Shown: in pieces, positions 1 to 64,000 of the stretch
How the letters are laid out: each line of letters begins with the position of its first letter
How positions within the stretch are numbered: the first letter of the stretch is position 1
NCBI RefSeq assembly: GCF_021134715.1
Contig: NC_060019.1
Span: 806,001 to 870,000, forward strand
Length of the DNA: 64,000 nt
Source of the DNA: Daphnia pulex
Taxonomy: Eukaryota > Arthropoda > Branchiopoda > Diplostraca > Daphniidae
Reading direction: 5' to 3'
Program-made: the position numbers and the translations under genes
Notes under the pieces: generated by a model
The model's database searches: none
Seen by the model: the letters and a program-made list of their open reading frames with translations, nothing else
What the model was told of the DNA's origin: nothing

Positions 1-860
1 CCCGTTTCTATACGAAAACAGAAATTTACGTTTGACAAAAATTAAATTGATATTCACAATTATTCGTTTTCCATGCAACTTACCGAGAAGATTGACTGGT
101 TCATTTGATCGTAAGTTGATTTGAATTTGATGACTTGTAGTGCCAAATGGATGAACCCCTACCGAAATGAAATAGCCAAAGACGAGTCCTTCTGCGAATA
201 CATCGCTCTTGACTGTTCCTCTTTTCTGAACTTCGTTATCATTAGAACTGACCTCGTCCAGGTATTTCAATATTTCCGGTGCGAAATAATCGTATGTTCC
301 TCTAACACCGCTCATCGAGAAAGAACCCCTTTCGTTGACACGTTTACTGAAACCAAAATCTGCCCACTTCATCACCACTTGTTGGGTTGTAGAATTCAAG
401 CTGATGAGCACGTTCTGTGGCTTGATGTCTCGATGGACTAATCTCTTTTGATGGATGTACTCGAGTCCTTCAGCTAACTGGAGAAGAACGTATAGTTCTG
501 GTGGCATTGGGCCGCGATATTTTTTCGGGTCATTTTCTTTGAGAAACAATTTTTCCAAAGAGGCATCACACAATTCAAGGATGATAATTCTATAAAATAT
601 TTATTTTCGAAAAGTTTTAAGAATGCTAATTCGACTGTTTAATTTTTAAAATACCTGAAGTCTTGGTCCTCCTCCATGTGAAATAATTTGATGACGTTGG
701 GATGATCCAACATTTGTAGGGCCTTGACTTCTCGTTCATTACTCGCGGCTTTTTCTAGAGGAATTCGTTTGACTGCCACTTTAGTTTCACACCAAGTACC
801 TTCGAAAACAATGGCAAAACCTCCCTCTCCTAAAATCTTTTTACGATCTAAGGTCAGCAT
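1..860 (-). CDS. IRE1/RNase L-like kinase gene, copy 1 (partial, runs off left edge)
   Basis: Exon 1 is 860-655 and begins with ATG (MLTLDRKKILG). Exon 2 begins at 589 after a TATAG acceptor. Visible kinase motifs are the glycine loop GEGGFAIVFEG, the ATP lysine in VAVKRI, HRDIKPQNVLI, DFGFSK and DYFAPE, so all catalytic residues are present. The stretch HPNVIKLFHMEEDQDF followed by ELCDAS resembles the region around the hinge in IRE1, which is why I place it in the IRE1/RNase L kinase group. At position 84 there is a strong donor-like GTAAGT. In copies 2 and 3 the matching position is coding, so this copy either gained an intron here or reads on into a diverged sequence that stays open to base 1. 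Any ankyrin part lies outside the window. It is head-to-tail with copies 2-4. Confidence 0.8.
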
Positions 861-1000
861 GCTAACAAATGAATTTATAACTTGCCATAACACTTAAATA
901 TGGGTTTACTTTCGCTCAACTCAAGGGTGTGGTACTTGATGCGAGAAGTATATAACAGTATCTACAACGCTTTTACATTAAATCTAGTGATAAAATTTCT
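861..1000 (-). promoter_or_regulatory. Conserved promoter block of kinase copy 1
   Basis: On the minus strand a TATATA-type box at about 948-955 lies roughly 90 bp upstream of the ATG. It is followed by CACACCC and a GCGAAAGT element. The same order and spacing recur upstream of copies 2 (box near 5380-5387), 3 (14813-14818) and 4 (19421-19427). The conservation is seen directly; that these are core promoters is inference. Confidence 0.5.
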
Positions 1001-2700
1001 TTTATCTTTTTTTTTATGATAAGTTGATAAGCACGTAGCAATGGGATACATAGGTTGTTTTGTTGCCCCCTTTATTATCTTTGACTATTTTGAAATCCAT
1101 TAACTGGGACCTTCATTCAGCCATTCCGTCATTCTTGATAATAAGACATAAAATTTGGTTTTATCTCAGCAAGTCCTCAACAGCTGATGCCATTTTTTTG
1201 CGGTCTTTGAAGGAATTCGTTTGAAATGAATTCCACCGCAACATTATAACAATAATGAATAGCTTTTCCCTAAAAAGAAACTCAAGTTAATTTGCTTCAC
1301 ATTTAACTGAAGAGTGTTGTCTTTAGAGCGAGAAATGTAACCCCCCAAAAAAGTAGGCTGCAATGAACTTTTTAAAAATTAACTTTGATAAGCATGATTA
1401 AAAATAAAAAATGTTTTCCTTTGTGGGTACAATTTTTATCTTAATCCATTTGAAAATAATTAACCCGGTATCTTTTCAGCCGTTACTTGATACTTAATAA
1501 CACGCGTCATTTTTGTAATTTTTTAAAATTAGCAACTCATCAACAGTTTCTGTATTTTTTTTTCTATGGCGACTATAGTCTATAGTTAATTTGCTCCCTC
1601 TTCAATGTTCAAAAGAAATAAAAAATTTTGTTGTTGTGTTTAGGAGCCCAATGATTTTAACCTTGTTAGCCAAATACTTTCAGAATTTCAGCGTTAGATC
1701 TCTTATATATTGGCCTATACCATTTGAATTCTGACATTTCAACCATCAGCTAGGATTCACTTTTCAACTGTTATATCTGTTATCGCTGCTGAAACAGTTG
1801 ACATAAAAATCTAGCGGCAATGAATTAGACAACAAGTGTGGTGATTTTATTCTCCAAAAATGCCTTGAGGTCCTGAACTCCCTCGACAGTCACCTTCGGT
1901 TTCTTGAGCATTTTGGGCGTTGACGTCCCGTCTTCTAAGTCACGTTATCTGGCGCAAAAGTCACGCGTGCGGTGTAGATAAAGTTCAGATTGGACCCCGT
2001 CATGGAATCGGATGGATGTGACTCAACTTTGCGGAGTCTTTGGACAGTTTCTTCCAGAAGGGACCTTTGCGTGAAATAACTATGTCATGATCAATTTACT
2101 TTTAGATGAAACTTTGATCATTTGATGAAACTTTGTCGTCACTAATTTAGGCTAAGGAACTGAAATACTTGAAAGGCTGGTAGGATTTCTTATCCAAGAA
2201 TTCTTAGAAAACATGAGGACAGATTTGTTTTGCAATATTTTGTTTTTTCTAGTCGTTTTCTGTGACCTCAGTCAGGGTTAGGCTTTATTTAATAATTTAT
2301 TTATAGAACGACTGCAGATCAGGCTTGGTTTTGTACTGACAACTTTGTCTGTTGGGGAAACAAATCAAATTTAATCAAAAGTAGTTTAACTTCCACACTT
2401 GAAACAAAGCGCAACTAGAACATTTTCTTACCAAGACGAACTTGCCGCCACACTAGCACTTGCTTGTCAATTCGATAGATGGCAGCCGTTGTCGGTTTCC
2501 TCAATCTCCTGAATTACAAATCAGTGTTATCGTGAGAAATCAATTTACGGTACCTATAATCGAGATTAATTCAAATTGTTGACTTTGTCTCCTAGGCAAA
2601 GGGGGTTAGAGCAAAACTTTTATTTTATTTTATTTATTTTCTTTTCTTTGTTTAGAATCATACAAATGGGAAACGTAATGCGAGATCGAAAAAAAAAGGG
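1001..2700. repeat. Intergenic array-unit repeat, first copy
   Basis: This stretch has no intact gene. Positions 1000-2050 are repeated with small changes at 5440-6330, 14880-15520 and 19490-20570. Read on the minus strand, 1820-1920 still encodes a short tail (VTVEGVQDLKAFLENKITT) that also occurs near 6260 and 20320 and resembles the C-terminus of the protein at 22007-22663. Positions 2210-2700 match 9610-10080. The block is the spacer part of the tandem duplication unit. Confidence 0.6.
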
Positions 2701-2713
2701 AAATTAAGCAAAA

Positions 2714-2923
2714 TTATTTATCGTCTGCGTTGGACAAGAGTTCCAGGTTTTTGTTGAGCTGGTCTGAATAGTTGGCTGATTCCGGGGTACAGGTCGACAC
2801 GGGACTCGACGTCAGCTCATTATCGACATTTGCCAGTTGTAGAATTTTGTACTGGCGAAACCAGCGGGCGCTGGTTCGATCAGCAGAGGCCATAACTTCT
2901 CCACAGGATAAACAGCAGAACAC
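2714..2923 (-). pseudogene. Fragment of array-associated helical-protein gene
   Basis: This short minus-strand reading frame ends in SNADDK. Its DNA matches the 3' end of the broken gene at 10.1-11.25 kb (near 10100-10240), and its upstream part matches 11960-12030. It therefore appears to be the same 3' end after an internal deletion of about 1.8 kb. No start, domain or function can be assigned. Confidence 0.4.
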
Positions 2924-3134
2924 CTTTCGATTACAGGTTTTATTAGCTTGACTGCTTGAATGAATACTGCTCTACTTATCTACACCACTATTCCTGCCAG
3001 AAAAATCGATGCAGATCGTATTAAAATTCATTTGAAATCATGTTGGAGCAAAAATGATTTTATTTGATTTTCAATGAAATATAGAATTATGAAAATTGGA
3101 TTGAACGCACGAAGAGACATAACCGTAACTAAAT

Positions 3135-3680
3135 TTAAGCGAAAATATTCAGCAGTTCCAGGTTTGTGTTGAGCGTCTGGATGGTTGGCCAAATAGGCGA
3201 CGCCGGCATCGAACGTTTGATGCTAAACGTTTCTTCTTTAATTTTCTTCAATCTTTTTTCGGCCTTTTCGAACATTTGCCGGGGCATATGCCTATTCAAG
3301 CGATTCTTCTTTAGGCTCATGGCGAAAAAACGAAATCCAAATACACCCAACTTTGATTTGCTGGTGTTGTCCCAATCGTTTCCGCTTAGATTTCTTTCCG
3401 CTTTTTCAATTTCCCCGCTGAAACTGTTTTTCCTCTTTGGCTCCACTTTGCTCCTTATCGTTTCTTTAAATCTCTCCTTAATCCTGTCATTGTCCTGAAA
3501 TTGTTGCTCCGTCACCAGCCGCTTTTTTAAATTCTATCCAGCGCGTCTGCGCAATTTATCCGTATATCTTCTTCAAGTATTCTATCGAATCCGCTACCTT
3601 AATCGGTACCTTCTTCTACTCTAATCAACTGGCGGCCATTCGTTATAGTATGTCGGTTAATCTGGATGTTGTTTAAACAT
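3135..3680 (-). pseudogene. Conserved post-ankyrin coding remnant of copy 2
   Basis: This directly follows the copy 2 stop codon on the minus strand. An open frame at 3515-3135 encodes a charged, helical sequence with many Lys and Glu (NDRIKERFKETIRSKVEPKR, then GVFGFRF). The same DNA occurs after copy 3 (12240-12785) and partly after copy 4 (17910-18045), but the frame breaks differ between copies. It looks like the remnant of a longer C-terminal region or a separate downstream gene. No known domain is recognised. Confidence 0.45.
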
Positions 3681-5294
3681 GAAGTAATTGCAAGATTTCA
3701 TCGCGATTTTTTTCTTCATAATTTCTCTGGAAATAGTCACGCGTTTCTTTAGTCACTTTGAATCCACTTTTAATTAACAATTTTATAACGTCAATTAAAT
3801 TTTTGTTTTTGTAATATTGGCACAGTATAGTGAGAGCATTATTTCTGTATATGTTTTTGCCATTGACATCGATCCCATTTTTAATCAAAAGTCGAATAAT
3901 GTCGATTAGATTTCCGATTCTATAAGATCTGCACAATAAAATGAGAACATTATTTTCGTATTTGTCTTTGCAATTGATATCGATCCCATTTTTAACAAAT
4001 AGATTGAGTATTGTCAAAAAGCTTTTGTTTTGATATTGTTCGCGATTTTTGCACCACAAAAGGAGAGCATTTTCGCCGTTGCTGTCCAGTGAATTGACGT
4101 TTGCTCCGTGTTGGATCAAGAGAATAAATATTTTTACCAAATTTTCACTTATCTTTTCGCTTTTTACTAAGTGTAAAAGCGGTGTCAATCCTTTTTCATC
4201 TTTGGCATTGACATCCAAACCTTCTTGAATCAGTTTTTCGATTTCTTCCACGATTGGGTTCCCCTTTGCAATTAAAGTGAACAACTGCTGTGAATTCTGA
4301 AAGGAAAAAAACTGTTTATTGCATGGTAAAAGTCAAGAAAACGTTTGCCTTATACCTTCAGGATAATTTCGGTGAGTCGATTAACGACATCAGACGAAGT
4401 AATTCGATTGTTTGGGTCTTTTTCTAACATTCTTGTGATTGTATTCTGAATGTTGGTCGTTTCTATACCGGAAAGTTTTTGTAATAAGCTTTCACTCGAC
4501 TTACTGGGAAGATTGGCTGGTTCATTTGTTCGTAAATTGTTTTGAATTTGATGACTTGTGGTGCCAAAGGGATGAACTCCTCTCGAAAGGAAATAGCCAA
4601 AGACGAGTCCTTCTGCGAATACATCGCTCTGGACTGTTCCTCTCTTCTTATCTTCATTATCAGTAGCGATCTGATCGTCGTCCAGTAATTTCAATATTTC
4701 CGGTGCGAAATAATCGTGTGTTCCCCTCACTCCGCTCATTGTGAATGTTCCCCTTTCGTTGACTTTTTTACTCAAACCGAAGTCAGCCCACTTCATCACC
4801 ACTCGTTGGGTTGTAGAATCCAAACGTATAAGTACATTATGTGGCTTGATGTCACGATGGACTAATCCCATTTGATGAATGTACTCGAGTCCTTTAGCCA
4901 ACTGAAGAAGAACTTCTATTTGTGGTGGCATCGGGCCACTGTATTTTTTGGGGTCTTTTTCTTTCAGAAATAGTTGGTCCAATGAGGCATCACACAATTC
5001 AAGTGCGAACATTCTATGAAAAATTGAATCTGGAAAAGTTTCAAGTATGCTAATTAGAAAACTGTTTGATTTTTTTTTTTAATACTTGAAGTCTAGGTCC
5101 TCCTCCACGTGAAATAATTTGATGACGTTGGGATGATTTAACATTTTTAGAGCCTTCTCTTCTTGTTCGTTGGTTGCGGCATCCCCTACAACAATTCGTT
5201 TGACGGCTACTTTCACTCCATCCCGTAAAGTACCTTCGAATACAGTGGCAAAACCTCCCACCCCTAAAACCTTTTTACGATCAAAGGTTAGCAT
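3673..5294 (-). CDS. IRE1/RNase L-like kinase with C-terminal ankyrin repeats, copy 2
   Basis: There are three coding exons: 5294-5086, 5013-4356 and 4296-3673. All junctions are GT-AG and the frame holds, giving about 496 aa. The kinase occupies roughly residues 1-285. It shows GVGGFATVFEG, the ATP lysine in VAVKRI, HRDIKPHNVLI, DFGLSK, DYFAPE and a terminal DPNNRITSSDVV, so it should be active. The hinge region (HPNVIKLF, then FALELCDASL) is IRE1-like. The third exon encodes about four ankyrin repeats: two canonical units (LIQHGANVNSLD) and two 37-aa units (NGIDVNGKN..NALTILC). The protein ends QLLHV. The KEN ribonuclease domain of IRE1 and RNase L is absent, and ankyrins stand in its place. 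RNase L has the opposite order. No signal peptide or membrane segment is visible, so a cytosolic protein is likely. A stress or immune sensing role is inference. Confidence 0.85.
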
Positions 5295-6474
5295 GCCAAC
5301 AAATGAATTAATTTGCCAGAAACACTTAATTAAAGGTCAACTTTCGCTCAACTCAAGGGTGTGGTATTTGATGCGAGAAATATATGACAGTATCTACAGC
5401 ACTTTCACATTAAATTTAGTGATAAAATTTCTTTTATCTGGCTTTTTTATGATAACTTGATAAGCACGTAGCAATGGCATACATAGGTTGTTTTGTAGCC
5501 CCCTTTATTACCTTTGTATATTTCGAAATCGATTAACTGGGTACCTTCATTCAGCCATTCCGTCATTCTTGATAATAAGACATAATTTAAATTTGGTTTT
5601 GTCTCAGCAAGTCATCAGCAGCTGATTCCATTTTTTGCGGTTTTTGAAGGAATTCGTTTGAAAAGAATTTCACCTCAACATTCTAACAAACGAAAAGCTT
5701 TTTTCCTTAAAATATACTCCAAATTAATTTGCTTCACATTTAACTGAAGAGTGTTGTCTTTAGAGCGAGAAATGTAACCCTCTCAAAAAGTAAAGTGCAC
5801 TTTTTTAAATAATAACTTTGATAAGAATGATTAAAAATAAAAAAAATTTTCCTTTGTGGGGGCAGTTTTTATCTTTATCCATTTGAAAATGATTAACCAG
5901 GTATCTTTGCAGCCGTTACTTGACACTTACTTATAACGCGCATCATTTTTGTAATTTTTTTTTTAAATTAGCAACTCAACAAGTATCTGTAAATTTTTTC
6001 TATGGCGACTTTAGCCCTATAGTTTATTTGCTCCCTCTTCAATGTTAAAGTAAGATACAACATTTTTGTGTTTAAGAGCCCAATGATTCTAACCATGTTG
6101 GCCAAATTCTTTTTAATTTCAGCGTTAGATATCTTGTTGTACCATTTGATTCCGACATTGGATACCGTTTTCAACTGTCAGATTTGTTATCGCTGCTGAA
6201 ACAGTTGACATAAAAATATAACGCTAATATATTAGACAACAAGTGTGGTGATTTTATTCTCCAAAAATGACCTGAGGTGCTGAACTCCCTCGACAATCAC
6301 CTTCGGTTTCTTGAGCATTTTGGTAGTACCACAAAACTTGAAATCATTTTCACAACTGTTTCATTTTCAATTAAAATCTTATGTCAAAATTTAAAAAATG
6401 CTGAGAGAAAATTGTTTGTCTAATTTACGTGGTAATATTTATTAAATGTTTCGAAACGTCTGATTTAGGAGAGA
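5295..6474. repeat. Array-unit repeat upstream of copy 2
   Basis: This is the copy of the 860-1920 spacer block. It carries the TATATA-containing promoter block near 5340-5390 (minus strand). A minus-strand open frame at 6174-5968 (KNLANMVRIIGLLNTKMLYL) is intact over 81 codons only in the fourth repeat, at 20274-20029. In the first repeat it is broken. It may be a decaying small gene or chance. Positions 6330-6470 hold nothing recognisable. Confidence 0.5.
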
Positions 6475-8130
6475 ATGTCGAGCGATCAAACGGGTTTTTC
6501 AAAAATGATCGTCTCTTTTGCGATCGTGACTCTGCTTAGCTTTTGCAGCCCGGCGTCCAGTTTCGCCTACCTTCCTCGCGTCTCCCGTACACATGACGCC
6601 ATCATCATCGATGGTATTCAAAATGATTTTCCTTTTTTTTTTCTAATTTTTAACATTGGCTGAATGTGATTTAAATTATTTGAATCCAGTTGACGGTAGA
6701 TACTCTTATCAAGATAAGACGCTGTACGGCCAAATTACCAATCCAGGATTTATTCCGGTGCCATCCTTCAATCCCTACCCTGTAAAGGCATCACCAGCAG
6801 GAGCAGTGTCAGTCCAGTGGGTGTGGTTCTATTCATACGAATATCCTAATATTCTGACTGTTGGAGATCTCTTTGTCCGTCAAGCAAACAACAGCGCCTG
6901 TGTGTGGTGCTGGACCAGCCACCATGACTGCTACACGGGCATTGGCAAGCAAAAGGATCATTGGCGGAACCTCAGCCAAAAAGAATGCTTGGCCTTTTAT
7001 GGTATGTTTATTTCACTATATAATTTAAATATGGTTTGTTATTGAGCTTCGCGAATGACAATATCTTTTAATTACTTACGAATTATTATAGGTAGCCTTG
7101 AAGAAAAGTGATGGTTCATTATTTTGCAGCGGAACTTTGATTTGTGACACCAGAGTTACTATTGGCGGCTCAGTGTGTGGAGAAGTATTAGGATTGTCAT
7201 ACTTATTATTTTAAAATTCGTTTAAGTAAAGCCTTTCTTCTCTTTTTTCACGTTCACTTGCAGATTGTATTTGTATGAGTTTTCTGGTGTGACCGTATTG
7301 GTTGGGATGTTTTTGACGGACAAAACCGACGTCCAAATGACGACGAGGAGGATCAGCATCATGTTTCAAATTCAACTCTGCCTCCTATCAGTTGCTACAA
7401 CAGGACGGAAATTTTTGAAATTCACCTCCATTCATTGATGTCGACTAGGCCAATGATATCGCCATCATTTTGTAATGGACGCGCCCGTGGTTCTTTTCAG
7501 GATTGTTGCACCTGCTTGTTTGCCGCCGGCCAGTACAGACCCCGACCAGTACGTCGTAACGTCGACCAAGATGCCATTCTTTTGGGATGGGGAGAGCCGG
7601 AGAGCCTAGTAACAAAAGATCGGAAACTAATTGTCGGTTATTTTTTAATGATTTAACATGAATCTTCTTTTTTCAACTCGTTTCCCCAATAGGCAAAAAT
7701 AGCATCCCCTTAACCTGGAACAAGCCAAGTTTTCGATTTCGTCCAACATTGAATTAAAAGGGAATCCACTTTTTTGGTAAATGTTTTACGGACACAAATA
7801 TCTGTATTACGAGTGGTGTCAAATTCCCATGCAAAGTAAGTAATTCTCTCTCAGCAATCAAACAATGTTGTTCGTGCCAAAGCAAAAAATGGGGTTCGAT
7901 TTTGTAGAAGGACTTTGGCGATCCAGCAGTCATCCTCCCAATCACCAGAGGCCTGGACCATATAGTCGGAATCAACAGCTACACCAAGGGTAAATATCTG
8001 ATTTTATTTGGTGAAAATGAAATAACCATTTTTTTATATACTGTTTTGTGACAGGTTGCATATCCAATAGCACCAATAGCATATTAAAAACCTGTGTGTC
8101 GGCATTCAGCCATTCAGGACATGGAACCAA
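6475..8130 (+). pseudogene. Secreted trypsin-like serine protease homologue, catalytic residues lost
   Basis: Exon 1 (6475-6613) encodes a clear signal peptide (MIVSFAIVTLLSFCSPASSF). Exon 2 (6690-7001) encodes a Cys/Trp-rich segment I do not recognise. Later blocks match S1 proteases in order: KKSDGSLFCSGTLI (7095-7150), VTVLVG (7290), NDIAII (7450), IVAPACLPPASTDPDQY (7500-7560), and GDPAV..VGINSY (7915-7985). The position of the catalytic His (normally TAAHC) reads TIGGSVC, the Ser motif (GDSGGP) reads GDPAV, and only the Asp is kept. In-frame stops occur near 7082 and 7474, and the phase between exons 2 and 3 does not match. Either it is a decayed gene, or it descends from a non-catalytic protease homologue. 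The decay makes an active protease very unlikely. Confidence 0.6.
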
Positions 8131-8159
8131 TACCTGACCATGCCTTAAAATTTTTACTC

Positions 8160-8880
8160 CAAGACGACCAACGTTAAACGACATCAGTATGAAATTCAAA
8201 CTCGTTTTTTTTTCAGTTTCTCTATTCTTTCAGAAACTTATACCCCTTATACTTTAATTCGATTTTGGCTAATCTTAATTTCTCGTATGGCCAAAGCCCT
8301 GTCCTCGATGTACATGTCTGTAAATAATAATAATGAAAGCATTGTAAGCGGAAACTGTTTGGTTTTTTACTTTAATTATGGATGTCTTTTCTGTCGATGT
8401 TGTCGATTTTGAAATCCGTCACGTGAGATGTGCAAAATCAACAATTGGCTCAAGACAAATAGAAGAATGGTGGCTAAATAAAACTTGGTGAGATGATCAG
8501 CGGGCTGTCGGAGCGCATGTGAAATTGAATTTGGAGCGGTTTGAATTTAAGGGGGAATCGATTTTTAATGATTTCAATCGATATGTTAAGTCAAGTATCA
8601 CTAATCGTAGTGTCGTCTGCTGTACTGTCGTCTTACGAATTTTGAAAAGACGAGACGAACAACGAAGGTCTACACTTTACAAAGGAAGAAAGGAACAATC
8701 ATTATTATTTGAAAATGTGCATGTGGCTGCACGAAAAATTGCACAACAAAGAAAATTTAAAAAATGTTGTCGCGTTAACTCATCACGTGTCTATTATTAG
8801 AATCGCTTAATGGCCAAAGCGTGCTGTTGTATAGCAGGTAAATAAAACCATATTCTGAGTTTAAAATAGAAGAGATCAAA
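8160..8880. repeat. Segmental duplication, copy A
   Basis: About 720 bp that recurs in the same orientation at 17167-17885. Both copies begin around a shared cgaccaacgttaaacgacat and end near a shared gcaaataaaaccata. Identity is high but with many small indels. Open frames inside it differ between the copies, so no gene is supported. Confidence 0.7.
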
Positions 8881-10080
8881 ACAATGAAGAGATAGAAGAG
8901 AAAATAGAACCTGATCCAAGTTTTTGAAATGTTAAAGACTGCTTTTCATTAGTCAATAGTCACGTAAGCCACTTGTTGATGCATATGAGCACAGTTTGTT
9001 CACCATCACTTCATAACCTTTTCTTTTTTGCAGATTTGAAGCCAGAGCCAGCCATCATATCCACAGGAATTTCAAGTTGTGCTTGTGCTGTTATTGACCT
9101 GTCACCAGCAACAAGCCCTCATCGCTTGGGTATGATTTTCGTAACTTTTATTACCTGTGACCTGCTAAACATTTCTATTGATGCACTACTTCACGAATGC
9201 AATGTGTCAAATGGAAACCTTTAATTCTTCTCTTTATTAGAAATTATGGTTTACACGCTGTCTCACTTTTCAATTTGTTCGTAATACTTGTTGTTTCTGT
9301 AAAATATGTATAACTCATTTATTATTTTTTTTGCAGATAAACATCATCCCGTTTTGGATTGGATAGACTTCTGTTGTTCGAGCTCTTTCTCAAAATCTTC
9401 TCTGTCCTCGTGTACTCCCATGTGAGGTGTGGGTGTATTCACGAGGACACCCTTTTTCCCTCCTGGTGGATTCAACTTTCGAGCGAATGGATCGAGCACT
9501 TGTGGATGGATGCCTGGCCGTATCTCCCAGGCATAAAGGTAGGAACAAATGTCTCTATTCTTCCTTTGTGACTTTTAGATGGCGTTGATCGTAAATCGTA
9601 ACATAGTACGGAGTATGATTATTCCTGAGCTTTGATACTGGAACTGTGTTTTCTCTCGCCGTTTTCTGTTGTCTCAGTCAGAGTTAGGGTTAATTCATTA
9701 ACTCATTTATCGAACAATTTCAGATCAGGTTCGGTTTTTTACTCACAACCTTGTCTGTGGAGTAAACAATTAAATCTAAAAATAGTTAAACTTTCCACAC
9801 TTGAAGCAAAGTGCAACTTGAACGTTTTTTATTTCTATTCTAACCAAGCAGGATTTGCCGCCACACTTGCACTTGCTCGTCAATGCGATAGATGGCGGTC
9901 GTTGTCGGTTTTCTCAATCACCTGAATTACGAATAGTCTTATCGTGAGAAATCAATTTGCCTATAATCGGGATTTATTCAAATTGATTTTTGACTTTGTC
10001 CCATAGGCACGGTTAGAGTAAAACTTTATTGTATTTTCTTTGTTTACAATCGTAGTAATGGGAAACGTCATGTGAGTTAG
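8881..10080 (+). other. Exon-like segments, no recognised gene; spacer repeat
   Basis: Two segments look exonic. One is 9033-9128, with a TTTTTTGCAG acceptor and GGTATG donor, and reads TGISSCACAVIDLSPATSP. The other starts at 9337 after another TTTTTTGCAG acceptor. They could be the remains of the protease-like gene's neighbour, but frames do not join cleanly and no family is recognised. Positions 9610-10080 repeat 2210-2700. Confidence 0.3.
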
Positions 10081-10099
10081 AAAAATGCGAAAAAAAGAA

Positions 10100-11249
10100 T
10101 GGAATGTTCTCGTCTGCGTTGGACAAAATGGACAACAGTTCCAGGTTTTTGTTGAGCGTCTCGATGGTTCGTCGATTCTGGAGGACAGGTCGATATTAAA
10201 CTGGAAAGAAGCTCACTATTTCCTAGTGCTAGAATTTTGTTTTTCTATTCCTCGTGTTGCCCCCGCTTTCTCCTCGTCGTACATGTCCTGAATGCCCTTT
10301 AGTAGCTTCTTCACATGATGCCATCAACTTGATTTGAGCTCCCTCACCCTCGCTGAGAGGAATCGAAAGCATCGAGTGCATGAGATTGATGCTCTTCATG
10401 ATGTGCTTGTCTGAGACTCGGACGTAGAGTTTGGCGGCCGAGTGATGCGTCTCGTAGCAGGATTCCAACGATTTTTCTAGGGACTTTTCCAATTCATCTA
10501 TTAAAACGGAATTATCATACGGCATCTCCTCAGCTTCTTGGGCATCAGTTGAAAAATCCTTCAGTCTTGAAAATGTTACCTCCATATAGTGATTTCTGAT
10601 CGTATTGAAAAAGCGATGGATGCTCGACCATTTGTCAAGCAACTGACCGAGGTTATTTAAACTTTCTTTCAGCGTTCGGAGCGTTTCATTTTGCTCTAAA
10701 GTTTTATCCATGTCGACTCGCATGGCGTCCAAATGTTGAATGCTATCGTCCGATATTTGGTCGATTTCTTGCTGCATTTGCTCTTCTTTTTTTATGCTCC
10801 GGTCATGTTCGAATGAATTTTCATGAAATCCATAACTTGCTGTCCAATAGCGAATGTCTTTCGATGTTTTGAGTTCCTGCTGTAATTCGTCTACTCTTTT
10901 TCTTTGGCTTCCATCTTCGTCACTTCTCCTTTGACAATCTCCTTCTCCATTTGACTAATGCTTAGCGATTAGGCTTCAAGTTCTCCATATTGTTGTGAGC
11001 TTTGGCGAAGGCTTCGTACGATTCTTTGGCGATTTGCCACAAAGTTGTGCGGAAACTGTCCGGGTCTTTGATTAAATTGAAGCGCTCTTTGTCATCGGTG
11101 TGCTGGACGAATGCGAAATCACTCGTCAATCGAGATGCGCACATCAAGAGTTGACTCCCGATGGCCACTCCCACGGGGGCCGGAGCAAGAAGCTCAGTCC
11201 AGTCGGGTAATTTAGCTATACTTGTCAACAACTCGGGCGTTGGCTTCAA
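10100..11249 (-). pseudogene. Decayed gene for a helical, coiled-coil protein
   Basis: On the minus strand one protein can be followed from 11249 to about 10225, but it changes frame at least three times, near 10960, 10870 and 10320. The first part reads LTSIAKLPDWTELLAPAP and continues to YEAFAKAHNNMENLKPNR. The second is a long amphipathic stretch (MQQEIDQISDDS, then LLDKWSSIHRFFNTIRNHYM). The third is HVKKLLKGIQDMYDEEKAG. No signal peptide is seen. The pattern of long helices suggests a helical bundle, but I do not recognise the family. The 3' end recurs at 2714-2923. The multiple frame breaks argue for a pseudogene; introns could explain one of them at most. Confidence 0.5.
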
Positions 11250-11960
11250 CTGTCAATAAAAAAACAAACAAAAAAACTGGGAATTAGAAGACATTTAATT
11301 TAATTAAATTTGAACTTATACCAATTAATTGATTTAATTATTTATAACATTTCTTATTAGTAAATAATTCACTCAATAATTCAAGCTTGCAATTTATTTT
11401 AAATATTTGCATTTAGAGTTTAGACTCTCTTCATTTAGCGAGGCTGTGTCTACGTCTGGTTAGAATACGGTACCGTACAATTCTCGGTGGTGGCGAAAGT
11501 GCCCAACGTTATTTTAGTAGGAAAATGCTAACGTTGGTGGATCAAGGAAAAGTACCGCACAAACAATTCACAGAACGAATCAAGATTAAGATTAGCACAT
11601 TTGTCGTTCGAACAATGAAATTTTAAATAGTTCACTTTACTTGTTTTTTTCAATTAAGATCAAATATAGCGTTTTACTGCTGCTACAGTGCTATTCTCCT
11701 TACAATGCGGATGGAATTTATTATAAAGTATGTTGTTGTTCCATGGAAGAATCAAAATGATAGTGCCCCTTATTAGTCCACCCCTTTTATTTCACTGTTA
11801 TTTAAGGACTCCAAATGAGAATTTCTGCATCAAAAGTCCAAACTGTTTCAAGAAAAATAAATAAATCACAGCCTTAACAAAATTCAAAGTGCAAGTTGCT
11901 GTATCTTTTGATTTGAGTGATTTGCCTCTAGACAATTGTTTAATACGTTTTTGAAGTAAC
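11250..11960. other. AT-rich stretch, no gene seen
   Basis: This is AT-rich sequence between the decayed helical gene and the repeated block that begins near 11960. Short open frames here show no recognisable motifs. Confidence 0.5.
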
Positions 11961-12239
11961 TTACCGCTGGTTCGATCAGCAGAGTTCATATCTCTCGTCA
12001 GGATAAACAGCAGAAAACCTTTGATTACAGGCTGTTGAATACTTGACTGCTTGAATACTACTGTACTTGTCTTCACCACTATTCCTGCCAACAAAATTGA
12101 TGCAGATCATATTAAAATTTATTTGAAATCATGTTGGAGCAAGAATAATTTTATTTCATTTTCAATGAAGTATAGAATTATAAAAATTGGATTGAACGCA
12201 CGAAGAGACATAACCGCAACTAAAATACTAAATCTAAGC

Positions 12240-12785
12240 CAAAATCTTCAATAGTTCCAGGTTTGTGTTGCGTCGGGAAAGGGTTGGCCAAAAAGGCGAC
12301 GCCGGACTTGAATGTTTGATGCCAAACGTTTCCAAAAACGAAATCCAAATACACCCAATTTGATTTGCTGGTGTTGTCCCAGTCTTTTTTTTTTCGCTTA
12401 GATTTCCTTCCGCTTTTTCAATTTCCCGCTGAAACTGTTTTTCCTCTCTATTTTTGGCTCTACTTTACTCCTTATAGTTTCTTCAATTCTCTCCTTAATC
12501 CTGTCGCACGATTCTTACTTTCCTTGCAAGCTTCAATTACTTGTCGAATCAACTGACCCAATTGTCAAAAGCATCGCAAACTTCTTTTGAAATTGTTGCT
12601 CCGTCGTCACCCAATTGTTTAAATTCTGTCCAGTCGTCTACGCAATAAATCCGTACTATCTTCTTTGTCTTATCTGTTTTCCAACTCCATCCAAGTTCCA
12701 TCCAATCTGCTACGTACTCGGTACCTTCTTCTACTCTAATCAACTGGCGGCCATTCGTTATAGTTTGCTGGTTAATCTGGATGTT
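12240..12785 (-). pseudogene. Conserved post-ankyrin coding remnant of copy 3
   Basis: It starts right after the copy 3 stop codon, in a shifted frame. It reads NNIQINQQTITNGRQLIRVE, continues through DWMELGWSW and DDWTEFKQLGDDGATI, and stops after FDNWVS. After a frame change it continues QLIRQVIEACKESKN, then EKQFQREIEKAEG, then NLGVFGFRFW. The same block follows copy 2. It looks like a former C-terminal extension or a second gene; the frame breaks suggest it is no longer translated as one piece. Confidence 0.45.
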
Positions 12786-12787
12786 GT

Positions 12788-14728
12788 TTAAACATGAAGT
12801 AATTGCAAGACTTGAGTGCGATGTTTTCCTTTATAATTTCTCTGGAAGCAGGTGCGGGTTTCTTCAGTCACTTTGAATCCACTTTCAATAAAAATGTTTA
12901 TAACGTCAATTAAATTTTCGTTTTTGTAAGAGTAGCACAATAAAGTGAGAGCATTACGTCCGTATTCTTGTTTGCAATTGATATCGATCCCATTTTCAAT
13001 CAAGAGTCGAGTAATGTCAATTAAATTTTCGTTTTTATAATTTTCGCACAATATGGTGAGAGCAGTACGTCCGTATTTGGTTTTGCAATTGATGTCGATC
13101 CCATTTTGAATGAAAAGTCGAATAATGTCGATTAAATTTGCGTTTTGATACGATGTGCACAATAAGGTGAGAGCATTAATACTGCAATCGGTTTTGCAAT
13201 TGATGTCGATCCCAATTTCAATCAAAAGTCGAATAATGTCAATTAAATTTTCTTTTCCATAATTTTCGCACACTAAAATGAGAGCATTACGTCCATATTT
13301 GTCTTTGCAGTTGACATCGATCCCCTTTTGAATGAATAGTCGAATAATGTCGATTAAATTTTCGTTTTCATAATGTTCGCACAATAAGGTGAGAGCATTA
13401 TCTCCGTCTTTGTCTTTGCAATTGATATCAATCCCCTTTTCAACAAAGAGATTGATGATTGGCAAAAAACTTTTGTTTTCATGTTGTTTGCGATTTTTGC
13501 ACCAGAACAGGAGAGCATTTTTACCGTTGCTGTCAAGTGAATTGACGTTGGCTCCGTGTTGGATCAAGAGACTAACTATTTCAACCAAATTTTCACTTAT
13601 CTTTCCGTTTTTTACTAAGCGCAATAGCGGTGTCAATCCATTTGGGTCTTTGACGTTGAGGTCCACACCTTCTTGAATCAGTTTTCCGATTTCTTCCACG
13701 CTTGAGTTCCCCTTTGCAATTAAAGTGAACAACTGCTGTGAATTCTGAAAGGAAAAAAACTTGTTAATGCATAATAATAGTTAAGAATAAAAACGTTTTC
13801 GTGAAGTTTTTGGCCTTACCTTCAGGATAATTTCGGTGAGTTGATTAACGACAACGGACGAAGTAATTCGAATGCTTGGTTCTTTTTCTAACATTGCAGT
13901 GATTATATTATTACAAATTTTTCCCGTTTCTACTTCGGTTCCCGTTTCCGGAAGATTGGCTGGCTCATTTGTTCTTAAGTTGGTTTGAATTTGATGACTT
14001 GTAGTGCCAAAAGGATGAACCTCTCCCGAAATAAAGTAGCCAAATAAAAGACCTTCTTCAAATACATCGCTCTCGGCTGTTCCTTTTTTCTTATCTTCGT
14101 TTCCAGTAGAACTGGCCTCGTCCAGTAATTTTAATATTTCCGGTGCGAAATAATCGTATGTTCCCTTCACTCCGCTCATTGTGAAAGAACCTTTTTCGTT
14201 GACAAGTTTACTAAAACCAAAATCGGTCCATTTCATTACCACTCGTCGGGTTGTAGAATTCAAGCTGATGAGCACGTTCTGTGGCTTGATGTCGCGATGG
14301 ACTAATCCCCTTTGATGAATATACTCGAGTCCTTTAGCCAACTGAAGTAGGACTTCTGTTTCTGGTGACATTGGGCCACTGTATTTTTTCGGGTCATTTT
14401 CTTTGAGAACTAGTCTATCTAATGAGGCATCACACAATTCCAGGACAAACATTCTATGATAAAATTTGTTTTCGAAAAATTTTAAGATTGCTAATTAGAA
14501 AACTGTTTAATTTTTAAAATACTTAAAGTCTTGGTCCTCCTGCTCGTGAAATAATTTGATGACGTTGGTATGATGCAACATTTTCAGGGCCATCTCTTCT
14601 TGTTCCGTTGTTGCAGCATCCCCTACAAGAATTCGTTTGACGGCCACTTTAGTTTCACCCCAAACACCTTCATAAACAGTTGCGAAACCTCCCTTTCCTA
14701 AAACCTTTTTACGATCAATGGTCAACAT
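12788..14728 (-). CDS. IRE1/RNase L-like kinase with C-terminal ankyrin repeats, copy 3
   Basis: Three exons, 14728-14523, 14453-13820 and 13744-12788, keep frame over both GT-AG introns and give about 598 aa. Kinase motifs are complete: GKGGFATVYEG, VAVKRI, HRDIKPQNVLI, DFGFSK, DYFAPE, EPSIRITSS. The hinge (FVLELCDASLDRL) is IRE1-like. Exon 3 encodes two canonical ankyrin units and then five 37-aa units of the type GIDINCK..G.NALTLLC..Y.NENLIDIIRL, closing with SGFKVTEET and QLLHV. There is no KEN domain. Compared with copy 2 it has three more 37-aa units. The promoter block is at 14740-14830. Role is unknown; kinase activity is expected from the residues present. Confidence 0.87.
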
Positions 14729-14729
14729 G

Positions 14730-15600
14730 GTAACAAATAATTTGACTGGCCAAAAACACTTAAATGTGTCTACTTTCGCTCAATTCAAGGGTGTGGTATT
14801 TGAAGCGAGAAATATATAACAGTACTATACAGCACTTGTAAATTCTATTTACTGATAAAAGTAAATACTTTCATCTTGTTTTTCGTTGATAACTTGATAA
14901 GCACATAGTCGAGGGATCCATAAATATTAGGCTGTTTTATAGCCACCTTTATTATCTTTGACTATTTTGAAATCCATTTACTGGGTTCTTTCAGTCAGTA
15001 ATTCCGTCATTGATAAGACATAACTTAAATTTTGTTTTGTCTCAGCAAGTCATCAGCAGCTGATTCTCTATGAATTTGTTTGACGGCTACTTGAATTCCA
15101 CCCTAAACGCCTTCATAAACAATACCGTATGCTAACCTAAAATCTGCACGATCAATGGTCAACATTCTAATAACAAATGAATTAACTGTCTTTTTTCTAA
15201 AAAGAAAGTTAATTTGCTTACATTTAACTGACAGAGCGAGAAATGTAACCACCACCACCCCCCCCCCCAAAAAAAAAAAGTGAAATGCACTATTTTTAAA
15301 TAATAACTTTAATAAACATAATCATCATGACATAGACTGGAAATTATAAAAAAATGTTTTGCTTTGTATAGTGATCGTTTTTATCTTTGCAGCCGTTATA
15401 CTGGACACTAACGTGCATAATTTTGTAATTTTTTTGTTATATAGCAACTCATCAACAGTTTCTGTAATATTTGTCCATATAGCGACTATAGTCTATAGTT
15501 ACTTTTCTCCCTCGGTCGATGTGAAAAGTACAACATGTTTGTGTTGGACAAATTTTTGTAAATATTTAAAGTCATGTGTAATTCTTATCATTTTTTGACA
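14730..15600. repeat. Array-unit repeat upstream of copy 3
   Basis: Diverged copy of the spacer at 860-1600. The promoter-like block with TATATA at 14813-14818 is kept. Near 15065-15170 there is an extra fragment of kinase exon 1 (minus strand, remnants of the VAVKQ and start regions), so this spacer has been rearranged. It contains a C/A homopolymer run at 15258-15280. Confidence 0.5.
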
Positions 15601-17166
15601 AATTTTTAGATGCCCTCACTTTTCATAGCATTTTGGAATACCATCAATACCAACAATCCTGATCGGAGAAGACTGAAACAGCACATCAACAGTTGTTACA
15701 GTCACGTAGCTTGTTTCTTTGGTCACGTATAGCCACCGGCCCACCATGCAGTTCAGCCACGAGACTGAGCATCCCATCAAGTTAATGAATACTTAACATG
15801 TTAAAATTCGAATGTTTAATTCATGTTTCTTTTTCTTTAAAATAGAAGTAAAATAGAAGAAAGGACATTGAGCTGGCCACCTAAGACATGCAACTTTGTA
15901 CATCAACGAGACACATTCAACGGAACACACCGACGTCAACGCAGATCTTTAAATGTGAGTGCCTGAATTCTCTGTTTGTTTCTGTGAAATGCATTCTTTT
16001 CGTTATTTTCGTACTGCACATGATAACAAGTAGCTAATATTTAATTTTGATTGGGCGGTTAGTAGTTTGACATATCAAAAGGAGAACTTTTATTTTTACT
16101 GTATTCTTTTAAGGGAAGAATTTTTCGTTTAATTTCTGGTCAATTTCAATTCTGTGTCCGGATGCACTTAGTTGCATTTTTATTTTAAAATCTCTTTAGT
16201 CTTTACCCTGATAATATTCAATTCTTTCAACGACGTCCGATGACGACATTCTGTCCTCCGGGTGGTGGGCCAATATTGTCAATTGAAGTTTATACTAGTT
16301 ATACGCTTTTTATTTGTTCAATTGGACATGACAGCAACAGTTAGGCGAAGAGGTCACACAAAATTTATCAAAGAACCGCTTTCTGTACGTAAGAATGCGA
16401 ATAATCCCATTATAGTCTCCAATTTCTAGTTTGCGAGAAGATGATGTGGAAATCATCAGCTGTCCAAAGACAGTGATTCATGATGTGGGGGCCGTAGTCA
16501 GGCTTTTCCAAATGGTGTCGTCCGTGATGCAAAGTGTATTGAGACGACCGTCGATTGCACCTGTCATTTCACGAATAATAGTTACCTAAAGTTGCCATCT
16601 TATTTCCTAATTATGCGTGAACACAGACGGTCGAGAGCTCTCGAGACTTGACTCACCAACTGACGGCGACTTATTGGTGAAACTTTGTTTTCCATTGGAA
16701 ACTAGCCATGCCCTCTCGTCTAAACAGGGCTCGGCGCCGCTCCCGAATGAACCAAGCGGAAAGTATCGTTGATTTTCCCATCAGCCCTTCCTATAAAGAG
16801 TTGACTGAGAGGTGAGGGCGATCGGCTCCGTGTTCTGCAGGCCTATGCCGTATCTCTGTCGAATTATTTTAGAAATGAAGACGGCCAACAGCAAATGGGC
16901 TGCTTGTTTTTATTTGATTTTTTAAAACAGCAATAAGTTATGAATTTCTTACATTGTAGGAAATTGTGTGCTTTTGAAAATTGTTATACTTGACTCGTTA
17001 GCTGTGAGTTCATTTTATATTCTGAGCTTTCCTTTACACGCCTTTACATCGGCGAGACTTTCGGCCTGCGTTTGTAACCCTTCCCTTCCCTGCAGAGTTG
17101 ACCGTGCCGTTCCGCTGAACGCTCCCCTAGAAAAACAAAAGAAATCTGTTTTATTCCAACCAAAGG
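15601..17166. other. Spacer with a diverged repeat, no gene
   Basis: Positions 15620-16050 match 23790-24180 at low identity (shared gacatgcaacttt and aaatgtgagtgcctg). Positions 16200-17166 show no coding sequence that I can support. Confidence 0.4.
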
Positions 17167-17885
17167 GCGACGACCAACGTTAAACGACATGAGTATGAAA
17201 TTCAAACTCGTTTTTTCAGTTTCTCTATTCTTTCAGAAATTTATACTTTAATTCGATTTCGGCTAGTCTTAATTTTTCGTATGGCCAAAGATGTACGCTC
17301 GATGTACACGTCTGTAAATAATAATAATGAAAGCATTGTAATCGTTGTTTACTATTTGCACAATAATTGTACGGAAACTGTTTGGTTTTTTAATTATGGA
17401 TGTCTTACTATACTGTCGACGTTGTCGATTTTGAAATCCGTCACGTGAGATGTGCAAATCAACAATTGGCTCAAGACAAATAGAAGATGATGGTGGCTAA
17501 ATAAAACTTGGTGAGATGATCAGCGGGCTGTCAGAGCGCGTGTGAAAAGTTTTGGTTTTGGAGCAATTTGAAACTTTGAATTTAAGGGGGGGATCGATTT
17601 TTTATGTTTCAATCGATAAGTATTGTTAATTGTAGTGTCGTCTGCTGTCGTCTTAATTTACGAATTTTGAAAAAGAGAGAAGACGAAGGTTACACCATAC
17701 ACAAAGAAATAGGAACAATCACTTTTATTTGAAAATGCACATGTGGCTGCATGACATTTGCACAACAAATAAAATTTCAAAATGTGGTCGTCTTGTTAAC
17801 TCATCACATGTCACGTGTCTATTTTTAGAATCGCTTAATGGCCAAGCTCCATGCTGTTTAGCAGGCAAATAAAACCATAGTCATC
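17167..17885. repeat. Segmental duplication, copy B
   Basis: Partner of 8160-8880, same orientation, with indels. This copy lies just beyond the 3' end of kinase copy 4. Confidence 0.7.
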
Positions 17886-18047
17886 TACAAGTAACCATAA
17901 CCATCTAATTGTCTATTACGCAATAAATCCGTACAATCTTCTTTGTCTTCTGTTTTCAAGTAAGTTCCATCCAATCCGCTACGTAATCGTTATCTTTTTC
18001 TACTCTGCGGTCATTCCTTATAGTTTGCTGGTTAATCTGGATGTTGT

Positions 18048-19310
18048 TTAAACATGAAGTAATTGCAAGACTTCGGTGCGATTTGTTTCTTTATAATTTT
18101 TCTGGAAGTAGTCGTGCGTTTTTTCAGTCACTTTGAATCCACTTTTGATTAATAATGCTATAACGTCAATTACATTTTTGTTTTCATAATTTTCGCACAA
18201 TAAAGTGAGAGCATTATTTCCGTTGTTGGTTGTGCAATTGACATCGATCCTTTTTTCAATGAAAAGTCGAGTGATGTCAATTAAATTTTCTTGTTGATAA
18301 TTCCTGCACAAGTAAATGAGAGCATTATATCCGGGTTTGTTTTTGCAATTGATATCGATCCCATTTTCGATTAAAAATGTTATAACGTCAATTAAATTTT
18401 CGTTTTTGTAAAATTGGCACAATGTAGTGAGAGCATTATCTCCGTTGTTGGTTTTGAAATTGATATCGATCCCATTTTCAATGAAAAGTTGAATTATTTC
18501 GATCGCATTATCGTTTTGATAATAGTGGCACAAGTGAGTGATAGCATTTTCTCCGAATTTGTTTTTGCAATTGATGTCGATCCCATTTTCGATTAAAAAT
18601 GTTATAACGTCAATTAAATTTTCGTTTTTGTAAAATTGGCACAATGTAGTGACAGCATTATCTCCGTATCTGTTTTTGCAATTGATATCGATCCCATTTT
18701 CGATGAAAAGTCGAATAATGTCAATTAAATTTTCGTTTTTATAATATTTGCACAATAAGGTGAGAGCATTTTCTCCGTTATTGGTTTTGAAATTGATATC
18801 GATGCCATTTGCAATGAAAAGTCGAGCGATGTCAATCAAATTTTCTTTTTTATAAAATGCGCATAATAAGTCGAGAGCATTATATCCGTATATGTCTTTG
18901 CAATTGACATCGATCCCATTTTTAACGAAGAGATTGAGGATTGCCAAAAAGCTTTTGTTTTGATATTGTCTACGATTTTTGCACCACAACAGGAGAGCAT
19001 TTTCGCCGTTGCTGTCAAGTGAATTGACGTTGGCTCCGTGTTGGATCAAAAGACTAAATATTTTTACCAAATTATCACTTATCTTTTCGCTTTTTGCTAA
19101 GTGTAAAAGCGGTGTCAATCCTTTTTCATCTTTGGCATTGATATCACCTTGTATCAGTTTTCTGATTTCTTCCATGATTGGGTTCCCTTTCGCTAGTAAC
19201 GTAAAAATTTACTGTGAATTCTAAAAGGAACAAAAAAAATGGTTAGACAATAGATAGGTGGTAGGGTTAGAAAGTGGCAAAACCTCTCACCCCTAAAACC
19301 TTATTACGAT
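18048..19310 (-). pseudogene. Kinase-deleted, ankyrin-only array copy 4
   Basis: The ankyrin exon is open from ATG at 19175 to 18048 (375 aa) and encodes about nine repeats, seven of the 37-aa type. Upstream, the sequence matching the start of the ankyrin exon in copies 2 and 3 carries a TAA at the fourth codon. A short relic of kinase exon 1 (LDRNKVLGVRGFAT) survives at 19315-19270, and all the kinase between is gone. The first canonical ankyrin also lost about five residues (IQGDINAKDEKG). It could still be translated from 19175 as an ankyrin-only protein, because the long frame has no stops. I list it as a pseudogene because its promoter is separated from the frame by the broken kinase start. 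Confidence 0.7.
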
Positions 19311-20640
19311 CTAACAATAATGATAATCTAACTTATAACGAGCTAACAAATTAACTTACAAAAACACTTAAATGTGTCTACTTTCGCTCAATTCAAGGGT
19401 GTGGTATTTGAAGCGAGAAATATATAACAGTACTATACAGCACTTGTAAATTCTATTTACTGATAAAAGTAAATACTTTCATCTCGTTTTTCGATGATAA
19501 CTTGATAAGCACATAGTCGTGGGATCCATAAATATTAGGCTGTTTTGTAGCCACCTTTATTATCTTTGACTATTTTGAAATCCATTTACTGGGTACCTTC
19601 ATTTAGCCATTCCGTCATTCTTGATAAGACACAATTTAAATTTGGTTTGGTCTCAGCAAGTTATCAGCAGCTGACGCCATTTTTTGCGGTCTTTGAAGGA
19701 ATTCGTTTGAAATGAATTCCACCTCAACATTCTAACAAACGAATAGCTTTTCCCTAAAAAGAAACTAGTTAGTTTGCTTCACATTTTAACTGAAGATGGT
19801 TGGCTTTAGAGCGAGAAATGTAACCCCCCAAAAAAGTACAATGCACATTTTTAAAAATTAACTTTAATAAGCATGATTAAAAATAAAAAATGTTTTCCTT
19901 TGTGGGGACAGTTTTTATCTTTATCCATTTGAAAATGATTAACCCGGTATCTTTGCAGCCGTTACTTGACACTTACGTATAACGCGCATCATTTTTGTAA
20001 TTTTTTTTTTTAAATTAGCAACTCACTATCAGTATCTGTAAATTTTTTCTATGGCGACTTTAGCCCTATAGTTTATTTGCTCCCTCTTCAATGTTAAAGT
20101 AAGATACAACATTTTTGTGTTTAAGAGCCCAATGATTCTAACCATGTTGGCCAAATTCTTTTTAATTTCAGCGTTAGATCTCTTGTTGTACCATTTGATT
20201 CCGACATTGGAACAATTAGCTAGGATTCCGTTTTCAACTGTTTTATCTGTTATCGCTGCTGAAACAGTTGACATAAAAATATAGCGGCAATGAATTAGAC
20301 AACAAGTGTGGTGATTTTATTCTCCAAAAATGACCTGAGGTCCTGAACTCCCTCGACAGTCACCTTCGGTTTTTTTAGCATTGAGCATTGAGTTGACGTC
20401 CTGTCTTCTGCAGTCAAGTTATTCGGCGCATAATTGGTCACGCGTGCGGTGTATAGAAAAAGTCACTTTCAGATTGGACCCCTTCAAGGAATCGAATGGA
20501 GGTGACTCAATATGGCGGGGTATTCTAACAGTTTCTTTACTCTTCGAATCCAGAATAAGGGACCTTAGCGTGCTGCAAATCTTCTCTACTCATCAAATCG
20601 ACTGGTCCGACCTCCTCTCAAAGCCGATGTAGGCGATGTA
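19311..20640. repeat. Array-unit repeat upstream of copy 4
   Basis: Fourth copy of the spacer block. It holds the TATATA promoter block near 19380-19430 and the only unbroken version of the small minus-strand frame 20274-20029 (81 codons, starts MSTVSAAITDKTVENG). It also has the tail VTVEGVQDLRSFLENK near 20320. The small frame could be a gene, but there is no family match and the other copies are broken. Confidence 0.5.
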
Positions 20641-22000
20641 GGCCTACTACCGCCTACTAATGCTCTTGCTCTCTTGCTATTTATACGCGTTCTGAAGCTC
20701 TTGGAGGTATCAGGAAATATTTCAGGGAACATGAGACGCAAATAGTGAAAGATAAAGGAGAATGAGAGAAGTACCGAGAATAGTTATCCGATGATCCGCA
20801 CGCTCCATTTAGACGCAAAAGAACGCGGTGGCGTTGTGCCCGCACTTTTCTCTCTCTTGGAAAGTTGATGCCACCAGTCGGAGAGTAGAGGTGGAAAGTC
20901 TTTCCGTGTCTGTTAATCAACTAATGGGTCCATCCGTTGACAGAACACGGCCGCCAGGATTTTCATTCTTTTATTAACTACAAAATGTAAAAATTTCATT
21001 GGGAATTGCGGGAATTGTTTTGGCTTTTGAAAATCGGCAGCCTATGTCGGAAATATAGTGGCCAAATGATTTACTTTTACGATGTATTATTTTAGTTTTT
21101 CTTCCGTTTGTCTTGTTGCAGCCTCTTAACAAAAATAAGTAATGAAACGCCTGCACTACCGTATTGCGTTTTGCTAATCACCGGCATCTCTCCTCTTAGC
21201 CTCGATTATTTACTTTGGCAATAATTATCATAGACAAACCGGACACACTATGCGAATTATTCAGACTTAAATTTGATTGATCGTGCCGTTATCTGAAATT
21301 TAGTTATTTAACGTTGATTTCAGAAACCAACACGAATTTTCGTGCAGATGTCGTCCACAGCATGTCCCACAATGATTGTGAGATCCCCTTTGTTCAAAAA
21401 TAATTTTCTCGCCCCTACAATTTTTAAACCTCCAGTGAGAACATTTCGTTCCAATTTTCCCGGTATTTTCCTTAAGATTTGTACGGTAGCCTACGAGTTG
21501 GTATGAGTAACAGTATTCAACATTACCCGATCGCTTTTAATTTTAAAGATTTACTGTTCAATGAGATCAACATTTCCCGAAATGAGAACCTCTTTACCTT
21601 TTAATTCTGTATCAGACCAATTTTGGGATCTTGGTTTCTTTAACCCTTTCTTCTTTTCGAAAGCTCAGATACGACTTCCGTTTAGAATTCTTTCAAAAAA
21701 CATTGGAACTTTGGCCCAGTTTGAATTCGTTTGTTAAACTCTTATCTGTTATCGTTGTTGAAACAGAATAGACATATAAATTACATAACGGCAATGAATA
21801 AGACAACAAGCAAATTGATTTTATTTTATGAATTTTATTGATCTGTACAGTCATGCAATATGACGCATCGAAAAAAAAAGAAAAAAAAAATGAAAAAAAG
21901 AGAAAAAGAAAAAAAAAATAAAAAAAAAATGCAAATTTTCCAAAACTGAAATTCAGCTAATCCTCTTCAAATCCAACCCCAAATTACTCCCCCTCCAAAG
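20641..22000. other. Intergenic, no gene supported
   Basis: No recognisable protein. An A-rich run lies at 21869-21932, just downstream of the gene at 22007-22663. AATAAA-type signals for that gene are read on the minus strand near 21820-21840. Positions 21730-21830 are a diverged match to the small-frame region at 20240-20330. Confidence 0.4.
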
Positions 22001-22006
22001 CAAGAC

Positions 22007-22663
22007 TCAACCCCGACGAAGAGATGTTATTCCTCGCCGTGAGTTCAAAAGTGACCTGAGGTCCTGCTGAACTCCCTCGACTTTTTCTTTTCGCTTTAAA
22101 TCCAGAAGGGACCTGAGATCTCCACCCTCCCCAGCAGTCACGTTCGGTTTGGACCCAATTCCCGTCAATTCCACGATCCGGCCGCGGTCGGACAAGTTCA
22201 CGACCAATAAGTTCTTCAAACGGTTTCCGCGATCGGGTTGACGGGTCTTGTGTCCTTTTCCGTTGCTGCCAGTTGGTAAGGTCTTGAATCGGTTGGTGTT
22301 CCGGACGGACAGGTGCTGATTCGGTTCGGGATTAGTAGCGATGCGACGTTGGCGATTGTTCGATTTGTCTCGTGGCAAGTTACGCCCAATCTCCTCGACG
22401 TCTTCATCAACTTCCATTCCGTTACCTTTCAAGAGGGGACTGACACCTTCGTCCATTTTCGGGAGTTTGTTGGATCTTTTGAGACGAATCTTCTCTCCAA
22501 CATTACGCAGCCCAACAACATTTAACTCGGCGGATGTTTTGACCAAACGAATTCGTTGTGGTCTGCGGTGTCGAATATCTTCATCGTCGTACTCACAGGT
22601 GCGCTTTCGCTTCTCAGACAAAGAAAGACGTTGAAAGAGAAAACAGAGATTTGCCATTTTCAA
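22007..22663 (-). CDS. Unknown basic MEVD-motif protein A
   Basis: Single-exon frame of 218 aa, rich in Arg, Lys and Asn, with basic clusters that could direct it to the nucleus (SEKRKR, RHRRPQRIR). It carries one acidic MEVDEDVEE segment and two similar C-terminal units (DLRSLLDLKRKE and DLRSLLNSRRG). A TATAAAA box lies at 22711-22717 on the minus strand, about 50 bp before the ATG, which supports a real gene. The C-terminal GVQQDLRSLL unit resembles the short tail repeated in the kinase-array spacers. No known family is recognised. Confidence 0.6.
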   Translation of the reverse strand: MKMANLCFLFQRLSLSEKRKRTCEYDDEDIRHRRPQRIRLVKTSAELNVVGLRNVGEKIRLKRSNKLPKMDEGVSPLLKGNGMEVDEDVEEIGRNLPRDKSNNRQRRIATNPEPNQHLSVRNTNRFKTLPTGSNGKGHKTRQPDRGNRLKNLLVVNLSDRGRIVELTGIGSKPNVTAGEGGDLRSLLDLKRKEKVEGVQQDLRSLLNSRRGITSLRRG

Positions 22664-22710
22664 ATTTTAGTTTTGCAAACTGAAATTACTTTGTTTGAAA
22701 CGGGCTTTCC

Positions 22711-22717
22711 TTTTATA
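22711..22717 (-). promoter_or_regulatory. TATA box of MEVD protein A
   Basis: TATAAAA on the minus strand, followed by a start codon at 22663. Spacing is compatible with a short 5' UTR. Confidence 0.5.
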
Positions 22718-22719
22718 TG

Positions 22720-24660
22720 CCATGGCACTGCAGCCGTTCGTTCGCAAAATGAATTTCCTCTCATTTTTCAAGTTTTATTAATTACATTTAAATTCCGAGC
22801 ATTTATTATCATGGTATAATCAAAGGAAATATTATTTCAAACATATTTCAATTATTTTCAAGTAATTACATTGTTAAGATAATAATATTAAATGAAATTG
22901 TTTATTCAGCTACGTTAAACTTTTTAAAAAAGTGCTAATGCAAGCCTCAACTGTAGTTTTCTTCTTGCCCAGTTGGAGTCTCTGTAGTCTGCAGGCATAT
23001 TCGGCCAGCAGTGAGCAGACGAATCTAGGGCGTGTCCTTTTGTTTTAAAAATGGCGACTATGTTTTGTTTATTAGCAGGTTTTACCGCCTCTCAGAGACT
23101 CAGATTCTTGCCACACGATTTCTGATCTGAAAAAGATTCTTTAGGATGGTAATGAAGTTCTTGTGTTTGTACCAGTCGATATATTTTGATGGTTAGATAT
23201 ACGTAATGGACTAAAAGTAAACATAGTAACAAACGGAAAAGATTCCAATAGCCTGTAGTGTTGCAATTGTTGCGTTACAGTTTTCTCGAGTTTTCTTTCA
23301 ACGACTGAGGCAAAATGGATTGGACTTTTGGAGACATGATTCGTATTTAATGAATTAGAATTTTCTCAACTATTAAAAACAAATGTTGTACTCCATGTCT
23401 TGTCACTCATGTCCATGTCTCCAAGCTCCATTTCTTCTCCTCTCTGGTTTTCGTTGTATTAGTACATGATGTAATGGTCATTTTTTTTAACACGAAGATA
23501 ACACTTTGGATCTCTAAGCTAAAGAACTGAAATACTAGCTTGATAGGAATGTCTAGCTTTCTGGATTGCTATAGAAAACGACAAAATTTTTGTTTCGTAA
23601 TACTTTATAGTTAAGTCATTCCATTTTGAAAACAAATAATATGATTATTCAAAATCTTTGATGGGAAGTTTTCTCTTCTTAAACAATTTATTCAGTTTGG
23701 ATCATAATGTCTGATATTTGAAATTTGAGATGTTTGAAATTTCTAAAGTAATGTGAAATGGAAGTAATTTTTGTCTCGAATCTATAGATCCCTCACTTTC
23801 AATGTAGTGACTAGTATTCTGGAAAACCATCAGTACACAACAATGGTGTGGGTAAGAATGACGAAGCACATATTGAAGAAGAAGAAGCACAGAGCTGATA
23901 CATTCTCGTAGCCGCCAGTCCCGCCACTATATTGTTCATCGTCCCGTCAAAGTAAAAATATTTAACTTGTTGTTTAATCATTGTTTTTTTTGTTTTTTTC
24001 ATAATAGGAGAGAGAGGAATCTGTCTGTTTGCACAGGACATGCAACTTTTGTACAAACCAGTCTACACACATCGATGTCAACCCATATCATCTAAATGTG
24101 AGTGCCTGCATTTACGTTTGCTTTTTGTTTTTGTGGGAAATTTGTTCACCTCGTTCTTTTCCGACTCTGTACATGATTATAAATTGTAAGTGCTAGATAC
24201 TTTTGGTTAGACTGTTAGTAATTCCAGTAATTTAAATTTAGTCATTTTTTAATAAGAAAATTTTTGGTTGTATTTTGATGGTCGAGAGAGAACAGTTTTA
24301 TTTTGGTTAGATCGTTAATCTTATTTTTTTAAATCTGATTCTGATTACTTGTAGCAAACGCTGTTACGAAAGTCATAATCTTATAATCCATACAAAAAAT
24401 ATTGGGAATAAGCTCGAATAAGCTGTTGCCGTACCCAAGCTGTTTTAAATGGCATTTCTTTCTCTTCTCTTGATCTCTAAAGTCTGGATTCTGGGAGTGG
24501 GGGTAAAAAGCCATTCACATGTCTGTCAATCAAGTAATAGCCAACGCCAAACGTCGGCATGGTCAGACTTCTGATAATTTTACCAAATTCAGTAAGAAAT
24601 TAATGAACCTAGCTATAAGAAGCAGGGATGATGATGGGTTGCCCCCTAGCGATACATAGT
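22720..24660. other. Intergenic with diverged repeat, no gene
   Basis: Positions 23790-24180 are the partner of 15620-16050. Nothing else coding can be supported. Confidence 0.4.
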
Positions 24661-24714
24661 TGCTTTTTATTTAATTTTTATAATAATAATTAATAATACA
24701 GGGAGGCATAACAA

Positions 24715-24850
24715 TCCAATGTTTTATTCAAACTTCGTTCGTTTGGCCACAAGTAACTTGCAAAATTTCACCGCGAATTAATTTCATGTTGATATAATGG
24801 TCACACAATGGAGTGAGAGCATTATTTGCTGAAAGTTTTGATTTTTGGTC
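24715..24850 (-). pseudogene. Relic of the ankyrin tail of a lost array copy
   Basis: On the minus strand this reads NNALTPLCDHYINMKLIRGE and then QVTCGQTNEV before a stop. NALT.LC..Y is the signature of the 37-aa ankyrin unit in copies 2-4, and a C-terminal tail follows in the same position. AATAAA follows immediately. It is a separate, older member of the family with everything upstream lost. Confidence 0.55.
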
Positions 24851-24949
24851 GGTTTTGTTATATGGTCAACAAAATTTCAACACAACAATGTAACAATCTC
24901 TTGCTAAGGGAGTAAATAACTAACTAATTGCCTTTTACAGAACCGGTTT

Positions 24950-25830
24950 TTGTAGGCATATTCGGCCAGCAGACGAAAAAACGAAGCAGACGGATCCCTC
25001 AATCACAATAAACGAAAGAGGTTGTAGAGTTGGAAAAAAACCCCGATCAAATGCTGGCATTAGCTCCAAGTTTTCGCGATAGACTTCCGAAAGAAAGAAA
25101 GGGAACTGGAACGTTTGAAAAAAAGCTCGCAAATTGAAGCTCATGAAGGATTTGACAGCTGAACTCAAAGAAGTGCAAGAGTAATTCAAGAAGACTAAAC
25201 GGAGGTGTCCGGTATGGAGGGCAACATCAAAACTATAGCAAAAGAAGAGAATGAAGTGTATGTGGGCCGTATTGAAGGAGATGAGGAAAGTTCTGATTGC
25301 CGCCGAACATCACAGCTCGTTAACAGCTCGATGCCGATCAGCTTGCTTCGTTACGGCTAAAAGTGGGCAAAAAGGAGCAAGCTGTTGCGGAAGCTGAAAC
25401 GCAGATTGCCATTCTAAAGCAAGAGACTCAATCATCGCCTTGGTCCTCCTGAATCGAGTCAGCAAACAGTCTTTGCCTGTTCCTGTTCCTGCTGTCGTCT
25501 CCATTACGAGGTGGCTGGGTGTGTCAAAGAAGTCCGAAGATCATTTGCAGCAGCACTGTGAGAATCAAAACTTGAAACATCGCGTTTTCCCATTTGGAGA
25601 ATCAACTGCGTGCCTTCCAGGTAGACAAACTGGAAAAGCTATGCCTACAACAGCAACTGCAACAATTTCAAAAGGTAACACCCACACAAAATACCTTCTA
25701 GCTCTTCATTGCTAAAATTTGATGAAATAATTAGGAATTGGCTGAAGCCAAAGAAGCTCGGGTTGACAGCCGATTAAGTTTGATGGAGGATCCACAAAAT
25801 TGTATACCGAAATACCGTCCGAAATCTGCA
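24950..25830 (+). pseudogene. Decayed coiled-coil protein gene
   Basis: Fragments in changing frames on the plus strand give charged heptad-like sequence: KEQAVAEAETQIAILKQETQ near 25360-25425, and LAEAKEARVDSRLSLMEDPQ followed by NCIPKYRPKSA and a stop near 25740-25830. A consensus-like intron may separate the last two blocks (acceptor near 25735). Stops interrupt the first half. Coiled coil is evident; the family is not recognised. Confidence 0.4.
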
Positions 25831-26850
25831 TAAGTCAAGTTAAAATAATTTACTTATTCAAAAATCGTGTAGAATTTCGCATCTACTGGTGCAAATCGCC
25901 ATTCTTTACGTTTTGATTGTTTATTTTTTGGTTTGTATCGATGCAGAGAACTCCGGTTTCATAATGATATGGTTACCTTTTGTTTCAGCCGGTTTCAGCA
26001 TTTCCCGTGGGAATTTCAAACTAGCCTAACAATTGTTTAAAACTGTTCTTATCGTCGTTGTTTTTTATATGTTTTACATTTATTTCGCCGACATGACTTC
26101 TTCTGAAGTTTTTTTATTTGTTTTCTTTTCCAATTAGTTCTGCAATTATTGGAGCAATAATTCAATAACTAATTTTGTTTCATTTTCTTTTTAGGTGTCC
26201 TTGTTTGGTCGAAGTATAGTGGCAACAAGGTCCGAATGTCTCGTCTTCCGGACTGATCAAAGAGGAGTCAGGAGTCAGCTGATGGCGAAACAGACGTATG
26301 TTATTTCCCACATTCATAAGTTTTTGTTATTAAGTACATATAGGTACAAGCTGTATAAGGACTTGTGACCAATCTCTCTGGTAGTGGATTAGAGGAATTT
26401 CCCTTTTACAGTAGTCATGTCTTTTTTGACCAAGGACGCGCGTTAAATTTAGACAAAAAAAGTTTGATGTCATTTTTCGATAACGGCGATTGCAATGGAT
26501 TTATTTTGTGATGAAAGAAACGCATGCTTGGCTTGATAATAGCTGCCGTTTTTATGGACATGTTGTTTGCGAGCCGATAGTTTTTAAAGTTGACTAGGCA
26601 CGAATTTGAATTCCGGAGGGAAATTTTTTGTTCCCAGTGACGTTGTTTACCGTCTGTTGAGATAAGAAACCAATTTCCACCAAAACTTAGAACTAGCTAT
26701 TAAACGAGATTGAATTGTCGTTCATGTTCGATCGAAACTGAAATTTTTCGTAAACATGCAGTCCCATTGTCCGTTGTATAAAACACAAAATTAAGTTTAC
26801 GGTTCAAAAAGGTTAATAATGAAAAACACGTTGGTTATATTTTTAAATCG
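25831..26850. other. Intergenic, no gene seen
   Basis: AT-rich sequence. The polyadenylation signal of the next minus-strand gene is at 26855-26860. Confidence 0.4.
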
Positions 26851-26854
26851 ACAT

Positions 26855-26860
26855 TTTATT
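26855..26860 (-). terminator. Polyadenylation signal of MEVD protein B
   Basis: AATAAA on the minus strand, about 65 bp past the stop codon. Confidence 0.45.
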
Positions 26861-26926
26861 GATATGATAATGATGTGATTTCGGCAAGAAAAAACAATTA
26901 CTCGGCTCTAGCTGTCACGTCGCATG

Positions 26927-27445
26927 TCAGTCAACTTCCATCCGTTCTGTAATTGTTCCCTTATTCCTTCTTGCATATCTTCTTCTAAAGTCCTTAACAG
27001 TGGCGTCGTAGAATGATTTGACAATCAGTTGACATGCGGGAATATCAGGGAATGTCCAGTCAACTTCCATTGCTTCTGCGTTTGACGAATTGCTTTTGGT
27101 TTCAATTACGGGACTTGTGGGCCAATAAATTGTTCTGCAGATTTTTCGCATTCTCGCATTCGGTTTCTTCCATGTAGCGCCAACTGCGACTTGGCGTGAT
27201 TTGACTCGAGATGATGAGCGAATCTTTTTGCTGGGTCTTTTTGCGGTTGTTTTTGCGGTAATTATCCAAGTTGCATCCCGTTTTCTTTTCAACGAACGTC
27301 TACCATTTTGACCATCGTCGTTGTCCACTTCCATTTTCTCATCGTCGTCCGAATCATGGTCGACTTCCATGTCATCTGCACTAGGAGTTGTTCTTTGAGT
27401 TGCAACGGCGAGTTGTTTCATAATGTTTTGGTAAAAGAACACCAT
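26927..27445 (-). CDS. Unknown basic MEVD-motif protein B
   Basis: Single-exon frame of 172 aa. It contains four copies of MEVD (two in an acidic Asp-rich segment, one before WTFPDIPAC, one as the last four residues) and basic clusters (SLKRKRD, KRPSKKIRSSSR) typical of nuclear targeting. A TATAAAG box at 27531-27537 lies 86 bp upstream and an AATAAA at 26855-26860 lies downstream, which supports expression. It shares the MEVD motif, basic character and single-exon structure with the gene at 22007-22663, so the two may be distant relatives. No domain is recognised. Confidence 0.6.
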   Translation of the reverse strand: MVFFYQNIMKQLAVATQRTTPSADDMEVDHDSDDDEKMEVDNDDGQNGRRSLKRKRDATWIITAKTTAKRPSKKIRSSSRVKSRQVAVGATWKKPNARMRKICRTIYWPTSPVIETKSNSSNAEAMEVDWTFPDIPACQLIVKSFYDATVKDFRRRYARRNKGTITERMEVD

Positions 27446-27530
27446 TGTCTATCGTTTAAGGTGGTCAGAAGTACTTGATAAATCTAGGTGAATCTCCACT
27501 GCATACTTTGATGTTGGAGATGCAGATGCT

Positions 27531-27537
27531 TTATAGA
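27531..27537 (-). promoter_or_regulatory. TATA box of MEVD protein B
   Basis: TATAAAG on the minus strand, 86 bp before the ATG at 27445. Confidence 0.45.
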
Positions 27538-27539
27538 AT

Positions 27540-28190
27540 CGTGCTCTGGGATGCGCGTTCGTACAGAAAAATCCCTGCCATTTTCTCATTTTTTCAGTAT
27601 TTCTTTTTCTTTTAAACAATTTGAACTAGGAAATAATTGAAGCTTTAATTTTTCCACATGTATTTCAATCACATTTTAGTAGAAATTTGCTAGGCAAATT
27701 TTATTACAGGGTTAAAGCGATTCGAGCGTAATTAGTCAGTCAGTATTTTTTTAAAACGTCCACAGGTGACGATTTCGGCCATCAGGAGGCACAGTTTTGG
27801 TCTGGTTTTGTGGTTGAGCGCAGCTTGACAAAATTAAATAAATTATGATTTTTTACTTTAATTACTGTAGCTGACTATTTAATTTTTTTTCTTTTTTAAA
27901 AGGTCATCGCTTCCAGGTTTTTTCAATGGTGTTTAAGTTAGGTGTTGCCGCAGAAGTAGAAGCAGAACAGTTTCCAGTCTATTTGCTGGTGGAAAATGTT
28001 CTTGGATTAAATCAAATTTGTTCTGTCTGTCTTGTCTTATTATGGAAACCGCTGCCGCTATCAACACAGTCATCTTATCAACACAGCTGTCACAAAAAAT
28101 ACAACGCTAAAATACTAGAGTGCTCGCACCACGGATCGCTAAAATGAGTCTGATTTGAATGTGACATCCTGCATCCATCATCCATGATCC
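27540..28190. other. Intergenic, no gene supported
   Basis: No recognisable protein or RNA between the MEVD protein B promoter and the outer end of the inverted repeat. Confidence 0.4.
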
Positions 28191-29551
28191 ATGGCATTCT
28201 TTGTCAGCCTTTTGTCTTTCACGTTTCGTTGCAATGTTATGTGATTTTTAAGCTTTTTGTAGTATTTCGATTTCAGAATAAATATCGGAAATCTTCTCTT
28301 AATTGTTATCGTAGATATTTTGTTAGCAATATGATGTAAAGGTGTAACTCATGTAATAAAAAGGTACCCAAATCTCCCACCAGATGCTGTCGATTAATTC
28401 ATCAACATCAACAATGCAATGGCCGCTTCCATTCACGTTGAATGTTATTGGTGTGTCTTGAAAAGGTTATTTATTTATCTTCATTTATCTCCATTTATTT
28501 CCATTGTGAAAAACTACGTGTAAAGTGTTTAGTTCATTTAAAACGTAAACATTTATAGTCTTAAATGGTATACATCCATTAATATTATGCTTTTATGTAA
28601 AGGAGGATTCAGACAATCAGTTCATCATCGTCTGGTGTACAATTCATATCTTATAGTAAATTGTCCAAACGCCGTTTGATGTTGAACACGTAGGTTTAAT
28701 TTATACCCTAGGTTTTAAGTAGTATTCTTATCTCCTTTCTGTTTAATCATCATCATTATTTGTTATGATTTAGATTTCCGTGAACAGATCACATTTTTTA
28801 GGAATGGATATTGTGCAAGTGAAACTGGGAAGAAACATAAATTGTACTGGCAACTCCTCCCTAGTATGAAATGGATCAACGGGCCACAGTTAACAACAAC
28901 AACAAAGGAATCATTACTTCCCGGATATCGCGAGTCAGCCACAGGTGTCACTCAATCTCCAACGCAGTTTCTTTATTGAAATTGTGTGGCCCTGGCACAG
29001 AGATCCTTGACCCAATGCTAGCCTTTGTCTATGACAGAAGAGTGACTTCCACCAACGTTCTGCCGCATCCTCATCTTCGCGACGTACGCTCATTTAGCTT
29101 CGCTGCTACTCGTGATTTTACTCTTACTACTCGTGCTACACAACTTTTTTCTACTTCAATGACGAGTTAAACCACTTCAATGGTCGCTTCCGTCCACCGT
29201 GACCCACCTGAAGTCACTCACCACGGGATTATGCCCAGGTACCCAACAATTGACTTATTTTCGTAGGTTAGGTCTAGTTACGTTAAACTCTGTCTGTGTA
29301 ATTGTTTCCAAAATCAGGCCCTTCTTAGTTCTTACGCGCAACCGAAGTTTTACTTGGACGTTTCTTTTTTCTAACGCTAGATGGCTTTTTGATAATTTGC
29401 AGCTGTCAAAACAGTCAGTTTCAGTTACTTTGCACATCTCTTTAAACATTTATTGGCAGTTATTTTGTTGAAATATTTAGTGATAACTGACGATTACTAT
29501 TCCAGCAACAAAGCTCACTTGTTAAATGTTCGATAATTGCTTTTTTTTTCT

Positions 29552-29861
29552 ACTTCCGGTTTTCTCATTTATGTCAGTAGTTCAGTAAATATTCATCTGA
29601 CGCACAAAAGAACCACATATTCGTGATCTTCGTCAAATTTGTGGTAAAGTTCATGTTTTCTTTTGTACGTACGCGTACTTCCGGTTTTGAGAATTTTCCT
29701 GAACTATAGTTCAGGAAAATTCTCGATTTTGGCCAAATTTTGGATTTCGTTTAAATCCCACCTATTCGACCCCAAATTTCACGTAGATCACGAATATTTA
29801 GTTTATTTTGATGACAGCTCAATGGTTAAGGCGCTATCGCTTACTTCCGGTATACTTCCGG
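29552..29861 (+). promoter_or_regulatory. Cluster of four ETS-type motifs around a 36-bp palindrome
   Basis: ACTTCCGG occurs at 29552-29559, 29677-29684, 29843-29850 and 29854-29861. This is the classic ETS/GABP (NRF-2) site, common in promoters of mitochondrial and housekeeping genes. A likely first exon starts 80 bp downstream at 29942. The same motifs are in the right arm (36390-36410 and 41690-41850). Promoter function is inference. Confidence 0.5.
29689..29724. repeat. Perfect 36-bp palindrome
   Basis: The half-site is GAGAATTTTCCTGAACTA, followed directly by its exact reverse complement. The matching palindrome in the right arm is the insertion site of the retrotransposon. Confidence 0.95.
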
Positions 29862-29941
29862 AAAATTTGCATAAAACTAGCAAGTGAGCTTTGTTCTTTG
29901 TACTAATCTCAAGATTGAATGCTAGGTTGTAGCAAACAAAA

Positions 29942-30778
29942 ATGCGATTTTCAAATTTTGTGAGCAACTTACGTCCAGTCCTTATTAATGAGTTTTTAGG
30001 CGTGTCTAATAGATGGCGTGTTAATTGTTTGTGTCAGTTTTGGGCTTATGGCGGTTTGCTGTCAAGAGTTAAGCTATCTTTTCTTCGAAAATTACCAATG
30101 TATTTACAGGTAAATTCGAGTGATTTCATCTGCAAATTGTCGGTGATGTGTTCTATTTTGTGTATATGTTGATAAACTTAATGTATCTCATCAACTTACA
30201 GGAGAAAACGTATTGAAAGAGTCGTGCAGCTCACTGCTGTCGTTCAAAATCATTGTATTCTACTGAATGTTCCATCAAAATGAAACAGGTAGCAACCATT
30301 ACTAGCTTTATTAATACTGTATTGCTGAAACATATATTCTTCTCATCTTTTATTAGGATTCATCATAATTGTCTGCTGTTTGTATTGGACTTGCTAGATC
30401 GCCAATCCCAGCCATGCCCCGATTTTGAGTGTACACTACTAACTGTTTAATTATTTCTAGATCATAGACGTCAAGCACATTGATAACACATACTATAAAC
30501 AAGGTGACTTATTGTTATTTTATTTACAGGTTCTTCATTACAGGTTTCTAACACATTGGCATGACAGATTTGATGAGAAGTCATATTTTGAAGAAAAAGA
30601 ACAAGGACAATACAGTCAACAAGGTTCCTTGTTTGCTAACCCGTTGGATGCTACCCTTCAATCTCCCTGTTTACTTCCTTACACAGGTCCTATTGATTTG
30701 AGGTATTATTTTTTGTCACTTCAACCTTATTTGAATTTTATTGTCATCCAAATAAATGTTCATTCTGCTTTTACAGGG
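29942..30778 (+). CDS. Unknown multi-exon gene, partial (left arm)
   Basis: A candidate first exon, 29942-30109, starts MRFSNFVSNLRPVLINEF and ends at a CAG|GTAAAT donor. Its basic, hydroxylated N-terminus would suit a mitochondrial presequence. A later exon starts at about 30531 after TTTATTTACAG, reads VLHYRFLTHWHDRFDEKSYF, continues to LFANPLDATLQSPCLLPYTG, and ends at GAG|GTATTA. An exon carrying KSLYSTECSIKMKQ ends at 30289. I could not join them all in one frame, so this copy may be broken. The product is not recognised. An identical mirror copy lies at 35474-36310. Confidence 0.4.
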
Positions 30779-31919
30779 TAACTCTTTCGCTACTGATCAC
30801 ATCAACTGTTGTAAACTGATGAGAGAATGCTGCAATTCAAGACTGATACATTGTGTAGTTGTTATAGATAAATGACAAGTGCATATCTGGGCTCCCTCCT
30901 TTTCTGTGGCCCCGTTTCCCTAACTAACCACTAACCAACGCCCGCCGGTGGTCATTCACCCGCTGTGAAACCAGGAGGAGGGGAGGGCTCTGGTCGAACG
31001 GGGACTTGGAAGGCGCATGATCCGATGACAACTTTTGGAGGGTCATGAGTCTAGCCCGGAAGCCTAGTATGACTACATCTCCCCGGAAAAACTTGCCTCG
31101 TACTTCTCTCTTCTTCTCGGTCCAGATACATATCTCTGGGGGCCGTAGACATTTCCTATAACAGCATGTGCGAGTTAAAACAATGCATCCACTACCCAAT
31201 GAAACAAATAGCCATGGTTTATTTTTTGTGGAAATCTCCGTCAGTCAAGTTACAAAGACGATGCAGATTTCCGCTAAACGAAACCATCGCTTTTTGTCTC
31301 ATTGCCGCAGCGGTGGTGGCGGGTTGCGTTTAAACTCGTGCAGTAGTAAACCGCCTTGAACCGGACGCTCTGTTTATTGAAATTTTTGTACATTAAAAAA
31401 AAAAAATAATAAATAAAAAACAGTTTTTTGTATAAAAAGTTTTATTTATTACAGACAGCACATTGTTAGGGTTTAACATTGGTTTATTTGGATATGGTAT
31501 AAATCTAGGGTTGGTAGGTGTGTGTTTGTGTGTGAAGAATTGGAAGGTATAAGTTTGTGGGGTTTGGAGATTAATTGGTAGGGATATGTTTGTAGGGTTA
31601 AAACTTAAAATTAACTGTTTTTATCCAAACTTGAAATATACCCCTCTCCAACATCTTCCACTTTCCTTTCCCAATCCCGAAAACATGTTTATTACTTTCT
31701 AGGCATAACTATCCCCATATTTTTTTCCCCCTTCTTAACATTTAACGGTAACACGACAACAGCACGGCCAATTGAATTTGATGCAGAAAGATCTATCACC
31801 AGCATAGGCTGCAACAAAGTACCACAGCGGACAGCAACTACGTGAAGATACACGATAAACCTGTAAACGAAATTAAATGAATTAATCTTCACCATCAATT
31901 GAAATGCATTCTGAAAGAA

Positions 31920-32700
31920 TATGACTTGTCATAAAGTTTGCCATGCCAATTTAGAAATCTGTAATTTGGCTATAGGCCTACTTGTAAATAAAATTAAGTC
32001 ACCTGTTTATCATTGGTGTCATCAATGTGCTTGATGTCTATAATTTAAAAGAACAATTATAAAACAGTTTTCAGTATAAACTTGAAATCGTCTCTTAAAT
32101 ATTAGATGGACGTATGTGCAGATCAATACTTTAAATACATAAAAGACTACAACAAAGAAAGTCCAGTGACATGACAAGTGAACTTACACATGAAACCACC
32201 GATCAGCTATCCAAGGTTCTCTAAAGAAGTGAATCATTGATTGGTTCATGCTGTTGTTGCTGATCTAGCAAGTCCAATACAAAGCACAGATAACGATGAA
32301 TCCTAATAAAAGAGTTATCAATGATAAATCCTGTAAATAAAAAAAGAAAAATAAGTCACCTTGTTTATAATTTGTGTCATCAAAGTGCTTGACATCTATG
32401 ATCTAAAAGAATAAACAATTATCAGTATACACTAAAAAGCATCTCTTGAACATTAGATAGACATAAGTGGAGATCAATACTTTAAATACATATTAGACTG
32501 CAATGGAAAAAGTTCAGTGACATAATAAGTGAACTTACAAATGAAACCACCAATCACTAATCCAATCTTCTCTCAAGAAGATGAAATGAGAGATTGGTCT
32601 ATGCTGGGATTGGTGATCTAGCAAGTCCAAAACAAACATCAGATAATTATGACTCCTAATAAAAGACGAGAAGAATGTATGTTTCAGCAATACATGAAAT
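31920..32700 (-). repeat. Two tandem partial exon-intron repeats
   Basis: Blocks at about 31985-32340 and 32350-32700 are repeats of each other and of the exon region at 30250-30540 in the arm. Exon-like pieces on the minus strand are FREPWIADRWFHV (near 32190-32230) and FLREDWISDWWFHL (near 32535-32580), each followed by GTAAGT. They may be extra or lost exons of the unknown gene in the arms. Confidence 0.45.
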
Positions 32701-33291
32701 GGATAAAGCTAGTGTTGGTTATTACCTGTATCATTTCTATTGCACATTCAGTAAAATACAATGATTTTGAACAAAATAGTTGACGGTAGGCTGCTTGACG
32801 GCCATAACCTAACTTGAAGTTGGGGATCTTCATCATCTCTGCATTGGCAAATTTACTGGGTGGTGTTGCCCCCGGAACAACATAGTTCTGATGCAAGGGC
32901 AGGGGGAAACTAGCTGGATGGAAAGATCTGGCAACTGGCGAAACTGAGGGCCAATCTTCTTTTGTTGGAATGTGGAGGATGAACTGCTGCTCTCTTGTAT
33001 ACTTTGCGTCCGTATGTCTCATATTCAACGACTTGTTGGGACTCAGATCCAGCGAACGGAATTCGTCATCTAATAAATTTCAACAGAAAGCCGGTTATAG
33101 CCTTGCAGCACATGCCATTCACGTGTAAATAATCTAATGATACTAAGCGCCAGTTTGAAAATATGAAAGTTACCATCCACTTTCTGAATTTCTTTTTTTT
33201 TGCGAAATGATGTGGGATAATTAGAAATGGGTCTAATTGACACAAACTGCTGAAAATTACGGAAAACACGTAGGTTGACAATTGCAGACAT
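32690..33291 (-). pseudogene. mRpS35: Mitochondrial ribosomal protein S35, 5' part only
   Basis: Exon 1 (33291-33174) starts MSAIVNLRVFRNFQQFVSIR, a likely mitochondrial presequence. Exon 2 starts at 33069 and contains DWPSV, RSFHPASFPLPLHQ and PPSKFANAEMMKIPNF, which match the conserved core of mS35. After IPNF the usual continuation (HLTPP) is missing. The frame instead runs into the segment CSKSLYFTECAIEMIQ, which ends at a GTAATA donor and is shared with the unknown gene in the arms. It is therefore a truncated or chimeric copy. Intact mS35 is a component of the mitochondrial small ribosomal subunit. The segment lies in the centre of the inverted repeat. Confidence 0.65.
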
Positions 33292-33615
33292 TTTATTTGA
33301 CTCTTTTATAGCAGACTAAAAGACAAGTTTCATCGCCATCTATGATTCACATTTACAACTACTGATGTGGAACAATAAGTCTTCGTTTTTTTTGTAGCAC
33401 TGATTGTGATGTTGTTGATTGAAAGGTATCGTTATCGTACGGCGTATTTTCCTTCCTTACAGTTTTCTTCATAAAAATGTTATTTCCTTTTTGGGTTGTT
33501 AGATCTGACTGAATCTTAATTATTTGTGTGTGAATTTAGTTATTTGTGTGGTAACCTAGCCTATTAATTTCTACTTGAAAATTTCAGCTGATCATGTGGC
33601 CTACATTTTGCCAAG

Positions 33616-33681
33616 ATGTCGTCTCTTTTTCCTGTACGTACCGGCTGTACGCTTTGTAAGAAACACTTCAGAACAAATCAG
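33616..33681 (+). CDS. Candidate first exon of an unknown divergent gene
   Basis: MSSLFPVRTGCTLCKKHFRT plus two residues, then a CAG|GTAAAT donor. It contains a C-x2-C pair. It starts about 325 bp from the mRpS35 start on the other strand, a bidirectional arrangement. Following exons could not be identified with confidence; a possible acceptor is at 34341. The remainder of 33690-34338 holds nothing recognisable. Confidence 0.35.
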
Positions 33682-35473
33682 GTAAATATGTTCAACTTTC
33701 TAACTGTGAGACTTTGACCATGTCTTAACTTGCCTGTTGTAGAACTTTAGTTGTCTACCTTGGAAAAGCTTGCTAGCTGTAGGATCCTATGCAACATATA
33801 TTCCAAACGATTGTGTAGTTAACTTTAACTTCTGTAATTTTTTTGTTTTTTTTTTTTCATTTGAGACGCTGTGTCCTTGATAGTAATTGAGTTTTTTTTT
33901 GTGATATACAGTCTGGTGAAGTCTGAGCTTCGTCGTTGCTGCCCAATGTACTTATGGATTTGATGCAGCCAGCTGGTAAAGGGTGTTCCTCTTGCTACCT
34001 GTACTCTTGTGAGTTTCGTCAAATGAAGAAACATGAACAACTGAAGTAATTATTTCAATCAACTTTCTAATTGTCTGGGTGATTCAAAATCTTGCTTACT
34101 GTCACTGAGAGGTTTCATAGTTCAGCTATACTTGTGTCATTTTTGTTGTTAATGCATGGGAATTTACTGCTAGATAGTAATTGATTTTTTTAAAGCAGGA
34201 TCAGCAGGATCATCATCCTTCTTTGTTGTAGCTTAAATCACACATTTAGTTTTTTTGTTTCAACAAAAGCTATCAGATATTGTTTTAAGAATATTTGGTT
34301 TAACTAAAACCACATAGAGCATCATTAATTGTCTTTTTTCAGAATGCATTTCAACTGATGGTGAAGATTAATTCATTTAATTTCGTTTACAGGTTTATCG
34401 TGTATCTTCACGTAGTTGCTGTCCGCTGTGGTACTTTGTTGCAGCCTATGCTGGTGATAGATCTTTCTGCATCAAATTCAATTGGCCGTGCTGTTGTCGT
34501 GTTACCGTTAAATGTTAAGAAGGGGGAAAAAAATATGGGGATAGTTATGTCTAGAAAGTAATAAACATGTTTTCGGGATTGGGAAAGGAAAGTGGAAGAT
34601 GTTGGAGAGGGGTATATTTCAAGTTTGGATAAAAACAGTTAATTTTAAGTTTTAACCCTACAAACATATCCCTACCAATTAATCTCCAAACCCCACAAAC
34701 TTATACCTTCCAATTCTTCACACACAAACACACACCTACCAACCCTAGATTTATACCATATCCAAATAAACCAATGTTAAACCCTAACAATGTGCTGTCT
34801 GTAATAAATAAAACTTTTTATACAAAAAACTGTTTTTTATTTATTATTTTTTTTTTTAATGTACAAAAATTTCAATAAACAGAGCGTCCGGTTCAAGGCG
34901 GTTTACTACTGCACGAGTTTAAACGCAACCCGCCACCACCGCTGCGGCAATGAGACAAAAAGCGATGGTTTCGTTTAGCGGAAATCTGCATCGTCTTTGT
35001 AACTTGACTGACGGAGATTTCCACAAAAAATAAACCATGGCTATTTGTTTCATTGGGTAGTGGATGCATTGTTTTAACTCGCACATGCTGTTATAGGAAA
35101 TGTCTACGGCCCCCAGAGATATGTATCTGGACCGAGAAGAAGAGAGAAGTACGAGGCAAGTTTTTCCGGGGAGATGTAGTCATACTAGGCTTCCGGGCTA
35201 GACTCATGACCCTCCAAAAGTTGTCATCGGATCATGCGCCTTCCAAGTCCCCGTTCGACCAGAGCCCTCCCCTCCTCCTGGTTTCACAGCGGGTGAATGA
35301 CCACCGGCGGGCGTTGGTTAGTGGTTAGTTAGGGAAACGGGGCCACAGAAAAGGAGGGAGCCCAGATATGCACTTGTCATTTATCTATAACAACTACACA
35401 ATGTATCAGTCTTGAATTGCAGCATTCTCTCATCAGTTTACAACAGTTGATGTGATCAGTAGCGAAAGAGTTA

Positions 35474-36310
35474 CCCTGTAAAAGCAGAATGAACATTTAT
35501 TTGGATGACAATAAAATTCAAATAAGGTTGAAGTGACAAAAAATAATACCTCAAATCAATAGGACCTGTGTAAGGAAGTAAACAGGGAGATTGAAGGGTA
35601 GCATCCAACGGGTTAGCAAACAAGGAACCTTGTTGACTGTATTGTCCTTGTTCTTTTTCTTCAAAATATGACTTCTCATCAAATCTGTCATGCCAATGTG
35701 TTAGAAACCTGTAATGAAGAACCTGTAAATAAAATAACAATAAGTCACCTTGTTTATAGTATGTGTTATCAATGTGCTTGACGTCTATGATCTAGAAATA
35801 ATTAAACAGTTAGTAGTGTACACTCAAAATCGGGGCATGGCTGGGATTGGCGATCTAGCAAGTCCAATACAAACAGCAGACAATTATGATGAATCCTAAT
35901 AAAAGATGAGAAGAATATATGTTTCAGCAATACAGTATTAATAAAGCTAGTAATGGTTGCTACCTGTTTCATTTTGATGGAACATTCAGTAGAATACAAT
36001 GATTTTGAACGACAGCAGTGAGCTGCACGACTCTTTCAATACGTTTTCTCCTGTAAGTTGATGAGATACATTAAGTTTATCAACATATACACAAAATAGA
36101 ACACATCACCGACAATTTGCAGATGAAATCACTCGAATTTACCTGTAAATACATTGGTAATTTTCGAAGAAAAGATAGCTTAACTCTTGACAGCAAACCG
36201 CCATAAGCCCAAAACTGACACAAACAATTAACACGCCATCTATTAGACACGCCTAAAAACTCATTAATAAGGACTGGACGTAAGTTGCTCACAAAATTTG
36301 AAAATCGCAT
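35474..36310 (-). CDS. Unknown multi-exon gene, partial (right arm mirror copy)
   Basis: Same exon candidates as 29942-30778 in mirror orientation, with identical predicted peptides. The candidate first exon starts at 36310. The retrotransposon inserted about 230 bp upstream of that start, which would separate it from half of the ETS-motif cluster. Confidence 0.4.
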
Positions 36311-36524
36311 TTTTGTTTGCTACAACCTAGCATTCAATCTTGAGATTAGTACAAAGAACAAAGCTCACTTGCTAGTTTTATGCAAATTTTCCGGAAGTAT
36401 ACCGGAAGTAAGCGATAGCGCCTTAACCATTGAGCTGTCATCAAAATAAACTAAATATTCGTGATCTACGTGAAATTTGGGGTCGAATAGGTGGGATTTA
36501 AACGAAATCCAAAATTTGGCCAAA

Positions 36525-36541
36525 ATCGAGAATTTTCCTGA
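36525..36541. repeat. Target site duplication of the retrotransposon, first copy
   Basis: ATCGAGAATTTTCCTGA, repeated exactly at 41670-41686. The leading A may belong to the element, so the duplication is 16 or 17 bp. The undisturbed left arm contains this target once. Confidence 0.9.
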
Positions 36542-36754
36542 TGCATAGAATTTATTTTCATGTGATCATGACAACGATCTATCGATAAAATGTGAACGAT
36601 ATGATAATACATTTAAGAGAATTAAAACATGGAGAGTGAAAAAATGGAGAGATGGAGTAACTACAATACGCAATTACAGCACATGTCACATATCCACTTC
36701 GATTACACTTACACGACACGATTTCATTAAGTTCATACAGTTTGAGTACTGGAG

Positions 36755-39700
36755 CTATCCTTTTGCGGGCCCCAGTAGGCCTTCATCCCCGTCAGCTGCG
36801 TGAAGGTGGTTCGATACCACTCTCATTGACCCTTGAATGGCTGCAAGTCGACTCTTCCGCCTGAAACGGCGCCACGCATTAGGCTGTATGTTGAGGGAGT
36901 TGGCCACCGCGTTGTTGGACGGCATCCAGGAGCCCAACGCGCCGATCACCACCGGAAGCGTCGGTCCAAGGTGACCATATTTGGCCACTTTCCGGTCGAA
37001 TCCAGCTTGTAGGGATTCCGGAGCATCAAAAGGTATCGTCACGTCGATGATGAGCTGCGGTGTTGCGGAGGTGATGACGATATCTGGGCGGAGGGTAGTG
37101 TCCGGGAACACCTGGTTGACACGAATCGTGTGACCGGCCCTGCAGATGATTTTGGCCAGTTCCAGCAGAATTGCGTCATGTCGCCGTCCGATTTCCGGAA
37201 GGTTGACCCGGCAATGGCTGGTCACATGTGACGTGGTCTCGGCGTCCGTCCTGCACCTTCGGCACTTCTTGTCAGGAGCCGAAATTCCAGGTGTGCCGAA
37301 AAGAGGTAGGATGGATAGTCGGCTGCGATGGATCAGCTTCCATTCTTCGAAGTTGAGTTTGGTGCGTGATGATGTGAGCCTGGCGATGTCGCTCGACGAG
37401 TCCAAAAGGAGACCCCTTGCCACTCTTCCCTGGTTTGAGGCGTTGGAGAGCTCGGTTGTCCATCGGCCCCTGATCACCGTCCTCAATCCGCGGACAGCCT
37501 TGCTCGACAGGCAGGAGACGTCATCAGCGATCACTTTTGAAAGGGAACTATCGCTGGATACGTCGATCCTTGCGTGAAGACGCCTGGCTGCTTTTCGCGT
37601 TCGAGTCCATGTGTTCGGACCGCACCCGTAGAACCGAGTGTCGTACAGGCCACCCTGTGTTGAGCCAGACAGGAAATCGGAGAGGGGGAGCGGCACATCC
37701 GTGGCTTGGTCAATACCCCTGGAGACGGTTTTCTCAAGTTGGGCTCTGGCAACGAGACGGACAACTTGATCTTTGCTGTCCAACAGCTGAACGGCCCTGG
37801 CAATCGTCCACACATCAGCGTCTTTTTTAAGCTGAGAGGCGCCAAGCCCCCCAGCCCTCCGGTCAGCAAACAAGAAAGCAGTGTGGGCTGTGTGTGGCAC
37901 GTATGCCACTTGGCGGAGGAATTCCGCACATCGAGTGTCCAGCTCGTCAAGGAAGCCCCTCTGTACGCGGCCGGTCGCTAGGTGATGCGAGAGAGACGGC
38001 AGGAGGTGCGCACGAAATACCTCCAGCTTCTGCCAAGGAGCCAGCAAGGAATCCGCAATCTTGACTAGCTTCTCACGGAGGTCTGTGGCTGGTCTGAAGG
38101 TGAGCTTAGTTCCCATAGGGACGCCAAGATAATTTTCATACTCCCCTACATCCAGCGCCCGAATCTGGACACCGTTGATGGAGAGCTTCGTGGACGTGCT
38201 GGCTCTACCGTTGGTGATGGTGAGAGAAGAGCACTTCTTGGCATTGAAGCGGAGACCAAGAATTGAGGCTGTCGAATTCATTCCATCGATAGTCGATTGG
38301 AGGCTGGTAGTGTCGGAGTCGGCCGCAGAGATGTCGTCAGCATAGGAAGTGGATTTCAGGCGAGTATTGAAGAGCTGAAACCCATGGGAGTTCGCCTTGG
38401 CCCGGCGGACTAGAGGCTCCGCTGCAAGATTAAAAATTATGGAGCTAAGCCCATCGCCTTGGCGGACTCCGGATGTCGGTCTCACCATCACCAGCTCCTT
38501 GCCGACAACGAAATGGAACTCGTTATGTTGGTAGATGTCGGTCAGGATGCTCCTTAGGGCCGGAGGGACTGGAAGACTGCAGAAGAGTTGGTTGAGGTAG
38601 TCATGAGGAAGTGATCCAAAAGCATTGGCCAAGTCCAGCCAGCAGATTGTTAAGTTTCTTTTCTGGGACTTGGCCTCCTCGATGGCACTCTCGAGCAGCA
38701 TTGTGTGCTCCTGTATTCCGTGCACCCCCGGGAGGAAACCTTTCTGCTCCGGTGAAAGCCACTCGTTGCCGCTGGCCACTGTGGTGATCCGGGAGGCAAT
38801 GCATCCGGAGAAGAGCTTGTACAGCGTTGAGAGGAGTGAGATGGGTCGGAAGTTGCTGTAGTCTTCAGTCGACCCTTTCTTGTAGATCGGGATGGTTCGG
38901 GCCGATTTCCAGCACTTCGGTACACCAAGGCGCCATACTGCGGCATAAAGGACCTCCAGCAGGCGACATTCCGGATCCAGACGGGAGATGTCCTTGTACT
39001 CGACTCCGTCCGCTCCTGGGGCCGTGTTTGAGGCTCTTTTGAGTTTCCTGGCAATCTCGGATCTTGCTGGTGGGCTGGCAAGATGTTCGAGCTCTTCCTC
39101 AGATGGATTAGACCAGCTGCATCCATCGTACACCCGCCTCGCTTCAAGTACTGCTGCCTCGGACGGGCGGGGCTGTTCATATGCACCCTTCAAGAAGTCA
39201 GTGGCAGCCTCAACAGTGCCGGTGTAGGCCTGGGAGGTCTCGCCCAGCACCTTCCGCACAGCTCGTTTCGGGAATCGCTTGAAAAGGGCTTGGATTCGGC
39301 CGGCCTCTTCCTTCTTCTTGGTGTTGTCTTTTTTTTTAATCCGCTGTTGTTGTCTTGACTGCTGTCTTCTGTGAGCTACAGGGCTGTTCCGTGATCGCTC
39401 CTGAACCACTTGCTTTCTGCTGGCAGTAAGATCGTCCGACTTTTTAGTGAGTCGATGCCAGTCGGCAGCGCAGCTTTCTGTCGCCAGATCCACATCCTCA
39501 CGGTTGGAGCAGCGTAAGAAAACCGGAGCCCAAAGGTTAAAGAAAGCCTCAGCTGGAGATAAGGTGGAATCGACGGCCTCCTCCGCATCGTCATCGCTCC
39601 CGTCCGATTCCGTTTCGCTATCAAGTGGCATAGTGATCACGGTTCCAGCACTCCGAGGTGGTTGATTGCAGCGGAGTGAAGCGTCCACCGATAGGTTGGT

Positions 39701-40555
39701 GTCAGAAACTTGTGTTGAGGTCGGAGGCTCCACTGGATAGGCAGCCCAACCGGTTGCGTCGAGAGCCCGTTGTGTTGTTAAAAGAGGAGATGGGTCATCA
39801 GAGTGTTCACTCTCAACGCTGGTGAGGTTGTGGTTGGCTGGAAGAGCGAGAGTGGCGGCTTGTGAGACCGGGAGCAAAGAAGGAGCAACGGCTGATGATG
39901 TTGGAGGCGAGTTGTTGGTGACGCCATGGTTGTTGATGTTTCCCCTCCTATGCTGACGGCCCTCGGCCAGCGTGGTCGGCGAGCGACGTTCCGGTGGTGG
40001 GAACCAGGAGTCATCACTGGCTCCTGAAGCAAGATTTCCATCCGGGGTCTCAACAGCCACCAACTGAGCAGGAGCAGGTGAGAGCGGAGTGGTGCTAGGA
40101 GCCGAAGCGTCTGTCCAAGTTGGTGAGATGGCCGGCGCAGCTGCCGATTGCCTGGTAGAACTAGATGGCCGGCATGGAAGCGAACAGTACTGGCGGCTAC
40201 GCGAGGTTCGAGAAAAGTAGTTACAGCAGGCTGTGTTGCGACAGCGGATGAAAGTCACGGCATTCGTCGATGAGCGGCCAGGAGTGGTAGCAGGACGGCC
40301 GGACGGAGAAGGAGCCCAAGATGTGTCGAGGCTTCTGGCAGCTGGAGAGCTGGAAGGAGACTCAGTGTAGATAGGTGGGGCAGCTGGTAGGCTAACGGCT
40401 GGAGCTGGAACGACTGATTTCTGGCCACGGCCCAGACGCTTGGCAGCTGCAGTAGCGATGACTGACGGGTAGCAGGCGGCCGAGCAGAATTTCTTTCTGT
40501 TGTTGGAGCTGAAGAAAGTGTTGGTGCATGCCTCGTTCCCGCAAGCCTTTTCCAT
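36755..40555 (-). CDS. Retrotransposon polyprotein: zinc fingers, reverse transcriptase, RLE endonuclease
   Basis: Single frame of 1,266 aa with ATG at 40555 and no breaks. Residues 5-28 form a C-x4-C-x13-C-x3-C finger, and the same spacing recurs near residues 104-127 (CRNTAC..QYCSLPC). A Ser/Pro/Thr-rich linker follows. The reverse transcriptase shows RPISLLSTLYKL, GVRQGDGLSS and the catalytic SYADDI. The C-terminus has a C-x2-C-x8-H-x4-C knuckle (CRRC..SHVTSHC) and the restriction-like endonuclease core RPD..IIDVTIPFD. This single-frame layout is that of RLE-type LINEs, which nick the target and prime reverse transcription from it. All catalytic residues are present, so it may be active. 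The twin N-terminal fingers differ from the CCHH/Myb arrangement of classical R2. Confidence 0.93.
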   Translation of the reverse strand: MEKACGNEACTNTFFSSNNRKKFCSAACYPSVIATAAAKRLGRGQKSVVPAPAVSLPAAPPIYTESPSSSPAARSLDTSWAPSPSGRPATTPGRSSTNAVTFIRCRNTACCNYFSRTSRSRQYCSLPCRPSSSTRQSAAAPAISPTWTDASAPSTTPLSPAPAQLVAVETPDGNLASGASDDSWFPPPERRSPTTLAEGRQHRRGNINNHGVTNNSPPTSSAVAPSLLPVSQAATLALPANHNLTSVESEHSDDPSPLLTTQRALDATGWAAYPVEPPTSTQVSDTNLSVDASLRCNQPPRSAGTVITMPLDSETESDGSDDDAEEAVDSTLSPAEAFFNLWAPVFLRCSNREDVDLATESCAADWHRLTKKSDDLTASRKQVVQERSRNSPVAHRRQQSRQQQRIKKKDNTKKKEEAGRIQALFKRFPKRAVRKVLGETSQAYTGTVEAATDFLKGAYEQPRPSEAAVLEARRVYDGCSWSNPSEEELEHLASPPARSEIARKLKRASNTAPGADGVEYKDISRLDPECRLLEVLYAAVWRLGVPKCWKSARTIPIYKKGSTEDYSNFRPISLLSTLYKLFSGCIASRITTVASGNEWLSPEQKGFLPGVHGIQEHTMLLESAIEEAKSQKRNLTICWLDLANAFGSLPHDYLNQLFCSLPVPPALRSILTDIYQHNEFHFVVGKELVMVRPTSGVRQGDGLSSIIFNLAAEPLVRRAKANSHGFQLFNTRLKSTSYADDISAADSDTTSLQSTIDGMNSTASILGLRFNAKKCSSLTITNGRASTSTKLSINGVQIRALDVGEYENYLGVPMGTKLTFRPATDLREKLVKIADSLLAPWQKLEVFRAHLLPSLSHHLATGRVQRGFLDELDTRCAEFLRQVAYVPHTAHTAFLFADRRAGGLGASQLKKDADVWTIARAVQLLDSKDQVVRLVARAQLEKTVSRGIDQATDVPLPLSDFLSGSTQGGLYDTRFYGCGPNTWTRTRKAARRLHARIDVSSDSSLSKVIADDVSCLSSKAVRGLRTVIRGRWTTELSNASNQGRVARGLLLDSSSDIARLTSSRTKLNFEEWKLIHRSRLSILPLFGTPGISAPDKKCRRCRTDAETTSHVTSHCRVNLPEIGRRHDAILLELAKIICRAGHTIRVNQVFPDTTLRPDIVITSATPQLIIDVTIPFDAPESLQAGFDRKVAKYGHLGPTLPVVIGALGSWMPSNNAVANSLNIQPNAWRRFRRKSRLAAIQGSMRVVSNHLHAADGDEGLLGPAKG

Positions 40556-40567
40556 CTTTGAAGAGTT

Positions 40568-40660
40568 GGTGTAGTAGAGTCGGTGTAGTAGAGTCGGTGA
40601 GGTAGAGTCGGTGTAGTAGAATCGGTGTAGTTGAGTCGGTGTAGTAGAATCGGTGTGGTC
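40568..40660. repeat. 14-bp tandem repeats in the retrotransposon 5' UTR
   Basis: About 6-7 copies of a 14-bp unit, TCGGTGTAGTAGAG on the plus strand, with a few substitutions. They lie immediately upstream of the polyprotein start. A short GAT/AAT microsatellite follows at 40750-40777. Confidence 0.85.
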
Positions 40661-41669
40661 GAAGAGAGCTGTAAACGGAGAGACGGCTGGCGCCCAGATG
40701 ATCAGTAGATAGTAAAATTCTTAAAATTTAGCTTGCCGGAGGAATAAAATATGATGATAATAATGATGATGATGATGTAGGGAGCGTCGAGAGACTCCGT
40801 TAGTTAAAGTGGCTTTATTCCTCGATGCCAAGTGTCATTCTTGCATGCCCCAGTGGCAGCTGCCATCTGGTGGCGTTGTTGGAGTGCTGGATGGAGGCCA
40901 CCTGGTGGAGAAAGTTGAAAACTCGGGCCGTAGCGTGGAGCAGAGATCAGAATAAAAAAAATGCAGATGAATGAATGAGAGGATGGCTGGGTCAGCTCGG
41001 ACAAAAATCAGCAGTGGCGTAGATTGATCATGCGGAGATGAAGACGAGCAAGCAATATTTTAGAACCTGCCCATTAGTTGAGTCCAGTGGAGCAGAATCA
41101 GCCGGGGCAGCGGTGAGGTGCCGAACAGAGTGGAGATAGAGAAGTTGTCGTAGCCGAAAAGTGGTTGCAGCCAAGATGTGCGGTGTGGTGGTGGGAAGCG
41201 ATGCGGTGATGGCCAGCTGCGGTGGAAACCAAGCTAGACCAAATGCGGCAGCTAGGCTAAAAATCAAAGTCGGAGCACCAGAGGATTAGCTCGGGCACTG
41301 GAGTAGAAGAAAGAGCCTCGGTGTAGTAATGGGAGCGGCCAAGAATAGTCGGAGCACCGTAGATAGTTCGCTGGGCAGCGGAGTAGAGTTTTGCACGGCA
41401 AACAGGTGTAAGGCGCAAAACAGTAGGAAGGACCTCTAGCGGCAGAAAGTTGGAGCTTGGGCCAGGGCGTTGGGCTGTCAGATGGATTGACACAGTAAAA
41501 TAAAACTTGCCCGAGTGCACTAAAATCACGACCGAAATGTGGGGAACACTTAACTGCACGAGTGGGCGCACTTTGGGGCACGAAAAGTCAGGATTTCTCA
41601 CGAAAACAAGCAAGATCTTGGGAGCTGTTTACACACACGACCGAACGCTGCCGTAGCAGACGACGTCAT

Positions 41670-43190
41670 ATCGAGAATTTTCCTGAACTATAGTTCAGGA
41701 AAATTCTCAAAACCGGAAGTACGCGTACGTACAAAAGAAAACATGAACTTTACCACAAATTTGACGAAGATCACGAATATGTGGTTCTTTTGTGCGTCAG
41801 ATGAATATTTACTGAACTACTGACATAAATGAGAAAACCGGAAGTAGAAAAAAAAAGCAATTATCGAACATTTAACAAGTGAGCTTTGTTGCTGGAATAG
41901 TAATCGTCAGTTATCACTAAATATTTCAACAAAATAACTGCCAATAAATGTTTAAAGAGATGTGCAAAGTAACTGAAACTGACTGTTTTGACAGCTGCAA
42001 ATTATCAAAAAGCCATCTAGCGTTAGAAAAAAGAAACGTCCAAGTAAAACTTCGGTTGCGCGTAAGAACTAAGAAGGGCCTGATTTTGGAAACAATTACA
42101 CAGACAGAGTTTAACGTAACTAGACCTAACCTACGAAAATAAGTCAATTGTTGGGTACCTGGGCATAATCCCGTGGTGAGTGACTTCAGGTGGGTCACGG
42201 TGGACGGAAGCGACCATTGAAGTGGTTTAACTCGTCATTGAAGTAGAAAAAAGTTGTGTAGCACGAGTAGTAAGAGTAAAATCACGAGTAGCAGCGAAGC
42301 TAAATGAGCGTACGTCGCGAAGATGAGGATGCGGCAGAACGTTGGTGGAAGTCACTCTTCTGTCATAGACAAAGGCTAGCATTGGGTCAAGGATCTCTGT
42401 GCCAGGGCCACACAATTTCAATAAAGAAACTGCGTTGGAGATTGAGTGACACCTGTGGCTGACTCGCGATATCCGGGAAGTAATGATTCCTTTGTTGTTG
42501 TTGTTAACTGTGGCCCGTTGATCCATTTCATACTAGGGAGGAGTTGCCAGTACAATTTATGTTTCTTCCCAGTTTCACTTGCACAATATCCATTCCTAAA
42601 AAATGTGATCTGTTCACGGAAATCTAAATCATAACAAATAATGATGATGATTAAACAGAAAGGAGATAAGAATACTACTTAAAACCTAGGGTATAAATTA
42701 AACCTACGTGTTCAACATCAAACGGCGTTTGGACAATTTACTATAAGATATGAATTGTACACCAGACGATGATGAACTGATTGTCTGAATCCTCCTTTAC
42801 ATAAAAGCATAATATTAATGGATGTATACCATTTAAGACTATAAATGTTTACGTTTTAAATGAACTAAACACTTTACACGTAGTTTTTCACAATGGAAAT
42901 AAATGGAGATAAATGAAGATAAATAAATAACCTTTTCAAGACACACCAATAACATTCAACGTGAATGGAAGCGGCCATTGCATTGTTGATGTTGATGAAT
43001 TAATCGACAGCATCTGGTGGGAGATTTGGGTACCTTTTTATTACATGAGTTACACCTTTACATCATATTGCTAACAAAATATCTACGATAACAATTAAGA
43101 GAAGATTTCCAATATTTATTCTGAAATCAATATATTACAAAAAGCTTAAAAATCACGTAAAAACTGCTAGTAAATAAAGTAAAACTTAGT
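41670..43190 (-). repeat. Target duplication copy and right arm, outer part
   Basis: The second copy of the 16-17 bp target duplication is at 41670-41686. The sequence from there to about 43190 is the reverse complement of 28220-29706. It contains no independent gene beyond mirrored fragments of the left arm. Confidence 0.9.
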
Positions 43191-44026
43191 TGCAACGAAA
43201 AAGATCAAGTCCACAAACATGCACAACAGACCGACTGGCTCACGGTGGAAGATGAAAAAGTCCAAAACTGGATGAAAAATGACGAGTCCATGCTCCATGG
43301 CCAAGCGGCCAGTGTCCCTAGATGACTGGCGGTTTTCGAGTAGTGTGCACTGGTGAACGAGTCTAGCGGTCTAGCCGCCTGGATCCCCGGCCTTGGACAG
43401 GCATTAAGTACACTAGTAATGCCATCCAATTAAGGAAAACAAGCAACTTTTATCTGTATTTCTCCTGTTGCACAATGAATCCCTAAAGGAAATTCCTTTT
43501 TAAACTCTGAGGCAGACTTATTAAATGTCAACAATCCTCTTACAGAAAAACTATCTTCTTACAGAGAAAAATATCCCTCATAAGATAGGCAATTTGCAAG
43601 CCACAGGCTGACCAGTGACCACTAAGCACTGACTGTGTCACTATTACTATTATATTGGGAAAAGTAAACAAACATAAATGGTTTGAGAAGAAATGGAAAC
43701 TGAAGTCAGTTGCAACATCTCCGAAATTTTCAATCGATTAAAGACAAATGTCTAATAAAGCTAAAATACTTACTTGAAGTCTTGAACAATGCATTTTAAT
43801 TGATTTGATTAGTTTTAGTATTTATATTCAATTGAAAAACAAATTATTTGATTTAAAAAAATTATTTGGCTGCCATTTTACAGCGCTGCCTCTACGACTA
43901 GCCGGCCTTTTTCTTGTTTACATTTCTGATAAAGAGACCTTGGAAGTCTCATTGACAGACAGCTGAGAGAACTTGCTAGTTAACAAAATACCTTTGGTCG
44001 TACTGATATCTTTCTTTCAATTAGAA
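43191..44026 (+). other. Upstream region of class III ADH
   Basis: No gene seen. The last part is AT-rich and contains the presumed 5' UTR of the ADH gene. No clear TATA box at a convincing distance. Confidence 0.4.
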
Positions 44027-45881
<1,855 letters not shown>

Positions 45882-48800
45882 CCCAGAAGAGCTGCTGGTT
45901 TTTTCCAAACCGAAAAGTCTTATAGTAACAGGTTAAGTTTTTGGTTTTTTGGTAAATACACACATTTTTCTGTTGAAAGATTTTACGTTTTTAATCAAAT
46001 CGCGATGCCTAGAAATAGCAAATTTCACGGCTTGACATTCATAAAAATTTCATATAGCTGAAATTTCATTCCGATCTTTGTGTAGTCATATGAGAAACGT
46101 GACTTTCAAATGTTTAATCGTTGCGTAAATGCCTGGCTTCATACTACATTCCATTCGAAGCTTTTTTATGTTCGTGCTGACGCATCCCAAAATACCCAAA
46201 GAAATCGACAGATATCCAGTTCTCTATAGGACGTAAACAGAGCTTGAACGAGGTAATTCAAAAATCAATAATGAACACGGAAATCAGAGAAAATCGCGAT
46301 AAATCCTTCATCGCATGTCAAGCATTATTGCATCGCAAAAAAAGGCGATTGAAAATTGCCACGTTTCACGCGCCATAGATCCAAGGACAAAATTTCCTTG
46401 GCTGGTCAAATTACTGCAGACAGAAAGCCGCATTTTCAACTGCAATAAGCAAATTGGACGTCAATTACAAAACAGCTTCCCACTACAATAAAGAAAAAGT
46501 AGCCGATGCTGAGGACCAGCAAAATCGTATTTCGTATCGAGTCTTTTTGTCAACCGATCATCTTCGTTCTCCCGTTAACATGCGACACAATCCTTAACCA
46601 TATGCGCTTCTGACTCAGCTGTTCAAGAATTTACAAGACGACCTTGGCGCTGACAAATGAGGATTCTTTATTCCCCGGCTGAGAAACAACAACGGTGCTG
46701 TGGTTAGCTCCCGATATGGTTTCTGAACGAAATGACATGATAAGGAAGTTCTATGGGAAAGGATACTTGGTAAAAGGCAAAAATTGTTTCCCCTTCCTAG
46801 ATAGATAAAATTACACAGGTACATGAATGCAGCACCAAAAACGGTGTTACAGCATCCACAAAACTGCAAATGTTTTCATGTGGCAACCGCAACACAATAG
46901 AATGTACGTAACTTAATTGGTTAAACTTTGATGGTACAGCTAGATTAACACTTTAAAGACAATGGATGAGAATCGTCAGCATTCTAGGAATTCTTCTAGT
47001 GACAACACACATGAGGTCTGACAGCTAATTTGCAATGTAAATTAATCCTAAATTATACAAAGCTCCACTGTGGGATCTTGCTTGCCTTGAAAGCGGTGTA
47101 GGTTTCACACATTAGTTACACCTTTTTGGATAAGGTCCACAAATCATAACAAAACATGAGTTGAGATTGTCACACGGTCCTTGAATAAAAAATTACCAGG
47201 AGTGCCACAAGACAAGGATACCCAGAATTGAAAATCAGCCATGGAATTGATGAATGAATTACCTCTGAAATTGAATTACCATTATTACGCCCAGCATTTT
47301 CGACGTGTCCAGACGACAGAGGTGGAAATATCACTTTTGTTTATAAATAAGTTGAGAGCAGCGTACGTGTCCCCACGCGTCGTCTGCTGGCATCTCCAAG
47401 AGAAAACAAAAAGAAATGTCACACACACAAAATGCGACGAAACTCTCGAAAATAATTCCAAGGCCAATGACATTGGTGAGCGTGACACTTGCGAGCGTAA
47501 AAATAACGGATCTAAAACTGTTCAGTGGTCCATCAACAGCACGCCAGTCAGTCGCATTATTTCTTTTTTCAAATTCTATGTATTTTCGAGTGTTATGGAA
47601 AATCACGAACGAGAGCAATTTAAGAGGCATTCACTATAGCAGTATAATCAAACGAAACATTACAATTTTTATACGAGTGTTGCTGTTTTTGTTTATCATC
47701 TACACACACAACCGAGTAAAAAATGGCTTCGAGCGGGGCTCATATAAACGGCGCTCGAACAATTATATAAAACGTGGGAAATTTTGTTTTCCGCATGAAC
47801 TGAGAAAAACAAAATGGGGGAAATTTGATTGCATAAAACAGAATTATAAGCGACACTGCTGGCATCGCCCGTTACAAAACTTACATAAAAGAGATAAGCG
47901 AATCGCGCACATTTTGAAACAAATTCGCGTACAAAATGAAAAAAAAAGTGGGGAGGCGCATATTATATAAATTGTGTGTGTGTGTGTAATTTAGGGAGAT
48001 GGGAAGAAGAAAAAATATATTTACGAAAAGAAACACAGCCCTCCAAAAATGTCGGTCACGCGTGACTAGTCCAGTGATATTCCATCAGCCGCAAACGTTG
48101 TTATTTTTCACGTCAACTTTTTACAACAAGATCAAAGAGTCTGAATTTCCTTCCATGATTTTCTCTGTTTCCATCTTCTCCTTTTGACACAATTCCAGCA
48201 CGCCATGATAATAAGTTTTACGCAGCAGCAGCAGCACAATGTGAGATTGCTTATCCCATTTCTCTGTGTAATTCAGCCATTTTCCTTGTTTGTTTCATTT
48301 CACGGCTGGACACACACTGCAGACGAAGAAAATTGTTTTTTTTGTTGTTGTTGTTGTATCACGTATTCAATTGCAAAATACCGCCGCAAGTAATTGTAAA
48401 AGAAAAATAAAGGCACCAACGATAATATTTAAAACGCGAACGAACGGGCGAGAGAGAGAGAGAGAGAAAATAATAAACACAAAGACACGCACAATATTTT
48501 ATAGTTTTATATGTAGCAAATAAAAAAAAAATAAGGGGAAGTAAAAAATATCTCGGGCCAGGAAGAAGTAAGACAAGGAAAAGTAATGTAGATAGAAAAG
48601 CCGGAAGCGCGTCAAATATTTTCCTCGGGATTATTATTTTTTAAATGTTTCGGGAAACGAATGAAAATCTGTGTTTCTCTTTTTCACTGTTTTGTGTGTG
48701 TTCAAAACATTAGTCATATTTGTGATACTGAAATCGACAAATCATGCGGAAACAAATTTTTTAAAAAAAAGAAAGGTAGAATTAAAACAAGGAAAACATT

Positions 48801-49838
48801 TTGGGGGATAAAATCATTTCCTTATATCATTTGCTAAAAATGGGGGATTGCAAAATTAAAATTAGAAAAAAAATGCTTCTTTTTTGGTTTGCATTGGTTT
48901 AATAATCCGATTGGGGGGGGGGGGGGTGAAAATTCGATTTTGCCTCATTTTCATACAACTGTGACGAGAGAAATTAAGGAAGTCATCCCCTTTAAGAAGA
49001 ATAAAAAAAGGGAATTTTAGTCTTTTTTAAATGTATAATATAATCAAAATAATGTTTTGTGTGGATCGTTTGATTCATTCAAAAGAGGCGAAGGGCAATA
49101 ATAACGAAGTGGAAAAAGAAATTCAAGAGACTCCATCGCACACGGTGGTAGTAGTAGTTTGGGGATTATTACGAACGATATAGTCATATGGGGGGGGGGG
49201 GAGGAAATCGAATGGACATTTTTTTGGGAGGTTTTCCGTTTCGTCTTTTGTTTTTATCCTGTCACAAAAAAAAAAATTATCCCGCGTGAAAAAAATCTCT
49301 TCTTCTTTCCTCTCTTTCTCTCTTCTCTGTCTCTGTTTTTTTCGTTTTGATATCACAGCAGTGACTTGGTACCGCGCGCAAACACTCGCACACACACACA
49401 AAACACAAAAAGGGGGGGAAAAAACACACTCACAAAATATTCAAAAAACGGAAAGGACGAAGAAAAAAAAGGAAAACCCAAATAAGATTTTAAAGTATGT
49501 TTTTTAAAAAATAGATTGGAATTTCAAACGGAAAAAGAGAGAAGCGAAATAGAACAGAAGAATCAAATCATCGGTAATCAACACCCAGTGCTGTACGTGA
49601 ATCGATAAACACAAACGGAGAGAGAAAAATAAGCAAAAAGGGGGGAGACTACTACGGACAAGCCATTTTCAATTTAATGTGAAAAAGAAATGAATAATTA
49701 ATTATCTTTAAATCCCTTCTTTCAATTTAAAAAAAAAAAAGAAATTATTGTCGGGTAGGCGAAATTTCTGACTCCATCTCTATTTCTCTCTCTCTCTCCA
49801 TTGTCTACCGTGAAAAATGTATGTATGTCTGTCTGTAT
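45882..49838. other. ADH 3' flank, intergenic DNA and probable WNK 3' UTR
   Basis: The ADH 3' flank is on the left. From about 47,900 to 49,838 the sequence is rich in A/T, GA and CA runs and homopolymer G (48916-48927, 49191-49201), consistent with a long low-complexity 3' UTR of the minus-strand WNK gene. No recognisable protein or tRNA was found. The end of the WNK transcript cannot be placed. Confidence 0.4.
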
Positions 49839-52800
49839 TTAGGGTGAAGAAGATCTACTGTCTTTAGAGTTGAGTCTTAGCGGTGGGGAACGCATGGGGC
49901 TGCCGGCCGGAGTGTTATTAAAATTGAATCCGGCCATTGTCGTAGAAGAGGACGAGACGGCTGCTGATGCGCTGGCAGCCAGGAGCACTGGCACCGGCGG
50001 TGGGGAACCGACGACGAGGGAGTTTGGTTGAATGTTGATCGGGTGGCTGGAAGCTCTGCCCATGTGGTTGAATCCGCTTTGCTGTTGAGCAGCCATGGTG
50101 CAACTAGCCGCCGCCGCCGCCGGCGGAGAAACAAACGACGGATGAATGGGAGAGAAGATGGACTGTTGGCCGTAGAGAGTCGACACAGAGCTCGTGGGCG
50201 GAACAGGAGACATGACACCACCAAAAGGCCGGCCGAAGCTCAGTCCTATCAAGCACAATCGAAGCTAGACTGCCTTTCCTTAACAACTCTTCGCACACCT
50301 CCTCACTTAAACACAAATCAACTTAAATTTAAATCAATAGAACTAGAGACAGAAACCGCATACAATCAAAATAAAGCCAAATGGGACAAGATAAGAGGGT
50401 TGTTGGCGGTTTAAGCGTGCGGTATTTTGCATTGGTGTTATACTACTATATGACAACTAACCGAAATTAATGCCCAAGCAGGAAAAAGAAAGTTTTTAAA
50501 CCAAATGAAAATGACTCAATTCAAAATGTAAAAAAAGTAATCAAATATTAATTTCACCCATCTTTTTTTTGTTTTGGAAAAATGAAATTGTTTTCCCCCG
50601 TCAAAGAAGCAAAAAACCGGATCGGGTTCTAAAACGATCCATCAACACGGTTTTTTTTGGTCTCATCTATACCGCGATTAAGGGAATTTTTTTTAAGGAT
50701 CAGGTTGGTGGTGTAGTAAAGATACCAGCAGTTTGAGTCAGTGAATGGTGTTGTTGCTGCTGCTGCTGCTGTTGTTGTAGATTGGCGACAGCGCCGCCAT
50801 TGGCGCCGGCTCTCAGCTGATTCAACGTCGGCGCTTTCTCGACACCTTCTCCTCCGGCTTTCTTGCTCTTCTCGGCTCCAGGTTTGCTGCCCAAATCCTG
50901 GACTAGACGCAACAGATCGTCCGTAAACGTCTTTGTTTGGCGGGTTGGCGTTCCGGGTGACGATCCGGGCGTCGCGTTGGTGACCGGGCCAGCAACCCCG
51001 CCAGCTGTGGCTGGAATGGGAACACCACGCCCTTCCGTGTGATCTGGACTGGAACGGGCGATTGGAGAAGGAGTCCTAGGACTCTCGGTGGCTTCCTGCC
51101 GCTGCAACGATGGTTGCGGATGTGGCTGTTGCGGAGCAGTTGGTTGTTGCTGTTTTCTCCGGGCGTGAAAAGAGGCCAACTCTTCCTCGTGCTTCCGGAT
51201 CAGAGCTTTCTTTTCTTGCTCGTGTCGCAGCAATAATTCCCTCAATTCGGGGTCTTTATTGGCATCGTCCGGCAGCAGCATTCCGGCGCTTGCCGCTGGG
51301 GCAGCAGCTGCTCGCTGTTGCTCGTCAACCAAACTGACACAGAAACGAGAGATTCGGCGTCCTCCGGGTGGGGCCGGCGGCGGAAGCGACAACTTGCGTT
51401 GCAGCGGTTGCTGGGCAACGATCATCTGAGGCTCCGTTTGACTACTCTTCTGTTCCTTGGTGGTCGTTGCGGTGGCAATCGCTGGAGCAGCGGCCACAGG
51501 AGCGGTGGGTGCGGTGACAGGAGCTACTGGAATCTGCGCTACTGGAACCGTGACTGGAATCGCTTTGAAGGAAGGCTGCGGTTGTTGTTCCGTCGGCGTT
51601 TGCGGATGGTCATCCACAACGTCAGGGCCATGACTGGCCGTTGTTGTTGTTGACTGAGCAACGGGATTCGTTGCGGCCGGTGCCGCTGCGGATGCTTCCG
51701 TAGTGGTAGGATTCACTTTATTTTCGGGTTCCTTGGCTTTCAACAAGGCCGGCGGATGACCAGTGCCCTGCGAATGCAATTTCGACAACTCGGAATGCAA
51801 GTCGTGGATGTCGATGGTGGAGGGCAAGACTTTGCGCTGTTGTTGTTGGGCTGGCCGGTTGCTCTCGGCCGCCTGATCCACTTGATCGACAACCACCGTA
51901 GGGTAAATCAAATGGTCCAGGGAAGGAGTTCCTTCCTTGGTGGATGACGTGGGCGATGGAAGTTGTTGCGTAGCATCCGGCGAATAGCTCTGCTGTTGTT
52001 GCTGCTGTTGCATGTGCGAAGCGGCAGCACTGGCGTTATTATTGGCCATGGAAAGGGAAGCCAATTTGTGTTGGAGGTCCATCAAATAAGTGTCCATCGT
52101 CGGGCAAGCTTGCGGAGTAGGCGGCTGCGACGTGGGCAAACTGTTACCACCGGCTGTTCTCGATCCGGTCGTGTTGGTTTCACCCAGACAAAGTTTTAGA
52201 GGGACAGCGGTCGTACTGACAGATGGATCACCCTGGACATTGGCGCTGTTTGGAGCCCGAGCTGGACTGCTGCATCGGCTAGTGGCGTAGATCCCGTTCG
52301 ATGTTATGTTGATACTCAGAGCGACAGTCACGAAAGCCGCGCCCAAATCATTTCCGGCAGCGTTGCTGGTAGTCGGGATTTGTGTGGGACCTGACTGAGC
52401 GACAGGAACGTTCGCCACAGGCTCCTGACAGACGACAGGAGGCAATTGGCATCTCTGAATGGGTCCAGCCGGAGGAAAAAATTCGGGAGGTGACATCATA
52501 GACGGGATGGATGTCACCGCTGGCGGAGTTGGAAGAGGGGGCTCCAAAACGGTCGAGTGAGTGGATGGTGCCACTTCCAGAACCGGTAAAGGAGCGGAGA
52601 TTGTCTTGACCAAAAACCTCGACACTTTGCGCACCTGTGAGGACAAATAAAAATAGTAAATTATTAAAAAATCCGCAAAGGAAGGCGACAAACTGGTCAA
52701 AAGTTGTTTTAAAGATTAGACAACGACATACTACAAAGTATTAAGAGTAAAGCTTTTTGTGATCTATAAAGGCGAGGCTAATGAATTAAATACCTTGGGC

Positions 52801-55800
52801 GTTACTGGCTCATTGGACTCAACAAGTCCACCGACAGGGGTGGGAGCAGAAGGAGGAGCTGCGTCAGCGGGGGGTGGATAAGAAGAAGCGACTGGGGGAA
52901 ATTGAGGAGCGGAAATGGCTACAACTGGCGGAGTAGCACCGTCTACAGTGACAGCTACGCCAGGATTAGAAATACTAAGCGGGGCAAGGTTGTTGGTAGG
53001 AGGAACTGTGGAGATTGTTGTTGTTTGGGATTGAATAGTAGTAAGCGCTGCCGAGACAGCTGAGACGGCCGAGTCGCTCGGTCCCGTGTGACATACATCG
53101 CTTCCGTCTAGACTGGTAGATCTCGAGTGTAAATGGGATCCAACTGGAAACGGGATAGCAGAAGCCACGACCGGAACGGCAACTGGAACGGCAACTGGAA
53201 TAGCAGCCAAGACTGCGGCGGGAACCGATTGAGGAATATCGGCTGTCGATCCTTTCGTCGTGGATTCGACACTGTCGACAGATCCTACGCTGGAAGTAGA
53301 TGCAGCAGCAGTAGCCGTCGTGTCTGATCGGTTGGGTGACAATGAATCAGCAGCCGGCTTAGCTGGAGGTAAAGATACCACCGGAAGGACATCCGGATTC
53401 TCTCTCAATTGTCGGAGAATATCCTCCACCTGGAACCATAAAGAAATTCAATTACAAATTTCATTCAAATCAAACATAAAACCAATATTTACCTGCTCGA
53501 TGAAAATTTCCGCATGTTGTTCACTTAGCAATCGATGTTTAATGAGGTTGTTGGCCACGTCAGCCGGAACCGTGTCAGCTTGATCGAATTTGAACGTCAC
53601 CGTTTCTTGCTTCATCGTTTCCACTTGGCATTCGACCACGGAGCCCTGGACACTCAGCACGGAAAGTCGGGGGCCGCGTTCGGCCGTCCGGCGCCGTTTG
53701 TTAGTCAACCGACGACCCAGACGTTTTTCACCGGCCGTTGTCGTCGTGGCCGCATTGCTGCTGACGGCGTTGGCTGTTGCGTTAACGGGTGGCGCAACCG
53801 GGTCGACCGATTCGGCGGCCGATGACTCACCGCACGAGTCGGTCGTGTAAACATCGCTGCAACAGCATTGAGCTCCGGGCTCGGGAGTTCCGGAACGGTT
53901 CACCAACGAATTTGAGTCACTGGCTACAGCCTGCAAGACTGGGTTCTGCAACTGCATATCCACTACGGCGGCACCTACTACGTGGGGGTCTAACTGGGTC
54001 ACTGGCCCAGACTGATGGGAGTCCAAGTAGGCCGACGCAGCCGCTTCCAGTTGTTGCTGACAGAGTCCAGACTGTTTGCGGACTAATTCGGCTGGGGCCG
54101 GTTGAACGTAGGCCGCTTGTTGTTGTTGTTCCACATTCTGTGGCAGCTGGTACGCTGCTGGAACGTATTGATCGATGACCTGAGCAGATTGGATGTAAGT
54201 TTGCTGTTCAATGTGTTGAAGTTGATGGATCGGTTGCTGCTGCTGCTGCTGAATGTAGGCTGTTTGGTCGACAATTTGCTGGGCAACAGGTTGAACGATG
54301 CCCGACTGGACGACAAGAGGTTGAGGCAAAGACTGGACAACCGGCTGCTGGATGACGGGTTGTTGAGGAAGATAGGTCGGTTGCTCAGTGACCGACACCG
54401 ATTGTTGCATCGGTTGCTGGATGTATAAGCCAGACTGATCCACCATTTGCTGGGGAACTTGTTGATGAACCATCGATTGCTGGATGTACGCCATTTGATC
54501 CTGAGTTTGCTGGATCGGCTGCTGGATCGGCTGTTGGATCGGTTGTTGTACAACTTGGGGCAATGCCTGCTGGATGTACGCCATTTGATCTTGCGCCTGC
54601 TGCATTGGTTGCTGCGTAACTTGCTGAACAACTTGAGGTACCGCCTGCTGCATGTACGCCATTTGATCCTGTGTTTGCTGGATCGGTTGCTGAGGGTAAC
54701 TAGTAGTAGGATCCACAACCTGCTGTACAGCCGTCTGCTGGATGTACGACATCTGGTCCTGTGCCGGCTGGATTGAAGGCTGGACAGGAGGAAGATGAAT
54801 GTAAGCAGCCTGTTCGATGGGCTGCTGAACCATCTGCTGGATCGGTTGTTGAAGATAGACCACTTGCTGGGCGTACTGAGGAGCTGTTACCTGCTGCTGC
54901 TGAACAGGATACGACTCGGGTGCAACACATTGGACCTGCGTCTGATCCACCGACTGTTGCTGAACATAATTCAATAACTGACGGACGGGCTGCTGTTGTT
55001 GCTGTTGCTGCTGGGGAACGGATTGCGCATAAGGCTGGGCAACAGCTTCTGCTGGTTGGTACTGGCTATAAGTTTGTTGCTGCGGCTGTTGTTGCTGCTG
55101 GAAGACAGGCAATTCGGCCGGAACGAAATACTGGGCAGACACTTCAGCCGGTTGCTGCTGATAGAGCTGTTGTTGTTGTTGTTGCGGCTGTGATTGACTA
55201 AATCCCTGGTGATCAATTTGCTGAGAAGTTGTCATCGGTTGATTCATCAAGTTCTGTTGGTGTTGCAAGAGTTGTTGTTGGATCTGAACCGACTGTTGCT
55301 GCTGGATTTGTTGGTTCACTTGCTGCAACTGTTGTTGTTGTTGCTGGATCTGCTGATTGACTTGGTGCAGCGTTTGTTGCTGTTGGTGGATCTGGTTCTG
55401 TATCGCCTGAACCGTCAGCTGTTGCTGGTTGGCAGCCACTTGCTGCGGGATCAAATGCTGTTGCTGCATTACATGTTGTTGTTGTTGCTGTTGTTGCTGC
55501 TGCTGCTGGATGCAGTGCTGTTGCGGCGGAGTAACCAATCCCGTCGTTATGGTTAAAGGTAATTGCTGACTGGGCAACATGGGTTGCTGCTGCATCAACG
55601 GCTGTGGCGCCGGAGAAGGTTGTTGTTGTTGTTGCTGGATCGCCATCGATTGATCCTACAAAAAAGTAAATCAATATTAATTTTTAGAAATTGGAATTCT
55701 CAAAATTTTGAATTAGCCTACCAGGATCGGAGCAGTTTGGGGCTGCTGGATGGGCTGCTGAATAGGCTGCTGGATAGGCTGTTGAATCGGCTGTTGGATA

Positions 55801-58800
55801 ACCTGCTGGATAGGTTGCTGGACAACCTGCTGGATAGGCTGCTGGATAGGCTGCTGGACAACTTGCTGTATGACTGGTTGTACCACTTGAGGAGGAGGCT
55901 GTTGTACAACAACAGTTGCAGGCTGCTGCTGCTGCTGTTGGGGAACAGGAGGCGGCTGATTCTGACGTCTGATCTCCTCGCGTTCGTCACGTTCTTTGAC
56001 CAAAAGCTGGACTTGACTTCTGAGTAACTTTGCCAGCACCTTGACATCCTCCTCCATGAGGATGCCGTCCGAATGCTTTTGGGTGTTGCGGAAACAAGGA
56101 CAAGATTAACGACTCATTAATTCATTGGCGCAAAACAACAACAAACGATAAAAGGAATGGATAGCCCACCCACCGAAAAACTTGGGTAAAAGAATGTGCG
56201 AATTACAGTAAACAGAGCAAACTGAATGAAAAATTGTCAACCAACCATATCCTGGGCAAGTTTGTCGGCATCGTCCGTCACTACGTTGAACTCGAACTGG
56301 ATGGCCTCGTTCTCCTTGTGCTTGTCGCGCCTTTTCTTTGGATCGAGGACGCGTAACCGGAATTGGACACTTTCGCTGGTGCTGGCCACCGCCTCGTCGC
56401 GCGACACTACTTCCACCTTCAGACCCGTTTCTTCGGCAAAGAACTCGGTGTCGTTCAATAAATCCTTGACGCTCGGCCTGTTTGTTTTCCATTTGGAATG
56501 CGAAAACACAAAAAAAAGGGAAAATGATTGAATTTCTTCCAGATGGATAATCTAATCCTACACACCTCTCTTCCTTGCGCAGACGCGTGCAACGGTCGAT
56601 AATGTCGCGAATCTCGCTGCTCTCCACCTTATCGAAACTCTGCGGTCGGACGCCCTGTCGTCGTAAAACAAGAAGAAGCCGCCGGGTTAATTCGACGAAC
56701 CCCAAAAAGAAAGAAAGAGGAATAGTAGAACGCAATCCCCTTCGGGATTGAGTTTGGCAGCAGCTGGGCCGCCGCCATCACAGCCTATATAGCAACGTAT
56801 GAAAACAGATGGGGATGGGGGCGAGCCCAAAACTTACGCTGATGACTTTCTTGTAGATCTGAGCCGGGCCCATGCATTCGCTGTACGGGTACTCGCTGGT
56901 GGCCATTTCCAGCATGCACATGCCAAAAGCGTAGACGTCGACGCCTTCGTCATAGTGCTCCTCGTACATTTCGGGGGCCATGAATTCGGGAGTGCCAATC
57001 ACAGATTTGGCAAACGACCGATTCTTCAGCGTGGCCAAGCCCAAGTCGCCAATTTTCACGCAGCCAGTCGTCCCCGTGATGAAGATGTTGTCGCACTGTC
57101 ACAAAATAAGACGTCATTAGATGACAAGTTTTTAATTCATAAATTCTCGATTATCACCTTCAAATCACGATGGATGATGTTTGGTGTCCTAGAATGGAGG
57201 AAGTAGAGACCCTTCAGGATCTGACGGCACCACGACTTGAGCACCTTTAGATTGATCTTTTTGAAACGCCTTAAATACCTGTTTTACAATCGAAAAATGA
57301 TTGAATGAAATTTTGGTTTTTAATTTGTCTTAATTTGTGATTTACGTTTTAAGAGTTCCGGATGTCATGAGTTCGGTGACGAGGACTATGTATTTACGTT
57401 TGGTCAGCGCCACTTCCCAATAGTCGTAGAATCTGACAATGTTGGGATGCTGGAGTCCTTTGAGCATCTCGGCCTCCTCCCGAAATCTTTGCCTTTCAGA
57501 TTTGTTGAGTTTCTTCTCCTAAAAAAATGAAACAAAACAAGAAAAACGAGTTTAGTCGCTTGTTAAGTGTGTGGATTGGTTGCCAACAAGTAGACTCGTC
57601 TTTTGTTGGCAAAAAGCCGATCTGTCAAGTGCACATCTTCCGAGTTCAAGTTGTTTATTCGTGATGACGCAACAGGCAACGAGATACTACCAACAAACCA
57701 CCGCTCAAATTCAACGGCCGTGTGTTCAGCCATTCGTGCACCATTGTCGCAATAGATGACGAACGCAATTTTCCCAGAAATTAAAAAAAGGACAAACCGA
57801 ATGAAAATATAAAAAAAAACCTGCGCAAACTTTCTAGTACCCAAACAACTGGAAACCGACTGGCGCCAATCCAATCAAGCAACGCACTTTCTCTAAAGTC
57901 TGAGAGCACGCAGCTAACCGGGGCCATATTTCCAGATTATTAAATTTGATACATTGATTGAGGAGGGGGAGGACGTGGTTAGGTTTTAGAATAAAAATAA
58001 AATCGATCCTACTACGTTCAAATTTTTTTCCTCGTCGAATAATCGATCCTATGACGCTGGTAAAGTGCGCAAACTTGACACAAGGCCGCAAGATTGTGAA
58101 TGCCCTTCGTGAAAAAGAAAAAAAAAAAGGACGTCCGTGTGTTGTGTGCTCAAGAAGCACGCGACAGGAAACGACCGATTGGGCTGGAAATTTTTAAAAA
58201 AAGGGCCACTGCAGGATAAAAAAGACCAAAAAGGAATTGGACCTGAAATTTGATCTGACGCAGTCAACAGCAGCCTGCATACAGCGGATGCACCAAAGCA
58301 AAAAAGCACCTGACTCATTCTCTCTTTCATTCTTGAATCTAAAAAGAGAGAAACACCTTGACACGCATTCCTTAATATAAACAATTAATTTACATACAAG
58401 ACACTAGAGCTATATACTATGACTGCCAATGCTGGACCACTACTTCGTACTGTTTGCCTATTTAAGGGGGTTGCATGAACCTTGGCGCCGGGAACCCAAG
58501 GAAATGAAAATCAGCACCAAATCAAGTGACATCATTCAAACGGAAACGTGAGAGACTCTGTGCGTAATCAATCCCCCTCACAAAAGCAAATAATTCTGGA
58601 TCCAATTTTTTTATTTTTTGGGTATAGACTCGACCCCGCGCCTGTCGGCCCCGCCGAATGTCTGTGAATGGGAAACTGACCCCCAAAACGGATAAGAATC
58701 GGTCTGGCTAGTCAGCAATAAAATAATAATAAAAGAAAAACTGTACATTTGATACCGTTGTGATTACAACTACGCACACACACACGCAGGCAGAGTGAGG

Positions 58801-61800
58801 AGAAAAACAAACTTATCGCGAATTAAAAACGAAATAAACAAGGCAATTGTCGACGACGGTCAAGGTCGGACCAAGTTCATCATAACAAGCAATTCACACG
58901 CCAAATAGTAAAATTGCACAGTTCACTGTTTTATGGAATGCGGATTATCATTAGCTAGGTGGAATTCATTCAACCGACGCAATCGAAACAAAACACGACG
59001 TGATAGGACTTAATAAAATTCCTACAATTTGTCACTTGACGTAACCTGCCGTTGACGTCATCTCCGCCGACGATGGACTATACCACGTCGATAAGAATGT
59101 TCAAACTATTTCTTTGTGTTTCGTTAGTTAATGACAAAAGAGGAAAACTGGATAAAAGCGGAAAAACACGCAATCCCCCCCAGCCTGTTTAATTCACGTC
59201 GCTGCGGGCATTCTATCCGATAACAACAAACAGAAAAAAAAACACGAATAATTCATTGATTGAAGTAAACCCTAACGTTTTATCACTTAGCGGATGTCTC
59301 TAACGAGTGCACTGCACACAAAGAAACACAAGCACGATAAAACACACACACGTCAAGGACGACGGTAAGTCAAACATGTCTAGCGCGTGTGTGAGAAATA
59401 AATAAAAAAAAAGTCTCTTGTCGTGAAACTCCCGAGAACTACACGAATTTGAATAATAAAAAGGAGAAAGATCAAAACATTTGTTTTAGTTTTCAGCTAG
59501 CGTTCAATTTGGCGCAGATACCAATTTCATCACTTCTATCAACCGACTTTTTCTTCTATTTTGGACAAATCTAAGCCAATCCCTGCTGGCCAAATCGACA
59601 ACCATGTCCATCAAATGGCAAGTTTACCTTGAAGATGAAACAAAACAACGAGAAATCGACATTGACGGGCGAGGAATGCGCGGAACCGCCCCGTGAAAAA
59701 ACCCCACCACCACCACCACCTTCATCAATGCAGAGACTCGTTCGGATCGTTTGATGGCCGTGAATGCACACGCGATACATAACACACACAAAAAGAAAGC
59801 CCCGAACAAAACAGAAAAAGAATAACCAGCAGTAGTGTGTAATGAATTACACGAGCGACCAATCGAGCGAATCAAGCCAATCCGTCCAAACATCCTCTCG
59901 TTACCCAACCAATCAAGCGATTTGACGGCGATGGATCTACTTGGATGATAATTTTTTGCCCAAAAAATTCGCAATCTACCACATGGGAAGATTCGGCGTA
60001 AAAACCCCGAAAAGAAAAAGGAGCGCAGATATACTTATATTCTTGGGGGGAAAAACGCGGTCAATGTCACGACCGCAGGCGGGTTTTCTCCTTATACTGC
60101 GCTGCAGTGGCACGACGTGGTACCACCACCACGAAAGAAAACCGTCCCAGCTTTTAGATCTAATATTTACAATATTGAAATCAATTTCGTCGAGAGAGAA
60201 AATGTATACCCGGGCAACAAACGAGACGTTTCCTTCAATTAAAACCTACAATTTGATTCGGCGAAAAGTCATCCGAGAAGGACATAACTCGAGAACAGAC
60301 CAATCCCACACACACACACACAACGAATTGATCCTTTTCCTGGTTATTGACCAATCGATTTCGGCTCCGCTTTCCAGCATCAAATAGGCTAGCTGCTGCT
60401 GTTTATTACCGAGTATATACCTAAGCTCAAAAACAAACCAAGTAGCGTGGGAGGAACGAATGTGGGTGTGTGTGTGACGACGACAAAAAAAAAGGAACGA
60501 GGACCCCCAGCACGAGATTAAGTCACTCGTGTCGGTCTCTCGTCTGGTTTTGCCGGATCGATTCACGACGAATGCAGACAGAGGGCGACACATTCGAAAA
60601 AATAAAACCTTTTTTCCTCTTTTCACTACTTATTTTGGTCAAAATTTCGCTGTCGGGCTTTTCAAAGGGGAGAGAGAGCCATGCAACCAAAAGAAAAAAC
60701 TGATGACATGGCGCAAGTAAAAACGAGTTTGTCCCGGTTCTATCCCGGGATACGGCGAGTTTAAAAGAGAATTAAATTCGGAAAACGGTACTCTTTTACA
60801 CAGTGGGACCGGGCTGGAAGTGAGTGAATATAGTTGGAACGGACTAGAGAGCCAAGGCCGACCTTGGGGATAGAACGAGGAAAAGAGAGAGAGAAACGAA
60901 ACGAAGGAAGAAGAACTCTAACAGGGCCTTCAGGAGTTGTTTTAACGCCACAGCAATTATATTAGAGAGCCCTAGCAGAAGACGCCAACAACCTACAAAA
61001 AAATGTCTGGGTTTTTTCTCCTATCGACGTCTATCGAGTTCAAAAATATTTCCAAGAGACCATCATGTCTTTGCTGACGTCTAGTAAAAAGCTTGAAGCG
61101 CTCCCGACAGTCTGCCTAACCCACAAAAATAACTCATTTTCAAATGAAAATAGACAACGAGAGATGGTTTTGTTTCGTTGCGATCGGGGAAAAGAAATCC
61201 GAAGGGCATCGCAGTGCACAACCAAGGCCGCTAGACGCTGGTAGTAGACACTTAAAAAAAACGTGAACCAACCCTTTGGTCCACGTCATAACGAGACGAC
61301 GAACCAAACGTCGGATTTTTGGAGGAGGAGTAGCCGGAAGTGAGACAACGATTCCAACAAAAAAAAAACCGTGATGGATCGTCTATTCTGATCCCGTGAC
61401 AAAGGTCGACAACTTTTTCAAAACGACGTTGCAATGGCCAAAAAAAAGTTTCACGTTACTCGGTTTCGTGTTTCTACATCTCCCTTTTTTCCTTACTACT
61501 GGCCAATAAACCTACAATCGATAAACAAAAGCCGGCCAAGTCTCGTTCGTTCCTTTTTTTTAGTTTTAGTTTAGTTTTAGTTTCTTTTTTACCTGAAGTT
61601 CGCACCAGGCGACTGAAACTCCCGTTTGCGTGTCAAGTCCTCGATAGACGGTCTTGAAACTACCGCGGCCAATTTCCTCCTCGAATTTGAGGAAACGCTC
61701 GTCCGGCGATGTGGCCACCGCCTGTTCTTCGTTGTCTTCGGTGGCGTGTGTCTCGTCACTCTCCTCCTCTTTCTCGTGACCGTTTTCACGATGACCACCG

Positions 61801-62615
61801 CCTACTACGACAGGCAGCGAGTCCGTTTTGGCAATCGTTTCCAGGCTGTTTTTCTTGCCTTCTTCTTCTACTTCTTCCTTGACGTCCGGCTGGGGCTGCT
61901 GCACAGAGTCCAGCTCAGTTGACTTGGGCTGACTGGGGACTGTTTCAGAGTCCTGATCAATTGACTGTTGTTGGCAGAGCGTCTTGGAAATGGACAGGTT
62001 GATCAAGTCTGTGGCCAATTTGCTGCTGCTGGTTGTAGCAACAGCAGCAGTTTCCTCTGCTTTGATTGACGGTGGGGAACCAGACTCTGACACACTGTTT
62101 TGCCTCTTGATCTTGTTCGTAATGCCTGGTCTGGGTCTGGCTGCCACGTTGTGTGAGGGGATTTTAGAGACTTTGCTGTTGACAGCTTTGACTTGACGAT
62201 TGAGGGCTTCCACACTTTTGGAAGGACCAGGTTTTCCAGGAGTCGTAGAAGGTGGGGGCCACGACTGCTCCATCCTACCTAGAGGAGTATTGTTAGGTTG
62301 GGTGTTGTTGGTAGACCTGGGTGAAACGGAAGCCAGGTGCTCTCTACTGCTGGTCTTACTGGGCGGCCTGGAAGCAGGATTTCTGTTTGGGATGAAGCTG
62401 CCACTGCTGCGTGAAGGACTCTGACTGGGACTCCTGCCACCCAACACCAGTTTAGGGCTGGGCTCGTCAAACTGGCAGTGAGTCTGGAAGACTGTTCTGA
62501 TGGTGTTGTTCATCTGACGACTTTGGTTGCCCAATATCTCCCCGAGCCCCTTCTCAGACTCCTCTCTTGCCTTGGTGGCTATCCTATTGGGCATGATAGC
62601 TTTAGTTCTCGGCAT
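49839..62615 (-). CDS. Wnk: WNK (with-no-lysine) serine/threonine protein kinase
   Basis: Eleven coding exons: 62615-61593, 57518-57346, 57278-57158, 57095-56838, 56654-56566, 56477-56246, 56075-55722, 55655-53493, 53429-52794, 52634-50726 and 50245-49839. They total 7,365 nt, in frame throughout (2,454 aa). The kinase has the WNK hallmarks: lysine in the glycine loop ([11 protein letters not shown]), cysteine in place of the usual lysine (VAWCELQ), HRDLKCDNIFI, DLGLATL and [23 protein letters not shown] kinases sense chloride and osmolarity and phosphorylate SPAK/OSR1 (Fray) to control cation-chloride cotransporters. After the kinase come a CCT-like domain ([12 protein letters not shown]), a second CCT-like domain near the end of exon 8 ([20 protein letters not shown]), long Gln-rich repeats, and two RFxV docking motifs in exon 10 (SRFLV, SRFCV). 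The start follows an in-frame TAG and sits in GCCATCACCATG. A 5' UTR intron may end at about 62660. Confidence 0.95.
50246..50725 (-). other. Last WNK intron or alternative terminal exon
   Basis: If the donor at 50725 (CTG|GTATCT) is used, exon 10 joins in frame to exon 11 ([14 protein letters not shown]) at 50245 after a TTGATAG acceptor. If it is not used, translation ends at 50700 after FTTPPT, giving 2,327 aa. Both forms are plausible from sequence. Confidence 0.5.
53900..55660 (-). repeat. Gln-rich coding repeats of WNK exon 8
   Basis: This codes for long glutamine tracts (CAG/CAA mixed) and four copies of a DQMAYIQQ-type unit spaced by PIQQ and VVQQ elements. Mixed codons and regular spacing indicate internal amplification with selection to keep the frame. 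Confidence 0.8.
55722..55900 (-). repeat. PIQQ tetrapeptide repeats in WNK exon 7
   Basis: About ten tandem P/V-I/V-Q-Q units, a 12-bp repeat, just before the intron between exons 7 and 8. Confidence 0.8.
57519..61592 (-). other. Large first coding intron of WNK
   Basis: 4.07 kb between the exon encoding the N-terminus plus kinase loop and the next kinase exon. All other introns in the gene are 60-480 bp. It contains AT-rich and GA/CA runs and several TATA-like and GC-box-like stretches, but no exon or RNA I can support. Alternative internal promoters are possible, as in vertebrate WNK1, but that is inference. Confidence 0.6.
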
Positions 62616-64000
62616 GGTGATGGCACTCTTCACAGGCTGCTACCTCCTCACTGTGCACTAAATCAAGAAAAAGGACACACAATGATTGTTAAAGCTTGGT
62701 TGTAAATTCGAGGTCGTTCTGCATAGTTTCTTATTACGTTGCTAGTGACGGGGGAAGGAAGTGGGCAGAATTCCACGGAAACGTCAAAACACAAACAAAA
62801 TGTTTCACTAACGAACGGAAGCACACTCATACCACCGCCTCCGTGGATTACGGCATCCAAACTGTAACTTGAAATGTCTTCAACTGGTCCATTTATATCA
62901 GATTGTGTTTTGTGTGTGACGACGGAAAAAATTTATAACACAACTCCGCCTCTTTTTTGATTCTCTCTCAAACTTTCTGTCTTGTCTCTCTCACACACTG
63001 CGATTCACGGTGGTGTGATTCTCACAGAGGCAAACAGTCAAGTGCTGCTGTACTCAGAAATGCATGGTACCTTGTCTGCTTTCGCACCAGACGGTCACAG
63101 ACGAATGGGGGAAGGGGGCTTTAATTTTTCTCAGACATGACTACGCCATCTAGCGGTCGAGAAAAACAACCTTGGATGTCCTTGGGAAGTCTATCGCCCC
63201 TGGAAAAGAACAAAAATTCCCAAGAAGAACAAAAATGGCTGCAACACTAATCAGAGATAGTTAAAAAAAAAAAAAACTGGTACAATCTAGACGATAAATA
63301 AATCCCGGATCAAGGATCACAGAATAAGCCATTACGAGGGCAAAAAGTTACAACGTATATTTTGTCTGATATTTTTCCCGTCAGTCTCAGGGGTTGTTCA
63401 CACACACCCACAGCAAACACTTCCGCGAAAAAAGCTTTTGCTTCCCGATTCAGCGCGATATGCGGATTGTACAGAATATCACCTTGAGCCTTTCCTACTC
63501 CCAAGGTCTCCCTGTATTTTATTTTTCCCTATGCGCCAAAAAATGTTGACGCTGTTGACTCAAGTGGGGGGGTGTTATTGGCGTACGACCGTTACGTCAC
63601 GCGTGCAAATAGATGAAAGGCATTGATTGGCGCTACCACCCCCAAGGTCAAAGCGCAAAAAAAAAACAACACCACAACTTCAATTTTCCTACTCTTGTGT
63701 TACGTGAGTGCCACTGATAAAAAAGAAAAAACCGTTTGGCCATAAAACAAGGGAATTCGCCGCCATCACGCAAGGTCTTGCGAAAAATTCCACGTAGTCG
63801 TTTCTTCCGGTGAATCACCAACGTGTCTGAAAAGGAATTGCAACGTTGAAACTCTATTTCATTTAAGGGAATAATAAACCAGTCCCGGTCCACTTATTTA
63901 GGATACTACTACAACACACACTTTGTTTTAAATAGCAACGCCAGCTGATCCGGCGACACACAGTGCCATTCCCGAACGAACTCTACGCCCGTCAGGCGGG
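62616..64000 (-). promoter_or_regulatory. WNK 5' region
   Basis: Contains the probable 5' UTR, with a likely splice acceptor (GATTTAG) at about 62660, and presumed promoter DNA. No TATA box at a clear distance. No gene is seen between 62,900 and 64,000. Confidence 0.4.

Follow-up and report, generated by a model that had tools for sequence, protein, structure and literature searches.

A predicted family of IRE1-type kinases with C-terminal ankyrin repeats in Daphnia pulex

IRE1 (ERN1) is a stress sensor in which a kinase is followed by a KEN nuclease, and the usual view is of a single kinase coupled to a single nuclease. RNase L, whose order is ankyrin (ANK) repeats, pseudokinase and KEN, adds ANK repeats to an IRE1-group kinase fold. 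A kinase at the N-terminus with ANK repeats at the C-terminus is described for RIPK4 and RIPK5/ANKK1 in the portion of PMC9573974 consulted, and the D. pulex family shares that order. According to the excerpt of PMC3710099 consulted, Swt1-type HEPN domains are expanded in Daphnia (46 copies) and KEN domains in Oikopleura and monocots, and these expansions are compared there with immunity- or defence-related genes. That excerpt makes no mention of kinase-ANK proteins in Daphnia, and we found no description of a kinase-ANK family in the open-licence literature, among the matches listed.

In the gene models presented here, an N-terminal IRE1-type kinase is joined through one recurring intron to a C-terminal ANK array, in a family that is both tandem and dispersed. 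An IRE1-type kinase appears to have parted from its nuclease, increased in copy number and gained binding repeats. This resembles the HEPN and KEN cases (PMC3710099, same excerpt) as a lineage-specific expansion of IRE1/RNase L-related parts, but there the nuclease expanded and here the kinase did so without it. IRE1 itself differs from the D. pulex family, which has many copies, ANK repeats behind the kinase and no KEN that we could find. The family may thus serve as a natural test of IRE1 kinase action without RNA cleavage, and is a candidate for crustacean stress or pathogen recognition.

Gene copies in the window

The window is the whole stretch of 64,000 nucleotides of D. pulex DNA that was analysed. 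Its features are given below; per-exon E-values range from 1.1e-6 to 2.7e-29 for Pkinase and from 7.1e-15 to 2.3e-35 for Ank_2.

84..589, minus strand: copy 1 exon 2, kinase C-lobe, continuing beyond the window as far as about C3:804.6 kb (Pkinase 1.7e-23)
655..860, minus strand: copy 1 exon 1, kinase N-lobe (Pkinase 4.4e-10)
3673..4296, minus strand: copy 2 exon 3, ANK repeats, 207 aa, without methionine, stop codon included (Ank_2 7.1e-15)
4356..5013, minus strand: copy 2 exon 2, kinase C-lobe with ELC hinge, HRDIKPH, DFG, TFTMSGVRGT loop and APE (Pkinase 2.7e-29)
5086..5294, minus strand: copy 2 exon 1, ATG and kinase N-lobe with G-loop and VAVKR (spliced alignment; Pkinase 4.8e-8)
12788..13744, minus strand: copy 3 exon 3, ANK repeats, 318 aa, without methionine, stop codon included (Ank_2 6.8e-32)
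13820..14453, minus strand: copy 3 exon 2, kinase C-lobe with HRDIKPQ, DFG, SFTMSGVKGT and APE (Pkinase 6.2e-28)
14523..14728, minus strand: copy 3 exon 1, ATG and kinase N-lobe (Pkinase 1.1e-6, taken alone below the Pfam cut-off; alignment)
14760..14860, minus strand: conserved stretch upstream of the copy 3 ATG, TATA-like and then GAAAGT, extent approximate (alignment of 9 copies)
15073..15165, minus strand: broken kinase start with an internal stop
18048..19208, minus strand: copy 4, open 386-aa ANK ORF, kinase absent (Ank_2 2.3e-35; sequence)
19270..19314, minus strand: copy 4, relic of kinase exon 1 (LDRNKVLGVRGFATF), remaining kinase gone (sequence)

Reading frames, Pfam matches and splice-aware alignment give open two-domain gene models for copies 2 and 3 (496 and 598 aa), each with the kinase over two exons and then a single ANK exon in frame. 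The earlier note had proposed one spliced frame for these copies, and the alignment returned the same joins, 4356|4296 with an intron of 59 nt and 13820|13744 with one of 75 nt, both in phase 0. The aligner was purpose-written, took hand-spliced copy 3 as its query and permitted only GT-AG introns, so it is the place and phase of the intron that carry the evidence. Full kinase motifs were likewise rightly claimed for three copies: copies 1–3 keep VAVK, HRD, DFG and APE, with the K, HRD and DFG intact.

The description of the locus as four head-to-tail copies holds as to number, but the kinase of copy 4 is lost, the broken start at 15165-15073 lies among the copies, and the array runs on leftward past the window, where further kinase copies lie at about C3:791-796 kb. 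ANK repeats had been noted in copies 2 and 3 only, which is correct for joined models, but copies 1 and 4 have them too. In copy 1 the kinase is intact and the ANK part, which lies to the left outside the window at about C3:804.6-805.2 kb, is broken into pieces in differing frames, across a kinase-to-ANK gap of 681 nt that contains a repeated kinase end. In copy 4 the kinase is lost past the G-loop, and the ANK exon has TAA as codon four (19211-19209), directly past the conserved splice acceptor; its upstream sequence (19359-19674) is 94% identical to that of copy 3 (14751-15063).

The conserved stretch before the ATG is also present in front of copies 1, 2 and 4; in the nine-copy alignment the TATA-like element occurs in seven and GAAAGT in all nine, and the stretch is perhaps a core promoter with leader. 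The ATG stands at the kinase start behind it, and on genome sequence alone further upstream exons are possible.

Kinship of the kinase and of the repeats

Among solved kinases, the D. pulex kinase is nearest to IRE1, which fills the 16 best rows in PDB both by single sequence (101-75 bits; next 71) and by profile (190-160 bits; next family 129). No RNase L chain occurs among the 60 best matches listed for the kinase by either method. Also shared with IRE1 is the activation loop [S/T]F[S/T].SGV.GT, a pattern drawn up after the sequences were seen and strict in 11 of 21 family kinases, whose residues we take to be IRE1 trans-autophosphorylation sites; it is absent from the dual-kinase rows of C11 (0/4), and from C11_h and C4. 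One kinase column carries a phase-2 intron in 18 of the 19 family models that cover it and in all nine C11 models that span it; the genome's own IRE1 gene and the KEN gene on C4 share this intron.

Three trees, built without PERK, PKR, GCN2, RIPK or RNase L, bear on the same question. In the third, which we quote (40 rows; five kinases added; C4, C11_h, out5 and out6 omitted; out7 close to out4), the family groups with IRE1 and the dual-kinase group C11_b against nine other kinases at 100/98, and with IRE1 alone at 90/53. The AU test left unrejected the joining of the family with C11_b (p 0.25), of IRE1 with the other kinases (p 0.25), and of the family with the other kinases, IRE1 and C11_b standing apart (p 0.38). 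The first tree (39 rows, six other kinases) united the family, four C11 rows, IRE1 and C4 at 90/89 and left the C11_b group outside them, on a poorly supported branch (72/20). In the second tree, of 36 rows (C4, out5 and C11_h omitted), family plus IRE1 received 68/65, and 95/91 with the C11_b group added, the AU values for rival joins being p 0.42 and 0.07. Only the larger grouping that includes C11_b is firm; rival orders within the IRE1 group have AU p 0.25-0.38. Placement of the kinase in the IRE1 group is supported by PDB ranking, tree, intron and loop together; of the original label, IRE1/RNase L-type, the first half stands and closeness to RNase L, among the matches listed, does not.

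That no KEN is visible was confirmed, a PF06479 scan of 10 window ORFs, run up to E 0.1, giving no match. Across the genome KEN gave four exon matches in two genes elsewhere, on C1 (IRE1) and C4 (5 candidates scored). The kinase end passes directly into the ANK repeats, and a cryptic KEN beyond the array was rejected: only some 35 residues of capping repeat remain there, with no Pfam match. No luminal or transmembrane part was seen in the kinase-ANK gene models, and the helical ORFs between copies matched no Pfam family over its cut-off. PF18731, the Swt1-HEPN link, had zero matches in the D. pulex genome and likewise in control genomes, which makes that result uninformative. NCBIfam matches were below cut-offs with one exception: the ANK exon scored 58.6 bits, the cut-off being 50, with a short PA4642-type model, a match that we took for repeat-like chance.

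The closest matches of the ANK part are ankyrin-1/2 and designed ANK proteins, RNase L ranking 39th among the 60 best matches listed; a single-sequence AlphaFold model of the copy 3 ANK exon has nine helix pairs at modest confidence (mean pLDDT 70.6). Like RNase L, the family has both ANK repeats and a kinase of IRE1-group fold. It differs in that its ANK repeats are C-terminal, KEN was not found and the kinase keeps its catalytic residues, and among the matches listed neither the kinase nor the repeats show any particular closeness to RNase L. The repeats were earlier thought to have moved to, or arisen at, the C-terminus. Shuffling from RNase L is unsupported, the repeats being nearest to ankyrin-1/2 and the kinase to IRE1, and a separate gain at the C-terminus fits better.

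Predicted function and alternative readings

The lineage-specific expansion proposed in the earlier note is larger than four copies: the genome holds at least 35 related kinase C-lobes. Repeat number changes between genes (3-12 anchors per array in eight arrays), and repeat variation falls largely on putative contact positions, which we take to be those randomised in designed ANK proteins. Exposed positions are variable in most ANK proteins. In close pairs dN/dS at contact positions is 1.18, but the same pN/pS was reached by 38 of 500 randomly drawn position sets; positive selection there is therefore not significant and is unsupported.

We favour, as the probable explanation overall, a KEN-free family of cytosolic receptor-like kinases in which ANK repeats bind a target and the output is phosphorylation. 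The ANK array would bind a protein target and so bring at least two kinases together, which would then phosphorylate one another on the IRE1-type loop; since no nuclease is present, the output would pass on through phosphorylation of some partner or substrate, pseudokinase paralogues possibly among them. Targets may differ from member to member, as they do in immune or conflict families; this least certain step is suggested by copy-number turnover and variable repeat positions. The same two signs bear only indirectly on recognition, and an immune or stress role is putative. The pairing of an IRE1-type kinase with ANK repeats in place of KEN hints at a kinase-based recognition system.

The kinase might instead be mainly a scaffold, or be regulated by ANK repeats that serve as a substrate-docking arm in ordinary signalling, with no role in recognition or immunity. 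ANK repeats commonly dock partners, and six of the 21 modelled kinases have degenerate catalytic motifs, none of them with the strict loop motif. Copy number, tandem turnover and changing repeat number would, however, be odd for housekeeping kinases, and HRD and DFG are intact in 15 of the 21, the strict loop motif being present in 11 of these 15. We hold this reading unlikely, though it deserves serious weight.

It is less plausible still that the array consists mostly of decaying duplicates and that selection maintains no function in its intact members. Breaks are present in copy 1, in copy 4 and in the fragment at 15.1 kb, and stops occur in other copies (L7_A and L7_B). Against this, copies 2 and 3 and five further gene models of 512-618 aa (L43, L44, L45_A, L45_B and L46_A) are stop-free, and catalytic and loop motifs are retained together. 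Across 21 pairs from seven genes, NG86 dN/dS is 0.24-0.39 for the kinase and 0.31-0.64 for the ANK part, with dN greater in ANK in all 21, although repeats of different genes are perhaps not matched one to one. Broken copies adjoining intact ones are, moreover, usual in birth-and-death families.

We consider it very improbable that the kinase exons come from one gene or transcript and the ankyrin exons from another next to it, the fusion existing on paper only. Read unspliced, copies 2 and 3 meet a stop soon past the kinase exon and would yield a kinase-only product, and 15 of the 35 C-lobes have no ANK match within 1 kb downstream at the search depth used; kinase-only members may therefore be common, and alternative isoforms, kinase-only and joined, are possible. 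Yet an intron separates kinase and ANK in 15 modelled genes, at about the same place and in phase 0 in 13 of them (L7_A and L7_B are the two of the 15 with a stop), and the gap measures 54-111 nt in 14, L47 having 194 nt. Neither copy 2 nor copy 3 has a methionine in its ANK ORF, though a non-ATG start is possible. A same-strand ANK match lies within 1 kb downstream of 20 of the 35 C-lobes and upstream of none, which bears out the kinase-ankyrin order first described. Membership of the RIPK4/ANKK1 group, whose domain order is the same (PMC9573974, portion consulted), was rejected as scarcely credible on PDB ranking, since no RIPK is among the 60 best matches listed by single sequence or profile and IRE1 takes the first 16, while the IRE1 loop motif and intron position are retained and that portion gives RIPK1-5 clades without invertebrate sequences bar amphioxus.

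One could speculate, with considerable doubt, that the IRE1 kinase freed of its nuclease is a general signalling unit with exchangeable C-terminal arms (short ANK arrays at this locus, long ANK arrays with paired kinases, and an alpha-kinase). This might form an undescribed intracellular recognition system in which variable ANK arms pick the target and pseudokinase paralogues serve as the partner kinases, like paired NLRs in other lineages.

A single C11 query gave 152 kinase exon matches in the genome, the weaker ones being ordinary kinases. On C11 an IRE1-type kinase precedes an alpha-kinase at four places, one of which reads through as a fusion. C11 also carries the dual-kinase group.

Kinase and ankyrin repeats, probably in a single gene

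Reading frames and Pfam place three kinases and three ankyrin-repeat (ANK) ORFs within 1-19310, all on the minus strand, and the head-to-tail units share 78–94% DNA identity over the longer matches, non-coding parts included, such that they are tandem duplicates. Introns were located with a splice-aware protein-to-DNA aligner written for this analysis, using copy 3 as the query; it admits only GT-AG introns, and therefore the splice letters themselves are no evidence. The joins proposed in the earlier note (4356/4296 and 13820/13744) were reproduced, giving these models:

5294-5086, 5013-4356, 4296-3673 (-): copy 2, exons, 496 aa
14728-14523, 14453-13820, 13744-12788 (-): copy 3, exons, 598 aa

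Copy 1 has kept its kinase, its ANK part lying left of the window, beyond a 681-nt gap containing a duplicated kinase end, and being split between frames. Copy 4 retains an ANK ORF of 386 aa; only the first codons of its kinase remain and a TAA falls within the opening codons of the ANK exon.

Three lines point to kinase and ANK repeats being one gene. Among the models of the wider family (the four copies and related genes of the same genome), a kinase-ANK intron recurs in 15 having both parts, a count that takes in the stop-carrying L7_A and L7_B; it is in phase 0 in 13 and 54–111 nt long in 14. The genome searched comprised 133,188,837 bases in 13 contigs; a same-strand ANK match lies within 1 kb downstream of 20/35 listed kinase C-lobe places and within 1 kb upstream of none (0/35). 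Finally, no methionine occurs in the ANK ORF of copy 2 or copy 3, so neither could have an ATG start to itself; in other family members this part does contain methionine. The kinase-first order in one spliced frame, as originally proposed, is supported by the recurring intron and the downstream-only ANK matches.

Kinship with IRE1 and the missing KEN nuclease

On sequence criteria the family kinase is assigned to the IRE1 group, and the IRE1-type label it first received agrees with PDB ranking, phylogeny, a shared phase-2 intron and the activation loop. When the copy 3 kinase was compared with all PDB chains, IRE1 filled the top 16 rows at 101–75 bits (best 60 of 139 matches); the next row scored 71, and yeast IRE1 is therefore only just ahead of the rest. 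With a seven-sequence family profile, IRE1 again took the top 16 rows, at 190–160 bits, the next scoring 129 (best 60 of 332). Two trees, one of them weaker, preceded a third of 40 rows, which includes nine other kinases of the genome and IRE1 from the same genome, 4pl3 and yeast (two pieces). Here, the family and three rows from contig C11 form a single branch (100/98), which is united with IRE1 and the C11 dual-kinase group, a second group of this genome, against the nine other kinases (100/98). Among family, IRE1 and dual-kinase group, the pairing of family with IRE1 has 90/53, and AU does not reject other orders (p 0.25–0.38).

In a comparison of IRE1-like genes only, without multi-exon control kinases, a phase-2 intron falls at one kinase column, just before the ELC hinge, in 18 of 19 family models covering it (the exception is L47), in 9/9 C11 models spanning it, and in both the IRE1 gene (L005) and the KEN gene on contig C4 (L006). 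The IRE1 activation loop reads SFSRRSGV.GT, residues which we take to be its autophosphorylation sites. Judged by a strict pattern composed after the sequences had been seen, 11 of 21 family kinases carry the family version, [S/T]F[S/T].SGV.GT or close. All 11 are among the 15 whose HRD and DFG are intact, and none of the 6 with degenerate motifs (L7_C, L46_B, L47, L50_B, L51, L52_B) has it; a looser pattern adds L7_D and L45_A. The motif is also present in three C11 rows (a, e and f) and two of three IRE1 rows, the stretch being missing from the yeast pieces, and was found in 0/11 other kinases, 0/4 C11 dual-kinase rows, and neither C11_h nor C4.

The absence of KEN likewise held: none was found in 10 window ORFs (E up to 0.1), and PF06479 produced four exon matches genome-wide, among five candidates; these belong to the IRE1 gene of C1 and to a second gene, on C4, that pairs a pseudokinase with KEN. 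The latter, L006:4988-6555 (-), has HGN in place of HRD and no DFG, and ranks closest to IRE1 among PDB entries; it resembles RNase L in parts, but no ANK repeats were seen. With IRE1 (kinase-KEN) the family has the kinase in common, with RNase L (ANK-pseudokinase-KEN) only the parts list, and with RIPK4/ANKK1, a RIP kinase followed by ANK (PMC9573974), only the domain order. A Swt1-type HEPN nuclease is expanded in Daphnia, and KEN in Oikopleura and monocots (PMC3710099); the passages on these expansions make no mention of kinase-ANK genes. Among the mainly open-access papers listed, none was found to describe such a family; it may have been published elsewhere, or automatic annotation may already include it.

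Family extent, variation and proposed working

The array first noted is real, IRE1-related and kinase-ANK without KEN; the family is larger and more varied than the four copies first noted. Querying with a C11 kinase gave 152 places (E up to 1e-10; 149 of 432 candidates scored). The weaker places are ordinary kinases, so the figure should not be read as the number of IRE1-like genes. Four of the genome's 10 alpha-kinase matches are on C11, all directly downstream of an IRE1-like kinase match (C11:1430393, 1437453, 1452384, 1459456); at L010:6285-7223 (-) the IRE1-like kinase end and the alpha-kinase share one open frame (PF02816, 7.1e-48). Other C11 genes resemble kinase-kinase-ANK, with ANK ORFs of 621–768 aa, HGNL replacing HRDL in the first kinase of L009 and L012 (L011 is cut off) and HKDL in the second. 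Three places on C3 have an intact IRE1-like kinase, then an HCD pseudokinase (NFG or SLG) with ANK, each representing one gene or two.

L009:3538-8652 (-): C11, kinase-kinase-ANK-like
L012:2494-7199 (+): C11, kinase-kinase-ANK-like
L011:604-4092 (+): C11, kinase-kinase-ANK-like
L046:3472-6238 (-): C3, kinase and HCD pseudokinase-ANK
L050:9-2401 (+): C3, kinase and HCD pseudokinase-ANK
L052:381-3119 (+): C3, kinase and HCD pseudokinase-ANK

By NG86, dN/dS was 0.24–0.39 for the kinase and 0.31–0.64 for ANK over 21 non-independent pairs from seven genes, with repeats possibly mismatched between genes; dN was higher in ANK in 21/21 pairs and the ratio in 20/21. Among 35 repeats of 37 residues (other lengths excluded), positions 12, 20, 10, 21, 9, 17, 23 and 8 vary most, of which five are presumably among those randomised in designed ANK proteins. 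Seven test positions of this randomised kind gave dN/dS of 1.18 (320 close pairs) or 0.71 (all 521), and 0.40 elsewhere; random position sets equalled them in 38/500 cases for pN/pS and 0/500 for pN. Exposed second-helix and loop positions gave 0.86. Such variation is compatible with binding arms on which selection is relaxed or weakly positive, and does not amount to proof of diversifying selection. AlphaFold, run on the copy 3 ANK exon as a single sequence, models nine helix pairs (mean pLDDT 70.6).

Kinase motifs are intact, the ANK array is open, no nuclease was found and the domain order recurs. The product would be a cytosolic protein whose ANK array may bind a protein target; on clustering, the kinases might phosphorylate one another in the manner of IRE1, with phosphorylation as the putative output. 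From the family's expansion, turnover and variable arms, our guess would be stress or non-self recognition.

Other features of the window

A conserved stretch precedes the kinase ATG, TATA-like in 7/9 and with GAAAGT in 9/9 aligned copies, five from elsewhere. Between kinase copies lie helical, charged ORFs, some of which have an EIEKAERN-like motif in common; Pfam gave nothing above cut-off for 10229-10954, 10962-11252, 3135-3533 or L008:4173-4595.

858-1060, 5292-5494, 14726-14928, 19340-19520 (-): pre-ATG conserved stretch
10229-11252, 3135-3533, 12234-12464; L008:4173-4595 (-): helical charged ORFs (reading frames)
36755-40720 (-): 1321-aa ORF, reverse transcriptase domain (RVT_1 1.4e-21), GC-rich stretch
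50700-62639 (-): long ORFs, some glutamine-rich, and one kinase start; GC-rich in part; no Pfam match for 61566-62639

The 36755-40720 ORF is presumably a non-LTR retroelement, and the glycine loop of the kinase start within 50700-62639 is one we take to be WNK-like.
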